Source: Eurosta solidaginis (Eukaryota > Arthropoda > Insecta > Diptera > Tephritidae). Taken from it: DNA of 64,000 nucleotides. This document shows positions 1 through 64,000 of the stretch, one piece after another; the stretch's first letter is position 1, and each line of letters starts with the position of its first letter. The translations under genes and the position numbers were made by a program. The DNA lies in the NCBI RefSeq assembly GCF_040869045.1, contig NC_090319.1, positions 228,012,490 to 228,076,489 on the forward strand. The letters are read 5' to 3'. The notes below the pieces were generated by a model. That model worked only from the letters and a program-made list of their open reading frames with translations, had not been told where the DNA came from and made no database searches.

Positions 1-617
1 GAATGAAAAAGCGGACGAACTAGCTAAAAAGAACGCTTCCCTTGAAGCTTGCTCCGTAGACGTCCTAATTAGACTGGGCGAGATTAAGCGAAGGCGAGAA
101 GTGCACATGATCGACCAAGCGGGAAAGGCGTGGGTTCAAGCGTGGGGCTGTAAAGTGTCGAAGATTATGTGTAGGTCTTACAACCTTAGACTAACAAAGT
201 TGCTTCTATCATTAAAAAGAGAGGACTGTAGACTCATGACGAGTATTCTGACTGGACACTGCCTTCTGGCGTCACATGCCTTTAAATTAGGCTTGGTCAG
301 TGATATCAGATGTAGGATGTGCGGGTTGGAGGAGGAAACGATCGAGCACACTCTGTGCTCGTGCCCTGCACTTGCCAGGCTAAGACTCCAGCTATTAGGA
401 GTGACACAGCTGTCAGATCTAAAAGCAGGAAGTGGATTAAGTCCTAGGAATTCTTCTAGTATTTGCCAAGAGGACGGAGTTATTTTATAACATAGGTCCT
501 GGTTTTTGATATGGTTTTTCATTTTGGTCGTTAAAACAAACTTCTGGTAACACTACGGACTCAATCAGTCTATGTGAGGTCCTCATGGACCGGCCAGTTC
601 AACCTAACCTAACCTAA
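1..617 (+). mobile_element. LOA/I-group LINE, 3' end
   Basis: This is the 3' end of a non-LTR retrotransposon entering from the left window edge. It holds the end of an RNase H domain, a C-terminal zinc-binding region, a short 3' UTR with a stop at 488-490, and a terminal CCTAA repeat tail at 603-617 that replaces a poly(A). RNase H plus a simple-repeat tail fits the LOA/I group. A second 3' end with the same type of tail lies at 6447-7015 on the minus strand. Confidence 0.8.
2..490 (+). pseudogene. LINE ORF2 C-terminus (RNase H end plus zinc-binding tail)
   Basis: The frame is open from position 2 to a TAA at 488-490, giving about 162 residues of what would be a much longer polyprotein. It opens with NEKADELAKKNA, the typical last conserved block of a LINE-encoded RNase H. 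It continues through a W-rich linker to CRMCGLEEETIEHTLCSCPA, a CX2C...HX4C zinc-binding motif typical of the extreme C-terminus of I/LOA-type polymerases. The rest of the protein lies outside the window, so intactness upstream cannot be judged. I call it a pseudogene fragment because other LINEs here are decayed, but this piece itself has no stop or frameshift. Confidence 0.75.
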
Positions 618-679
618 TTTGGGTTTTGGGAATACAATAGATTATGCAGAAAGCAAAGATTTCTCAATTTTAAGAAATT

Positions 680-1035
680 ATAAACATCGCATCAGAGCGT
701 TTGTGTGGAAAATGAAGATATATGATCAAAATTCCTTTTAGAAAAAATGAACCGAGTCGCATTGTTTAAGGCCAGTTGTAATTTGTTTAGCGATATCGAG
801 CCAAGGTTACCGTATATAAGCTCACTGTAGGAAATATGGGGTACAATAAGAGATTTTACCAACTTCATCTTGGTGTCTCGCGGCATCAAATAGGCAGTAC
901 TGTATAAACTTCGTAGAGTACTATAAGTTTTACCAATGACAAAGTTCATATGGTCCACACAAGTCAGAGGGGAGTTGATTTTAAATCCTAAATGTGAAAG
1001 AATATTTTGTCTCCATTAAGCATAATTTCAGGAAG
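680..1035 (-). pseudogene. Jockey/CR1-group LINE reverse transcriptase fragment
   Basis: The minus strand encodes the region just after the RT palm: NLG-like and LTxxDHMN-like positions, then a helix-rich thumb stretch (KLVKSLIVPHISYSELIYG) and NNATRFIF. The same arrangement occurs on the plus strand at 21178-21862. Coding similarity continues upstream to about 1035 in shifted frames, and there is a stop after residue 88 of the longest open piece. There is no palm, endonuclease or 3' tail, so this is a dead fragment of unknown family name. Confidence 0.6.
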
Positions 1036-2029
1036 GTTGTGTTATGGTCCACTTGTGAGGATTCACATTTTGAACACACTAGTGGGCTGGTGATAGGTGA
1101 AAAGGTTAGGATTCACCCTTCACCCATGTCTACCTGGGGCGGTTAAAACAAATTTTCTTTAATTTCGCGCGGGTGGCAACGCCGAGAATCCAATGACATT
1201 GAGGAGTTTTCTTTTATAACACATGGCTCAATTGTATGAGTGGCTCATATCATCAGCTGACTTTGTTTTCTTCCAATTCATTGGCATAGGGATTGTCAAA
1301 AGGAGATAGCTAAAACAAAATGCAATCAACACATTGGCAATTACTGTTGCTGTGGTGGTGAATATTTTTTCCGGCGCTTTAAGTTATTCTTATTGGCAAA
1401 TTCATTCAACTTAGCGCATAATTCTCTCACGACACAAAAGTTGCTTCCTCTAAATTCCATACGCCTTCATCAACACGACGACTTTGAAATCGGAACATGG
1501 TATGTGTGACAGGGATATGAGCCAAACATGGGGTTGAACAAAGCGATATAGTGTTCACAACTCGAGTGGCTTCAACCAGAACATCGGTGTATCGATTTAT
1601 CGGCGGGAACCAGATAGCGGAAGCATATACGGAAGTTGGTTTCTTTCCTTTCTGCTGGATTAGACACGAGAGAGGTTGGTTTTTTTTTCTGGTGCCGCAG
1701 ATGCTGATGCTAAAGTTTTCAGTAAGGTGCAATTCGAGCTAATTATATTTTGGCATGTAATCGGGAATTTGAAGCAGCAATTAAATACATCGAAAGATTA
1801 TGCTGAGGATGCTAAAGCAATTTCACAAATAATTGGTGGATTTGACATGGATGGTGCGCTTCTATGGTTATGGTGATCTGTACGAACAAGTGACATGCAT
1901 CTATAATCTCCAATTTCTTATGTGAGTCACTTATTTTGCTACAAGCTGATAAAACAACGCATGCACTACAATTTTCAAATTCTTATGTGATTCACTTATT
2001 TGGCTACAAGCTGAAAAAAAGAAAACAGT
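1036..2029. other. No gene recognised
   Basis: Mixed-composition DNA with only short open frames on both strands. An open frame on the minus strand at 1427-1732 shows no family motif. An 8-9 bp phrase (CACTTATTTTGC / CACTTATTTGGC) recurs at about 1928 and 1994. I see no RNA gene or mobile-element terminus that I can defend. Confidence 0.4.
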
Positions 2030-2686
2030 TTGCAAAACCTGGGCAAGGGTGACCGTAATGCAGATGATATTTTCGAGGATCATTTAAATAACTTTAATCG
2101 GCAACCAGGACATGGGAACCGATTATACAAAGAATACGCCCATTATATTGATGCATTCGATCTATCAAGCTGCTTCCCCGTCGCTTATGAAAGCCATATC
2201 AGAAATTCAGACGCTATAAATCTGCACATTCGCCTGAGAACAGTAGGTGTCGATTGGGATCCTGGCCGTAGAACAAATCGTCACGTTGGCTACCAAATCA
2301 ATACGATGCAATCATTGTTGCTAACGCACAAGCTGCCACAACATCTAGCAACAACAACCATTTCGACAGCGCCAACCAAACACGCCAACCGCCATCGCCA
2401 GTGCCAACCACAACCACTTCGACAGCGCCAACCACGAGCGCAACAACCACCAACTGCGCGTACCAGTACTACGCGCCAACCACCATCGCCAGTGCCCACA
2501 ACAACCACTTCGACCGCGCCAACCAAACGCGGAACAACCACCAGACTTACCACCACCGCCAGTTACAACGAACACAGAAGGGCCGCTGAACATAGGCCTG
2601 CTGCTACTACCACCAACAACAACAACAGGCGGCACAGCAGGAACACTTACCAGCTACAGAAACAACAGCAGGGCCGGCGAACATAG
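2030..2686 (+). CDS. Unidentified 218-residue open frame with repetitive C-terminal half
   Basis: Residues 1-105 have ordinary amino-acid composition (aromatics, charged residues, blocks such as HYIDAFDLSSCFPVAYESH) and could descend from a real protein. I do not recognise the family. From about residue 108 the frame runs into a low-complexity Thr/Pro/Gln/Arg tract encoded by repeated CAACCA/ACCACC DNA. That tract is open in several frames at once, so openness there is not evidence for coding. No splice signals were convincingly placed. It could be a remnant of a mucin-like or transposon gene. Confidence 0.25.
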   Translation: MQNLGKGDRNADDIFEDHLNNFNRQPGHGNRLYKEYAHYIDAFDLSSCFPVAYESHIRNSDAINLHIRLRTVGVDWDPGRRTNRHVGYQINTMQSLLLTHKLPQHLATTTISTAPTKHANRHRQCQPQPLRQRQPRAQQPPTARTSTTRQPPSPVPTTTTSTAPTKRGTTTRLTTTASYNEHRRAAEHRPAATTTNNNNRRHSRNTYQLQKQQQGRRT

Positions 2687-2700
2687 GCCTGCTGATACAG
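2340..2700. repeat. Degenerate CAA/ACC-rich tandem repeat tract
   Basis: The phrase TTCGACAGCGCCAACC recurs at 2362, 2418 and (with one change) 2509. CCATCGCCAGTGCC recurs at about 2391 and 2482. GAACATAGGCCTGCTG recurs at about 2590 and 2678. The tract is strand-asymmetric (C/A-rich on plus) and encodes Thr/Pro-rich peptide on plus and Val/Gly-rich peptide on minus. Confidence 0.7.
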
Positions 2701-3869
2701 CCACCAACTACAACAATAACTACATTTAAAACGGTGAGTTAGTTTCGTGAAACGGAAAACCAACTTTTTTTCTTATACATAAATTCTGAGCTCTCCTTTA
2801 GTTATATTAGCCTAAACCTAGAAATTCTGAAAACTATGTCTACATAAAGTTCGAGATTACAAATAGCATAATCTAAATTGTAAACCTTTACGCGCGCAAT
2901 GAATAGTGCTAGCGTTTAATTTTAGATATTCCCAGCCAGTTTTCAGGCTGACTTTAGCATGTTATAATTTACAAAACAATTTAAAATCGCGGCTGAAAAC
3001 TGGCGTTGAGAGATGGTATCCAAACTAATACATAATTATAATGAGTTATAATAAAGTATAACTATGTCCTATGTACTAGACGCTAGTTGCGTTCCTATAA
3101 TGATAATATTATACTAAAATTAACTTAAATTTAAAATATTTCCATAGTACTTATCTAATTTGATGGTTTTGATCTATTTAGCAGTTGCATTAAGTAATGC
3201 AGCTAAGATAAAATTACCTTAAAATTAAATAAAATTACTATAAAGTAAATAAATCTAACGAATAAATGAACCAAAACCAATAAACCCAATAAATGAAATA
3301 AATAAAGAACTAAGCTAAAGGAATACCATAAAGAAATAAAATGCGTAGCTACAACAAATAACTTATAAATTTCATTCCGGAAGTAGATAAAACTTTACGT
3401 CCTACTTTTGCTTTGACACAATGTTAAATGACAAGACAATCAGTAAAATTTCTACTGCGTTTGTTTGTGATAGTGGAAGTACGTCGTGAAATTTTATCCG
3501 AGACCGCCCTTATACCTTTTATTATTTTGGGATCTTTTAAAGTATCACATATGAAGGGAAATTGTCAAAAGATGAATTTCTCGCATAATTTTTTTCTTTT
3601 TATGAATTGTTAGTTTGTAGGCTGGGAATTTGAAAATAACTGCAGTTCTCCATAAACCATTTGCTTCACTTAGAAAATAAGAGCATTAAAAGGTATACTG
3701 CCTAAATTTATAAAAACTTCAAACCCTTTATCAAATTCTTTTATTAATAAACATTCTTTTTTGCCTTCAAGTTAGGCATACTATATAACAATTGCGCTTA
3801 ATTATAAGATACATGCATAATGTATTGTAAACAAAAGTTTGTAATAATGGGAATGCTGATGTCCTTATT
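2701..3869. other. AT-rich noncoding DNA
   Basis: AT-rich sequence with A/T runs and no defensible coding frame. The only structure I see is the inverted repeat at 2935-3004. There is no recognisable transposon end. Confidence 0.5.
2935..3004. repeat. 12-bp perfect inverted repeat
   Basis: GCCAGTTTTCAG at 2935-2946 is the exact reverse complement of CTGAAAACTGGC at 2993-3004, with a 46-bp AT-rich spacer. It may be a short foldback or transposon remnant. Nothing flanking it looks like a target duplication. Confidence 0.6.
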
Positions 3870-4365
3870 TATTTAGAAGGCATAGGTAATACAGGTAAGG
3901 GGCCACCGAAATATAGGTGCGTCGGTGGCCATGGTTTTTGAGGGTGGGAATAGCACCGGGCGTTGCAACAACACCCGCGGCGCCCAATGTATATTCAGCC
4001 CTTTTCTTTTTTTACTTTCAGCGTGTTTTTTTTTATTTTGTTTCAGCGTTTGGAAACCGGTCATTTCCGGTTCGGTAACATTTTTTTTGCGCTAGATTTT
4101 TTTTGGAATTTTAAATTTTGTATGATTAACGGTCCTCCGTGACATCCGGTTCGAACGGATGTTGCTTCATTTGAATTGTAGCGTTTTGAAAGTTCTGCAC
4201 TTTTTGCACCTTTTTAAAAGGCATGATAGGAATTTTTCTGGTTATGGCGCAGGATGGCAAGGTTGACAAGAACCCCGCCCAGCCGACATGACTAGCCATA
4301 GAGCACCACTGGATCATGCCGACTGCCTTCCTTGTTGCTCCACTAGAAGTATGCGATTCCATAAG
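3870..4365. other. GC-richer segment, unidentified
   Basis: This segment is less AT-rich than the DNA to its left. Two minus-strand open frames (3873-4064 and 4126-4362) show no motif I know. It ends abruptly where the truncated LINE at 4366 begins. A 9-bp stem hairpin sits at 3901-3930. Confidence 0.35.
3901..3930. repeat. 9-bp stem hairpin
   Basis: GGCCACCGA (3901-3909) pairs perfectly with TCGGTGGCC (3922-3930) around a 12-nt loop. It is GC-rich compared with its surroundings. Function unknown; it could be a transposon sub-terminal hairpin. Confidence 0.6.
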
Positions 4366-4379
4366 AGTTGTTTAAGTCA

Positions 4380-5106
4380 TACGAGGCGTTCGATATTGCT
4401 GTTACCTTTGATTTAGTTGCCTTAAGAGATAGTTTATTTAATTGAGCCGACTCTCCTATGCGTGTTAAGTCTTCATTCAGCCTGAAAAATATGTCTTCGG
4501 AAAGACCAATTGGACGAGACATGTATATTTGAGTATCATCGGCATAAAGATGAATGGAGGCATTGCGACAACAGGCGACTATGTCATTAATAAAAAGCGT
4601 AAAGAGTATTGGACCTAAGATAGATCCTTGCGGAACACCAGATGTTATGGGATTTAAATTTAATACTTTATCAGCACATTTTACTTGTTAAATCCGGTTA
4701 CAGAGGTAGCTTTGCACTAACTTTATGGCGTATGGATTTAAGTTAAAACTAGTTTCAAGTTTGTGAATTAGTATTTCAAAATCAACTATGTCAAAAGCTC
4801 TTGAGAAATCCAAAAGCACGAGCACGGTAAGTTCATTATTGTCAAACGCTTACGTATATCTTCAAGAATCTTGAGCATGGATGTTGCACAACTATGCCCC
4901 CTTCTAAATCCCGACTGGACTTCGCATAGCAAATTATTATTATATATATGGTGAGTTATTTGCATTGCTAATAGCTTCTCAAACACCTTAGATAAGGCAG
5001 GTATAAGACTTATTGGTATAAATTCTTTGTAAGAACACGGAGACCTCGTTTTAGGAACCGGAATAATATTTGCAATTCTCCATTGACTAGGAAACCTACT
5101 AGACAT
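4380..5106 (-). pseudogene. LINE reverse transcriptase domain
   Basis: The open stretch 5106-4786 holds the RT finger motifs (FPSQWRIANIIPVPKT, QSGFRRGHSCATSML). In shifted frame the palm follows with GVPQGSILGPILFTLFINDI near 4600 and the catalytic LYADDTQIYMS near 4530-4560. Both catalytic aspartates of the YADD box are present. An in-frame stop falls between the two blocks (after about NRI, near 4690), and the sequence ends at about 4370 without thumb completion. Identification as an APE-type LINE RT is firm; the exact clade is not. Confidence 0.85.
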
Positions 5107-5382
5107 AATTGTGAAATTAAAGATATGTGTTAGCGAAGCGGTGGCGTAAGGTAGAATAAGTTTTATAAATCATATGCTAAACCATCAATTCCCACGGCAT
5201 TAGACTTTATAGCAAAAATAGCATCCAGCACATCGCTTTCGGTGACCACTGAAAAGTCAAAGGCACATATATCCAGTCTTCTGCCTACCAGGTTACAGCG
5301 ATTCTGCCATCAATATCATTCTTATTCACATCAACATTATTTTTTCCAATATTATTTGTATTACGACACAAGAAATAGGAGT

Positions 5383-6430
5383 TCATGACATTGGGTCGTG
5401 GCTGCATTCAATGTTATCCTTTTTACAGACTCCAAAAGAGCGAAGATTTTTCCAGAGCACTTTCGTTGGAAAATTTGTATTAAATTTAATATTCAGGTAT
5501 GCTACTTTAGCAAAGGGTAGCTTTTGATTTCTCAGAAGACGGTAATCTTCCCAGTGTTTATCATCGCGATATCTCTTCCATTTCCAGTAAGCCCTCTCAC
5601 GTTTTTTTATGTGTTTCAAAACCTCCGATGTGAACCACGGTTTCTTATGACCCTGGATTTTAAAAGATTTTAGTGGAACAAATCTATCAAAAAGGTGCCA
5701 AACCAGGTTATTAAAATGTTTTACCTTCTCATCCAAATTTGAAATGGACAAGCAACCAATCCAATCAAGACGAGAGGCTTCTTCATTAAGTAGTTCCATA
5801 TTTACACCTTTGTAATTTCTGTAGGTTATTACAGATTCGGGCTCTGCTGTATTAAATTTCAAATCATAGCATAAGAAGAGCATTTCATGGTCAGAGATAC
5901 CATCCATCGGAAGCTGGTCAGTATAATTGATATAATTAATATTGTTAACACACATTAAATCTAGCAAACTAGGCTTACTATTAGTAGCAAAACGGGTTGC
6001 AAATCTATTTATAATTTTTAAGTCACAGGCCTGAAAATTATTAATAATACTTTTACTGCGGGAATCACAGTTAAGCAGATCTACGTTAAAATCTCCACAG
6101 ATAATGACGTGCTCATAATTTCAAGAAAACTCAGTTATTTTGTGAAAAAGATGTGTTAAATCGTTAGACCTGTTCGGGTTATAAACACAAGCCACAAAAC
6201 ACTTTGTACTTGCAACGCCTATTTCAATAAAAACACATTCAACCTCGTTTGCATGCCCTGAACGATAAAGCACTTTTGGATTTAAAACAGCTTTGCAGTA
6301 AATTGCAAGACCACCACCACGTATGTTATCTTTTCTGTTATTTCGCAGCTATTCATAGAATAAGAATCATCATCAACGTTGGATTTGAATCAGGTTTCCG
6401 TAAGGCAAATTAAATCAATATTTTGATCGG
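5383..6430 (-). pseudogene. LINE endonuclease and linker domain
   Basis: The N-terminal part (about 6430-5970) is frameshifted but keeps a LICLTET-like motif near 6420 and VIICGDFNVDLLN near 6085, the catalytic GDFN block of APE-type endonucleases. The open stretch 5967-5383 (194 residues) continues with DGISDHEMLF, corresponding to the conserved SDH block. It then gives the basic linker (KPWFTSEVLKHIKKRERAYW) that precedes the RT domain in Jockey-group elements. Acts in target-primed reverse transcription by nicking DNA. Inactive here. Confidence 0.8.
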
Positions 6431-6446
6431 CAAATAAGTGCCATAT

Positions 6447-7015
6447 TTAGGTTAGGTTGGGTGGTAGCTTCCCTGATAGGGGAAGCTCACTTGGACAACA
6501 TGACGGTCCGTTGTGATACCACATATAATAAACTAAACTAACGGTGACGTAGATATAACTACTTAGAGAATCGTTGGGTAGCAACGATAAAGTTCCGAAT
6601 GATCCCGATCTCAACCTTGGATAGCTCCTCGGGAGATCCAAGTGAGTCACGACCGAAATACTTTCGCCTAGTTCTGGCAAAAGCTGGGCAGTCAAGCATA
6701 AAGTGATTTAGTGATTCCATCTCATCATCCTCCATACAGCTGCAGCAGGATGGAGTTTCCAATATATTGAGACGTACCGCATGGATACCCTGCCAAAACC
6801 ACAATGACCATTGATAGGTGAGCCTTAGTGAACCCAATTATTTCAGCAGACCTCCTGCCATCCACTTTCGGCCAGAAAGATCTTGATACCCTGCAAGACG
6901 TAGTGTCCGCCCAACGTTTGCTGAGCTGACTCGAGGCCCAGCTATGGAAGAGCAATCCAGAGGTGGCTAGCGGAATCCCGAAATCCCTACAGCCATCATA
7001 TGTGTCATCAGTGAC
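6447..7015 (-). mobile_element. LOA-type LINE, 3' end
   Basis: The minus strand encodes the C-terminal region of a LINE polymerase in two frames. The 6955-6725 part contains WPKVDGRRSAEIIGFTKAHL, typical of the post-RNase H region. The 6837-6559 part contains CCSCMEDDEMESLNHFMLDC, a CX2C...HX4C zinc motif. A frameshift near 6840 separates them. The 3' end is a short CCTAACCTAA tail at 6447-6460, as in the copy at 1-617. It abuts the 5'-truncated Jockey-group LINE, so it may have inserted into it. Confidence 0.75.
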
Positions 7016-7499
7016 ATATTTAATCTGTTATAACTTTCACAAATTTCCCCAAAATGCATCGCACATGTCCACTGTCAGTGCAATTATTGGTCAAGTTAAC
7101 CAAACTCACAACAACGAAGCAAAATGATATCAACAAAGCAGTAAGGGGAGGGAAGTAGAAAAAAGAAAAGAACATTATGAAATGGAAATAAACTAAAAAC
7201 TAATAACACATAAAGCATTGCATTGCAAATATGAGTATGCATTGTTTTTGTCATTGCTCGCTTACAGCAATTTGATCAGCGCCCTCTTTGTCACTGATTT
7301 TCACTGCTTCACCTTGTTGACGTGTACGCACATATACATCACCACAGAGAAAACAGAAGTAAGCAACGCACGCTCGCCTTATGGGACTTCAGTCGGGATG
7401 GGGAGAGCAGCAAAAGGATTGATTTTGTTTCTATAGAAAATATATTTTAAGATATCAATAAATATTAAAATATATTTGTATTAACGAACAGAATCTTTA
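7016..7499. other. No gene recognised
   Basis: AT-rich intergenic or intronic DNA. The 72-residue plus-strand frame at 7218-7436 has no family motif. No mobile-element terminus was seen. Confidence 0.4.
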
Positions 7500-8480
7500 T
7501 TATAACCACAAAGGCCACCACCCTTACCCCTTGTGCGATCTTTCCTATGAATGTTGTAGCCATCGCAAGTTGGAGGACCGATCTTTGTTTCTTGAATTGC
7601 GGGTATACGGATATTATTCATGTAGTCAACTATCTCTGCGATCTTTCTGGTTAATTTGTTTCAATTAAGTTGCAGAATTCTGAAGTGAAACGGGCGGGCA
7701 GTCGTCACTCTGGGAGTAAGAGATAGGTGAAGGCGCCTTGAAGGATATAGGCTTTGTCGAGTGTGCTGTCCGGTTAGGATAGGTGGGTACTTGTGTTTTG
7801 GCAGCACGGTGCAACGAATACACCGGTCGGACGGTTGCCATTTCTAAGCCCAGAGCATCTATGAAGGTCGCATCGGGCAAGGTATGAACTGCATAGACCG
7901 ATGTCGCGATCGTAAATTTCTTAGCTGGCAAACGGAGCACACGGTGTGAGGGACTAGGAGTTGATGACTCCTTCTGCGAGTGCATGTGTCGGAAAAGGAG
8001 GGGATGGACGGGGGTAAAAGCTGGTGATCGACATTGCTACTGTCCATGCTACGTAGATTGTAGTGATGAGTAACGCGGCTGCTTAGCTGGAGGCGTCGTT
8101 TGGCGCAATCAACAGCGGACATTTGAAGTGGCCTGCTGGGCAGAGAGTGAACCGCGGGACGTCCTTGGGCGTGAACAGCAGGGAGCCACACAGGTTTTGT
8201 AGAAATTTCGGGTGCGAAATAGAACAGCCCGGACGATGTAACCATCTTTCACACGTGACACTGACAGGAGTATGACCGTCTGAGATAAATCCGTTTCCGA
8301 CATATGCAGCAGAACCGCAGCCTGAGACCGGGGTTAGGTTCAATACCTTCCCGCTACAAGGTGCTGCTCCGAGGATGACAATTTGTCGGAGGGACGCACC
8401 AAATTAAAAGGGGTTACACTGAAATTACCGCCCTTGGTCGGGAAAAAAATTTCGAGTCGCTCCGGTTCATAGATCTGGCT
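7500..8480 (-). mobile_element. LINE family A, 5' end copy
   Basis: On the minus strand this begins with a 5' UTR (about 8480-8390) that matches the plus-strand copy at about 10770-10865. An N-terminal coding region follows with an EGIEPNPGL motif (degenerate 2A-like, near 8330) and a Cys/His-rich zinc module (FCCICR, then CERWLHRPGC near 8240). At 7680-7510 in another frame lies the start of an endonuclease (IPAIQETK, YNIHRKDR, GKGGGL). Frameshifts and stops are frequent. The copy is truncated in the endonuclease at about 7500 and preserves the region deleted in the copy at 10760. Confidence 0.75.
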
Positions 8481-8509
8481 AGCGTGGGAGGCGTTGGTTG
8501 GGTCTTAAA

Positions 8510-9175
8510 AACATACGGGCTGCAGGCCTGTTAAAATGCTGTAATCAGAACTGCCACGGGGTGGCCCTAACCCATGACCCCTCACCCCTGAACATCATCT
8601 ACATAGTGGTGCCAAAGAGCTCAACACTAAAGAGCACAACGAAATGCTGAACAGGCAATTTTCGCTAAATTGGGCACCCTAAAAAACAACAGCTCGATGA
8701 TGTAACCCCGCCCCAAAGATGGTTAAAGGAACATCTCTATAAGTACTATGATGAGATCCGGCACCTGCCAACACAGCAGACAAGCATAGCGAGGCCCTAA
8801 CAAAATCCATACAGAATCGGTAAACGCCTTTGCCAGGACTTTTGATATAGAAGAGAGCATACTACCAAGGGAGAAATGAGTCACCCTGGCCCAACTTCGT
8901 TCTTGATACTCTAACATGTTAAACTCTTACTTGTCGAAAATCAATCCAGTTATGCGTAATGTATGTCCTCCATGCGATGTGTCCCCACATGACACCAACC
9001 ATTTTTTCAATTGTAATGTGGAACCTACGCCTCTAATACCAATATCCCTATGGTCCGCCCCTGTTGAAGCTGCCAGTTTCCTTGGACTTTCTTAGAGGAT
9101 ATTGATGACAATTTGTGAGTGGTCGTGCCCATTGAATGGGGCGAAGCACTGTTAGCACAACAACATGGATCGGCG
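8510..9175 (+). mobile_element. LINE family A, decayed 3' fragment
   Basis: The plus-strand sequence tracks the 3' coding end of family A (13250-13466 plus 14584-15085) at nucleotide level. There are GCTGCAGGCCTGTTAAAATG-like and CATCATCTACATAGTG blocks, and near 9000 the phrase HDTNH..FNCNVEPTP in translation. It ends with the family's GATGGGGCGAAGCACTG-like terminus and an ACAACAAC tail near 9160. Internal deletions and frameshifts remove coding capacity. It sits directly beside the opposed 5' end copy at 7500-8480. Confidence 0.7.
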
Positions 9176-9199
9176 CTTCAGGATAAACGTATCTGGGCA

Positions 9200-9400
9200 A
9201 GCATCCGAGTGTAATTCTGCCATGAAAAGCTTCTCAGTGAAAACTCATCTGCCTTGCATATGCCGTTCGGGGTCGTCGTAAAACATACCCATTTGTAGGA
9301 AAAATTAAATAGAGCACGACGCGAATTGGAAGAGAAGCTCTGTCTAAAATCTCCGGAAGTTATTGCGCCTTATATTTATTTTTTTATTTATTCTTACATT
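9200..9400 (+). mobile_element. tRNA-derived SINE, 3' half
   Basis: This sequence matches the body and tail of the SINE found on the minus strand at 15235-15596 and 19290-19651: the CTGCCATGAAAAGC block, the AACTCATCTGCCTTGCA block, GGAAGAGAAGCTC, then TGCGCCTTA followed by an ATTTATTT-rich tail. The tRNA-like head is missing, so it is 5'-truncated. Confidence 0.8.
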
Positions 9401-9672
9401 TTTTATTTTGTTTTTTCTTAAGCTGATTCTATTTTAAAATTATTAATTCTCAGTACGTTGAGTTTTGATTTAATTAAAATATATTGACATTAATAACAAC
9501 AGCAGCTTGAAACCCGGTGTAAATTTAGAATTTTCCATGGAAAAACTTCTCAACTCATAAATAATTGAAATTGAGAATAAATATGAAAATATCCCAAGAA
9601 ACATTTCTCTAACGGAATGTTTATTGGCTGAATTGTGTAAAATAATTATATATTTAACATTTATGATTACAG

Positions 9673-10208
9673 AAAACATATTGTCCTGCAACTAATAAGG
9701 AGCAGTCTCTAAAACAGTTCTCTAAAGAATTTAAAAATGTAATACAGAACGCTGACGTTATATTAGAAGTAGTAGACGCGCGTGACCCACTTGGAACTCG
9801 ATGCATCGAAGTAGAACAAGCCGTGCGATCTGTGCCTGGTAATAAGAAACTTGTATTGGTATTAAACAAAGTTGACTTGGTACCTCGTGAAAATCTTGAC
9901 AACTGGATCCGATATTTCAGAAAGAAGGGTCCAGTAACTGTGTTCAAAGCTTCAACACAGGAACAGCAATCAAAATTAGGGCGTAGGAAACTTAATCACA
10001 CTAATACGGAAAGGTCAATGCGGGGATCGGTGTGTATTGGAGCTGAGCTGCTTATATCAATGCTTGGAAATTTTTGCCGTAATAACGGGATCAGGACATC
10101 AATACGTGTTGGTGTAGTTGGCATACCCAATGTTGGAAAAAGTTCTATAATAAATTCACTGACCCGTGGTAAAACTTGTGCCGTTGGTTGCACTCCAGGT
10201 GTCACTAA
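9673..10208 (+). CDS. Ns1: GNL3/nucleostemin-like GTPase, internal exon
   Basis: This exon encodes about 178 residues of a circularly permuted YlqF/YawG-type GTPase. The order of motifs is diagnostic: [11 protein letters not shown], then NKVDLVP (G4), then KASTQ (G5), then GIPNVGKSS (G1, near 10120), then CTPGVT (G2/G3 region). Family knowledge: nucleostemin-like proteins are nucleolar and act in ribosome biogenesis and cell-growth control. The exon is preceded by TGATTACAG (acceptor) and followed by GTTAGT (donor at 10209). The frame is open with no lesions. The N-terminal basic region is not found upstream in this window, where only transposons lie. The symbol assumes orthology with fly nucleostemin 1; GNL3L or another paralogue is the alternative. 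Confidence 0.88.
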
Positions 10209-10265
10209 GTTAGTTTAAAACTGAAATTTTTAAATAAAAATGTATAAATGTTCTGTAAATTTCAG

Positions 10266-10522
10266 GGTACTTCAGGAAGTTGAACTTGACTCCAAAATAA
10301 AACTAATTGATTGTCCAGGCGTCGTATTTCCACACATTGGAAATGGAAATACGGAGCAAATGGTCTTAAAGAACGCTCAACGTGTAAGTACCGTTAAAGA
10401 TCCATTTACACTCGCTGAGAGTATACTGAGGCGTGCTAGCAAAAACTACTTCTGCAATCTCTATGACATAACGGAATATGCTAGCTTTGAAGAATTTTTT
10501 ACGAAAAAGGCAGCTCGAATGG
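10266..10522 (+). CDS. Ns1: GNL3/nucleostemin-like GTPase, next exon
   Basis: After a short intron (10209-10265, GT...TTCAG), the split Lys codon is completed and the protein continues VLQEVELDSKIK, then LIDCPGVVF (the DxPG G3 motif), VLKNAQRV, VKDPFTLAE and a basic FEEFFTKKAARMG end. The exon closes at a consensus GTAAGT donor (10523) in phase 1, so at least one more exon is expected. None is recognisable downstream, where family A LINE begins at about 10760. Either the next intron is long and filled with transposons, or the locus is a fragment. The unbroken reading frame and sound splice sites argue for a living gene. Confidence 0.87.
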
Positions 10523-10842
10523 GTAAGTTTGATTAATCTTGTAAAATATATGCTTTGGAATTGAATCGGTTATATCAGAAATCACATTATTTTCCGCTCT
10601 ATCTAATAGGCCCTATAGATAGGAAAATTTATATATCATCGACTTAGAGTGTAAACCTTTTAAGTACCATTTTTGCCCAAAATTACTTTTTGATGCAGTG
10701 CGATAGAGCAGGACATCCTACATCAACAAGGCAAAACACTAACAACATCTAGTCGCTTCCCAAGGCAGTCGGTTCTATATACCGGAGCGACTCGGGATTT
10801 TTCCCGACCAAGGACTGTCATTTCAGTGTAACCCCATTTAAT

Positions 10843-11184
10843 TTGATGCGTCCCTCCCACAAATTGTCATCCTCCCAGCAGCTCCTTGCAGCGGGATTGC
10901 TCCATATTCTCTTGCTCCGGGAAGGTATCGAATCCAATCCGGGTCCGTCTCCAGACCCCGGTCCTGAGAAATGGTTTTGCTGCGTCTGCCGGCACAACAT
11001 CCGCATTGCTGCGATTCAAGAGACTAAACTCACAGTAAGATCTGCTCTGCAGACTTGTTCTGGGTATAATGTCCACAGAAAAGATCGCGAGAGCGGAAAT
11101 GGAGGTGGCCTCGCGTTTATCATACACCACTCTGTGCAATATCATATATTTGATGCCGACATCGGCCGCAGGGACAGTGTCTGA
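10843..11184 (+). pseudogene. LINE family A N-terminus with 2A-like peptide and endonuclease start
   Basis: The frame starts with MMRPSHKLSSSQQL and a Leu-rich stretch (LLHILLL), followed directly by GIESNPGP at 10924-10947. This resembles the 2A ribosome-skipping motif (consensus D-V/I-E-x-N-P-G-P), with Gly in place of Asp. CCVCRHNI then begins a zinc module, but the rest is deleted and the frame jumps to IAAIQETK, the first conserved endonuclease block, then YNVHRKDRESGNGGGLAF. A frameshift near 11180 ends the frame. 2A-like sequences are known at the N-terminus of APE-type LINEs. Whether this variant skips is untested. Confidence 0.7.
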
Positions 11185-11842
11185 GAACGTCAAGGCTTTT
11201 CTGTCCGGTCAGGCGATGGAAACCTAGAAATCATCAACATCTACATCCCTCCTGCCACTTGTTGCCCCAGTGGATACCGCCCTAATATCAGCGCCTTACT
11301 CACTGGCAATAATCGCATTATCTTAGGCGATTTCAATGGCCACCACGATCTATGGCAGACAGTAGCGGTGAGATGTTGGCGGATCAGATAGAAGAAACGA
11401 TGTTCTGCCCAATAAACGGAGACACCCCCGCACGTATGGTAGGAAGCTGTCACAGTTCGCCGGATATATCAGTCGTAAACTGCGTCAACTGGCAGCCGAC
11501 CACCTGCCTATACTTATTTCGCTCGAGCGTACCGCCGACTTCATCGTCACAGAAAAACGCACTTTCATAAACTTTAAAAAAGGAAAGTGGGACGTATACA
11601 AATCCTTTACAGACAACCGCGTTGCTGCCCTCCCTATCCCGACTGATGCTCGCCAAGGGGAGCGTGCTTCCGCAAGGTCACTGAATCCGCCTCAGCTCGC
11701 TTCATTCCCGCCGGTAGAATTCCCGAAATTCGGCCTCACTTTCCGGCGGAGGCCGCAAATTTAGCGAGAGAACATTACGTTATAAGACAGCTCGATCCCG
11801 GCGACCCCCAAAAAAGGGATATAAACCAACGCATCAGATTGC
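11185..11842 (+). pseudogene. LINE family A endonuclease, frameshifted
   Basis: Across three frames the APE endonuclease continues: IINIYIPPA near 11235, IILGDFNGHHDLW near 11315-11350 (catalytic GDFN), SPDISVVN near 11460 and an ADHLPI-like block (SDH equivalent) near 11500. A linker follows (RTFINFKKGKWDVY near 11565; EHYVIRQLDPGDPQKR near 11770). At least three frame changes are needed, so no active endonuclease can be made. Confidence 0.75.
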
Positions 11843-13330
11843 TTGTGGATGAACACACTAAGTGGTTGTAACCTCTCTGCCGGTGTAGGTAAGCTTTGGT
11901 CCACCACAAAGTCCGTATCGAATCCGTCTAAGCACAATGACGAAATTTCTATCGCCTTTGGCGATAAAGTGCTGTCGGAAGCGAACAAATGCGCGAGCTC
12001 TTACTGCCGACAATATATAGAGCATTCTACGGTCGACAAAGATAGACGGAGAGCCAACAGACCCGCACATAAACATAAATTCAGTGCGTCTCCAATTACC
12101 GTCACCGCCAAAGAGGTTGAGGATGCCATCGGTCATGCTAAACCATCCAAAGCAGTGGGCCCAGACGGCATAGCCATGCCGATGCTTAAAAGCCTAGGGA
12201 AAGAGGGTTTCAAATATTTAGCGCACGTCTTCAACCTGTCTCCTTCCACCTTTGTCATTCCCGAAAAATGGAAAATGGCCAAGGTGGTCCCTCTACTAAA
12301 GCCTCGGAAACCAGCTAACATAGGAGAGTCATATCGCCCGATATCTCTCCTATCGCCAGTAGCCAAGACGCTTGAAGCCATTTTGCTCCTCTACTTCAAA
12401 GCAAATTTGCAGCTAGCCTGTCATCAGCATGGCTTTAGAAAACTCCATAGCACCACCACCGCGCTAAATGCCATTAGCACCCAGATAAATTGCGCTTTAA
12501 ATCAAAATCTCCACCATAGAACAGTAATCGTTGCGCTAGACCTATCAAAAGCTTTTGATAGGGTCAACCATGGCACGTTACTGCAAGACCTGGAAGAGTC
12601 TACCCTTCCCCCATGTCTTAAAAGGTGGACCGCAAATTATCTGGGTGGCCGGCAGGCATCGGTGCAATTTAGAAACAAAACATCAAAACCAAGAAGAATT
12701 AAACATGGGATGCCACAGGGTGGTGTCCTATCCCCACTTTTGTTTAACTTCTACGTATCAAAACTACCTTCACCACCAGAAGGAGTTACTATTGTTTCCT
12801 ACGCCGATGACTGCACAATAATGGCCACAGGCCCGCAGATCGATGAGCTTTGCAACAGAATAAACAGCTACCTCCCTGATCTCTCCAGTTTTTCCGCCTC
12901 GCGAAACCTGTCATTATCACCGACTAAATCCTCCGCGACCTTATTTACAACATGGACGTCCCAAATGGCGACCATTTTGAACATCCACGTCGATGGCACT
13001 ACGCTGCCGTCTGTCCTACACCCCAATATCTTGGGTGTGACGTTTGATCAGGATCTACATTTTGGTGAACATGCAAACGCAATTGTACCGAAATCCCAGA
13101 GTCGTAATAAAATCCTCAAATCTCTTGCTGGCAGTACTTGGGGGAAAAGGCAAAGAAACGCTCATTACCACTTACAAAGCAATTGGCCAGCCGATTTCAT
13201 GCTACGCGTCCCCTATATGGTCGCCAAGCCTAAAAACTACTCACTGGAAGAAGCTACAGGCCTGCCAAAATACTGCTTTCAGAACCGCCACGGGCTGTCT
13301 TCTTATGTCCCCAGAACACCATCTACATAA
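11843..13330 (+). pseudogene. LINE family A reverse transcriptase, long open frame
   Basis: A 495-codon open frame holds the RT domain in order: KAVGPDGI (near 12150), VIPEKWKMAKVVPLLKP (near 12260), YRPISLLSPVAKTLE (near 12330), HGFRKLHSTTTAL (near 12430), VALDLSKAFDRVNHG (motif A, near 12530), GMPQGGVLSPLLFNFY (motif B, near 12710) and VSYADDCTIM (catalytic YADD, near 12800). All RT catalytic aspartates are present. The frame leaves the family's coding sequence near 13140, where an extra G in a G-run shifts it; the true frame continues as GQPISCYASPIWSPSL to 13466. The absence of RNase H and the HGFRKLHST block suggest the CR1/Jockey group. Confidence 0.85.
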
Positions 13331-13451
13331 TGAGGCAAGAATATTCCCCATCAGGGAGAGAAATGTGATGATAACCAAACAGTTCCTGTTGAATACCCAG
13401 ACATCTGAGCATCCGAACAGACATCTGATTGATAAGCCAACACCGCCCAGG

Positions 13452-13466
13452 AGCTTAAGGTGTCAT
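13452..13466. repeat. Target-site duplication, left copy
   Basis: AGCTTAAGGTGTCAT, identical to 14569-14583, flanks the antisense family A insertion. Confidence 0.95.
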
Positions 13467-14568
13467 GTTGTTGTTGTTCTTGTAGCAATGCTCGCCCCAC
13501 CTAAAAGCCGCGACCGATCACAAATTGTCATCAATATCCTCTAACGGGAGTCCAAGGAAACTTGCCGTTTCAACAGGGGTGGACCATAAGGAAAGGGGTG
13601 TTAGAGGCGTTGGTTCCACATTACAATTAAAGAGATGGTTGGTGTCATGTGGGGACACATTGCAAGCGGGGCATACATTTTGTATGTCGGAGTTGGTTCT
13701 GGATAGGTAAGAGTTTAACCTGTTACAGTATCCAGAACGAAGTTGAGAAAGAGTGACACGCGTTTCCCTGGGGAGTATGCGTTCCTCTTCCGCGAGTTCT
13801 GGATATTTTTCTTCAAGTACTGGATTCACCGGGCAATTCCCGACATAAAGGTCCGACGCCTGTCTATGGAGTTCACCAAGGACCTGCTTGTGTTTTTTCG
13901 CTTCATACGGCTGGGTTCTCAGGTGCCGTATTTCCTCAAAATGCTTACGGAGATGACTCCTTAGGCCCCTAGGCGGTGCTGGTTCGTCAATCAGATGTCT
14001 GTTGGGATGCCCAGGTTTCTGGGTATTCAACAGAAACTGTTTGGTCAGCATCTCATTTCTCTCCCTGATGGGGAGTATTCTCGCCTCATTATGCAGATGA
14101 TGTTCTGGGGACATAAGAAGACAGCCCGTGGCGATTCTGAGAGCAGTATTTTGGCAGGCCTGTAGTTTCTTCCAGTGGGTGGTTTTTAGGCTTGGCGACC
14201 ATATGGGTGACGCGTAGCACGTAATCGGCTGGCTAATTGCTTTGTATGTGGTCAAGAGCGTTTCTTTATCTTTTCCCCAGGTACTGCCAGCAAGGGATTT
14301 GGGGATTTTATTACGGCTCTGAATTCTTGGAACAATTGCGGTTGCGTGCGCACCAAAATGTAGATCTTGATCAAACGTCACACCCAAGATTTTGGGGTGT
14401 AGGACAGTCGGTAGCGTAGTGCCATCGACGTGGATGTTCAATATGGTCGACATTTGGGGCGTCCATGTTGTAAATAAGGTCGCGGAAGATTTAATGGGTG
14501 ACAATGCCAGGTTTCGCGAGGCGGAAAAACTGGAGAGATCAGGGAGATAGCCGTTTATTTTATTGCAT
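13467..14568 (-). mobile_element. LINE family A, antisense 5'-truncated insertion
   Basis: On the minus strand this copy starts inside the RT domain (about 14568, LCNKINGYLPDLSS) and ends in the family terminus followed by an ACAACAACAAC tail that abuts 13466. It is inserted into the plus-strand copy of the same family. The perfect 15-bp phrase AGCTTAAGGTGTCAT lies on both sides (13452-13466 and 14569-14583), a target-site duplication. This is the expected product of target-primed reverse transcription. Confidence 0.92.
13518..14504 (-). pseudogene. LINE family A post-palm and C-terminal zinc region
   Basis: A single uninterrupted 328-codon frame covers the region after the palm: SSATLFTTWTPQ, HPKILGVTFDQDLHFG, QPITCYASPIWSPSLKTTHW, then the C-terminal CPACNVSPHDTNHLFNC (CX2C...HX4C-type) and SLWSTPVETASFLGLPLEDIDDN to its stop. 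It is the best-preserved C-terminus of the family in the window and shows where the neighbouring copies are shifted. It has no start of its own and lacks RT motifs A and B, so it is an inactive truncated copy. Confidence 0.85.
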
Positions 14569-14583
14569 AGCTTAAGGTGTCAT
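14569..14583. repeat. Target-site duplication, right copy
   Basis: AGCTTAAGGTGTCAT, identical to 13452-13466. The interrupted plus-strand LINE resumes immediately with HLRKQCEEIRHLRTQ in translation. Confidence 0.95.
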
Positions 14584-15026
14584 CTCCGTAAGCAATGTGA
14601 GGAAATACGACACCTGAGAACTCAGCCGAATGAAGCAAAAAAAAAAAAAAAACACAAGCACGTCCTCAGTGAACTCCACAAACTGGCGTCGGACCTTTAT
14701 GCCAGGAATTGCCCGGTGAATCCAGTACTCAAAGAACAGTTTCAAAACTTGCGGAAGGGGAACGCACACTCACCAGGGAAACGCGAGTCACTCTAGCTCA
14801 ACTTCGATCTGGATACTGTAACAGGTTAAACTCTTACCTATCCAGAAACAACCCCGACATACAAAATGTATGCCCTGCTTGCAATGTGTCCCCACATGAC
14901 ACCAACCATCTCTTTTATTATAATGTGGAACCAACGCCTCTAACACCCCTCACATTATGGTCCACCCCTGTTGAAACAGCAAGTTTCCTTGGACTCCCGT
15001 TAGAGGATATTGATGACAATTTGTGA
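14584..15026 (+). pseudogene. LINE family A C-terminus, continuation of the split copy
   Basis: After the right target duplication the plus-strand copy resumes with RKQCEEIRHLRTQPNEAK. It reads through an A-run (near 14637-14651) that likely caused a frame change, and ends with CPACNVSPHDTNHLFYYNVEPTP, where the final Cys of the zinc motif is replaced by Tyr. It then gives PVETASFLGLPLEDIDDN and a stop at 15026. The 3' UTR is about 60 bp and ends in the ACAACAACAAC tail. Confidence 0.8.
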
Positions 15027-15234
15027 TCGGTCGCACCTATTGGATGGGGCGAAGCACTGCTACAGCAACAACAACATCTGGTGGCCATTAACAAAGTAAT
15101 ATTACAATAACATTGCACCATAAACTCGAGCTTATGTGCTAGCATGGAATTTTTCAGTACTGGTAAACGCAAATATGTCCCATAAACTCGAATTAAGGGC
15201 GCAATTTGTAATACAAGCCATCTTTATATTGAGT

Positions 15235-15596
15235 TGAAATAAATAAATAAATTAATGTAAGGCGCGGTAATCTCCGAAGAGATTTTATACGGAGCTTATA
15301 CCAATTTGCTCGTTTTTAATTTTTCCTAGAAATTGGCATGACGGCACCTACTTGTTTTTGCCGACTCCGGACGGCATCTGCAAGGCAGATGAGTTTTCAC
15401 TAAGAGCTTTTCATGGCAGAAATACACTCGGAGTGCTTGCCAAACACTGCATAGGGGCGACCACGCTTAGAAAAATTTTCTTCTATTGGAAAAACCTTAT
15501 TTCTAAAATTTTTGATGTTGCTTTGCCCGGGGCGTGAACCCAGGATCTTCGGTGTGGTAGGCGAAGCACGCTGCCATCACACCACGGTGACCGCCG
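15235..15596 (-). mobile_element. tRNA-derived SINE, full length
   Basis: On the minus strand the element starts with a tRNA-like head (CACCGTGGTGTGATGGCAG, then a box B-like GGTTCACGCCC). It continues with the AAAGCAACATC junction and a body containing CTGCCATGAAAAGC, and ends in CGCCTTACATTAATTT and an AAATA-rich tail. TTGAGT at 15229-15234 and 15597-15602 is a probable short target duplication. Transcription by RNA polymerase III is expected from family knowledge. Confidence 0.85.
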
Positions 15597-16195
15597 TTGA
15601 GTGAGTTTACGTCTTTAATTTCAATGAAAAGTTATTATTTCTTTGCATACCACGTAAAATTTGGTTTAAGTCGCTGCAGATTTACACTCTTTCAGACCCA
15701 CGATATGCATTTATTCAGAAAAAGATGCCTTGGTGAATTTCCTTGGCACTTTTTAAATTGGGCGCTTTCAGCGAACGCAAATTTTTTGATACTGCGAGGT
15801 GAGTCAACATATTAAATAATTATCCATCAATTTTAAAGAAAAGGGCTTCCTAAACTATTTTTCACAGTTCATTCTAATATAAAGAAGAAAAATTGAGTCG
15901 ATACATATCAAACCTGCCTAAGTCCACCATAAGCCAATTTTGGAAAACGATGGTTCTTTCTTTCTGTGTAATATAATTTATGTAGCTATTGCAAAAGTTT
16001 ATAAATGTTTACTTGATTAATATTAAAACCATTTAGCGAAGAAAAAACAATGAAAAATTAATCCGTGTTAGAAATAAAGCAGTTTTAACGTTGGACTTAA
16101 GCGCGTTTTAAATAAACCGTATGGATTTAGTTGGTTTCGAAAGGAAGTTGATCTGTGCTTAGCAGTTTTGATTTATATTAATTTTTTATTATTAC
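15597..16195. other. No gene recognised
   Basis: AT-rich DNA with short open frames only. The 72-residue frame at 15597-15815 shows no motif. Confidence 0.4.
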
Positions 16196-16955
16196 GCAGT
16201 CGCCGACTATCATTCGAAGCTTTGGGCGACGTCGTTTTTTGTTTTCGCAGTAAATAGTTTTGACTAGCACTTGTCAGTGTGTTAACGTTCCGTTAATATT
16301 TTCGTTTACTTTACCTTCATTCGCCTTTCTTCTCACCAAACACACGTGTTTAACTAAATTAAAAATTTAATAAATCTTAGCAATAACAATGGTGCCGGGA
16401 CCTCCGAATAGGTCACCGAATCGCTTTTCTGCATTAAGTTAGACAACCCAAATCGAAAGAAACAAAAAATTAGCCGTAAGCAAGACAATTTCCTACAACT
16501 CCGGCAAAAGTGGTCTACAACCTATAACCCTAAATTCTTACTCATATCCTCAGCGGCCAATGACAAACCACTATCCCAACTAAGCCCATTTGCAATCAAA
16601 GAGTCTATAGAAGCTATATCAACTGAAATAGAGTCAGTTACTCTACTCCGTGATGGTAATCTACTTGTGCTGGCGCGTAACGCCCAAATAGCAGACAGGT
16701 TTCTAAAAACCAAGTCTTTCCCTAGCCTTTGCAAAATTATATGACACCTTAAATGCTGTAAAAGGCATAATCTACGCTCCTTGTCTTAAGCACGTCGAAG
16801 TAGACGAAATAGTGCGAGAAATGAAAGAACAACATGTCACAGGTGCATACAAATTTACACGCTACATTGATGGCAAACCGATCCACACTGGGCAAATGGT
16901 TCTAACCTTCTCTATACCGACTTCCTGAATCCGTGGAAGTGGCATGGTACTGTAG
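16196..16955 (+). pseudogene. Jockey-type LINE 5' UTR and ORF1 (Gag) N-terminal half
   Basis: A probable 5' UTR (from GCAGTCGCCGAC near 16198) leads to ATG at 16389. The initial frame stops after 17 codons. In shifted frames the conserved Jockey ORF1 domain follows: PKFLLISSAAND (near 16530), LSPFAIKESIEAI (near 16585), LLRDGNLLVLARN (near 16645), GIIYAPCLKHVEVDEI (near 16765) and a TGQMVLTFS block (near 16890), ending in LPESVEVAWYC near 16930. ORF1 proteins are RNA-binding chaperones of the retrotransposition particle. The zinc knuckles expected next are missing here; equivalent knuckles occur at 27945. Confidence 0.75.
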
Positions 16956-17216
16956 TGTTGTATTGTCATGTAGTGTCATGTATTTTGAGCCAGTTAAATT
17001 GAATGAAATAAAAAACTGGCTGGCAACACATTATCATGGAACCATGCATGTATGCACTTGCTGAGGGAGTGGAATGACGGAGAGAATTCTGATTGGCTGA
17101 ATCTCTCGTTATTCGACTACATCACGCAATTTTACCGGTATGCACAAGTTTTCCGCAAACGTATTTTTAATTATTATTAAATCATATTTAATTTATTTCT
17201 GTGAACGGCATCAGCG

Positions 17217-17253
17217 CACAGTGTTTCGTGTAGAACAAGCTAGCTGGACAAAA
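17217..17253 (+). repeat. Transib left terminal inverted repeat (RSS-like)
   Basis: The heptamer CACAGTG (17217-17223) is followed by a 24-bp spacer and ACAAAA (17248-17253), after which it diverges to TTA. The heptamer equals the consensus V(D)J recombination heptamer. The nonamer-like block matches only its first half here. Confidence 0.88.
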
Positions 17254-18047
17254 TTATTTTATGAGATTTTCCGTTTCACATGCAGTCATTTATTACAACT
17301 ACGTCATTTTTTCAGCCATATTTTATTTTTTTTTATTTTTTTCCAAAATTTTACTTCATATGCATAAATTTGCTTATTTCATATACAGTAACTCATGTGA
17401 ATAAGTGACATAGGTCCAAAAAAATTTAAAGGACTTAAGAATATTACTTTATTGTACTTAAATTGAATGGAATACAAATCTCAATACTCTAAAAAATTTT
17501 AAAAATTCTGAAAAAAAATTAAAATTTTTTATGAAAATTCGTCGAATTTTTCAAACATTTTTTAAATATAATTTAGTTTTTGTTATAGATCGTGACACAT
17601 TTTCTTATGGGAAATTAGTTAACCCTTTCGCTACTGATGTCCACTGCTGTGGACATGACTTTCAAGAGACAGTTATTTTGAATTTAAAACTTTTAAGCAT
17701 TATTTCGGTGGACACGGTCCTAGCGGTTTATTGCGAGTATAAAAATAATATTCCCGCTAATTGCTTTAAAATTTTGTCGGTATTGTGCAGGCTTTTGTGA
17801 AGGAAGGTTGAAATATTATATTTGATATGTTTGTTGTTGAATTCTTCATCATACAAAGTTTTTATGTTTACTTGTGTCAGCGATATTTTTTAGCTCGAAA
17901 TTTTCTCTTTAAACGGTTGTAAGTGGGAGATGATTGGAATTCAGGTGAGTATTCTACAGAGATAAAACCTTATGTCCTTTATAATGGACATGAGTAGTCA
18001 AGAGTTGTAAGTTAAGGGAAGATAATATTACTTTGTAGGTAAAAGTT

Positions 18048-19192
18048 ATGATGGCTAGGCACAAATTGTTGACAGATAATGAGATGGTTGGCGTTCTAAA
18101 TAATTTATTATTCGAATTTCGACGATGAGTCGGATAATGATAAAATTCATTCCACAGCGCTAACTAGGAAACGTTATGAAGGAGATGGAGAGGTGGGATG
18201 TGACGATACGAGTTGTGAGGATAGTGAAATGGAACGAGAGCTCAGTCCAGCATTTGAAAATCATCTTTTTCAACACTATCCTCAATAAGGAGAGGAGAGA
18301 ATGCTCCACAAAATGAGTATTTTTCCGTGAGAGTATTGCGTTAAGTTTCAGTTTTATACTAGAAAAATAAGTACCCCAGAAGCGGAAGCGGGAAATTAAT
18401 GTTTTGATTGGGCATATATAACTCAGAAATGAGACATTCAATGGAGGAACTCCCGCAGTAATGACCGAATTGCTGATTTTAATTTTACCCACCTGTTCAG
18501 ATGCCTAAAGGAGTCCAAAGTGAGTACGAGTATTTCCAAAACTACTTGCCGACTCAATTTTTTGAAGATGCATCCAACTTCACTAATCTTTATGGTGTGA
18601 GAAAGAATCAAACTTTCAACCAACTAGTCCAGGGAAAATTCGGAAGTTCAGTATTACCATTATTTGCTAACAATATGACACGTAATCGTTCTTATGGGCT
18701 GTGAACACATTTGCATTTAGTGGATACTAGTCTACCCCCACAAACCCAAGATAAATTATATAGCGTAAGACCTATAATGGATTCTATTCGGAAACGATTA
18801 TTGGAGCAAGAGGTGGAGGAAATCCTTTGTGTTGATGAACATATCATACCATTTAAAGGGCGCCTGGGAGTATATACGTGGTAAGCCTTGCTGGAAAAAG
18901 TGGAATGCCTATTGTTTTGTTGAGTAGCAGGGGTTTTCCACTGAAATTTAATTATAAATCAAACAAACTTGGTTTTGTTGCTTCAATCAAATGTATTTAT
19001 TGGCTTTCAGAAAAATATTGTTTTAACCTATTTTCAAAATATCATGCAGATACCCTCAATGTTCTCAAAATGCAAATAAGCGACGTCGAAGCAATGCTGT
19101 TCGTTGTAAAATGAAAGGATGCAAGCAAAAAACACACTCTTATTGCACGAAATGCCCACCTCTGCATTCGTCGAAATTCCTACTATTTTGGT
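18048..19192 (+). pseudogene. piggyBac transposase, decayed
   Basis: The ATG at 18048 begins MMARHKLLTDNEMVGVL. After a frameshift near 18122 the acidic N-terminus continues (DDESDNDKIHS, SCEDSEMERE). From about 18501 the catalytic core is recognisable: EYEYFQNYLPTQFF, SVRPIMDSIRKR and CVDEHIIPFKGR (near 18830), the block holding a conserved catalytic Asp. The middle and C-terminal core are deleted or scrambled after 18870. The C-terminal Cys-rich zinc domain survives near 19100-19165 (RCKMKGCKQKTHSYCTKC). It is too short and broken to be active; intact relatives are near 550-600 residues. Confidence 0.85.
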
Positions 19193-19289
19193 GAATACCA
19201 TTCAAATTTTTATTTTTCTCTAATAAAAATTAATTTAGTTGTAAAATTATTTCAATTGTTTATTTCTTCTCGAAATTTTTTAGACCTTA

Positions 19290-19651
19290 TAAATAAAAAA
19301 AATAAATGTAAGGCGCGATAACCTCCGAAGAGATCTAAGGCCGAGCTTCTCTTCCAATTTGCGTCGTGCTCCTCTTGATTTTCCCTACAAATTGGCCGGA
19401 CGGGACCTACATGATTTTATGCCGACTCCGAACGGCATCTGCAAGGCAGATGAGTTTTCACTGAGAGCTTTTCATGGCAGAAATACACCCGGAGCGCTTG
19501 CCAAACGCTGCCGAGGGGCGACCCCGCTTAGAAAAATTTTCTTCTAATTGAAAAACCTTATTTCTAAAATGTTTGATGTTGCTTTGCCCGGGGTTTGAAC
19601 CCGGGGCATCCGGTGTGGTAGGCAGAGCACGCTACCATCACACCACGGTGG
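19290..19651 (-). mobile_element. tRNA-derived SINE inserted in the piggyBac
   Basis: This is a full-length minus-strand copy with box A-like TGGTGTGATGG (19645-19635) and box B GGTTCAAACCC (19601-19591), the shared SINE body, and a CGCCTTACATTTATTT end. TTAGACCTTA at 19280-19289 and 19652-19661 is a perfect 10-bp target duplication. Confidence 0.92.
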
Positions 19652-19944
19652 TTAGACCTTACTGCCTTTTAAATTGACTACCTTGGCTACCCATGTCCAC
19701 TCAGGTGGACATGAAATTCTGACCACGCCCATATAAGGAGGCGATTTCTGTTTTCACTAAAGTACTTCCGAAACTCCTTACAGTAATTACCATTACTTAG
19801 AAAAATACTTGTAACGCGTACTAGCTGGCGGTAGTGAAAGGGTTAAAATAAATTTGCGAAAGCGAAAATTGTAAGAATTGTCCAAAAAGGGGTGTCTACT
19901 TATTTATGTGAGTGACAGTACATATGTACATACATACATATTTT

Positions 19945-20190
19945 TTATTTATTTGAGTATTTATCCTGGCACTACAATTTTTACAAAATTATTTTATAGT
20001 ACCAGTCAGGAATGTAAAATTGAATTACAATAATAATAATAACAATGTAAATAATTAAATTAATTATGTGAAAATTACTTATTACAAAAACTTAAAAGTA
20101 AAGTATCATACAAAGTAGAAAAGACAATAGATTTAAATTAAATAAAACCTGATCCAACAAAATGTTATAGGGTAGGTTATCTTTTATAAT
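19945..20190 (-). mobile_element. Probable LINE 3' UTR fragment
   Basis: AAAATTATTTTATAGT followed by a CAGTCAG-like phrase near 19987 recurs at 29490 (and 41748), where it is the 3' end of a minus-strand LINE. On the minus strand an AAATAAATAAAAAA tail follows at about 19958-19943. No coding sequence is present. Confidence 0.45.
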
Positions 20191-21172
20191 TATGTTATTA
20201 TTCGCTATCATCACTTTCATTCGATGAGTCACTTGTGGAATAGTCATGAGCATCAGCAACACTACTGTGAAAGCTTGAAACAACTGGGATATTTATTGAC
20301 TCCTCAACATTATCGGAGGATAGTAAATTTAAGACTTCTGAAGTCAGACATTTAAATTTTTTCTTAGGTATCTCCCAAAAAATGTTAACTAAAGTATCCG
20401 ATATTATAAGCAACATATTCATAAGATCTCTTTTCGTGGCTTCACGCGACTGCTTTTGTGTGTTATCGTCCCTGAATCGTCTCAAATCTTTGTTACGGGC
20501 TTCCTCAGAAAGTTGACCAATAGGTAAAATTGCTGATTTTATAATATCAGTACTATGCACTAAGATTTTATGAACTGTAACAGGCATATTAAACCATGGA
20601 TAGAGATCTATATATAGTTTTTTAGTCTCGACCGCAAATTTTTCAAATCTTTGGATATTTATATTGTACGCAGATGCTAATGCGCGAAGGAGAGTGTCGA
20701 ATCTTTTGATGAGCGTTACATCCAATCCCGTATTCTCAGCACTAGCCTCAGAATTTTCGAACAACCTACGAGCAGTGTTGCCGTCATCGGTATTGCCGAA
20801 ACCTGGTTCTGGTTTATCTACTATCAATCCAAGAACACTTTTACATTTATTCTGGATTTCGTTGGAACGTAGCTTTACACTCTCTTTATCTGCCTCATTC
20901 CTAAGCTGCCATTTTTTTACGTCGAGGCGATAACTTATGTGAAGCAAGCATTCAAAACATCTTATCCATGCATGGAGAGTAGACAAACCAAAACCAAGAT
21001 TATCTAGGTTAGGCGTAAAGTCCCGTAACTCATTATTCATATCTTTTGGAGTGGCACCACAAATATAACACTTTTGTGCCGAAGAAGTTTCAGTAAAAGC
21101 ATTGCAAACTTTTCTGTCAATCATTGTAAGAAACATATTGTGATTTACGGAAACTTTGTATTCTTCGAGCAT

Positions 21173-22178
21173 GTTATGCCGATATCCAAAAATGAAATCG
21201 ACCCTGTAAGTATTCCATCTATAAAGATTGGCTCGCAGGCACTTAGTACCACTGACAAAGTTAAAAATTTAGGCTTTGTATTAAATAACAAATTAACTTC
21301 TTTCGACCACGTTAATAAAGTAGTCCGCAGTGTTTATGTTATACTGCGGACCTTACGCATATCGGCACCGTTCACACCACAGGAAACTCTTCACAAGCTT
21401 GCAATGCAGCTAATTGTACCCCAATTCACATACTTTGAACTTGTGTATACTAAACTTGACTCGGAGTCCGCCAACAAGATCAATGTAACCTTCAATAATG
21501 TTACCAGGTACGTGTATGGGGTAGGTCGATACGATCACATATCACCCTGGAGGGATAAAATTCTGGGATGCAACATCCTTAATTACTTGGCCGCCAGAAA
21601 CTGCATGCTCATGTTTAAACTATTAGAATGTAAGCTCCCCAAGTATCTTTATGACAAACTGCATTTTACCAGGTCTCAAAGAAACCGTAAATTGGTGGTT
21701 CCGATGTTCAAATACTTAGCGTCTAGCAGATTGTTTTTTATTAGCGCTGTTAGACTTTGGAACGCTATTCCCGAATCAATTAAAGTAGGGCTGAATTATA
21801 GCAACTTCAAAAGCATTATACTGAAATACTTCGCAGATGTTGATATTTCTTCTATATTTTGACTAAAATACTATTTCTAAAATAATCTTTATGTCATCTA
21901 ATTTCCTTGCTTCTCCTTTCATTGTTTTCTGTACCTCTGCTATTCATGTGTCTCGATTAATTTGTAATAGTTATAAGATTAATTTAAGTAAGTGCATATA
22001 TTAAACGCATACTTTTATGTCAGTAGGTAAATTTTAGTTTTCTTTAAATTTTTATATTGTGAACTTCCCATTTACATAAAATGTATTAGCATAAGTTTTT
22101 AATGTCAGTTGATGTACATATAAAAGACTTAAGTTCTTAGTTGTACAAATTTGTTAAATAAAATGAAATGAAAAAATG
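21173..22178 (+). mobile_element. Jockey/CR1-group LINE 3' end inserted in the RAG1-like gene
   Basis: The plus-strand LINE splits the minus-strand transposase between the codons for PTKY and MLEEYK. It ends in an AAATAAAATGAAATGAAAAAA tail-like stretch near 22158-22176. ATGT borders both sides (21171-21174 and about 22176), consistent with a very short target duplication. The 5' end is truncated inside the RT post-palm region. Confidence 0.85.
21178..21862 (+). pseudogene. LINE RT post-palm and C-terminal region
   Basis: An open frame runs to a stop at 21862 and encodes the post-palm region of a LINE RT: KVKNLGFVLNNKLTSFDHVN (near 21265), QLIVPQFTYFELVY (near 21410), NNVTRYVYG (near 21490), the CKLPKYLYDKL block and SAVRLWNAIPESIK near 21740. 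It is the same domain order as the C-terminus of the minus-strand LINE at 29776. There is no RNase H or zinc motif. The 3' UTR is about 300 bp. Confidence 0.8.
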
Positions 22179-23299
22179 TACTTTGTTGGCAACAACGGAC
22201 TTATCTCCTCTAAAACTTTGTTCGTTTCAAAAAGAATAAAATCTTTTGTTTCTTTAGAAAAAATAAATTTAATTGGTAGAAGAAGGTCGAGGATTCTGCC
22301 AAACAATGTTACCTTTTTCATCCTGTAATTGAAGAGGAACGAAAGAAAATATAAACAAAAACTCATCAGTGTCAGAACTGCATGTAAACTTTTGCTTATA
22401 TGTGCTATGGCCAGAGCTTCCATCGCAACCCCACTTGCTGATTAAAGTATACGTCAAGTTTGTAGGTAATAAACTAATAAAAACTTCTTGATTTGCTAAA
22501 ACTAAACGCTCAACAGTTTTATCTAATACGGAATGGACTTTAATTTCCGCACGTGTTTCACCCACATCAATTTCATTTGGATAGCATTCTGCCTTAGCTT
22601 TTCTTAGACTATAAAATGATGGATAAACCTTATGGCCTGTCTTGATGCTCCACTTCCAAGTCGTTTTGTACCCATGAGTCGTCGACTTGCTATCTACGTA
22701 GTATGCTAAAGCTTCTACATTGCTCAATTATCTTGCATCTGGCTCACATGTCATCTTTTTGCCGGATATTTGAGTGGTTTCATGTGATTGTGATTCCGCG
22801 TTGATACTTCTGCCGCATAAAGTAACTCACCAGGACTTATAGATTGCAAGAGGTCATCCACTCGACGCCGTTTGGTTTTTTCACTGCAGCTAACAAAGTC
22901 CTTCTTTCGTTTTCCGGGGTCGGGGTTACCTGAAGAAGTGGTTGGTTGATCTGATGGCAACTTTGAATCCACCGTTATTGGAAATGTGAAGTCTGCACTC
23001 GAAAGCCACTCCGAGTTTTTATTCAAAAATCGCTCCTTATGTCTTCCAGAAGTGTTCCACTTTTGATGCAGCTTCGACGAATATGTCGATATTTGTAAGC
23101 TTACTTTTTATCGAATACTCGGCTGCTTCGCTTAAATCGTACTTAAGTACAACAAAATCCAATAATTCTTGATATCTGGTTTCCTTCGAATGTTGAACCC
23201 AAATGTCAAAAAACTCCGTTCTTGGTGCGGTTATACTAAACTGCTTTGTGTTGTTGGTTTTCCGACAGGGTGAATAGCTGAGGATTGTTGTGCTGCCAT

Positions 23300-24184
23300 C
23301 TTAAGTGTCGTTGATCGTTCTGATTTGTTATCCAATGTGAAGTATTTATATTACATTCAAGTATTGGCGTAGATGCTACCAAATGGGGTTGTCTTGTGTA
23401 GCGTTCCTGTGTGGTTATACCTGCATTAGGATTGTTTTGTATGTACCTGTTTTTATGCCTTGGTGACTGGTGCGGTAGGTTGTGGCAGGTTGAAGTCAGT
23501 GATCTTCGCCTTTTTGCTTTTGGTGTGCTCTGGTTGACCTTGCGCGTTTATTTTTGTGTGTTTTATGGCTACGTGTTTGTTCCCTGTACCTGGGAATTGG
23601 TTTTGCCGTTTTTAGATCAGCTTTAAAGGTTCAAATATCTCGTCGGAGCTGGTACGTACATACATCCTATTTTATATGTGGAGATAACAAAATCTACAAA
23701 AAAGAAAATTAAAAATAGATGTGCAAGGAATTCGCAATGATTTTTTTCTTTCTACTATTAGAGAATACTTCCGACTAAATTTAAAAAAAAATTTAGCCCG
23801 GGTGTCCGCGGATGTATGTAACTTTCTTGTCCCTAAAGTTAAAAATATAGAGAAAAAATACCTTTTCTTATTAATAACGAAATGTTAAATATATTGAAAA
23901 TACTCTAATTGCGAAAGAATTACTATTAAAAAATTTTACTTACCTTCGGGCTTAGAATGCATCCAAAAAATTATATAAAAGTGTTCACTTAAAAGAAATA
24001 TGAAGTTAAATATTCAACAAGAATTTTGCAAATTAATCAATGCATTTTACGGTCACTCCTGCCTTCTTACTTCAATTACTCAATATACATATATGAGCAA
24101 AAATATAAAAAAAAGCAGATATCCCGTTATTTTGTTTGTTTTCTTTCATTTCTCATTACACTTTTCTTGTAATAAGAACTTTGT
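23300..24184 (-). other. Transib 5' untranslated region
   Basis: DNA between the probable transposase start and the right terminal repeat. No second gene of the element (for example a RAG2-like kelch protein) is visible. Its small open frames, including a hydrophobic 71-residue one at 23411-23626, have no recognisable features. Confidence 0.5.
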
Positions 24185-24221
24185 TTTTGTCCAGCTAGCT
24201 TGTTCTACACGAAACACTGTG
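24185..24221 (-). repeat. Transib right terminal inverted repeat (RSS-like)
   Basis: On the minus strand CACAGTG (24221-24215), the same 24-bp spacer and ACAAAAACA (24190-24182), which differs at one position from the canonical nonamer ACAAAAACC. It is identical over 37 bp to the left end. Confidence 0.88.
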
Positions 24222-25764
24222 CAGCGACGCAAAATCCAACTATTCGCGAAATCCAAATCTGCAATTTGAAAGTCTAAAAAAAAGGTGAAAAATTTAACTA
24301 CTAACTACTTATGTTGAAGAAATGTGGACTAAAAGCGAAAAATTTGCTTGCCGTCACACGTGTGCCACATAAATGTTCGTACCAACCAAAACAAAGAAAG
24401 AAGAATGCTGAATAAAATAAGTATGTGAAAATTATAGCGGGTGTTGGTATACGTTGCCAGAAAGGAAGCCTACGAAATCCAAAAAAAATAAAAAAAAATT
24501 TTTAATCACAAAAATTACAAAAAAATTTAAAATCCACAAAAAATGTTGAAATCGAAATAAACAAAACTACAAAAATATATAAAATAAAAAAAAAAGTACA
24601 AAATGTAAAAAAAAATTTTTTTAAAATGAAAAAAATAAAAAAAAATCAAAAACTGAAAATTACAAAAAAAATTTCCTAAAAATTCGAAGTCCAAATTTAA
24701 GGTTTGTGGAAAATGTTTAGAAATTAAACAAAACACATTAATTTTAAACAAAAACAATTACTCACAAAAATTACATACATGAAAATCAAAAAAAAAAAAT
24801 AGGAGACGAAATTCATAATTTTCTACACAAAAATTACATGCACTAACTTTTACCAAAAATACAAAATTTACTATGTTACTAAAAATCAAATCTAACATAA
24901 TTGGATAATACATAAAACTTTCACTCTACGAAAAAAAACGATTTCAAAAAAAGAAAAAAAATTATTAATTTTGAACTATATATGTATGTATGTGCATATG
25001 TATGTGCTGGTGCGTACAGTCTTCCGAAAAGCCAGTCCCAGTGATGAATAACGGCGCATAAAATAGCGGCACTAAAACCGTAAAATTATCTGTGTAGAAT
25101 AAAATAACGGCACTAAAGCCGTCAAATCATCTATAAAGCATTAATTAACAACATTAACATTGCGGCACTAAAGCCGAAAAATCACCCTTAATGCAAGTGC
25201 GCAATAAAATAACGGCACTTAAACAGTATCATCGTATATCACAGTACAGCAGAAGAAAAAAAGAGGACAGAACAGCAGGCAGAGCAGCGGCAGCACAGTA
25301 AGGCAGAGGAGCGCAGCAAAGTACAGCAATGTACATATGTATGTATGAATAAAGTTATATTTTAATATATATGTATATTAAATTGATTTTGACATTACAA
25401 TAAAAATTTAAATTTTAATAACCTTTCGAATTTCTACACTTGACAAAAAAAGTTACCATTAAATAATTACAATTTTAATGTTATTGATATCGAAATATAC
25501 ATTTAAACAATTTCATTTAACGAGTTAAAGCGGGGATTACCCTTATTGCATTGCGTTGAAAAAAAACTTGACTGTGAAGCAAATTGGAAATGTTTATAAA
25601 AATGCGAAAAATTATTGCAACTTTTTGACTTGGAAAAAGGATCAGAAGTTCAAAATTGTAGTTTTAATATGAAATTATTTAAAATTATATATAATTAAAT
25701 GAAGTTGAATGAAAATTTTCCCAAATTATTAAATAAATTATAAATTAAAAGTTGCTTTGAAGCA
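24222..25764. other. A-rich and AT-rich noncoding DNA
   Basis: 24470-24970 is dominated by A-runs. A TATGTATG-type microsatellite sits near 24985-25010 and again near 25330. CGGC hairpin repeats occupy 25047-25230, and a CAGCAG/CAGAGCAG-rich patch lies at 25245-25330. No coding frame is credible. Confidence 0.5.
25047..25230. repeat. Four spaced CGGC-ACTAAA-GCCG hairpin units
   Basis: CGGCACTAAAACCG near 25066, CGGCACTAAAGCCG near 25109, CGGCACTAAAGCCG near 25164 and a degraded CGGCACTTAAACAG near 25213 each follow an AATAAAATAACGG-like phrase. They recur at about 43-55 bp spacing and can form 4-bp stems. The array is repeated in the second unit near 37305. Confidence 0.7.
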
Positions 25765-26229
25765 TGCATATTGCTTTGCTGAGATCTGGCTTAAGGAAGA
25801 TAATTATAACTCAGATATCTTCTCGTGTAACTATGTCGTGTATAGGTAAATATCTCATTACGTAGTGCCAGTCTATTTATTTGCTGCTGCTATATTCCGC
25901 CACGTTCGGATATGCATGTTTATACTCAACATAGCTTATCTATATGTAGTGTTTACTCTCAGTTGCGAGATAGGGACCGCCTGGTGGTGCTTGCTGACTT
26001 CAATTTGCCTACAGTAAGTTGGATTGGCAACAGTGAATTAAACTTTTTGACGTCCACCACTCAGCATGATCTTTGTAAGAGTGCTTGATATACATTTACT
26101 ACAATTAAACAATATATTAAATTGCAAAAATAAAATGCTGGATTTGGTATTTGCGGATGACCCTGTGGTATTGCTCTCAAGCGAATTCCCCCATTATCAC
26201 TTCCAGAGGATCCACTTCATCCTACACTT

Positions 26230-27930
26230 GTGGTAATGCTTGATTATGCTCAGCCTGTGTTGTTTGATGCAGCAAAAGTAAAATCTAGCTTTCGATCAAG
26301 ATGTTTTTGTAAGGCAGATTTTAATAAGCTGAATTATCTTATTTCCACCCATGACTGGTCGGATCTATATGCTTGTAAAGATGTCGAGTCAGCAACTTCT
26401 ATTTTTTACAGTTCTCTCGATGGTTTCTTTGCATGCTGTGTACCTCTTCGTCATGGCAATGCTGGAACGGGCAAACCCCCGTGGTTCTCAAGACATCTTG
26501 TAAGTCTATATAATATTAAATCTAGGCTATACAAAGGATTTAAAATATCAGGATCATGCTCCGATTTTTCTAAATATTTAGTTGCTAGATCAAACTTTCA
26601 TCGTTGTGGTTGTTGTTGTAGCGATTAGGTTACTCCCCGAAGGCTTTGGGGAGTGTTATCGATGTGATGGTCCTTTGTCGTATACAGATCCGATACGCTC
26701 CGGTAACACAGCACCATTAAGGTGCTGGCCCGACCATCTCGGAAACGATTTATATGGCCACATTAAACCTTCAGGCCATCCCTCCCTCCCCACCCCCAAG
26801 TTCCATGAGGAGCTTGGGGTCGCCAGAGCCTCGTCTGTTAGTGAAACGGGATTCGCCGCTCGAAGGTGAGGTTGACAATTGGGTTGGAGAAGCTATATAT
26901 TGCGCTACACAACCCCTTGAATCCCAAACTTTCACCTTTTAATCAGCAGTGCTATAAACGTTACTTAAATCGGTGTAAGCTTCAATTTTTTAACAACCCG
27001 AAACAATTCTTTAGTTTTGTCAATTCTAAGAGAAAACCCTCAGGATTTCCATCTGCTTTGGCCTATGGATGTAAGAACGCAAGCTCGGATGATGATGTTG
27101 CCAACTTATTTGCTGAATACTTTAAGTCGACCTCTTCATCTCAACTTTTTCAATCGGATCTCTATCCTTACACCTTAGAAAGTTCTAATTGTATTCTGGT
27201 TCCTGTCGTAGATATAGATACTGTTCTGAAGAGTCTTCTGGAGTTGAAACCAATTACCTCTCCGGGTCCAGATGGTGTTCCTAATTGTGTTCTAAAGTGT
27301 TGCGCTGTCAACTTATCTAAGCCGATCCCTAAATTATTTACACTATCTCTTGAATCTTCTGTATTCCCTTCAATTTGGAAGCAATCATTTATTATTCCCT
27401 TACATAAGAAAGGTAGTAGGTCCAATATCGAGAACTACAGGGGCATAGCTAAACTTTCGGCTATTCCTAAAATGTTTGAAAAGATCATCACCTGCCAAAT
27501 TCAATATGCATGTACTTCTTTATTATCACCCAGCCAACATGGTTTTGTGTGTAGAAGATCAACCACAACCAACTTGTTTGGTTCACCTCTCTAGTCATGG
27601 ATGGATTTTTATCCAATAAGCAAACCGATGTTATTTATACCGACTTCAGCAAAGCATTTGATTCTGTTTTTAACTCATAAACTTGACTTACTGGGTTTTT
27701 CGGAGAATTTATTACTTTGACTTCGCAGCTATATCTTAAATAGAACTCAGCGAGTTATGTTCAAAAACAGTCTCTCAGAGTCGATAGAAGTAACTTCGGG
27801 TGTGCCTCAGGGTAGCCATCTGGGTCCATTACTTTTTACCCTCTTTATAAATGACTTAAGAATGGTTATCTCGTATTCCCGTGTTCTAATGTATGCAGAT
27901 GATGTTAAACTATGCTCAGAAATGTGTGGC
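26230..27930 (+). pseudogene. LINE C linker and reverse transcriptase
   Basis: The part before the insertion encodes the endonuclease-RT linker (LVVMLDYAQPVLF, GKPPWFSRHLVSLYNIKSRLYKGFK). After it the frame 26866-27594 gives QQCYKRYLNRCKLQFFNNPKQFF, then the RT motifs ITSPGPDGVPN (near 27258), FPSIWKQSFIIPLHKKG (near 27365), NYRGIAKLSAIPKMFEK and SPSQHGFVCRRST. A frameshift near 27575 precedes motif A (FSKAFDSV-like near 27645). GVPQGSHLGPLLFTLFINDL (near 27800) and LMYADDVKLCSE (near 27890) complete the palm. The catalytic residues are present but the protein is broken. Confidence 0.85.
26591..26934 (-). mobile_element. SINE-like retroposon with AAC-type tail and 10-bp target duplication
   Basis: CAAACTTTCA at 26591-26600 and 26925-26934 flanks an insertion (26601-26924) that interrupts LINE C. 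On the minus strand it ends GCTACAACAACAACCACAAC, very like the 3' end of LINE family A (GCTACAGCAACAACAACA at 15065-15082). It encodes no protein and has no tRNA-like head. It contains the hairpin CTCCCCGAAGGCTTTGGGGAG (26634-26654). Probably a non-autonomous partner of a LINE with the same tail. Confidence 0.8.
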
Positions 27931-27939
27931 TGAAAAGGC

Positions 27940-29486
27940 TCACATTTTAGTACAAAGTCAAGGTGCAACCTTATATTCCCAGTTCATTGCGTTGCAAGAG
28001 CTGCCAAAAACTAGGGCACACCAAAAAAAGGTGCACCAGCAACCCAATATGCGATAATTGCAACCTTCCGCTTCATAGTCCTGACGCATGCGTCAGAACT
28101 TAATGCGCCGACTGCGTCGAAGAACACCCATCATCGGACCGCAACCGTCCAAAGTTTATCCAAGCCAGAGAAATCCTTATGATTAAAACCATTAAAAAAT
28201 GCAGCCTAAGCGAAGCACGCGTAAAATATAAAAATAGTTTACCACCATCGCAACGCCTAAACACATACGCCAGCACCATAAAAATGGCACATCCACCAAT
28301 ACAGACGCCACAAATCCTAAGGATAAAAAGCTTACCAAAAATAACCACCCTACCGACTCCAATTTACCTACAAACAACACCATTACAAACCACTCTACAA
28401 ATCTAACCGAAAAGCCAAGTTCAAGCACCAACTTTAAAAACAATTCTACTCATTCTCACTGTAAAAACTGTTCAACCCCACAAACTAATAAACTACCTAA
28501 CCAAAAAAGTTCAACATCAGAATCAAAACTTACACAGCTATTGTCACCAATATCCGTTTTCATTCAAAATCTCTTAAAAAATAAAGACTACTACGTCAAA
28601 GACAATGACATCAGCAACAAATCCTTCTCGATGGATTACTCCATAGCGGATCTTTAAACCCAATCTCTGTAAAGCCCCCGCTTCTGTAAAGCTCACCTTT
28701 ACAAAAGACAGAGCACTCCCTTCTCTCCTTCTTTCAATCATGAACCTAAATATTCTCCAGTTTTTTACAACAACTTCACTGAACTAAGCTGCTATTCAAA
28801 CAGCACAACCCAAGTGTTATCGCAATCCAAGAAACCCATTGCCCTCACATTCTAAATCTAGCTTATCTAAATAGTTACTCCATATACTTTGTAAATGCGA
28901 TTTCTAATACTACAGCCAAACAGGGAGGCGGCTTAGTAATAAGGAGCAACATACCACACAAAAAGATCGGCGTAAACTCTCATCTCTAATTGGTGCTGAT
29001 CGAAGTCGAATTAAGCATCAAATTCACCGTGGCATCCATCTATATCCCCCCTTGTGAAAAATTCAGCCACAGAGACTTAACCAACATTTTCGGATCAGTT
29101 AACACCCCTCTTATAGTGCTCAGTGATTTCAACGGTTGGAGCAGCCTATGGGGTGCTACCACCACCAATCGCCGAGGACATATAATAGAAAATGCTATAA
29201 GGTTATCCGGCCTGAGCGTTTGAAATGATGGCAGTCCGACCCACTTTTCCACCCACTCCTCCTTTTCCCATGTAGACATATCTCTTTGCTCTCCTCCATT
29301 GTTTCCACTAATAAAGTGGAACATATTAGATTACCTCCATAACAGTGACCACTTCCCTATAACCCTAAGTTCCTCACTAAATCCTAATATTTCCTATCGC
29401 ACCAAAATTCCTCTTGGATTTTTCTGACTGGGAGAACTTTAAAAAAGACGTTGACCACGAATTAAGAGCCCGTGCTGAACAATTTG
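27940..29486 (+). pseudogene. Jockey-type LINE: Gag zinc knuckles and endonuclease
   Basis: It starts with the C-terminal half of ORF1: VQPYIPSSLRCKSCQKLGH with CCHC knuckles (CKSCQKLGHTKKRC, CDNCNLPLHSPDAC near 27985-28080) and a third CADC block. A Thr/Asn/Pro-rich tail follows. ORF2 begins near 28740 with MNLNILQF. The endonuclease is visible in pieces: VIAIQETH (near 28820), KQGGGLVIRS (near 28920), the frame 28990-29223 with VASIYIPPCEKFSHRDL and LSDFNGWSSLWG (GDFN position with Ser for Gly), then SDHFPI (near 29345). It ends at about 29486 (ELRARAEQFG), where an antisense LINE starts. Confidence 0.8.
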
Positions 29487-31357
29487 GCAAAATTATTTTA
29501 TAGTGCTAGTCAGAACAGTCACAAAAGCGAAAATTCAAAAATATTTCAATATCGTAGATAAACAGTAGATAATTTGTAAACTAAGACATAATGGTTACAT
29601 TATAAATTTATAGAGCTAAGCCTAGGGACGCAGAACAGAAATAAGAATAAAGGACTTTGCAATGGTAATACAGTAATAATTATTAGATTCTATCCTTAGA
29701 GAAAATAGGAGGTGGCAAGAAAAAAAGATAGAAGATCAGTAGGTAAAGAGAGTCAGTTAAAGAAGGAGAGGTGAGTCAGATATAACACAAGATTAATTCT
29801 TTTTTGAAATGCAGTGAATTACTTATTTGTCTTATTCTGGCTGGAAGGGAGTTCCAAAGGCGGATCGAACTAACGAAGAATTGTTGTTCAGAAATTAGCA
29901 TACGATGTTTAACATGTGCAAGAACCATTGTCCTCGTAGAATGAAGAAATTGAAGCCTTCGATATAGGTAATAAGGCTTCTTCGTGTAGATTATCTTATG
30001 TAAGGTAATAAGTGTTCTAACCGTTAAAAGGTTGTCAAAAGAAATGTCTAGCAACTTTTCAGAATAACAGGAAACGTGAACAAGTCTATTCAGCCTGTAA
30101 CATTAAGCTTCTTTTTACTCACAGCGTCACAGTTAGAAAAAATCTCACAGCCGCAGAGGAGCGTAGGTATTAAGTACGCTTTGGATAAAAAATAAATAAA
30201 AAAAATAAAAGTAGTCGAATATGTAGCGCAGTGAAATACTGTGTCAACCACCCAACGGTACTAAAGATATCGTCTTTCCAGGTCAATGTTTTGTTAAAAA
30301 ATATGCCAAGATTTCTTGCCGTGTCAACATATTCTATAACAGAATTTTCAAACATAATATTGTCTAAGCTACCGGCTTTCTGCGGATGACAAAACACTTC
30401 GACTTTCTAGGATTTAGACATTAACCGTTACCCATACACCTATTTGACTAAGGTCATTATTCAAATTACTTATACATGAACTCATACAATCGACAAGACA
30501 GCACGTATACAATGGAACATCGTCAGGATAAATGTGGACGTCACAATACTTAGGGACATGAGGCAGGCCATTAATGTACAATACAAATAACAAAGGATCA
30601 AGGATTGACCCTTGGGGCACACCTCGCGAAACGTCTAACTAGTTTGACTTTCTACTATCTACACATACTGCCTGCGTTCTGCCGTCTAGATAAGATATGA
30701 CTAGGTTGGTTGCATGACTGGAATAATTAAACATGTTTTCCAGCTATTTACGTAGTAGGGTATGGTCAACAGAGTCAACGGTTTTGGAGTGGTCAAGAAG
30801 CGTTAGGAAAGCCGTAATGTTATACAGACCAATTCTAAATATTCTCGCGGATTTTTTTATTCCCGCGGAAAAATTCCTCCAATTCTGTTCTCCTAGGGAG
30901 AACAATAATTGGGGAATAGGAATTTCGAATTTTCGAAGTCAGCTGTTTTGTCAATTGAAATTTCGTTGCACATTTCTTATTTTGTTTAAAATATTGAAAA
31001 GTTTAATTATTGTTGCAAATTTGTTGGAAATTAAGAAATAAAATATAAACAATGCACTGTATTTATTGCATTTCATGTGGTATTCACTGAAATGAGCAAT
31101 GAATTGGTGACACAGCAACATCAACAGCGGAACATAAGAAGAAGACGGTCGCATAACATAAATCTGCCGGAGTTGCCTGCTTTCATTCAGCAAAGCAATT
31201 TTCTGGCGGCCAAGTTAGTTGAATTCGTCCTTCGTCATATGCCAAAATTTATTTAAGCCTTATTAAAAAATCCTTGCGCTATTTCTGGATGGCTGCATCA
31301 GATATGTATACCAAGAGCTCTACCGTTGCTTATGATATACTTTTCGACTTAAAATAA

Positions 31358-31408
31358 AGAATATTGTGGTTGTAGTTGTTGTTGTATTAACAGTGAGAAT
31401 ATTGTGGT
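31358..31408 (-). mobile_element. Tail-only retroposon with 13-bp target duplication
   Basis: AGAATATTGTGGT at 31358-31370 and 31396-31408 flanks just 25 bp (31371-31395), which on the minus strand ends ACAACAACAACTACA. This is the tail type of LINE family A and the SINE-like element, so it looks like an extremely 5'-truncated retroposition. Confidence 0.75.
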
Positions 31409-31620
31409 AGAATGTAAATACATATTTTAGCACAAATTTATACAAATAAGTGTTCTTTCTTAAAACGAACCAATTTCCTTTAACTATTTTGATGCATTCC
31501 CTTCAATTTAACCAAGTGAAAAAACTCCTATGAAATGGCAGAGAAATCTCCCTCTCCCTCACATTCATAATACCTACTTTTCTCCCATAACCAGTTTCCG
31601 CTTTTTCGAACATTGTTCAG

Positions 31621-31720
31621 AATAGGAGGAAAGGGAGAAGTGAAAAAACTCACAAGGAATTTTTATTTAGAATACGAGGAATGGGAGAAGGGAAAAAACT
31701 CGCACGGAATTTTCGTTTAG
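31621..31720. repeat. Two 50-bp direct repeats
   Basis: Units 31621-31670 and 31671-31720 share AATANGAGGAA, GGGAGAAG, GAAAAAACTC, GGAATTTT and TTTAG at identical spacing. Their ends resemble the terminal repeat at 31717-31728. Confidence 0.75.
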
Positions 31721-31983
31721 AATTGGGCTGATAATCTATGCGCTCCCGTATATCTTCTACCACAGAAATAAGTGCCGTAGTACAGCTTCTTTTTGGTCTG
31801 AAATCAGACTGCTGGTCCGTTAAAAGTTTATTTTCGTGCACATACATATGTGGCGATCTGCCCATGTAGGATGCGCTCAACGACCTTCGAAAAAAAGGCG
31901 GTATGTCTATCGGCCTGTACTCTTTATTTTGTTTGGGAATAGGGATAACTTTAACAACTTTCTAACATTTTGGAAAGAGTTTA

Positions 31984-33125
31984 TTAAGGATAGAGTTTAT
32001 TAGGATAGGGTTTATTAAATAGGTTATGTGGGACAGGCTTACGGTTAGAATAATTTTCACAAATTTTGCACAAATTCCGTCTAAACCTATAGCGTTGGAC
32101 TTTACAGAAAGTATGGCTTTCACAACATACACGAACAAACTCGAGAGGACTTCCATCAACATTAAAACGATCACAGTAGTTGTCAATACATACATTAGCA
32201 ACCGAAGGAGGTAACTTTAAAGAACTATCATTGATATCATTAATATCTACATCGGGGAGGACAGAGAGATCAGATTTGGATTTGCCAATTCCAATTTTCT
32301 TGATCGTATTCCAAGTTTCCTTTGAATTTAAAGCGGTGCTGAACTTATTTTCATTGAAATATACTTTAGCCGATTTTATGGCTTTATTGGCAGTGAGTTG
32401 TGCAGCTTTGAAGCGCATATGCATTTCCACAGTTCTGTATCTTTTCCACCGAGAGTAAGCTAGGTTACGCAAGTGAATTAGATGATTAATTCTGACGTCC
32501 AACCATGGATTAGCATTGTGTTTCGTCACCTTAAGTTTCGTAGGAACGTGGTCGTCAAAGAGCTTATTTATGCTGTGTTGAAGGAACTTAGTTTGCCCAT
32601 CCACCGATGCCATCGTTCGAATCATTCTCCAGTCGACAGACTCCACTGCTTCAGCAAGTGCACTATAATTCATACGTTTGAAAGTTGTAAGTAATGAATA
32701 GGAGGTCGTGTATAGAAAAATTGGGAGCAGACAGCTGGTCGTAAAGAAGTACTTTCTCTGAGTCGTTTACAAAGAAGAGGTCTAGCAGCGAGGAACTAGT
32801 GTTGGTACGGTAATGTTAGCAGGGAAGAGTCCCAGAGATTCCTAACTTAGCTTAAGACTAGAATCAACGAGCAGGTTGCTGTTGAAGTCACTAGCTAGGA
32901 CAATATTTTCGTAATTTAAGAGAAGAGGTTGCAGAAAATCAGTAAAGCTAGCAACATTTACTTGGCGATTAGGTCTATATGCACAGCCGACAAGGAGCTT
33001 ATCTCACTTTGATGAAAAACCATCAACGAACACAAATTCTACACAATCACCGGTACAAGAGCTACAACATGATTTACAGGACAAACTACTATTAACATAT
33101 ATAGCAACACCACCACCACTTCTGT
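31984..33125 (-). pseudogene. LINE endonuclease C-terminal part and linker
   Basis: The frameshifted upstream part contains RSGGGVAIYVNSSLSC (near 33100), ASDFNSNLLV (GDFN position with Ser, near 32890) and an LVPRCSTSSL end. The open 229-codon frame 32673-31984 encodes the linker: DGQTKFLQHSINKLFDDHVP, NPWLDVRINHLIHLRNLAYSRW and KYRTVEMHMRFKA-like sequence, then the start of the RT region (YCDRFNVDGSPLEFV). A frameshift near 32090 moves the motif AIGLDGICAKFVK to another frame. Confidence 0.75.
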
Positions 33126-33139
33126 CAGCTCTGCACAAA

Positions 33140-33507
33140 CCATGAAGCCTCTAACATTGCTAAAACGATACGCAAAGCTGGAAACCACTGTATCCCTCAA
33201 GCATCACCCTGCGGAAGAAACCACGTGCCCTGGTGGAATAAAGAACTCACTACACTAAGGAGAGAGAAAAAGCAAGCTTGGCATAGATTTAGAAGAAACC
33301 CCATACCCACCAACCTTATGAATTTCAAAAAATTAAATGCCAAATTCCGGAAAGAAATGAAAATCCAAAAAAAAGTGCAGCTTCTTAAAATTTACTGAGC
33401 AGATTTCTCCAACTCCTCTGTGTCCGAAATCTGGAATAAAATTAACAGACTATGCCATAGAAATCCACACACACCTTTAGTTGCAATTAAAACCAACAAC
33501 TGCATAT
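33140..33507 (+). pseudogene. Jockey-type LINE, continuation after the antisense LINE
   Basis: The frame resumes with NIAKTIRKAGNHCIPQ and VPWWNKELTTLRREKKQAWH, the linker after the endonuclease, then FKKLNAKFRKEMKIQKK, one in-frame stop (LLKIY then TGA) and VSEIWNKINRLCHRNP. It breaks at 33507-33512, where gypsy sequence begins. In unit 2 the same gene continues after the complete gypsy at 50145. About 80-100 residues between AEQFG and this block are missing. Confidence 0.78.
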
Positions 33508-33512
33508 CCTCT

Positions 33513-34935
33513 ATAGGAAGTAAGAAATAAATATTTCCTATTGAAATTTAGAAATAAAATTATTTTATTATCTCACAATGAAAAAGGTTAATGACGAACT
33601 GAACAATGAAAACTTGAACAATAAAAAATAAATGTTCGTTGCTAAGCACCACTTTTGTTCTGAAAACTTGAACTGCACCGCCACACTACCCTCCTTGGTA
33701 GAGAATTTGGCACAAATCCAAAATTTCTCGAAATCGAATTTTCCTGCCGGACCGCATCGCGTATTCTGGAACTGGTGCATTTTTAGGAACAGGTACAGAC
33801 GTTGAAACAGGAACAGATGTAGAAGTAGGAATAGGTGTTGAAACAATGTCATCTTGAATAACAAAAGCTGGTTTTACACGATCAATAGAGACTTTAGTTG
33901 GTTCATTTCGAATTTTGAGTGTGACTGTTTTTTTTATCACTTCATACGGGCCGGTGTATGGAGGCTGGAGTGCTTTAAGAAATGGTCCAACTTTGAGAAA
34001 GGCATGACTGCATTTCGAAAGTTCCTTGAAAACAAAAACTCCAGGTTGACAGTATCTTGATGCTGGAAGTGGACTTAAGCGCGACATAAAATCACGTAAA
34101 CTTGAAAGAAAACTGCTTGTATCATCGGAAGTTTTGTGTCCAAGACTTGAAGAAAGAAATTCAAATGGCAAACGAATCGTTTCACCATAAACCATTTCAT
34201 AGGAAGTAGCCTTGATATCGTCTTTAAAAGCTGAGCGAATTCCAAGTAGAACTAGAGGCAAAGCCCGAACCCAGTCAATGTCGGAATGAGCCATGATTGC
34301 GGCTTTCAAGTGACGATGTAATCGTTCGACTAAACCAATTGTTTAACAAAAAATTTGAAAAGATGAGAAGAAAATTGAGCTCCACGATCTGAGGTTATAA
34401 TTTCAGGAACGCCAAAGCGAGATATCCAACAATCAAAAAGTGCAGGAGTCACATTAACTGCAGTTATGTTCTGCAAAGGATAAACCTCAGGCCATCAAGT
34501 AAAACGATCGATGACAGTCAAGCAAAATCGAAAAGAACATGCAAGTGGAAGTGGACCAATCAGATCAATGTGAATATGCGAAAATCTCTTTGTTGGAGTT
34601 TCAAAATTTTCAAGTGAAGCGTGAACATGGCGTGAAATTTTTCATCGTTGACAAGCATTACAAGCACGAGCCCAATTTCGACAGTCTTTATTCATTGACG
34701 GCCACACAAAACGATCGCTAATTAACTTGAGCGAAGAATTGGCACCTGGATGGCTCAAGTTATATAGCTGATCAAAAACAGAACGACGAAACGGTGATGT
34801 GATGAATGTCCGAGCTTTTCCTGTTGATGTATCACAAAACACAGTAAGTGAGGAACCAGGAATTGGCACACGCTCGATGCAGAGAGAAGAATTTTCTTGA
34901 GTAATTCTTTTAAGTTCATCGTCTTCTTCTTGAGA
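33513..34935 (-). mobile_element. Gypsy (CsRn1-type), 3' part only
   Basis: Unit 1 contains only the 3' LTR (33513-33685), the integrase C-terminus (34309-33686, ending with a QPPYTGPYEVI block) and the integrase zinc region (34869-34642). It is cut at 34935 by the duplication junction. The 5-bp CCTCT at 33508-33512 is the same target duplication seen for the complete copy in unit 2. Confidence 0.9.
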
Positions 34936-36479
34936 GTCGTCGACTTGCTATCTACGTAGTATGCTAAAGCTTCTACATTGCTCAATTATCTTGCATCTGG
35001 CTCACATGTCATCTTTTTGCCGGATATTTGAGTGGTTTCATGTGATTGTGATTCCGCGTTGATACTTCTGCCGCATAAAGTAACTCACCAGGACTTATAG
35101 ATTGCAAGAGGTCATCCACTCGACGCCGTTTGGTTTTTTCACTGCAGCTAACAAAGTCCTTCTTTCGTTTTCCGGGGTCGGGGTTACCTGAAGAAGTGGT
35201 TGGTTGATCTGATGGCAACTTTGAATCCACCGTTATTGGAAATGTGAAGTCTGCACTCGAAAGCCACTCCGAGTTTTTATTCAAAAATCGCTCCTTATGT
35301 CTTCCAGAAGTGTTCCACTTTTGATGCAGCTTCGACGAATATGTCGATATTTGTAAGCTTACTTTTTATCGAATACTCGGCTGCTTCGCTTAAATCGTAC
35401 TTAAGTACAACAAAATCCAATAATTCTTGATATCTGGTTTCCTTCGAATGTTGAACCCAAATGTCAAAAAACTCCGTTCTTGGTGCGGTTATACTAAACT
35501 GCTTTGTGTTGTTGGTTTTCCGACAGGGTGAATAGCTGAGGATTGTTGTGCTGCCATCTTAAGTGTCGTTGATCGTTCTGATTTGTTATCCAATGTGAAG
35601 TATTTATATTACATTCAAGTATTGGCGTAGATGCTACCAAATGGGGTTGTCTTGTGTAGCGTTCCTGTGTGGTTATACCTGCATTAGGATTGTTTTGTAT
35701 GTACCTGTTTTTATGCCTTGGTGACTGGTGCGGTAGGTTGTGGCAGGTTGAAGTCAGTGATCTTCGCCTTTTTGCTTTTGGTGTGCTCTGGTTGACCTTG
35801 CGCGTTTATTTTTGTGTGTTTTATGGCTACGTGTTTGTTCCCTGTACCTGGGAATTGGTTTTGCCGTTTTTAGATCAGCTTTAAAGGTTCAAATATCTCG
35901 TCGGAGCTGGTACGTACATACATCCTATTTTATATGTGGAGATAACAAAATCTACAAAAAAGAAAATTAAAAATAGATGTGCAAGGAATTCGCAATGATT
36001 TTTTCTTTCTACTATTAGAGAATACTTCCGACTAAATTTAAAAAAAAAATTTAGCCCGGGTGTCCGCGGATGTATGTAACTTTCTTGTCCCTAAAGTTAA
36101 AAATATAGAGAAAAAATACCTTTTCTTATTAATAACGAAATGTTAAATATATTGAAAATACTCTAATTGCGAAAGAATTACTATTAAAAAATTTTACTTA
36201 CCTTCGGGCTTAGAATGCATCCAAAAAATTATATAAAAGTGTTCACTTAAAAGAAATATGAAGTTAAATATTCAACAAGAATTTTGCAAATTAATCAATG
36301 CATTTTACGGTCACTCCTGCCTTCTTACTTCAATTACTCAATATACATATATGAGCAAAAATATAAAAAAAAGCAGATATCCCGTTATTTTGTTTGTTTT
36401 CTTTCATTTCTCATTACACTTTTCTTGTAATAAGAACTTTGTTTTTGTCCAGCTAGCTTGTTCTACACGAAACACTGTG
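34936..36479 (-). mobile_element. Transib/RAG1-like element, duplicated 5' end
   Basis: Copy of 22678-24221. It has the right terminal repeat (36443-36479, heptamer 36479-36473), the 5' UTR and the N-terminal third of the transposase up to VDSKST, where the junction cuts it. CAGCG follows at 36480-36484. It carries one usable-looking RSS-like end and no partner end in this unit. Confidence 0.92.
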
Positions 36480-36484
36480 CAGCG

Positions 36485-38022
36485 ACGCAAAATCCAACTA
36501 TTCGCGAAATCCAAATCTGCAATTTGAAAGTCTAAAAAAAAGGTGAAAAATTTAACTACTAACTACTTATGTTGAAGAAATGTGGACTAAAAGCGAAAAA
36601 TTTGCTTGCCGTCACACGTGTGCCACATAAATGTTCGTACCAACCAAAACAAAGAAAGAAGAATGCTGAATAAAATAAGTATGTGAAAATTATAGCGGGT
36701 GTTGGTATACGTTGCCAGAAAGGAAGCCTACGAAATCCAAAAAAAATAAAAAAAAATTTTTAATCACAAAAATTACAAAAAAATTTAAAATCCACAAAAA
36801 ATGTTGAAATCGAAATAAACAAAACTACAAAAATATATAAAATAAAAAAAAAAGTACAAAATGTAAAAAAAAATTTTTTTAAAATGAAAAAAATAAAAAA
36901 AAATCAAAAACTGAAAATTACAAAAAAAATTTCCTAAAAATTCGAAGTCCAAATTTAAGGTTTGTGGAAAATGTTTAGAAATTAAACAAAACACATTAAT
37001 TTTAAACAAAAACAATTACTCACAAAAATTACATACATGAAAATCAAAAAAAAAAAATAGGAGACGAAATTCATAATTTTCTACACAAAAATTACATGCA
37101 CTAACTTTTACCAAAAATACAAAATTTACTATGTTACTAAAAATCAAATCTAACATAATTGGATAATACATAAAACTTTCACTCTACGAAAAAAACGATT
37201 TCAAAAAAAGAAAAAAAATTATTAATTTTGAACTATATATGTATGTATGTGCATATGTATGTGCTGGTGCGTACAGTCTTCCGAAAAGCCAGTCCCAGTG
37301 ATGAATAACGGCGCATAAAATAGCGGCACTAAAACCGTAAAATTATCTGTGTAGAATAAAATAACGGCACTAAAGCCGTCAAATCATCTATAAAGCATTA
37401 ATTAACAACATTAACATTGCGGCACTAAAGCCGAAAAATCACCCTTAATGCAAGTGCGCAATAAAATAACGGCACTTAAACAGTATCATCGTATATCACA
37501 GTACAGCAGAAGAAAAAAAAGAGGACAGAACAGCAGGCAGAGCAGCGGCAGCACAGTAAGGCAGAGGAGCGCAGCAAAGTACAGCAATGTACATATGTAT
37601 GTATGAATAAAGTTATATTTTAATATATATGTATATTAAATTGATTTTGACATTACAATAAAAATTTAAATTTTAATAACCTTTCGAATTTCTACACTTG
37701 ACAAAAAAAGTTACCATTAAATAATTACAATTTTAATGTTATTGATATCGAAATATACATTTAAACAATTTCATTTAACGAGTTAAAGCGGGGATTACCC
37801 TTATTGCATTGCGTTGAAAAAAAACTTGACTGTGAAGCAAATTGGAAATGTTTATAAAAATGCGAAAAATTATTGCAACTTTTTGACTTGGAAAAAGGAT
37901 CAGAAGTTCAAAATTGTAGTTTTAATATGAAATTATTTAAAATTATATATAATTAAATGAAGTTGAATGAAAATTTTCCCAAATTATTAAATAAATTATA
38001 AATTAAAAGTTGCTTTGAAGCA
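36485..38022. other. A-rich noncoding DNA, duplicate
   Basis: Copy of 24227-25764, including the A-runs, the microsatellites and the CGGC hairpin array near 37305-37485. The single-base homopolymer differences between the units include one here (A-run near 37187). Confidence 0.6.
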
Positions 38023-40193
38023 TGCATATTGCTTTGCTGAGATCTGGCTTAAGGAAGATAATTATAACTCAGATATCTTCTCGTGTAACTATGTCGTGTA
38101 TAGGTAAAGATCTCATTACGTAGTGCCAGTCTATTTATTTGCTGCTGCTATATTCCGCCACGTTCGGATATGCATGTTTATACTCAACATAGCTTATCTA
38201 TATGTAGTGTTTACTCTCAGTTGCGAGATAGGGACCGCCTGGTGGTGCTTGCTGACTTCAATTTGCCTACAGTAAGTTGGATTGGCAACAGTGAATTAAA
38301 CTTTTTGACGTCCACCACTCAGCATGATCTTTGTAAGAGTGCTTGATATACATTTACTACAATTAAACAATATATTAAATTGCAAAAATAAAATGCTGGA
38401 TTTGGTATTTGCGGATGACCCTGTGGTATTGCTCTCAAGCGAATTCCCCCATTATCACTTCCAGAGGATCCACTTCATCCTACACTTGTGGTAATGCTTG
38501 ATTATGCTCAGCCTGTGTTGTTTGATGCAGCAAAAGTAAAATCTAGCTTTCGATCAAGATGTTTTTGTAAGGCAGATTTTAATAAGCTGAATTATCTTAT
38601 TTCCACCCATGACTGGTCGGATCTATATGCTTGTAAAGATGTCGAGTCAGCAACTTCTATTTTTTACAGTTCTCTCGATGGTTTCTTTGCATGCTGTGTA
38701 CCTCTTCGTCATGGCAATGCTGGAACGGGCAAACCCCCGTGGTTCTCAAGACATCTTGTAAGTCTATATAATATTAAATCTAGGCTATACAAAGGATTTA
38801 AAATATCAGGATCATGCTCCGATTTTTCTAAATATTTAGTTGCTAGATCAAACTTTCATCGTTGTGGTTGTTGTTGTAGCGATTAGGTTACTCCCCGAAG
38901 GCTTTGGGGAGTGTTATCGATGTGATGGTCCTTTGTCGTATACAGATCCGATACGCTCCGGTAACACAGCACCATTAAGGTGCTGGCCCGACCATCTCGG
39001 AAACGATTTATATGGCCACATTAAACCTTCAGGCCATCCCTCCCTCCCCACCCCCAAGTTCCATGAGGAGCTTGGGGTCGCCAGAGCCTCGTCTGTTAGT
39101 GAAACGGGATTCGCCGCTCGAAGGTGAGGTTGACAATTGGGTTGGAGAAGCTATATATTGCGCTACACAACCCCTTGAATCCCAAACTTTCACCTTTTAA
39201 TCAGCAGTGCTATAAACGTTACTTAAATCGGTGTAAGCTTCAATTTTTTAACAACCCGAAACAATTCTTTAGTTTTGTCAATTCTAAGAGAAAACCCTCA
39301 GGATTTCCATCTGCTTTGGCCTATGGATGTAAGAACGCAAGCTCGGATGATGATGTTGCCAACTTATTTGCTGAATACTTTAAGTCGACCTCTTCATCTC
39401 AACTTTTTCAATCGGATCTCTATCCTTACACCTTAGAAAGTTCTAATTGTATTCTGGTTCCTGTCGTAGATATAGATACTGTTCTGAAGAGTCTTCTGGA
39501 GTTGAAACCAATTACCTCTCCGGGTCCAGATGGTGTTCCTAATTGTGTTCTAAAGTGTTGCGCTGTCAACTTATCTAAGCCGATCCCTAAATTATTTACA
39601 CTATCTCTTGAATCTTCTGTATTCCCTTCAATTTGGAAGCAATCATTTATTATTCCCTTACATAAGAAAGGTAGTAGGTCCAATATCGAGAACTACAGGG
39701 GCATAGCTAAACTTTCGGCTATTCCTAAAATGTTTGAAAAGATCATCACCTGCCAAATTCAATATGCATGTACTTCTTTATTATCACCCAGCCAACATGG
39801 TTTTGTGTGTAGAAGATCAACCACAACCAACTTGTTTGGTTCACCTCTCTAGTCATGGATGGATTTTTATCCAATAAGCAAACCGATGTTATTTATACCG
39901 ACTTCAGCAAAGCATTTGATTCTGTTTTTAACTCATAAACTTGACTTACTGGGTTTTTCGGAGAATTTATTACTTTGACTTCGCAGCTATATCTTAAATA
40001 GAACTCAGCGAGTTATGTTCAAAAACAGTCTCTCAGAGTCGATAGAAGTAACTTCGGGTGTGCCTCAGGGTAGCCATCTGGGTCCATTACTTTTTACCCT
40101 CTTTATAAATGACTTAAGAATGGTTATCTCGTATTCCCGTGTTCTAATGTATGCAGATGATGTTAAACTATGCTCAGAAATGTGTGGCTGAAA
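38023..40193 (+). mobile_element. LINE C, duplicate copy
   Basis: Copy of 25765-27935 with the same lesions. The linker frame is 38488-38886. The RT frame is 39124-39852, with SPGPDGVPN near 39516 and YADD near 40150. One substitution from unit 1 was noted near 38108 (AAATATC versus AAAGATC). Confidence 0.88.
38849..39192 (-). mobile_element. SINE-like retroposon, duplicate copy
   Basis: Copy of 26591-26934 with the same CAAACTTTCA target duplication (38849-38858 and 39183-39192) and AAC-type tail. Confidence 0.85.
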
Positions 40194-40197
40194 AGGC

Positions 40198-41744
40198 TCA
40201 CATTTTAGTACAAAGTCAAGGTGCAACCTTATATTCCCAGTTCATTGCGTTGCAAGAGCTGCCAAAAACTAGGGCACACCAAAAAAAGGTGCACCAGCAA
40301 CCCAATATGCGATAATTGCAACCTTCCGCTTCATAGTCCTGACGCATGCGTCAGAACTTAATGCGCCGACTGCGTCGAAGAACACCCATCATCGGACCGC
40401 AACCGTCCAAAGTTTATCCAAGCCAGAGAAATCCTTATGATTAAAACCATTAAAAAATGCAGCCTAAGCGAAGCACGCGTAAAATATAAAAATAGTTTAC
40501 CACCATCGCAACGCCTAAACACATACGCCAGCACCATAAAAATGGCACATCCACCAATACAGACGCCACAAATCCTAAGGATAAAAAGCTTACCAAAAAT
40601 AACCACCCTACCGACTCCAATTTACCTACAAACAACACCATTACAAACCACTCTACAAATCTAACCGAAAAGCCAAGTTCAAGCACCAACTTTAAAAACA
40701 ATTCTACTCATTCTCACTGTAAAAACTGTTCAACCCCACAAACTAATAAACTACCTAACCAAAAAAGTTCAACATCAGAATCAAAACTTACACAGCTATT
40801 GTCACCAATATCCGTTTTCATTCAAAATCTCTTAAAAAATAAAGACTACTACGTCAAAGACAATGACATCAGCAACAAATCCTTCTCGATGGATTACTCC
40901 ATAGCGGATCTTTAAACCCAATCTCTGTAAAGCCCCCGCTTCTGTAAAGCTCACCTTTACAAAAGACAGAGCACTCCCTTCTCTCCTTCTTTCAATCATG
41001 AACCTAAATATTCTCCAGTTTTTTACAACAACTTCACTGAACTAAGCTGCTATTCAAACAGCACAACCCAAGTGTTATCGCAATCCAAGAAACCCATTGC
41101 CCTCACATTCTAAATCTAGCTTATCTAAATAGTTACTCCATATACTTTGTAAATGCGATTTCTAATACTACAGCCAAACAGGGAGGCGGCTTAGTAATAA
41201 GGAGCAACATACCACACAAAAAGATCGGCGTAAACTCTCATCTCTAATTGGTGCTGATCGAAGTCGAATTAAGCATCAAATTCACCGTGGCATCCATCTA
41301 TATCCCCCCTTGTGAAAAATTCAGCCACAGAGACTTAACCAACATTTTCGGATCAGTTAACACCCCTCTTATAGTGCTCAGTGATTTCAACGGTTGGAGC
41401 AGCCTATGGGGTGCTACCACCACCAATCGCCGAGGACATATAATAGAAAATGCTATAAGGTTATCCGGCCTGAGCGTTTGAAATGATGGCAGTCCGACCC
41501 ACTTTTCCACCCACTCCTCCTTTTCCCATGTAGACATATCTCTTTGCTCTCCTCCATTGTTTCCACTAATAAAGTGGAACATATTAGATTACCTCCATAA
41601 CAGTGACCACTTCCCTATAACCCTAAGTTCCTCACTAAATCCTAATATTTCCTATCGCACCAAAATTCCTCTTGGATTTTTCTGACTGGGAGAACTTTAA
41701 AAAAGACGTTGACCACGAATTAAGAGCCCGTGCTGAACAATTTG
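40198..41744 (+). pseudogene. Jockey-type LINE Gag knuckles and endonuclease, duplicate
   Basis: Copy of 27940-29486: CCHC knuckles near 40245-40335, the endonuclease frame 41248-41481 with SDFNGWSSLWG, and SDHFPI near 41603. It has the same stops and frameshifts as unit 1. Confidence 0.82.
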
Positions 41745-44700
41745 GCAAAATTATTTTATAGTGCTAGTCAGAACAGTCACAAAAGCGAAAATTCAAAAAT
41801 ATTTCAATATCGTAGATAAACAGTAGATAATTTGTAAACTAAGACATAATGGTTACATTATAAATTTATAGAGCTAAGCCTAGGGACGCAGAACAGAAAT
41901 AAGAATAAAGGACTTTGCAATGGTAATACAGTAATAATTATTAGATTCTATCCTTAGAGAAAATAGGAGGTGGCAAGAAAAAAAGATAGAAGATCAGTAG
42001 GTAAAGAGAGTCAGTTAAAGAAGGAGAGGTGAGTCAGATATAACACAAGATTAATTCTTTTTTGAAATGCAGTGAATTACTTATTTGTCTTATTCTGGCT
42101 GGAAGGGAGTTCCAAAGGCGGATCGAACTAACGAAGAATTGTTGTTCAGAAATTAGCATACGATGTTTAACATGTGCAAGAACCATTGTCCTCGTAGAAT
42201 GAAGAAATTGAAGCCTTCGATATAGGTAATAAGGCTTCTTCGTGTAGATTATCTTATGTAAGGTAATAAGTGTTCTAACCGTTAAAAGGTTGTCAAAAGA
42301 AATGTCTAGCAACTTTTCAGAATAACAGGAAACGTGAACAAGTCTATTCAGCCTGTAACATTAAGCTTCTTTTTACTCACAGCGTCACAGTTAGAAAAAA
42401 TCTCACAGCCGCAGAGGAGCGTAGGTATTAAGTACGCTTTGGATAAAAAATAAATAAAAAAAATAAAAGTAGTCGAATATGTAGCGCAGTGAAATACTGT
42501 GTCAACCACCCAACGGTACTAAAGATATCGTCTTTCCAGGTCAATGTTTTGTTAAAAAATATGCCAAGATTTCTTGCCGTGTCAACATATTCTATAACAG
42601 AATTTTCAAACATAATATTGTCTAAGCTACCGGCTTTCTGCGGATGACAAAACACTTCGACTTTCTAGGATTTAGACATTAACCGTTACCCATACACCTA
42701 TTTGACTAAGGTCATTATTCAAATTACTTATACATGAACTCATACAATCGACAAGACAGCACGTATACAATGGAACATCGTCAGGATAAATGTGGACGTC
42801 ACAATACTTAGGGACATGAGGCAGGCCATTAATGTACAATACAAATAACAAAGGATCAAGGATTGACCCTTGGGGCACACCTCGCGAAACGTCTAACTAG
42901 TTTGACTTTCTACTATCTACACATACTGCCTGCGTTCTGCCGTCTAGATAAGATATGACTAGGTTGGTTGCATGACTGGAATAATTAAACATGTTTTCCA
43001 GCTATTTACGTAGTAGGGTATGGTCAACAGAGTCAACGGTTTTGGAGTGGTCAAGAAGCGTTAGGAAAGCCGTAATGTTATACAGACCAATTCTAAATAT
43101 TCTCGCGGATTTTTTTATTCCCGCGGAAAAATTCCTCCAATTCTGTTCTCCTAGGGAGAACAATAATTGGGGAATAGGAATTTCGAATTTTCGAAGTCAG
43201 CTGTTTTGTCAATTGAAATTTCGTTGCACATTTCTTATTTTGTTTAAAATATTGAAAAGTTTAATTATTGTTGCAAATTTGTTGGAAATTAAGAAATAAA
43301 ATATAAACAATGCACTGTATTTATTGCATTTCATGTGGTATTCACTGAAATGAGCAATGAATTGGTGACACAGCAACATCAACAGCGGAACATAAGAAGA
43401 AGACGGTCGCATAACATAAATCTGCCGGAGTTGCCTGCTTTCATTCAGCAAAGCAATTTTCTGGCGGCCAAGTTAGTTGAATTCGTCCTTCGTCATATGC
43501 CAAAATTTATTTAAGCCTTATTAAAAAATCCTTGCGCTATTTCTGGATGGCTGCATCAGATATGTATACCAAGAGCTCTACCGTTGCTTATGATATACTT
43601 TTCGACTTAAAATAAAGAATATTGTGGTTGTAGTTGTTGTTGTATTAACAGTGAGAATATTGTGGTAGAATGTAAATACATATTTTAGCACAAATTTATA
43701 CAAATAAGTGTTCTTTCTTAAAACGAACCAATTTCCTTTAACTATTTTGATGCATTCCCTTCAATTTAACCAAGTGAAAAAACTCCTATGAAATGGCAGA
43801 GAAATCTCCCTCTCCCTCACATTCATAATACCTACTTTTCTCCCATAACCAGTTTCCGCTTTTTCGAACATTGTTCAGAATAGGAGGAAAGGGAGAAGTG
43901 AAAAAACTCACAAGGAATTTTTATTTAGAATACGAGGAATGGGAGAAGGGAAAAAACTCGCACGGAATTTTCGTTTAGAATTGGGCTGATAATCTATGCG
44001 CTCCCGTATATCTTCTACCACAGAAATAAGTGCCGTAGTACAGCTTCTTTTTGGTCTGAAATCAGACTGCTGGTCCGTTAAAAGTTTATTTTCGTGCACA
44101 TACATATGTGGCGATCTGCCCATGTAGGATGCGCTCAACGACCTTCGAAAAAAAGGCGGTATGTCTATCGGCCTGTACTCTTTATTTTGTTTGGGAATAG
44201 GGATAACTTTAACAACTTTCTAACATTTTGGAAAGAGTTTATTAAGGATAGAGTTTATTAGGATAGGGTTTATTAAATAGGTTATGTGGGACAGGCTTAC
44301 GGTTAGAATAATTTTCACAAATTTTGCACAAATTCCGTCTAAACCTATAGCGTTGGACTTTACAGAAAGTATGGCTTTCACAACATACACGAACAAACTC
44401 GAGAGGACTTCCATCAACATTAAAACGATCACAGTAGTTGTCAATACATACATTAGCAACCGAAGGAGGTAACTTTAAAGAACTATCATTGATATCATTA
44501 ATATCTACATCGGGGAGGACAGAGAGATCAGATTTGGATTTGCCAATTCCAATTTTCTTGATCGTATTCCAAGTTTCCTTTGAATTTAAAGCGGTGCTGA
44601 ACTTATTTTCATTGAAATATACTTTAGCCGATTTTATGGCTTTATTGGCAGTGAGTTGTGCAGCTTTGAAGCGCATATGCATTTCCACAGTTCTGTATCT

Positions 44701-45393
44701 TTTCCACCGAGAGTAAGCTAGGTTACGCAAGTGAATTAGATGATTAATTCTGACGTCCAACCATGGATTAGCATTGTGTTTCGTCACCTTAAGTTTCGTA
44801 GGAACGTGGTCGTCAAAGAGCTTATTTATGCTGTGTTGAAGGAACTTAGTTTGCCCATCCACCGATGCCATCGTTCGAATCATTCTCCAGTCGACAGACT
44901 CCACTGCTTCAGCAAGTGCACTATAATTCATACGTTTGAAAGTTGTAAGTAATGAATAGGAGGTCGTGTATAGAAAAATTGGGAGCAGACAGCTGGTCGT
45001 AAAGAAGTACTTTCTCTGAGTCGTTTACAAAGAAGAGGTCTAGCAGCGAGGAACTAGTGTTGGTACGGTAATGTTAGCAGGGAAGAGTCCCAGAGATTCC
45101 TAACTTAGCTTAAGACTAGAATCAACGAGCAGGTTGCTGTTGAAGTCACTAGCTAGGACAATATTTTCGTAATTTAAGAGAAGAGGTTGCAGAAAATCAG
45201 TAAAGCTTGCAACATTTACTTGGCGATTAGGTCTATATGCACAGCCGACAAGGAGCTTATCTCACTTTGATGAAAAACCATCAACGAACACAAATTCTAC
45301 ACAATCACCGGTACAAGAGCTACAACATGATTTACAGGACAAACTACTATTAACATATATAGCAACACCACCACCACTTCTGTCAGCTCTGCA
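41745..45393 (-). mobile_element. Antisense LINE, duplicate copy
   Basis: Copy of 29487-33135. RT pieces are at 42034-44138 (PQGSILDPLLF near 42858, YPDD near 42783), the linker at 44242-44931 and endonuclease remnants to about 45380. It contains the 0.9-kb insertion 43087-43988, the 50-bp repeats (43879-43978) and the tail-only insertion (43616-43666). A substitution near 45206 (AGCTTG versus AGCTAG) separates it from unit 1. Confidence 0.85.
43087..43988. mobile_element. Unclassified DNA-transposon-like insertion, duplicate
   Basis: Copy of 30829-31730 with the same AATTCTAAA inverted ends and internal direct repeats. Confidence 0.5.
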
Positions 45394-45397
45394 CAAA

Positions 45398-45765
45398 CCA
45401 TGAAGCCTCTAACATTGCTAAAACGATACGCAAAGCTGGAAACCACTGTATCCCTCAAGCATCACCCTGCGGAAGAAACCACGTGCCCTGGTGGAATAAA
45501 GAACTCACTACACTAAGGAGAGAGAAAAAGCAAGCTTGGCATAGATTTAGAAGAAACCCCATACCCACCAACCTTATGAATTTCAAAAAATTAAATGCCA
45601 AATTCCGGAAAGAAATGAAAATCCAAAAAAAAGTGCAGCTTCTTAAAATTTACTGAGCAGATTTCTCCAACTCCTCTGTGTCCGAAATCTGGAATAAAAT
45701 TAACAGACTATGCCATAGAAATCCACACACACCTTTAGTTGCAATTAAAACCAACAACTGCATAT
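45398..45765 (+). pseudogene. Jockey-type LINE, linker part before the gypsy
   Basis: Copy of 33140-33507. Here the reading frame can be followed across the gypsy. The codons for CISS end in the target duplication CCTCT (45766-45770), and the frame resumes at 50145 with DPSVICNEFGTVW. Confidence 0.82.
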
Positions 45766-45770
45766 CCTCT

Positions 45771-45943
45771 ATAGGAAGTAAGAAATAAATATTTCCTATT
45801 GAAATTTAGAAATAAAATTATTTTATTATCTCACAATGAAAAAGGTTAATGACGAACTGAACAATGAAAACTTGAACAATAAAAAATAAATGTTCGTTGC
45901 TAAGCACCACTTTTGTTCTGAAAACTTGAACTGCACCGCCACA
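45771..45943 (-). repeat. Gypsy 3' LTR
   Basis: 173 bp, reading TGTGGCGGTGCAG at its start on the minus strand and ending TTCCTAT. Near-identical to 49964-50139 apart from small indels and substitutions. Confidence 0.9.
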
Positions 45944-45955
45944 CTACCCTCCTTG

Positions 45956-47406
45956 GTAGAGAATTTGGCACAAATCCAAAATTTCTCGAAATCGAATTTT
46001 CCTGCCGGACCGCATCGCGTATTCTGGAACTGGTGCATTTTTAGGAACAGGTACAGACGTTGAAACAGGAACAGATGTAGAAGTAGGAATAGGTGTTGAA
46101 ACAATGTCATCTTGAATAACAAAAGCTGGTTTTACACGATCAATAGAGACTTTAGTTGGTTCATTTCGAATTTTGAGTGTGACTGTTTTTTTTATCACTT
46201 CATACGGGCCGGTGTATGGAGGCTGGAGTGCTTTAAGAAATGGTCCAACTTTGAGAAAGGCATGACTGCATTTCGAAAGTTCCTTGAAAACAAAAACTCC
46301 AGGTTGACAGTATCTTGATGCTGGAAGTGGACTTAAGCGCGACATAAAATCACGTAAACTTGAAAGAAAACTGCTTGTATCATCGGAAGTTTTGTGTCCA
46401 AGACTTGAAGAAAGAAATTCAAATGGCAAACGAATCGTTTCACCATAAACCATTTCATAGGAAGTAGCCTTGATATCGTCTTTAAAAGCTGAGCGAATTC
46501 CAAGTAGAACTAGAGGCAAAGCCCGAACCCAGTCAATGTCGGAATGAGCCATGATTGCGGCTTTCAAGTGACGATGTAATCGTTCGACTAAACCAATTGT
46601 TTAACAAAAAATTTGAAAAGATGAGAAGAAAATTGAGCTCCACGATCTGAGGTTATAATTTCAGGAACGCCAAAGCGAGATATCCAACAATCAAAAAGTG
46701 CAGGAGTCACATTAACTGCAGTTATGTTCTGCAAAGGATAAACCTCAGGCCATCAAGTAAAACGATCGATGACAGTCAAGCAAAATCGAAAAGAACATGC
46801 AAGTGGAAGTGGACCAATCAGATCAATGTGAATATGCGAAAATCTCTTTGTTGGAGTTTCAAAATTTTCAAGTGAAGCGTGAACATGGCGTGAAATTTTT
46901 CATCGTTGACAAGCATTACAAGCACGAGCCCAATTTCGACAGTCTTTATTCATTGACGGCCACACAAAACGATCGCTAATTAACTTGAGCGAAGAATTGG
47001 CACCTGGATGGCTCAAGTTATATAGCTGATCAAAAACAGAACGACGAAACGGTGATGTGATGAATGTCCGAGCTTTTCCTGTTGATGTATCACAAAACAC
47101 AGTAAGTGAGGAACCAGGAATTGGCACACGCTCGATGCAGAGAGAAGAATTTTCTTGAGTAATTCTTTTAAGTTCATCGTCTTCTTCTTGAGATTCAACC
47201 AGCAACGGTGCAGAAACAGCTTCAATTCGTGAGAGTGTATCAGCAACGACATTATCGGTTCCTTTGATGTGTTGGATATCTGTTGAAAATTCTGCAATGA
47301 ATGAGAATTGCCTGAGTGGAACTGGTGAAAGTTTTTCACGTTTTTGTTGACAAGCGTAAATCAATGGTTTGTGATCGGTGTAAATCGTGAATGAATGTCC
47401 TTCCAA
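45956..47406 (-). pseudogene. Gypsy RNase H and integrase
   Basis: The frame 47406-46900 contains FTIYTDHKPLIYA and HIKGTDNVVADTLSR (RNase H), then the integrase zinc domain (LSHPGANSSLKLISDRFVWP, then ACNACQR: HHCC-type). The catalytic core 46900-46570 is broken by stops. The frame 46567-45944 gives ALPLVLLGIRSAFKDDI, SSYEMVYGE-like sequence, and PPYTGPYEVI, the GPY/F module. It ends with a Pro/Val-rich repeat tail (TSTSVPVSTSVPVPKNAP). It is duplicated in part at 33686-34869. Confidence 0.85.
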
Positions 47407-47466
47407 AAATTGACGAAAGTGCTGGATTGCAGCGTAGATCGCAAGAAAATCACGATAGAAAGCAGG

Positions 47467-48930
47467 TCAAGAACATTCTTTTGAGGACATTTTGTTCGAG
47501 AAGAATGCAAGAGGTTGCCACACGCCATCGACAAGCAGTTGTAAACATGCTCCGACTGAATGGTTCGAAGCATATGTAAACAAACCAAGAGGTGCACCAA
47601 TGCTAGGATGAACCAGAAGTGAAGCAGAAGAGATGCAGTTTTTACGGGTTATGAAAGCTTCTTCCAGTTCAAACGTCCAGTTGATTGGTTGAGATCCTTT
47701 CAGGAGTGGGTTGCTGATTGCTTTATTCAATGGAGATTTGTATTCAGAAATATACGGAATGAATCTTCGATAGAAGTTTAATATTCCAAGAAAACGTCGA
47801 AAACCTTGTGCTGTTTTTGGCAATGGAAAGTCCTTGATTACCCGGACGCGCTCTTCTGGAGCTTGTATTCCAGCAGCAGAGATGATATAACCAATAAAAG
47901 GAATTTCATTAACTCCAAAAGTACACTTTTTGTCGTTGATCACCAGTTCATATTTTGCTAGACGTTCAAAAATGATTTTAAGATCGTTCGTGCTCTTCCT
48001 TGGAACGAGAGGAAACGAGAATGTCATCCATATAAACGAAACACAAATCTAAACTTCGCAAAACTTCATCCATGAACCTTTGAAAGGTCTGGCCAGCGTT
48101 TCGAAGTCCAAACGTCATGAATGGAAATTCAAATAGGCCAAATGGAGAATAATAATAGAAATGTCATCTTCGGCTACAGGAAAGCTTTAACAAGATCAAT
48201 TTTCGAAAATGCCGCACAACCATCGATAAAGTTAGTGACGTCGTGAATGTGACGGACAGGATACCGATCTGGGATAGTTCGAGCATTCAATGTACGAAAA
48301 TCTCCACAAGGGCGCCAAGTTGAATCACTTTTTGGTGCCAAGTGTAAAGGCGATGACCAAGAACTCTCTGATGAACGAGTTATACCAGCCTGTTACATAG
48401 CGTCGAATTCTTGTTTAGCTATTTTTAATTTCTCAGGATTTAAGCGTCACCGGTGGTCCAGGAGTTGTACGAATGTGATGAACAGTCTGGTGTTTTATAT
48501 TACGAGGTAAACCTGGTGGACGAGTAATTTCAGGAATTTGAGAAATGAGAGCACTGAAAGTCGACGAATCCTGAACTGCTTTAACACTGCTTTGCGAAGA
48601 AGGCTGAGAAAAACCGTGCAAGTGAAGACCAGTTGTGACGTCGACGATGCGTTTTGTACGACAATCCGGTAAAAGGTGATAATGAGCGAGAAAATCAGAT
48701 CCAATTATTGGTAGATCGACGTCAGCGACGATAAATCTCCATGGAAAATCACGACGAAGTCGTAAGTTGAGATTCAAGGTTAGAAAACCATAATGTTTTG
48801 ATTTTGCTTCCATTTGCAGCACACAAGTCGTACTTGACAGGAGAACGACGATCACGTAATATACGTCGAGGAAAGAAAATCAGAACCAGTATCGACGAGA
48901 AAGCGATATTTAGATATTTTATCAGTGACA
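47467..48930 (-). pseudogene. Gypsy protease and reverse transcriptase
   Basis: The protease active site FLVDTGSDF lies near 48895. The frame 48855-48433 carries the rest of the protease (FIVADVDLPIIGSDFLAHYH). RT begins near 48420 in a decayed stretch. The catalytic VYMDDILVSSR is near 48020-48040, next to a frame break at about 48000. The open frame 48027-47467 then gives KCTFGVNEIPFIGYIIS, PLPKTAQGFRRFLGILNFYR and FTYASNHSVGACL, the start of RNase H. A frame change near 47467 leads to RNase H. Confidence 0.85.
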
Positions 48931-48970
48931 ATTAGGCGGCAACTGGTTGAAAAGCAGTCTGATGCCGCAC

Positions 48971-49921
48971 TCACAGACTGCTTTTTCCGTTTTCCAAATA
49001 ATTACAGGGACTTATACATTTTTTTGCTTTGTCCTGGAACTTTTTATGGTACCAACAAATTTGTTGATTAGAGTTGCTTCGATTTTTAGATTTGCTACGA
49101 CGTCGAGAGCTATTGGAAGAACTATGGGAATCATGAGGGCACGAACGAAAAGCAGACAATTCGGCCACTTGTTTTTGTATTTAATAGGTTGCTTTCGATA
49201 CTTTTATCGCTGAGCGCTGCATATACAGCGAAAGTCGGTGTGCTCGATGAGACTTCGACAATCTTGTTAGCAAGCTCCGCAATGTTGTCGAGCTGCAATT
49301 CATATTGTGTCACAAGGATAGCCTGGACGTTGGACGGAAGACGTTTAAGCCAGAGTTGACGAAGGGAGTTATCCTGCACGATAGTTGAACCAGCGAGAGA
49401 GCGTAAGTGACGAAGAAACTGTGATGGTTTGCGATAACCGAGCTCTTCCTCACTGCTAAGTTGGCGGACTCGTTGTTCCTCAGACGCAGACAAACGATCA
49501 ATCAATTTTGTGCGCAAAAATGTGTATGGATTCAGCGGAGGAGGATTTTCACGTCCTCGATTTCCAATGCGATACGTGCGTCCAGCTGCGAAACAACATA
49601 ATGGAACTTTGTTACCTCATTTGTGATATCGGACAACGCAAACTGCGAATCAGCCTGCGAGAACCATAATTTTGGTTTTTCAGACCAAAAAGGCGGCAGT
49701 TTTACTGCAACACGCTGAACTGCAGGGCGATGATCGGCGAAGTTAGCGGCAAAATAATAATCCCTCTGCTGCTGCTGTTGCGGTGATGGTGGCTGCTGCC
49801 GCTGATGCTCCAATTGACGGTTATGTTGTTGGTGCGCTTGCTGACGTAATTCGTCGATCTGTCGTTGAAGCTCCTCATTTTCTCCGCGAAGGGTAACGAG
49901 CTGATCTTCATCTCGAAGCAT
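48971..49921 (-). pseudogene. Gypsy Gag
   Basis: It starts at ATG 49921 (MLRDEDQLVTLRGENEELQR), a Gln-rich coiled-coil-like N-terminus, followed by LPPFWSEKPKLWFSQADSQF, the conserved Gag core of this clade. After a frame change near 49530 the frame 49517-49131 continues with SEEQRVRQLSSEEELGYRKPS and LRQLWLKRLPSNVQAILVTQ. After another shift near 49180 the zinc motif CWYHKKFQDKAKKC (then ISPC) appears near 49065. This CX2HX9CX3C pattern is the CHCC hallmark of the CsRn1 clade. Gag forms the particle and binds the RNA. Confidence 0.85.
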
Positions 49922-49949
49922 CTTATAAGATACACGTAATTAACTCTTA

Positions 49950-49961
49950 TCGGGGTCACCA
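49950..49961 (-). other. Gypsy primer-binding site (tRNA-Trp type)
   Basis: TGGTGACCCCGA on the minus strand, 2 bp from the LTR, complements the 3' end of tRNA-Trp. CsRn1-clade elements are known for tRNA-Trp priming. Confidence 0.75.
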
Positions 49962-49963
49962 AT

Positions 49964-50139
49964 ATAGGAAATAAGGAATACATATTTCCTATTAAAATTT
50001 AGAAATAAAATTATTTTATTATCTCACAATGAAAAATGTTAATGACGAGGTGAACAATGAAAACATGTTGAACAATAAAAAATAAATGTTCGTTGCTAAG
50101 CACCACCTTTGTTCTGAAAACTTGAACTGCACCGCCACA
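49964..50139 (-). repeat. Gypsy 5' LTR
   Basis: 176 bp, the partner of 45771-45943. Differences such as GAACATG versus GAAC near 50065 mean the insertion is not brand new. Confidence 0.9.
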
Positions 50140-50144
50140 CCTCT

Positions 50145-50265
50145 GACCCGTCCGTAATATGCAACGAGTTCGGTACAGTGTGGTCAAACCTCTCGTCTGA
50201 TACAAACTTTTCAAATCACTACAGGGAATCAAATTCATATCTTGAGGCATATGTTTTGGTGGTTA
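50145..50265 (+). pseudogene. Jockey-type LINE, last visible part
   Basis: In frame with the sequence before the gypsy: DPSVICNEFGTVWSNLSSD, NFSNHYRESNSYLEAYVL, the stretch between linker and RT in Jockey elements. It is cut near 50266-50300 by the Penelope-like array. Confidence 0.75.
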
Positions 50266-50395
50266 ACCAAATATTAAGAATATTTTATTTAATATTGGTA
50301 TCCGATCGGTTTGATTGTTATGCATATATTTTTTTGGTAAGCTTTTCGGATCTATTCTGGAGTAGTGCAAATAAAACAATTTATTCCACCTTACA

Positions 50396-50430
50396 GCTCG
50401 ACGTTTCGTTTCCTTGGCTTCTTCTGGAGC
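50396..50430 (-). ncRNA. Hammerhead-like motif, degenerate (Penelope pLTR)
   Basis: On the minus strand GCTC (stem I), CAGAAGA (core position of CUGANGA), a shortened middle, GAAA, CGTC and GAGC (stem I partner). Stem II is not formable here because about 5 nt are missing compared with 58039-58078. Confidence 0.4.
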
Positions 50431-50692
50431 GGTTCTGTATTTATTAACAATAAAAACACAAAAACAACAATAACATTAATTTGAAATTATCACAAATACA
50501 CATATTCACATTTAACAATGATTTATAAATTTTTAAATTTCACTTACATTTAAATTAAGGCATTAAATTAAGGGAATGAAACATAATAACAGAAGTAAAA
50601 AATAAAAATACAAAAAATAAAAATACAAGAAATAAAACGATACCATCTACTGTGATACACTTGTCATACTAAAAGTAAAATCTTATAAGCAT

Positions 50693-52688
50693 AGTATGTT
50701 AGTGGCAGCGATACCATCTGTGTCCTCTTTCTTATTCATAGTTTTTTCCCTATTTTGCAAAATTCTTAGGCTTTCTAATGTATATCGTGTTTTCTCTCTA
50801 GCTTCTTTGTCTATTATTTTTGTGTTTGCGAAGTCAGCGATGTGTGTCATTGCGTGTTGTGATAGAGCTGTATTTTGTTTTTGTTTCCTGATATCAGCTT
50901 CATGTTCGGCTAGTCGTGTACCCAAAGCGCGCTTAGTTGTTCCTATATAGACTTTGTTGCATTTTTTCTTGTTATTTCCTTTGCATTATATTTTGTAAAC
51001 CACATTGCTTTGTTGTTCTCTGTTTATAGGGGTTTTTTTTTTGTAAAGCATCTTGATAATGTGTGATTTGATTTGTAAGCTAGTCTGATGTTCTCTTGTT
51101 GAATTACGTCTTGTGTTAAGTTTTCTGTTAGCCTGGGAATGTGAGTGACACTGTGATATTGTTTTGTTTCATTGTTTGTTGTTGTTGCTAGTGTTTGGTT
51201 TTGTTGAATTTGATTTAATTTTTGTTCCATGAGGTCAGATATAAGGTAGTCAGGGTAATTATTTCTTTTTAGCGTCATTTGTATTTTCTTTATGTTGCCG
51301 TCATGAAATTGCTGATGGCTGATAGTCAAGATTTTGTGTATAAGGTTTTTGGCGGTGTTAATTTTATACTTTCATGGTTGTATTGAAAAAAAGTTTATTA
51401 GGCGCCCAGACGCTGTTGGCTTAGAGTACCAGTCTAATATTAAGTTATTTTTTGTTTTATGTATACGGGCATATAGAAAACGTATACTATTGTTTTTTTC
51501 CATTTTCATAGTGAATTGTAATCTGCTATGGTATTGGTTCAGTGTTTTAAGTATGATATTTGCATCATCTCTTTGGACAATGGCAAATATGTCGTCCACA
51601 TACTTTACAAGAAACTTAATGCCTTTTTGCTGCTTTTTGAGCTCCGAGTATGTGCTATTTAAAAGATCATCCATTATTATATCCGCGATCGTGGGGGAAA
51701 GGGGGTTACCCATCGGCATTCCAAAAGACTGACTGTATATATTATTGTTACATATGAAATAGTTGTTCTCCTTTAATCATAACTCTAAAATACTTTGAAA
51801 TTTATTCCTCGGTATGTTAGTATTGTTTTGAATCTTGTCCCATTTTTTCATAATTATCTTTATAGCTAGGTTCGTCGGTATGTTGGTAAAGATGGAGAGA
51901 ATATCAAAGGATACCAAAACATCTTCATGACTTATGATCACATCTTTCAATCTCTCTTTTAATTCAAATGCATTTTTTATGTTGTACTCCTCCGAAATTA
52001 AATTTTTTAAGATTTTTCCTACGTGTTTGGATAAATTGTAGCATGGGAAGTTAATAGAGGACGCTATAGGACGCAAGGGAAAATCGGGTTCATGTATTTT
52101 CGGTAGCCCGTACAGTCTTGGAGCGGTTGCCGCTGAGCTGGATAATTGTTGTTTCTCTCTTAGTGTTATATATTTTCCCTTATAAAGCTCATCAACAATA
52201 TTGTTATTTTTCCTTTGTAATGTATTTGTTGGATCGACTCGAATAACTTTGCATGTGTTCTTGTCCCCTAGTACTTCGTCAATCTTTTGAGTGTAATCTG
52301 TCTTATATAAAACGACTGTTTTGTTTATTTTGTCCGCATCAGTTACAATTATATCCTCTTCGTGTGACTTTAAAAAGGATTTAGTTTTGTTGTAGGCTTC
52401 TATAATAAATTTTTCGGCCGAATTGTGTTTTATGTGCCTCTTAAATTGTTGAATTTTGAAGCTTACTTTGTTTCTGGCTACTTCTTTGTCATTTTCGTTC
52501 TCAAGTCCTTGAATTATTTGTTCAACCTCTGCTATCAAATGTATTGGTGAAAAGTTCTTTCGCGTTGTTGGTAGTGTAATTTTTAATTTGAGCTTTGAAA
52601 GTTTGTATTCATGTGGTTGTAATAGTTCCTCATTTTGTTGGGTGTTGTTGTTTTTGTAGTTGATGTGACGTTTATAGATCTTTCTTTA
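50693..52688 (-). pseudogene. Penelope reverse transcriptase with GIY-YIG endonuclease
   Basis: The frame starts near 52686 (KIYKRHINYKNN). The open part 52538-51777 gives the long N-terminus with APRLYGLPKIHEPDFPLRPI and VSFDILSIFTNIPT (RT motif A). A TGA at about 51776 interrupts the frame. RT motif B MPMGNPLSPTIADIIMDD starts at 51719 and the catalytic VKYVDDIFAIV lies near 51600. A TGA near 51371 is specific to this copy; the copy at 58971 reads Arg there. The C-terminal GIY-YIG module follows: CKGNNKKKC, VYIGTTKRALGTRLAEHEADI near 50900-50960, with a stop just before it. Penelope RTs are related to telomerase. Confidence 0.88.
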
Positions 52689-52766
52689 GTATAAGGGTAT
52701 ATGCATGTGTGTTTATTGTTGAATTTTTCGGGCAGGCTTTCCGGCAATTATAATTTTAAAGTTGTT

Positions 52767-53529
52767 TCCGATCGGTTTGATTGTTATGAATATATTTTTT
52801 TAGTAAGCTTTTCCGATCTATTCTGGAGTAGTGCAAAAAAAACAATTTATTCCACCTTACAGTTCTGTATTTATCAACAATAAAAACACAAAAACAACAA
52901 TAACATTAATTTGAAACTATCACAAATACACATATTTACATTTAACATTGATTCATACATTTTTAAATTTCACTTACATTTAAATTACGGCATTAAATTA
53001 AGGAAATGAAACATAATTTACAGAAGTAAAAAATAAAAATGCAAAAAATAAAAATACAAGAAATAAAACGATACCATCAACTGTGGTACACTTGTCATAC
53101 TAAAAGTAAAATCTTATAAACATAGTATGTTAGTGGCAGCGATACCATCTGTGTCCTCTTTCTTATTTATAGTTTTTTCCCTATTTTGAAAAATTCTTAG
53201 GCTTTCTAATGTATATCGTGTTTTCTCTCTAGCTTCTTTGTCTATTATTTTTGTGTTTGCGAAGTCAGCGATGTGTGTTATTGCGTATTGTGAGAGAGCT
53301 GTTGTTGTACAGAGAGATGTATTTTGGTTTTGTTTCCAGATATCAGCTTCATTTTCGGCTAATCGTGTACCCAAAGAGCGCTTAGTTGTTCCTATATAGA
53401 CTTTGTTGCATTTTTCCTTGTTATTTCCTTTGCATTCTATTTGGCAAACCACATTGCTTTGTTGTTCTCTGTTTATAGGGGTTTTTGTTCTTGTAAAGCA
53501 TCTTGATAATGTGTGGTTTGATTTATAAG
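52767..53529 (-). mobile_element. Penelope-like element, copy B (continues at 57720-57870)
   Basis: A head-to-tail neighbour of copy A: pLTR (52767-52885, lacking the ribozyme segment), 3' UTR and GIY-YIG region. It is interrupted by the copia element at 53530-57719 and resumes at 57720 (TAAGCTAGTCTGATG) until about 57870, where it joins an inverted Penelope end. The interrupted sequence matches 51080-51215 of copy A. Confidence 0.85.
53114..53452 (-). pseudogene. Penelope GIY-YIG endonuclease module, copy B
   Basis: A 112-codon open frame carries CQIECKGNNKEKC (Cys-rich linker) and VYIGTTKRSLGTRLAENEAD, the GIY-YIG core with Tyr-Ile-Gly and the conserved Arg, then FANTKIIDKEAREKTRYTLES. Unlike copy A there is no stop before the module. 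The RT part lies beyond the copia insertion and is truncated, so no active protein can be made. It nicks target DNA in active relatives. Confidence 0.82.
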
Positions 53530-53701
53530 TGTTGTGAATTAGCTTAGTGAATGACCCTTCTTCACATATTTAATGCAACCCTGAATATATCATTAAATGT
53601 CAAATAAAGAACATGTCCTCACTTCCGTTTGAATTACAATTGTGCTTACACGCCTTTAATTTATCCATTGTGCAAATCGGTTTGTATCTTTAAAATCAAC
53701 A
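53530..53701 (+). repeat. Copia 5' LTR
   Basis: 172 bp, TGTTGTGAATTAG start and AAAATCAACA end, partner of 57551-57719. Confidence 0.92.
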
Positions 53702-53713
53702 GGTTATGGGCCT
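53702..53713 (+). other. Copia primer-binding site
   Basis: GGTTATGGGCCT begins immediately after the LTR. It matches the Drosophila copia PBS type, which pairs with an internal segment of initiator tRNA-Met rather than a tRNA 3' end. Confidence 0.75.
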
Positions 53714-53817
53714 ATATGATAACGCGCATAAATTATAAATTATGTAATTCTCGAAGTCTAACAAAATCTTAGCGATCGGTCGCATAAAGTATTATTCCAT
53801 AAATTTTTCACATCATA

Positions 53818-54555
53818 ATGGCGGCAAACCACAATAATTTATAGTTTGATAAGCTAAAAGGCCGTGAAAATTTTGATGTGTGGAAGCTCCATGCAAAATC
53901 ATATCTGGTTATAAAAGGGTGCTGGGAAGTAGTAAAAACAGGACTACAAGCAAATCCTCCAGAAAAAGATAAGCAGGCAGATCAGCGGGCACTTGCAGAA
54001 ATCACGCTAATGATTGAGCCGATAAATTTTTCGCACATCGCGACAGCTACGACGGCCAAGGAAGCTTGGGATGCCTTAGTATCGGCGTATGAAGATTCCG
54101 GACTAACGCGTAAAGTTGAGTTGTTGAAACAACTCGTACAATGCAAGCTTTCAGACTTCTCCTCAATGCATGAGTACCTAAATACATTGGTCATGACGTC
54201 TATAAAAGTGAGAACCGGTGGTTTGAATATTGATGACGAAGTTACCGCATCATTGATATTGGCAGGTTTACCAGATGAATTTCGAGCTTTGGTCTTAGCA
54301 ATCGAAAATTCAAAACAACAGCTTACGATCGATAATGTGAAAACACTATTATTGCAAGAGGCAAAATTTGATAAACCAAATGGTGATTGCGCTTTATATT
54401 CCAAAAGTAAATATAAGCCTAAATTTGTCAAGTGCCACACTTGCAAAGAATTGGGACATTATGCTAAACAATGTCCAAATAAAAGAAAAAGGAACAACAC
54501 TGGCCCAAAGACTGAGAAAATACTCTTTGCTTTCACACGACAGCCGCACAGCTGA
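53818..54555 (+). pseudogene. Copia Gag
   Basis: The ATG at 53818 gives MAANHNNL, then a TAG at codon 9 (53842-53844), after which the frame is open to 54555. The Gag core is typical of copia: FDVWKLHAKSYLVIKG, ANPPEKDKQADQRALAEITL, TTAKEAWDALVSAYEDSGL, SDFSSMHEYLNTLV and LAGLPDEFRALVLAIE. A CCHC zinc knuckle CHTCKELGHYAKQC lies near 54432-54473. A frame change near 54520 leads to protease. The early stop would block translation unless read through. Confidence 0.9.
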
Positions 54556-57446
54556 TTGGTACGTAGACTCTGGTGCAACAGCACATATGACGCAAAACAA
54601 ACAATTGATTTCTAATGAAAAGCCGACAATTGGCAAAAATATTATTGTAGCGAATAATAAAATAATTCCAGTGGTATCAAGCGGTACAGCAAAATTGTGT
54701 TTGTCCACAGGACATGATGCAGTGCTCAACGTCGATTACGTACCCGAATAGTGTGTAAATTTACTTTCCGTGCGTGAAATGACTAAAAACGGCAACAAAA
54801 ATTTAAATAAAATCAAAAACACCTGTAGTGGTGTAGATTTCAACACTCCTAGTAAAGAGAAATGCATTGTGTGCATCAAGCGGAAACAAACCCGTGCTTC
54901 GTTCAAAGAGAGTGGCACTCGAGCTGAAAATTTGCTTGACCTGGTGCACTCAGATGTGGCAGGACCTTTCCAAGTAAAGTCACATTCGGGCTGTAGATTT
55001 TTTGTGACTTATAGACGATTTCTCGAGAAAAATTACAGTCATACCAATCAAACACAAATCGGAAGTTTTCGAGGAATTTGTAAAATATAAAAGCTTAGTG
55101 GAAAATCAATGTTCGCGCAAAATTAAAATACTACGTTCGGATAATGGCACTGAATACACGAATAACAAATTTAAAGAATTTCTTATGAAAAATGGTATTG
55201 TGCACCAAACGTCTGCCCCATATACACCTGAGGAAAATGGTGTGGCAGAACGTTTCAATAGAACAATAGTGGAGAGAGTGCGGTGTATGCTTGTTGACTC
55301 GGGTTTGAGTAAAAGTTTTTGGGCTGAGGCATCGGTAACTGCAGCTTACATTTTAAATCGAACTCCGTGCGGCAAAGAGTCGCGTTGTCCAGAAGAAATC
55401 TGGTCAAACAAAAAACAATCGCTTAAGCATATACGGGTTTTTGGCTGTAAAGCCATGGTGCACGTGCCCAAAGAAAAACGACAAAAACTGGATGTAAAAT
55501 CCGCAGAATGTATAATGGTTGGTTACTGTAACGCTTCAAAAGCATATCGGTTATTTGAACCAAAATCACGCAAAATTATCGTAAGCCGTGACGTTGTTTT
55601 TATTGAAAATCGAGAGTTAAAAGCACACGATACCCAACTTTTCTTTGACTTATCTGACTCCTGTGACGTTCTCAATTTAGGGGCAGAAAATTGTGATGAA
55701 TTTTCAAACTTTAAAGACGAACCAAACGTAAAAGTTGAAGATGGATTAAGTGAAGATGTACGTGCAGACTCACCAAGCTTCGAAAGTGCGGATTCTGAAT
55801 TAGATACTGACGAAAACTTTTTGCGGCGTTCCGAAAGATTAGCAACCAAACAAGGTAAATGTAATTTTAATTTTGTTGCTATCGATAATGTTTCAAAAGA
55901 TCCCGAAACGCTTAATGACACAATCTCTGGCGAAAACGCCGAAGACTGGATGCTCGCAGTAAATGAAGAAATGTCGTCGCACCGTTCAAACAACACTTTG
56001 GTTTTGACTGAGCTACCACCCGGCAAGAAAGTTATCAAATCAAAATGGGTGTTTAAGACAAAACGAGACGCTAGTGGTGAAGTAGTTCGACATAAAGCTA
56101 GACTAGTCATTAAAGGTTTTAGCCAAGAGAAGGGCGTTAATTACGATGAGACATTTGCTCCAGTTGTCAGATACACATCAATTCGATTGCTGCTCGCCAT
56201 TGCAGCTAAGCATAACTTGTTTATTCATCAAATGGGTGCCGTAACCGCTTTTTTGAACGCTGAATTAAAAGACGAGATCTATATGGCGCAGCCAGATGGC
56301 TTCGACGATAAATCTGGTCGCGTATGCAGGCTACAAAAATCACTTTATGGCCTTAAGCAATCGAGTAGGCTTTGGAATGAGAAGTTTAACGATGTTTTGT
56401 TGAGCCTTGGTTTGGCTCGTAGCGACATCGACCAATGTGTTTATTATCGAACAAATGATAACGAAAAATTGTTTGTTGCTGTATACGTCGATGATGTACT
56501 TCTCTTTTCCAACAATACTGAGGCGATATCAAAGCTTAAACGAGAGTTGTCATCGATCTTCAAGATGAAAGACATCGGTGAAGTCTCTTCAGTATTAGGC
56601 ATGCGTGTTAGAAGGAACAATGATACAGGTACTATTAAAATAGATCAATCACAGTACGTAGCTGACTTATTGCAACGATTCGGAATGTCTGATTGCAACC
56701 CAGTATCCACGCCGATTGATTTAAATCAACGAATTAGTTCCAAGATGTGTCCGTCAACTGAAAGTGAAAAACAAGAAATGCGAGAGATTCCATACATGCA
56801 GGCAATCGGGTGCTTACTTTTCGCATCACAAATAACACGCCCAGACATTTGCTTTGCTGTAAATTTATTGAGTAGGTTTTCTACAAACCCAGGAAAGGCA
56901 CACTGGGTTGCAGCAAAGCGTATTATGAGATACCTTAAGGGTACCATTGGCAAAGGTTTAGTTTTCACTCAGGAAGTCAGTGATATTACAGGATTCTGCG
57001 ACGCTGACTGGGGTAGTGATCTTGATGATAGAAGATCGACCACGGGTTATGTGTTCAAATATCAAGGTTGCGCCATTTCCTGGTGTACGCGCAGACAACG
57101 CACTGTAGCGCTCTCGTCGACCGAAGCAGAATTCATGGCAATCACTACTGCCATTCAAGAAGCACTGTGGCTACAACGTTTTTTTAATGAATTGGAAACA
57201 GGGGCAATGAAATCACTTATTTTACATTGCGACAATAAAAGCGCCATTCAGATTGCAACAAACAATTCATATTCACCCCGAACCAAACACGTACATATCA
57301 AGCACCAGTTTATTCAACAAAATCTAAAAAGTTGTAAGATCTGTCTTAATTACATTTCTACGAATGACATGGCTGCTGATATTCTCACCAAAAGCGTATC
57401 TAAGGGCAAACATACTCATCTTTCTGAAGCTCTTGGACTTGCTTAA
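54520..57446 (+). pseudogene. Copia Pol (protease, integrase, RT, RNase H)
   Basis: Protease: WYVDSGATAHM near 54560. A TAG at 54749-54751 and a deletion in the pre-integrase zinc region follow; only CIVCIKRKQTR remains. Integrase: LVHSDVAGPF near 54945, a frameshift near 55010, then SDNGTEYTN near 55140 and GVAERFNRTIVE near 55245 (catalytic Asp and Glu present). From 55098 a 782-codon frame is open to 57446. RT: WVFKTKRDASGEVVRHKARL, HQMGAVTAFLNAELKDEIYM, and YVDDVLLFS near 56490. RNase H: FCDADWGSD near 56995, ALSSTEAEFMA near 57110, TKHVHIKHQFI near 57285. Few lesions, so recently active. Confidence 0.92.
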
Positions 57447-57550
57447 GTTAATACTTAATATATTTATTCATTTCTATAAACATTTCATCAAAACATGTAC
57501 ATAATTTTTATTCGTATACATATTTAAAAAGAATTGTCATTCAGGAAAGG

Positions 57551-57719
57551 TGTTGTGAATTAGCTTAGTGAATGACCCTTCATATATTTAATGCAACCCT
57601 GAATATATCATTAAATGTGAAATAAAGAACATGTCCTCACTTCCGTTTGAATAACAATTGTGCTTACATGCCTTTAATTTATCCATTGTGCAAATCGGTT
57701 TGTATCTTTAAAATCAACA
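57551..57719 (+). repeat. Copia 3' LTR
   Basis: 169 bp, three bases shorter than the 5' LTR through loss near CCCTTC..ATATTTA, with about four substitutions. Confidence 0.92.
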
Positions 57720-57870
57720 CTAAGCTAGTCTGATGTTCTGTTGTTTAATTACGTCTTGTGTTAAGTTTTATGTTAGCCTGGGAATGTGAGTGACACTGTG
57801 ATATGGTTTTGTTTCATTGTTTGTTGTTGTTCTTAGTGATTGGTTTTGTTGAATTTGATTAAATTTTTTG

Positions 57871-58150
57871 TATGTATTATTATTATGTTTCATTTCCTTA
57901 ATTTAATGCCTTAATTTAAATGTAAGTGGAATTTAAAAATTTATAAATCAATGTTAAATGTGAATATGTGTATTTGTGATAATTTCAAATAAATGTTATT
58001 GTTGTTTTTGTGTTTTTGTTGTTCATAAATACAGAACCGCTCCAGAAGAAGTCAAAGAAATTTGGCGAAACGTCGAGCTGTAAGGTGGAATAAATTGTTT
58101 TATTTGCATTACTCCAGAATAGATCGGAAAAGCTTACCAAAAAAATATAT
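57871..58150 (+). mobile_element. Penelope terminal region, inverted copy
   Basis: Plus-strand copy of the Penelope 3' UTR and pLTR (mirror of 50301-50600), joined tail-on to the truncated copy B. It contains the best hammerhead-like motif. About 240 bp of A/T-rich DNA (58151-58389) with no recognisable content follows before the next duplication unit. Confidence 0.8.
58039..58078 (+). ncRNA. Hammerhead-ribozyme-like motif in Penelope pLTR
   Basis: The order is that of a hammerhead: GCTC (stem I, 58039-58042), CAGAAGA (CUGANGA box with U changed to A), a hairpin GTCAAA-GAAA-TTTGGC (stem II, 58051-58066, six pairs), GAAA (58067-58070), CGTC with cleavage expected after C58074, and GAGC (58075-58078), which pairs with the first GCTC. 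Stem III is reduced to the self-complementary ACGT, as expected for a dimeric hammerhead. Hammerheads are known in Penelope elements. The U4 change may cripple it. Confidence 0.6.
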
Positions 58151-58681
58151 GCATAAAATATTTTTATTTTTTTTTAATATTTTTTTTTTGTTATTTTCAG
58201 TTTTAAAATATTAATAATCAAAAATTCTCATTTTTAAGTCATTCAAAAATTTTCATGTAAAAATAAAACTCAATTCAAAAATTATTTAAAAATTAAAGTA
58301 TAAAGTACAAAGTATAATATTTTGTTATAATAGTTAACACTATTTACTCCCCTTCCAAGAAAATTTAAAACAAATAAATAATTAATTAATTACAGCTCGA
58401 CGTTTCGTTTCCTTGGCTTCTTCTGGAGCGGTTCTGTATTTATTAACAATAAAAACACAAAAACAACAATAACATTAATTTGAAATTATCACAAATACAC
58501 ATATTCACATTTAACATTGATTTATAAATTTTTAAATTTCACTTACATTTAAATTACGGCATTAAATTAAGGGAATGAAACATAATAACAGAAGTAAAAA
58601 ATAAAAATACAAAAAATAAAAATACAAGAAATAAAACGATACCATCTACTGTGATACACTTGTCATACTAAAAGTAAAATC

Positions 58682-60686
58682 TTATAAGCATAGTATGTTA
58701 GTGGCAGCGATACCATCTGTGTCCTCTTTCTTATTCATAGTTTTTTCCCTATTTTGCAAAATTCTTACGCTTTCTAATGTATATCGTGTTTTCTCTCTAG
58801 CTTCTTTGTCTATTATTTTTGTGTTTGCGAAGTCAGCGATGTGTGTCATTGCGTGTTGTGATAGAGCTGTATTTTGTTTTTGTTTCCTGATATCAGCTTC
58901 ATGTTCGGCTAGTCGTGTACCCAAAGCGCGCTTAGTTGTCCCTATATAGACTTTGTTGCATTTTTTCTTGTTATTTCCTTTGCATTATATTTTGTAAACC
59001 ACATTGCTTTGTTGTTCTCTGTTTATAGGGGTTTTTTTTTGTAAAGCATCTTGATAATGTGTGATTTGATTTGTAAGCTAGTCTGATGTTCTCTTGTTGA
59101 ATTACGTCTTGTGTTAAGTTTTCTGTTAGCCTGGGAATGTGAGTGACACTGTGATATTGTTTTGTTTCATTGTTTGTTGTTGTTGCTAGTGATTGGTTTT
59201 GTTGAATTTGATTTAATTTTTGTTCCATGAGGTCAGATATAAGGTAGTCAGGGTAATTATTTCTTTTTAGCGTCATTTGTATTTTCTTTATGTTGCCGTC
59301 ATGAAATTGCTGATGGCTGATAGTCAAGATTTTGTGTATAAGGTTTTTGGCGGTGTTAATTTTATACTTTCTTGGTTGTATTGAAAAAAAGTTTATTAGG
59401 CGCCCAGACGCTGTTGGCTTAGAGTACCAGTCTAATATTAAGTTATTTTTTGTTTTATGTATACGGGCATATAGAAAACGTATACTATTGTTTTTTTCCA
59501 TTTTCATAGTGAATTGTAATCTGCTATGGTATTGGTTCAGTGTTTTAAGTATGATATTTGCATCATCTCTTTGGACAATGGCAAATATGTCGTCCACATA
59601 CTTTACAAGAAACTTAATGCCTTTTTGCTGCTTTTTGAGCTCCGAGTATGTGCTATTTAAAAGATCATCCATTATTATATCCGCGATCGTGGGGGAAAGG
59701 GGGTTACCCATCGGCATTCCAAAAGACTGACTGTATATATTATTGTTACATATGAAATAGTTGTTCTCCTTTAATCATAACTCTAAAATACTTTGAAATT
59801 TATTCCTCGGTATGTTAGTATTGTTTTGAATCTTGTCCCATTTTTTCATAATTATCTTTATAGCTAGGTTCGTCGGTATGTTGGTAAAGATGGAGAGAAT
59901 ATCAAAGGATACCAAAACATCTTCATGACTTATGATCATATCTTTCAATCTCTCTTTTAATTCAAATGCATTTTTTATGTTGTACTCCTCCGAAATAAAA
60001 TTTTTTAAGATTTTTCCTACGTGTTTGGATAAATTGTAGCATGGGAAGTTAATAGAGGACGCTATAGGACGCAAGGGAAAATCGGGTTCATGTATTTTCG
60101 GTAGCCCGTACAGTCTTGGAGCGGTTGCCGCTGAGCTGGATAATTGTTGTTTCTCTCTTAGTGTTATATATTTTCCCTTATAAAGCTCATCAACAATATT
60201 GTTATTTTTCCTTTGTAATGTATTTGTTGGATCGACTCGAATAACTTTGCATGTGTTCTTGTCCCCTAGTACTTCGTCAATCTTTTGAGTGTAATCTGTC
60301 TTATATAAAACGACTGTTTTGTTTATTTTGTCCGCATCAGTTACAATTATATCCTCTTCGTGTGACTTTAAAAAGGATTTAGTTTTGTTGTAGGCTTCTA
60401 TAATAAATTTTTCGGCCGAATTGTGTTTTATGTGCCTCTTAAATTGTTGAATTTTGAAGCTTACTTTGTTTCTGGCTACTTCTTTGTCATTTTCGTTCTC
60501 AAGTCCTTGAATTATTTGTTCAACCTCTGCTATCAAATGTATTGGTGAAAAGTTCTTTCGCGTTGTTGGTAGTGTAATTTTTAATTTGAGCTTTGAAAGT
60601 TTGTATTCATGTGGTTGTAATAGTTCCTCATTTTGTTGGGTGTTGTTGTTTTTGTAGTTGATGTGACGTTTATAGATCTTTCTTTA
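58682..60686 (-). pseudogene. Penelope RT with GIY-YIG, second unit
   Basis: N-terminal frame 60536-59775 ends at the same TGA as in unit 1. The RT frame 59717-58971 is uninterrupted from MPMGNPLSP through YVDD and the C-terminal connector to CGLQNIMQRK, because the TGA of unit 1 is an Arg codon here. A stop then precedes the GIY-YIG module (58924-58682). Motif A has ISHEDVLVSFDILSIF as before, with Met for Val a few residues earlier. Better preserved than its twin but still not intact. Confidence 0.87.
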
Positions 60687-61111
60687 GTATAAGGGTATAT
60701 GCATGTGTGTTTATTGTTGAATTTTTCGGGCAGGCTTTCCGGCAATTATAATTTTAAAGTTGTTTCCGATCGGTTTGATTGTTATGAATATATTTTTTTA
60801 GTAAGCTTTTCCGATCTATTCTGGAGTAGTGCAAAAAAAACAATTTATTCCACCTTACAGTTCTGTATTTATCAACAATAAAAACACAAAAACAACAATA
60901 ACATTAATTTGAAACTATCACAAATACACATATTTACATTTAACATTGATTCATACATTTTTAAATTTCACTTACATTTAAATTACGGCATTAAATTAAG
61001 GAAATGAAACATAATTTACAGAAGTAAAAAATAAAAATGCAAAAAATAAAAATACAAGAAATAAAACGATACCATCAACTGTGGTACACTTGTCATACTA
61101 AAAGTAAAATC

Positions 61112-61450
61112 TTATAAACATAGTATGTTAGTGGCAGCGATACCATCTGTGTCCTCTTTCTTATTTATAGTTTTTTCCCTATTTTGAAAAATTCTTAGGC
61201 TTTCTAATGTATATCGTGTTTTCTCTCTAGCTTCTTTGTCTATTATTTTTGTGTTTGCGAAGTCAGCGATGTGTGTTATTGCGTATTGTGAGAGAGCTGT
61301 TGTTGTACAGAGAGATGTATTTTGGTTTTGTTTCCAGATATCAGCTTCATTTTCAGCTAATCGTGTACCCAAAGAGCGCTTAGTTGTTCCTATATAGACT
61401 TTGTTGCATTTTTCCTTGTTATTTCCTTTGCATTCTATTTGGCAAACCAC
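61112..61450 (-). pseudogene. Penelope GIY-YIG module, copy B, second unit
   Basis: Same 112-codon frame as 53114-53452, with VYIGTTKRSLGTRLAENEAD. One silent change (TTCGGC versus TTCAGC region near 61354) was noted. Confidence 0.82.
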
Positions 61451-61527
61451 ATTGCTTTGTTGTTCTCTGTTTATAGGGGTTTTTGTTCTTGTAAAGCATC
61501 TTGATAATGTGTGGTTTGATTTATAAG

Positions 61528-61699
61528 TGTTGTGAATTAGCTTAGTGAATGACCCTTCTTCACATATTTAATGCAACCCTGAATATATCATTAAATGTCA
61601 AATAAAGAACATGTCCTCACTTCCGTTTGAATTACAATTGTGCTTACACGCCTTTAATTTATCCATTGTGCAAATCGGTTTGTATCTTTAAAATCAACA
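61528..61699 (+). repeat. Copia 5' LTR, second unit
   Basis: 172 bp, indistinguishable by eye from 53530-53701. Confidence 0.92.
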
Positions 61700-61815
61700 G
61701 GTTATGGGCCTATATGATAACGCGCATAAATTATAAATTATGTAATTCTCGAAGTCTAACAAAATCTTAGCGATCGGTCGCATAAAGTATTATTCCATAA
61801 ATTTTTCACATCATA

Positions 61816-62553
61816 ATGGCGGCAAACCACAATAATTTATAGTTTGATAAGCTAAAAGGCCGTGAAAATTTTGATGTGTGGAAGCTCCATGCAAAATCAT
61901 ATCTGGTTATAAAAGGGTGCTGGGAAGTAGTAAAAACAGGACTACAAGCAAATCCTCCAGAAAAAGATAAGCAGGCAGATCAGCGGGCACTTGCAGAAAT
62001 CACGCTAATGATTGAGCCGATACATTTTTCGCACATCGCGACAGCTACGACGGCCAAGGAAGCTTGGGATGCCTTAGTATCGGCGTATGAAGATTCCGGA
62101 CTAACGCGTAAAGTTGAGTTGTTGAAACAACTCGTACAATGCAAGCTTTCAGACTTCTCCTCAATGCATGAGTACCTAAATACATTGGTCATGACGTCTA
62201 TAAAAGTGAGAACCGGTGGTTGGAATATTGATGACGAAGTTACCGCATCATTGATATTGGCAGGTTTACCAGATGAATTTCGAGCTTTGGTCTTAGCAAT
62301 CGAAAATTCAAAACAACAGCTTACGATCGATAATGTGAAAACACTATTATTGCAAGAGGCAAAATTTGATAAACCAAATGGTGATTGCGCTTTATATTCC
62401 AAAAGTAAATATAAGCCTAAATTTGTCAAGTGCCACACTTGCAAAGAATTGGGACATTATGCTAAACAATGTCCAAATAAAAGAAAAAGGAACAACACTG
62501 GCCCAAAGACTGAGAAAATACTCTTTGCTTTCACACGACAGCCGCACAGCTGA
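61816..62553 (+). pseudogene. Copia Gag, second unit
   Basis: Same frame and same early TAG (codon 9) as at 53818. Two amino-acid differences from its twin were seen: His for Asn near residue 70 (62023) and Trp for Leu in RTGGWNIDDE (62222). The CCHC knuckle is intact near 62430-62471. Confidence 0.9.
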
Positions 62554-64000
62554 TTGGTACGTAGACTCTGGTGCAACAGCACATATGACGCAAAACAAAC
62601 AATTGATTTCTAATGAAAAGCCGACAATTGGCAAAAATATTATTGTAGCGAATAATAAAATAATTCCAGTGGTATCAAGCGGTACAGCAAAATTGTGTTT
62701 GTCCACAGGACATGATGCAGTGCTCAACGTCGATTACGTACCCGAATAGTGTGTAAATTTACTTTCCGTGCGTGAAATGACTAAAAACGGCAACAAAAAT
62801 TTAAATAAAATCAAAAACACCTGTAGTGGTGTAGATTTCAACACTCCTAGTAAAGAGAAATGCATTGTGTGCATCAAGCGGAAACAAACCCGTGCTTCGT
62901 TCAAAGAGAGTGGCACTCGAGCTGAAAATTTGCTTGACCTGGTGCACTCAGATGTGGCAGGACCTTTCCAAGTAAAGTCACATTCGGGCTGTAGATTTTT
63001 TGTGACTTATAGACGATTTCTCGAGAAAAATTACAGTCATACCAATCAAACACAAATCGGAAGTTTTCGAGGAATTTGTAAAATATAAAAGCTTAGTGGA
63101 AAATCAATGTTCGCGCAAAATTAAAATACTACGTTCGGATAATGGCACTGAATACACGAATAACAAATTTAAAGAATTTCTTATGAAAAATGGTATTGTG
63201 CACCAAACGTCTGCCCCATATACACCTGAGAAAAATGGTGTGGCAGAACGTTTCAATAGAACAATAGTGGAGAGAGTGCGGTGTATGCTTGTTGACTCGG
63301 GTTTGAGTAAAAGTTTTTGGGCTGAGGCATCGGTAACTGCAGCTTACATTTTAAATCGAACTCCGTGCGGCAAAGAGTCGCGTTGTCCAGAAGAAATCTG
63401 GTCAAACAAAAAACAATCGCTTAAGCATATACGGGTTTTTGGCTGTAAAGCCATGGTGCACGTGCCCAAAGAAAAACGACAAAAACTGGATGTAAAATCC
63501 GCAGAATGTATAATGGTTGGTTACTGTAACGCTTCAAAAGCATATCGGTTATTTGAACCAAAATCACGCAAAATTATCGTAAGCCGTGACGTTGTTTTTA
63601 TTGAAAATCGAGAGTTAAAAGCACACGATACCCAACTTTTCTTTGACTTATCTGACTCCTGTGACGTTCTCAATTTAGGGGCAGAAAAGTGTGATGAATT
63701 TTCAAACTTTAAAGACGAACCAAACGTAAAAGTTGAAGATGGATTAAGTGAAGATGTACGTGCAGACTCACCAAGCTTCGAAAGTGCGGATTCTGAATTA
63801 GATACTGACGAAAACTTTTTGCGGCGTTCCGAAAGATTAGCAACCAAACAAGGTAAATGTAATTTTAATTTTGGTGCTATCGATAATGTTTCAAAAGATC
63901 CCGAAACGCTTAATGACACAATCTCTGGCGAAAACGCCGAAGACTGGATGCTCGCAGTAAATGAAGAAATGTCGTCGCACCGTTCAAACAACACTTTGGT
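62518..64000 (+). pseudogene. Copia Pol, second unit, N-terminal half
   Basis: Protease DSGATAHM near 62565, a TAG at 62747-62749, a frameshifted integrase with SDNGTEYTN near 63138 and GVAERFNRT near 63243. Differences from the first unit: Lys for Glu in TPEKNGVAER (63230), Lys for Asn in GAEKCDE (63688) and Gly for Val near 63873. It is truncated by the window end before the RT catalytic box. Confidence 0.9.

Follow-up and report, generated by a model that had tools for sequence, protein, structure and literature searches.

For most Transib families, similarity to the RSS is confined to the heptamer and does not reach the nonamer, according to the accessible part of PMC8289069, and the ends of HzTransib (Helicoverpa zea) are described there as carrying a heptamer, with little or no nonamer similarity. 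HzTransib is 3518 bp long and has a 5-bp duplication (GCTCG), as given in the accessible part of PMC1852546. Asymmetric 12/23 RSS-like ends are described for Transib5 of Drosophila melanogaster and for Transib2 and N1-N3 of Anopheles gambiae in the portion of PMC8355894 available to us, and ProtoRAG tips read CACTATG with a spacing of 27/31 bp in the available portion of PMC8289069. No paper on Transib in Tephritidae or Eurosta turned up among the listings of open-licence papers searched. Of interest here is the origin of the two-part, two-length V(D)J signals.

Here, we analysed a 64,000-nucleotide stretch of Eurosta solidaginis contig NC_090319.1 (the window), in which positions 17217-24221 are a Transib transposon, an otherwise ordinary, decayed member of what we term family A. 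Family A has a transposase homologous to that of HzTransib and likewise a 5-bp duplication, but differs in an 8/9 nonamer match on one end at a spacing of 24. The V(D)J 12RSS/23RSS are resembled in the exact heptamer CACAGTG and in an 8/9 box (ACAAAAACA), whereas the spacer of family A measures 24 bp on either end and the sequences are the tips of a transposon rather than antigen-receptor signals. ProtoRAG/RAGL elements share a RAG1-type catalytic core, CAC tips and 5-bp duplications, but the ProtoRAG tip and spacing are unlike those of family A. Compared by their published descriptions, as far as these are accessible, Transib5 and Transib2, N1-N3 are unlike the symmetric 24/24 family A and resemble a second Eurosta family, family B, in their 12/23 asymmetry; family B thus joins already described asymmetric 12/23 Transibs (PMC8355894).

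Ends and target-site duplication of the window element

The terminal features are as follows.

17212..17216, no strand: left copy of the target-site duplication (TSD) CAGCG, read from the sequence
17217..17253, plus strand: left terminal inverted repeat (TIR), 37 bp
17217..17223, plus strand: left heptamer CACAGTG
17248..17256, plus strand: left inner box ACAAAATTA, 6/9 to ACAAAAACC, spacer 24
24182..24190, minus strand: right inner box ACAAAAACA, 8/9 to ACAAAAACC, spacer 24
24185..24221, minus strand: right TIR, 37 bp
24215..24221, minus strand: right heptamer CACAGTG
24222..24226, no strand: right copy of the TSD CAGCG

The ends are intact, the TIRs being perfect over 37 bp (38 bp when the adjoining G/C of the duplication is counted in) with CACAGTG at each tip, a spacer (TTTCGTGTAGAACAAGCTAGCTGG) of 24 bp at both ends, and CAGCG directly flanking the element on either side, all as the initial annotation had reported. 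No match to the 37-mer end occurred in 100 shuffles of the window. The proposed likeness to a 23-type RSS holds for the heptamer, which is exact, and does not extend to the spacer, which at 24 bp on both ends is one base off the 23-bp length; the match to nonamer ACAAAAACC is 8/9 in the right-hand box and only 6/9 in the left-hand one.

Transposase and internal structure

The window copy spans 7,005 bp including two nested insertions, and ∼3.8 kb without them. Its internal features, together with a second copy of the right end, are listed below.

17619..19846, no strand: nested piggyBac-like element, with TTAA copies at 17619-17622 and 19843-19846 and tips CCCTTTCGCTAC/GTAGTGAAAGGG
20198..21174, minus strand: Transib transposase, C-terminal part, with a 324-aa open frame at 20198-21172 that matches HzTransib (E 2.1e-70)
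21175..22175, plus strand: nested retrotransposon-like insertion that interrupts the transposase gene
22176..23299, minus strand: N-terminal part of the Transib transposase, interrupted by frame breaks, with open pieces at 22269-22727 and 22751-23026
36443..36479, minus strand: second copy of the right end, within the tandem duplication 22676-34938 / 34934-47196 (99.94% identity)

Neither nested insertion is present in the family A copies L057 and L045. A 59-aa piece of the first matches DDE_Tnp_1_7 at 4.4e-6; the second gave no match in a Pfam search and is of non-LTR type by appearance only. The right-end copy at 36443-36479 was ruled out as a separate insertion, lying as it does in the 12.3-kb tandem duplication.

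The start codon of the transposase (MAAQQ...) was assigned by comparison with L057 and P0001. The gene is broken, and a whole transposase is no longer encoded by the window copy. HzTransib, the Transib transposase of solved structure (PDB 6pqn and relatives), is matched over 257 and 145 residues, the piece at 22269-22727 giving E 6.6e-20. With a profile built from 20 relatives, HzTransib is retrieved at 1.1e-182, RAG1 chains following from 2e-12; its motifs WGcDG, mvDGK and AqEArnk line up through their D, D and E with cDG, yDeK and nEsGNK of RAG1, whose catalytic residues are D600, D708 and E962. The motifs WGCDG, MIDRK and EARNK are kept in the window pieces, with SEEARNKD in place of the SEEAQEARNKD found in the consensus of alignment A1. 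The Pfam RAG1 model (PF12940) gave no listed match for the window pieces or L057, and P0038 was the sole protein above its cut-off among the six searched. Homology to the Transib/RAG1 core, DDE residues, a GC-rich 5-bp TSD and TIRs starting with CAC are all present, bearing out the earlier assignment to a Transib/RAG1-like transposon, with the RAG1 relationship coming through the profile and the protein searches preferring Transib.

Copies of family A in the genome

Genome-wide, family A ends gave 2,889 matches (1458 + 1431) at three or fewer mismatches, against none for the reversed control. At least 30 convergent pairs occur in the matches listed, and 25 of them were examined; these were taken from the zero-mismatch start of the match list and are therefore the best preserved. 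The same true ends recur in these copies, all 25 with ACAAAAACA at one end and ACAAAATTA at the opposite end, and an identical 5-bp TSD flanks 21 of them (22/26 with the window copy, four pairs having no identical duplication). Every one of the 22 TSDs starts with C and 20 end in G, with a GC content of 0.72 vs 0.376 for the window.

When 27 joined flanks were compared with a set of genome regions, three clear cases emerged in which a related repeat carries a single copy of the duplicated sequence: L050 in L011, L054 in L013, and L055 in L007 and L003. Two of the three are exact, and the L055 counterpart in L003 has one mismatch in the duplication. L058 and L062 were not counted, their junction matches falling in tandem or simple repeats, and none of the regions compared held an empty counterpart of the window copy. 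None of the three refuting conditions named at the outset, on the true ends of other copies, on empty sites and on a protein assignment to another superfamily, was borne out, and the interpretation of the initial annotation is supported.

Proposed mechanism of transposition

The window element is very probably a decayed member of an abundant family of Transib DNA transposons and is flanked by a 5-bp TSD; it was likely moved by cut-and-paste through a RAG1-like DDE transposase that would bind the CACAGTG tip and is predicted to bind the TGGACAAAA box as well. Conservation of this box, 24 bp inward, suggests that the transposase contacts it, possibly through a GRPR-type segment that aligns weakly with the RAG1 nonamer-binding domain (7.5 bits, i-Evalue 11; not significant alone). 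By analogy with HzTransib and RAG biochemistry, the transposase would nick the DNA 5′ of the heptamer, leave hairpins on the flanking ends and insert the element with a 5-bp stagger. Deleted family A copies, 2.1-2.4 kb long, may have been mobilised by the transposase of longer copies.

CAC tips are also found in CMC/Chapaev-type superfamilies, one of which might begin with CACAGTG by coincidence; the extent of the HzTransib match and the 5-bp, GC-rich duplications argue against such an origin, which we consider highly improbable. Hardly more credible is a RAGL/ProtoRAG-like transposon with a RAG2-like partner gene, a reading that would accommodate both the RAG1 homology and the RSS-like ends. 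In four family A copies of nearly full length (L041, L042, L045 and L057), the open frames of at least 70 codons on the transposase strand, leaving the transposase itself aside, reach at most 97 codons, and no RAG2-like partner of the ProtoRAG/RAGL kind was seen; a RAG2 model search was silent in the Eurosta solidaginis genome and in control genomes alike, so absence is not proven.

Families B and C and a possible 12/23 arrangement

The exact CACAGTG heptamer is common to three Transib families of Eurosta solidaginis (A, B and C), as is a TGGACAA box. Given this, the 24-bp spacer, and the 12/23 Transibs on record in the accessible part of PMC8355894, describing the window element as ‘unusually’ RSS-like was an overstatement.

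Family C shares the 24/24 layout of family A, with TGGACAA at spacer 24 in most ends. It is defined by the ends of P0038, which differ from those of family A and rule this copy out as a family A member; P0038 is 49% identical to the family A copy stretch at C1:102.87 Mb. Family C is the least clean of the families: duplications are identical in 4/7 pairs, the intact-frame copy (L116/L117) is among the three without one, and the heptamer is exact in four of seven left-type and all seven right-type ends.

Family B was found by searching for CACAGTG-N11/12-ACAAAA (158 + 165 matches vs 41 + 43 in the reversed control), which makes the 12-bp box part of how the family was selected, whereas its transposase, duplications and 23-bp box are independent of the search. 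Across 18 paired copies, ACAAAA lies at 12 bp on one end in 17 and ACAAAAATA at 23 bp on the opposite end in 16, with identical TSDs in 16; TGGACAAAAATA is found at 12 and 23, the two V(D)J spacings. The better pieces of its transposase are 36-54% identical to P0002. A strict 12/23 reading is weakened because ACAAAA also lies at 12 on 16/18 of the ‘23’ ends and a second ACAAAA at 20 on 13/18 of the ‘12’ ends. ACAAAAATA sits at precisely 12 and 23 in no more than 10/18 copies, and only 12/18 of the ‘12’ ends have an exact heptamer.

It is possible, if not what we would expect, that the RSS-like look is mostly chance, in which case nothing beyond the CAC tip and some A-rich sequence would count, the resemblance to the vertebrate nonamer being without functional meaning. 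The 6/9 match of the left end of family A is consistent with this, as are the several ACAAAA per family B end (12 and mostly 20; 12 and 23), by which spacing may not be strict, and the statement, in the accessible part of PMC8289069, that the ends of most Transib families are symmetric and resemble the nonamer little or not at all. Against chance stand a TGGACAA box held in common by families whose transposases are as well separated as those above (49%; 36-54% identity), and the rarity of 8/9 matches to ACAAAAACC, which occur at 0.07% of positions within 21 family A elements (0.43% for at least 7/9).

A more far-reaching proposal, which we put forward as speculative and rather unlikely, is that Eurosta solidaginis holds 24/24 families and one true 12/23 family with the same heptamer and TGGACAAAAA box, the box being shifted by one DNA turn on one family B end, and that family B is mobilised as a 12/23 pair in the absence of RAG2. 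If true, the 12/23 format would be a native Transib solution, older than vertebrate RAG, and vertebrate RAG would cut family B ends as a 12RSS/23RSS pair. One insect genome carries 24/24 and 12/23-type Transibs that are tipped by CACAGTG, have an inner box in common and for the most part show clean duplications; the families offer matched natural substrates for asking whether the transposase alone reads spacing, and family B, as a sister family, would provide a way to test where the 12/23 rule of vertebrates came from.

Two single ends of the form CACAGTG-12-ACAAAA (L005 and L008), considered as candidates for additional 12/23 families, had no end with a matching duplication within ∼6.5 kb on the inner side, and P0002 and P0038 gave no match over the same distance inside them. 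A second CACAGTG lies 3.2 kb from the L005 end and has a different flank (CATCG vs CGACG).

Ends of the window element and its copies

The Transib element lies in Eurosta solidaginis, the goldenrod gall fly (Tephritidae), and has the following internal features.

17217–24221: element with an exact CACAGTG heptamer at both ends
17619–19846: TTAA-bounded stretch containing a piece with a piggyBac-type domain
20198–21172, minus strand: open piece matching the HzTransib (Helicoverpa zea) transposase, E 2.1e-70
21175–22175: retrotransposon-like stretch within the transposase gene
22269–22727, minus strand: open piece matching the HzTransib transposase, E 6.6e-20

The inverted repeat is perfect over 37 bp counted from the tips, a 24-bp spacer leads to the inner boxes ACAAAATTA (left) and ACAAAAACA (right), and CAGCG stands directly outside both ends; the initial annotation had described the heptamers, repeat, spacer and CAGCG, and all were recovered at the coordinates it gave. 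Shuffling the window 100 times produced no match to the 37-mer end, and a search of the 1.9-Gb assembly at ≤3 mismatches gave 1458 + 1431 matches, with none in the reversed control. Our sample of this family (family A) comes from the roughly 100 matches listed of the 2,889, all with zero mismatches; 25 of the 30 convergent pairs among them were examined (20 whole, 5 at the ends only). Every pair carries ACAAAAACA at one end and ACAAAATTA at the other (25/25). With the window copy included, 22 of 26 copies are flanked by identical 5-bp duplications, the exceptions being L042, L044, L049 and L057, the last off by one base; the first base is C in 22/22 and the last is G in 20/22. Three insertions sit in repeats of which another copy, lacking the element, has the duplicated sequence once.

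Family A insertions and their empty counterparts
L050: L011
L054: L013
L055: L007 and L003 (L003 with one mismatch)

Copies of a SINE-like repeat, whose tRNA-like promoter was judged only by eye, occur in the window at 15239–15589 and 19289–19650; L055 is inserted in this repeat too.

The stretches 17619–19846 and 21175–22175 are extra relative to family A copies L057 and L045, and without them the window element would measure ∼3.8 kb (L057, 3,760 bp). As its transposase gene is split by an insertion and additionally interrupted by frame breaks, the window copy cannot encode a whole transposase. Half of the whole family A copies (10/20) are 2.1–2.4 kb long, nine of these ten missing a block that starts near 751–855 and ends near 2374–2377 in the coordinates of the copy L041; such short copies were probably mobilised in trans.

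Transposase homology

A profile built from 20 relatives, drawn from 120 listed of 317 found, scored 1.1e-182 against HzTransib and 2e-12 or weaker against RAG1 chains. The alignments with RAG1 match up the three acidic catalytic positions, and a GRPR-type segment aligned with the GGRPR segment of RAG1 scored 7.5 bits, not significant alone. Pfam RAG1 was absent from the Pfam results for the window pieces and L057, and among six proteins scanned only P0038, a Eurosta solidaginis protein, passed its cut-off. Together with the ends and duplications, the HzTransib matches bear out the Transib/RAG1-like identity initially proposed. Many relatives, P0002 and P0038 among them, have a precomputed Pfam domain, PF26100.1, which was missing from the results of our own Pfam scan of these proteins.

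Families with other end spacings

Searching the genome with CACAGTG-N11/12-ACAAAA gave 323 matches vs 84 in the reversed control. By this route we reached L059, which is 5.2 kb long, contains pieces of a Transib transposase and has CACAGTG at each tip, with CGACG on either flank. Searches with its ends (≤3 mismatches) found 22 '12' and 26 '23' ends, named for the heptamer-to-box distance in bp, and none in controls. These ends define family B: 36/48 lie in 18 convergent pairs no more than 25 kb apart and 12 are unpaired. Each pair joins a '12' to a '23' end, with no like-end pairs (0/18); this pairing is inherited with each copy and on its own is no evidence of a rule. The 5-bp duplications are identical in 16/18 pairs, with G at position 2 in 16/16 and C at position 4 in 15/16. 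The heptamer is exact at 12/18 '12' ends and 17/18 '23' ends; ACAAAA lies at 12 in 17/18 of the former and ACAAAAATA at 23 in 16/18 of the latter. ACAAAA is also found at 12 in 16/18 '23' ends, and a further ACAAAA at 20 in 13/18 '12' ends, which counts against a clean 12/23 reading of family B.

In the family B copy L074/L075, C-CACAGTG adjoins the element's own tip on the L075 right flank as a second heptamer, which may reflect chance or an abutting element. Lone CACAGTG-12-ACAAAA ends occur at L005 (1501–1545), L002 and L008, with CGACG or CGCAG in front of them; no partner was found for those of L005 and L008 within ∼6.5 kb on the inner side. Further recurrent sequences exist among the genome matches to the pattern.

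Family C was traced through two end sequences of the copy encoding P0038, which matches the genome at 100% identity across 617 residues.

G000:C1:227944471-227947410: family C copy L100, with an intact 617-aa frame at C1:227944930-227946780

Eleven of 80 right-type matches are family C ends (≤2 mismatches), the remaining 69, at 3 mismatches, being family A-like; left-type ends number 10. Seven copies with both ends were paired by hand, four with identical duplications; the intact-frame copy, ∼66 kb ahead of the window, is one of the three without.

A shared inner box

Family A has a TGGACAA box at 24/24, as do most of the family C ends examined; in family B it lies at 12 and 23. Matches to ACAAAAACC arise by chance at 0.07% (8-of-9) and 0.43% (7-of-9) of positions. 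That TGGACAA recurs in all three families speaks for a genuine role of the box in the ends, by inference most likely as a transposase contact.

The published 12/23 Transib ends reportedly go back to Kapitonov and Jurka in 2005. In PMC8355894, whose end sequences come from an earlier source, Transib5 of D. melanogaster as well as Transib2 and N1–N3 of A. gambiae have asymmetric 12/23 ends. In PMC8289069, the source of the RSS consensus applied here, the majority of Transib families are described as symmetric and as resembling the nonamer little or not at all. PMC4411706 states that known Transibs encode one protein, and PMC7204232 covers RAGL tips and 5-bp duplications. In the light of these descriptions family A adds a new member to an already known superfamily, and at one end its resemblance to the RSS is closer than usual. 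The exact heptamer by itself is unremarkable. Family B is an added multi-copy 12/23-type case beside the published ones. Among the open-licence papers listed by the literature searches, none is on Transib in Eurosta solidaginis. Of testable interest is that 24/24 and 12/23-type families occur together in this fly and have a box in common.

Duplications in the window

A tandem duplication of ∼12.26 kb (22676–34938 / 34934–47196, 99.94% identity), whose left breakpoint falls within the Transib transposase gene, may be a recent event or an assembly artefact. A second direct duplication (50391–56002 / 58390–64000, offset 8.0 kb) aligns over 5.6 kb, to the window edge, at 99.7% identity.
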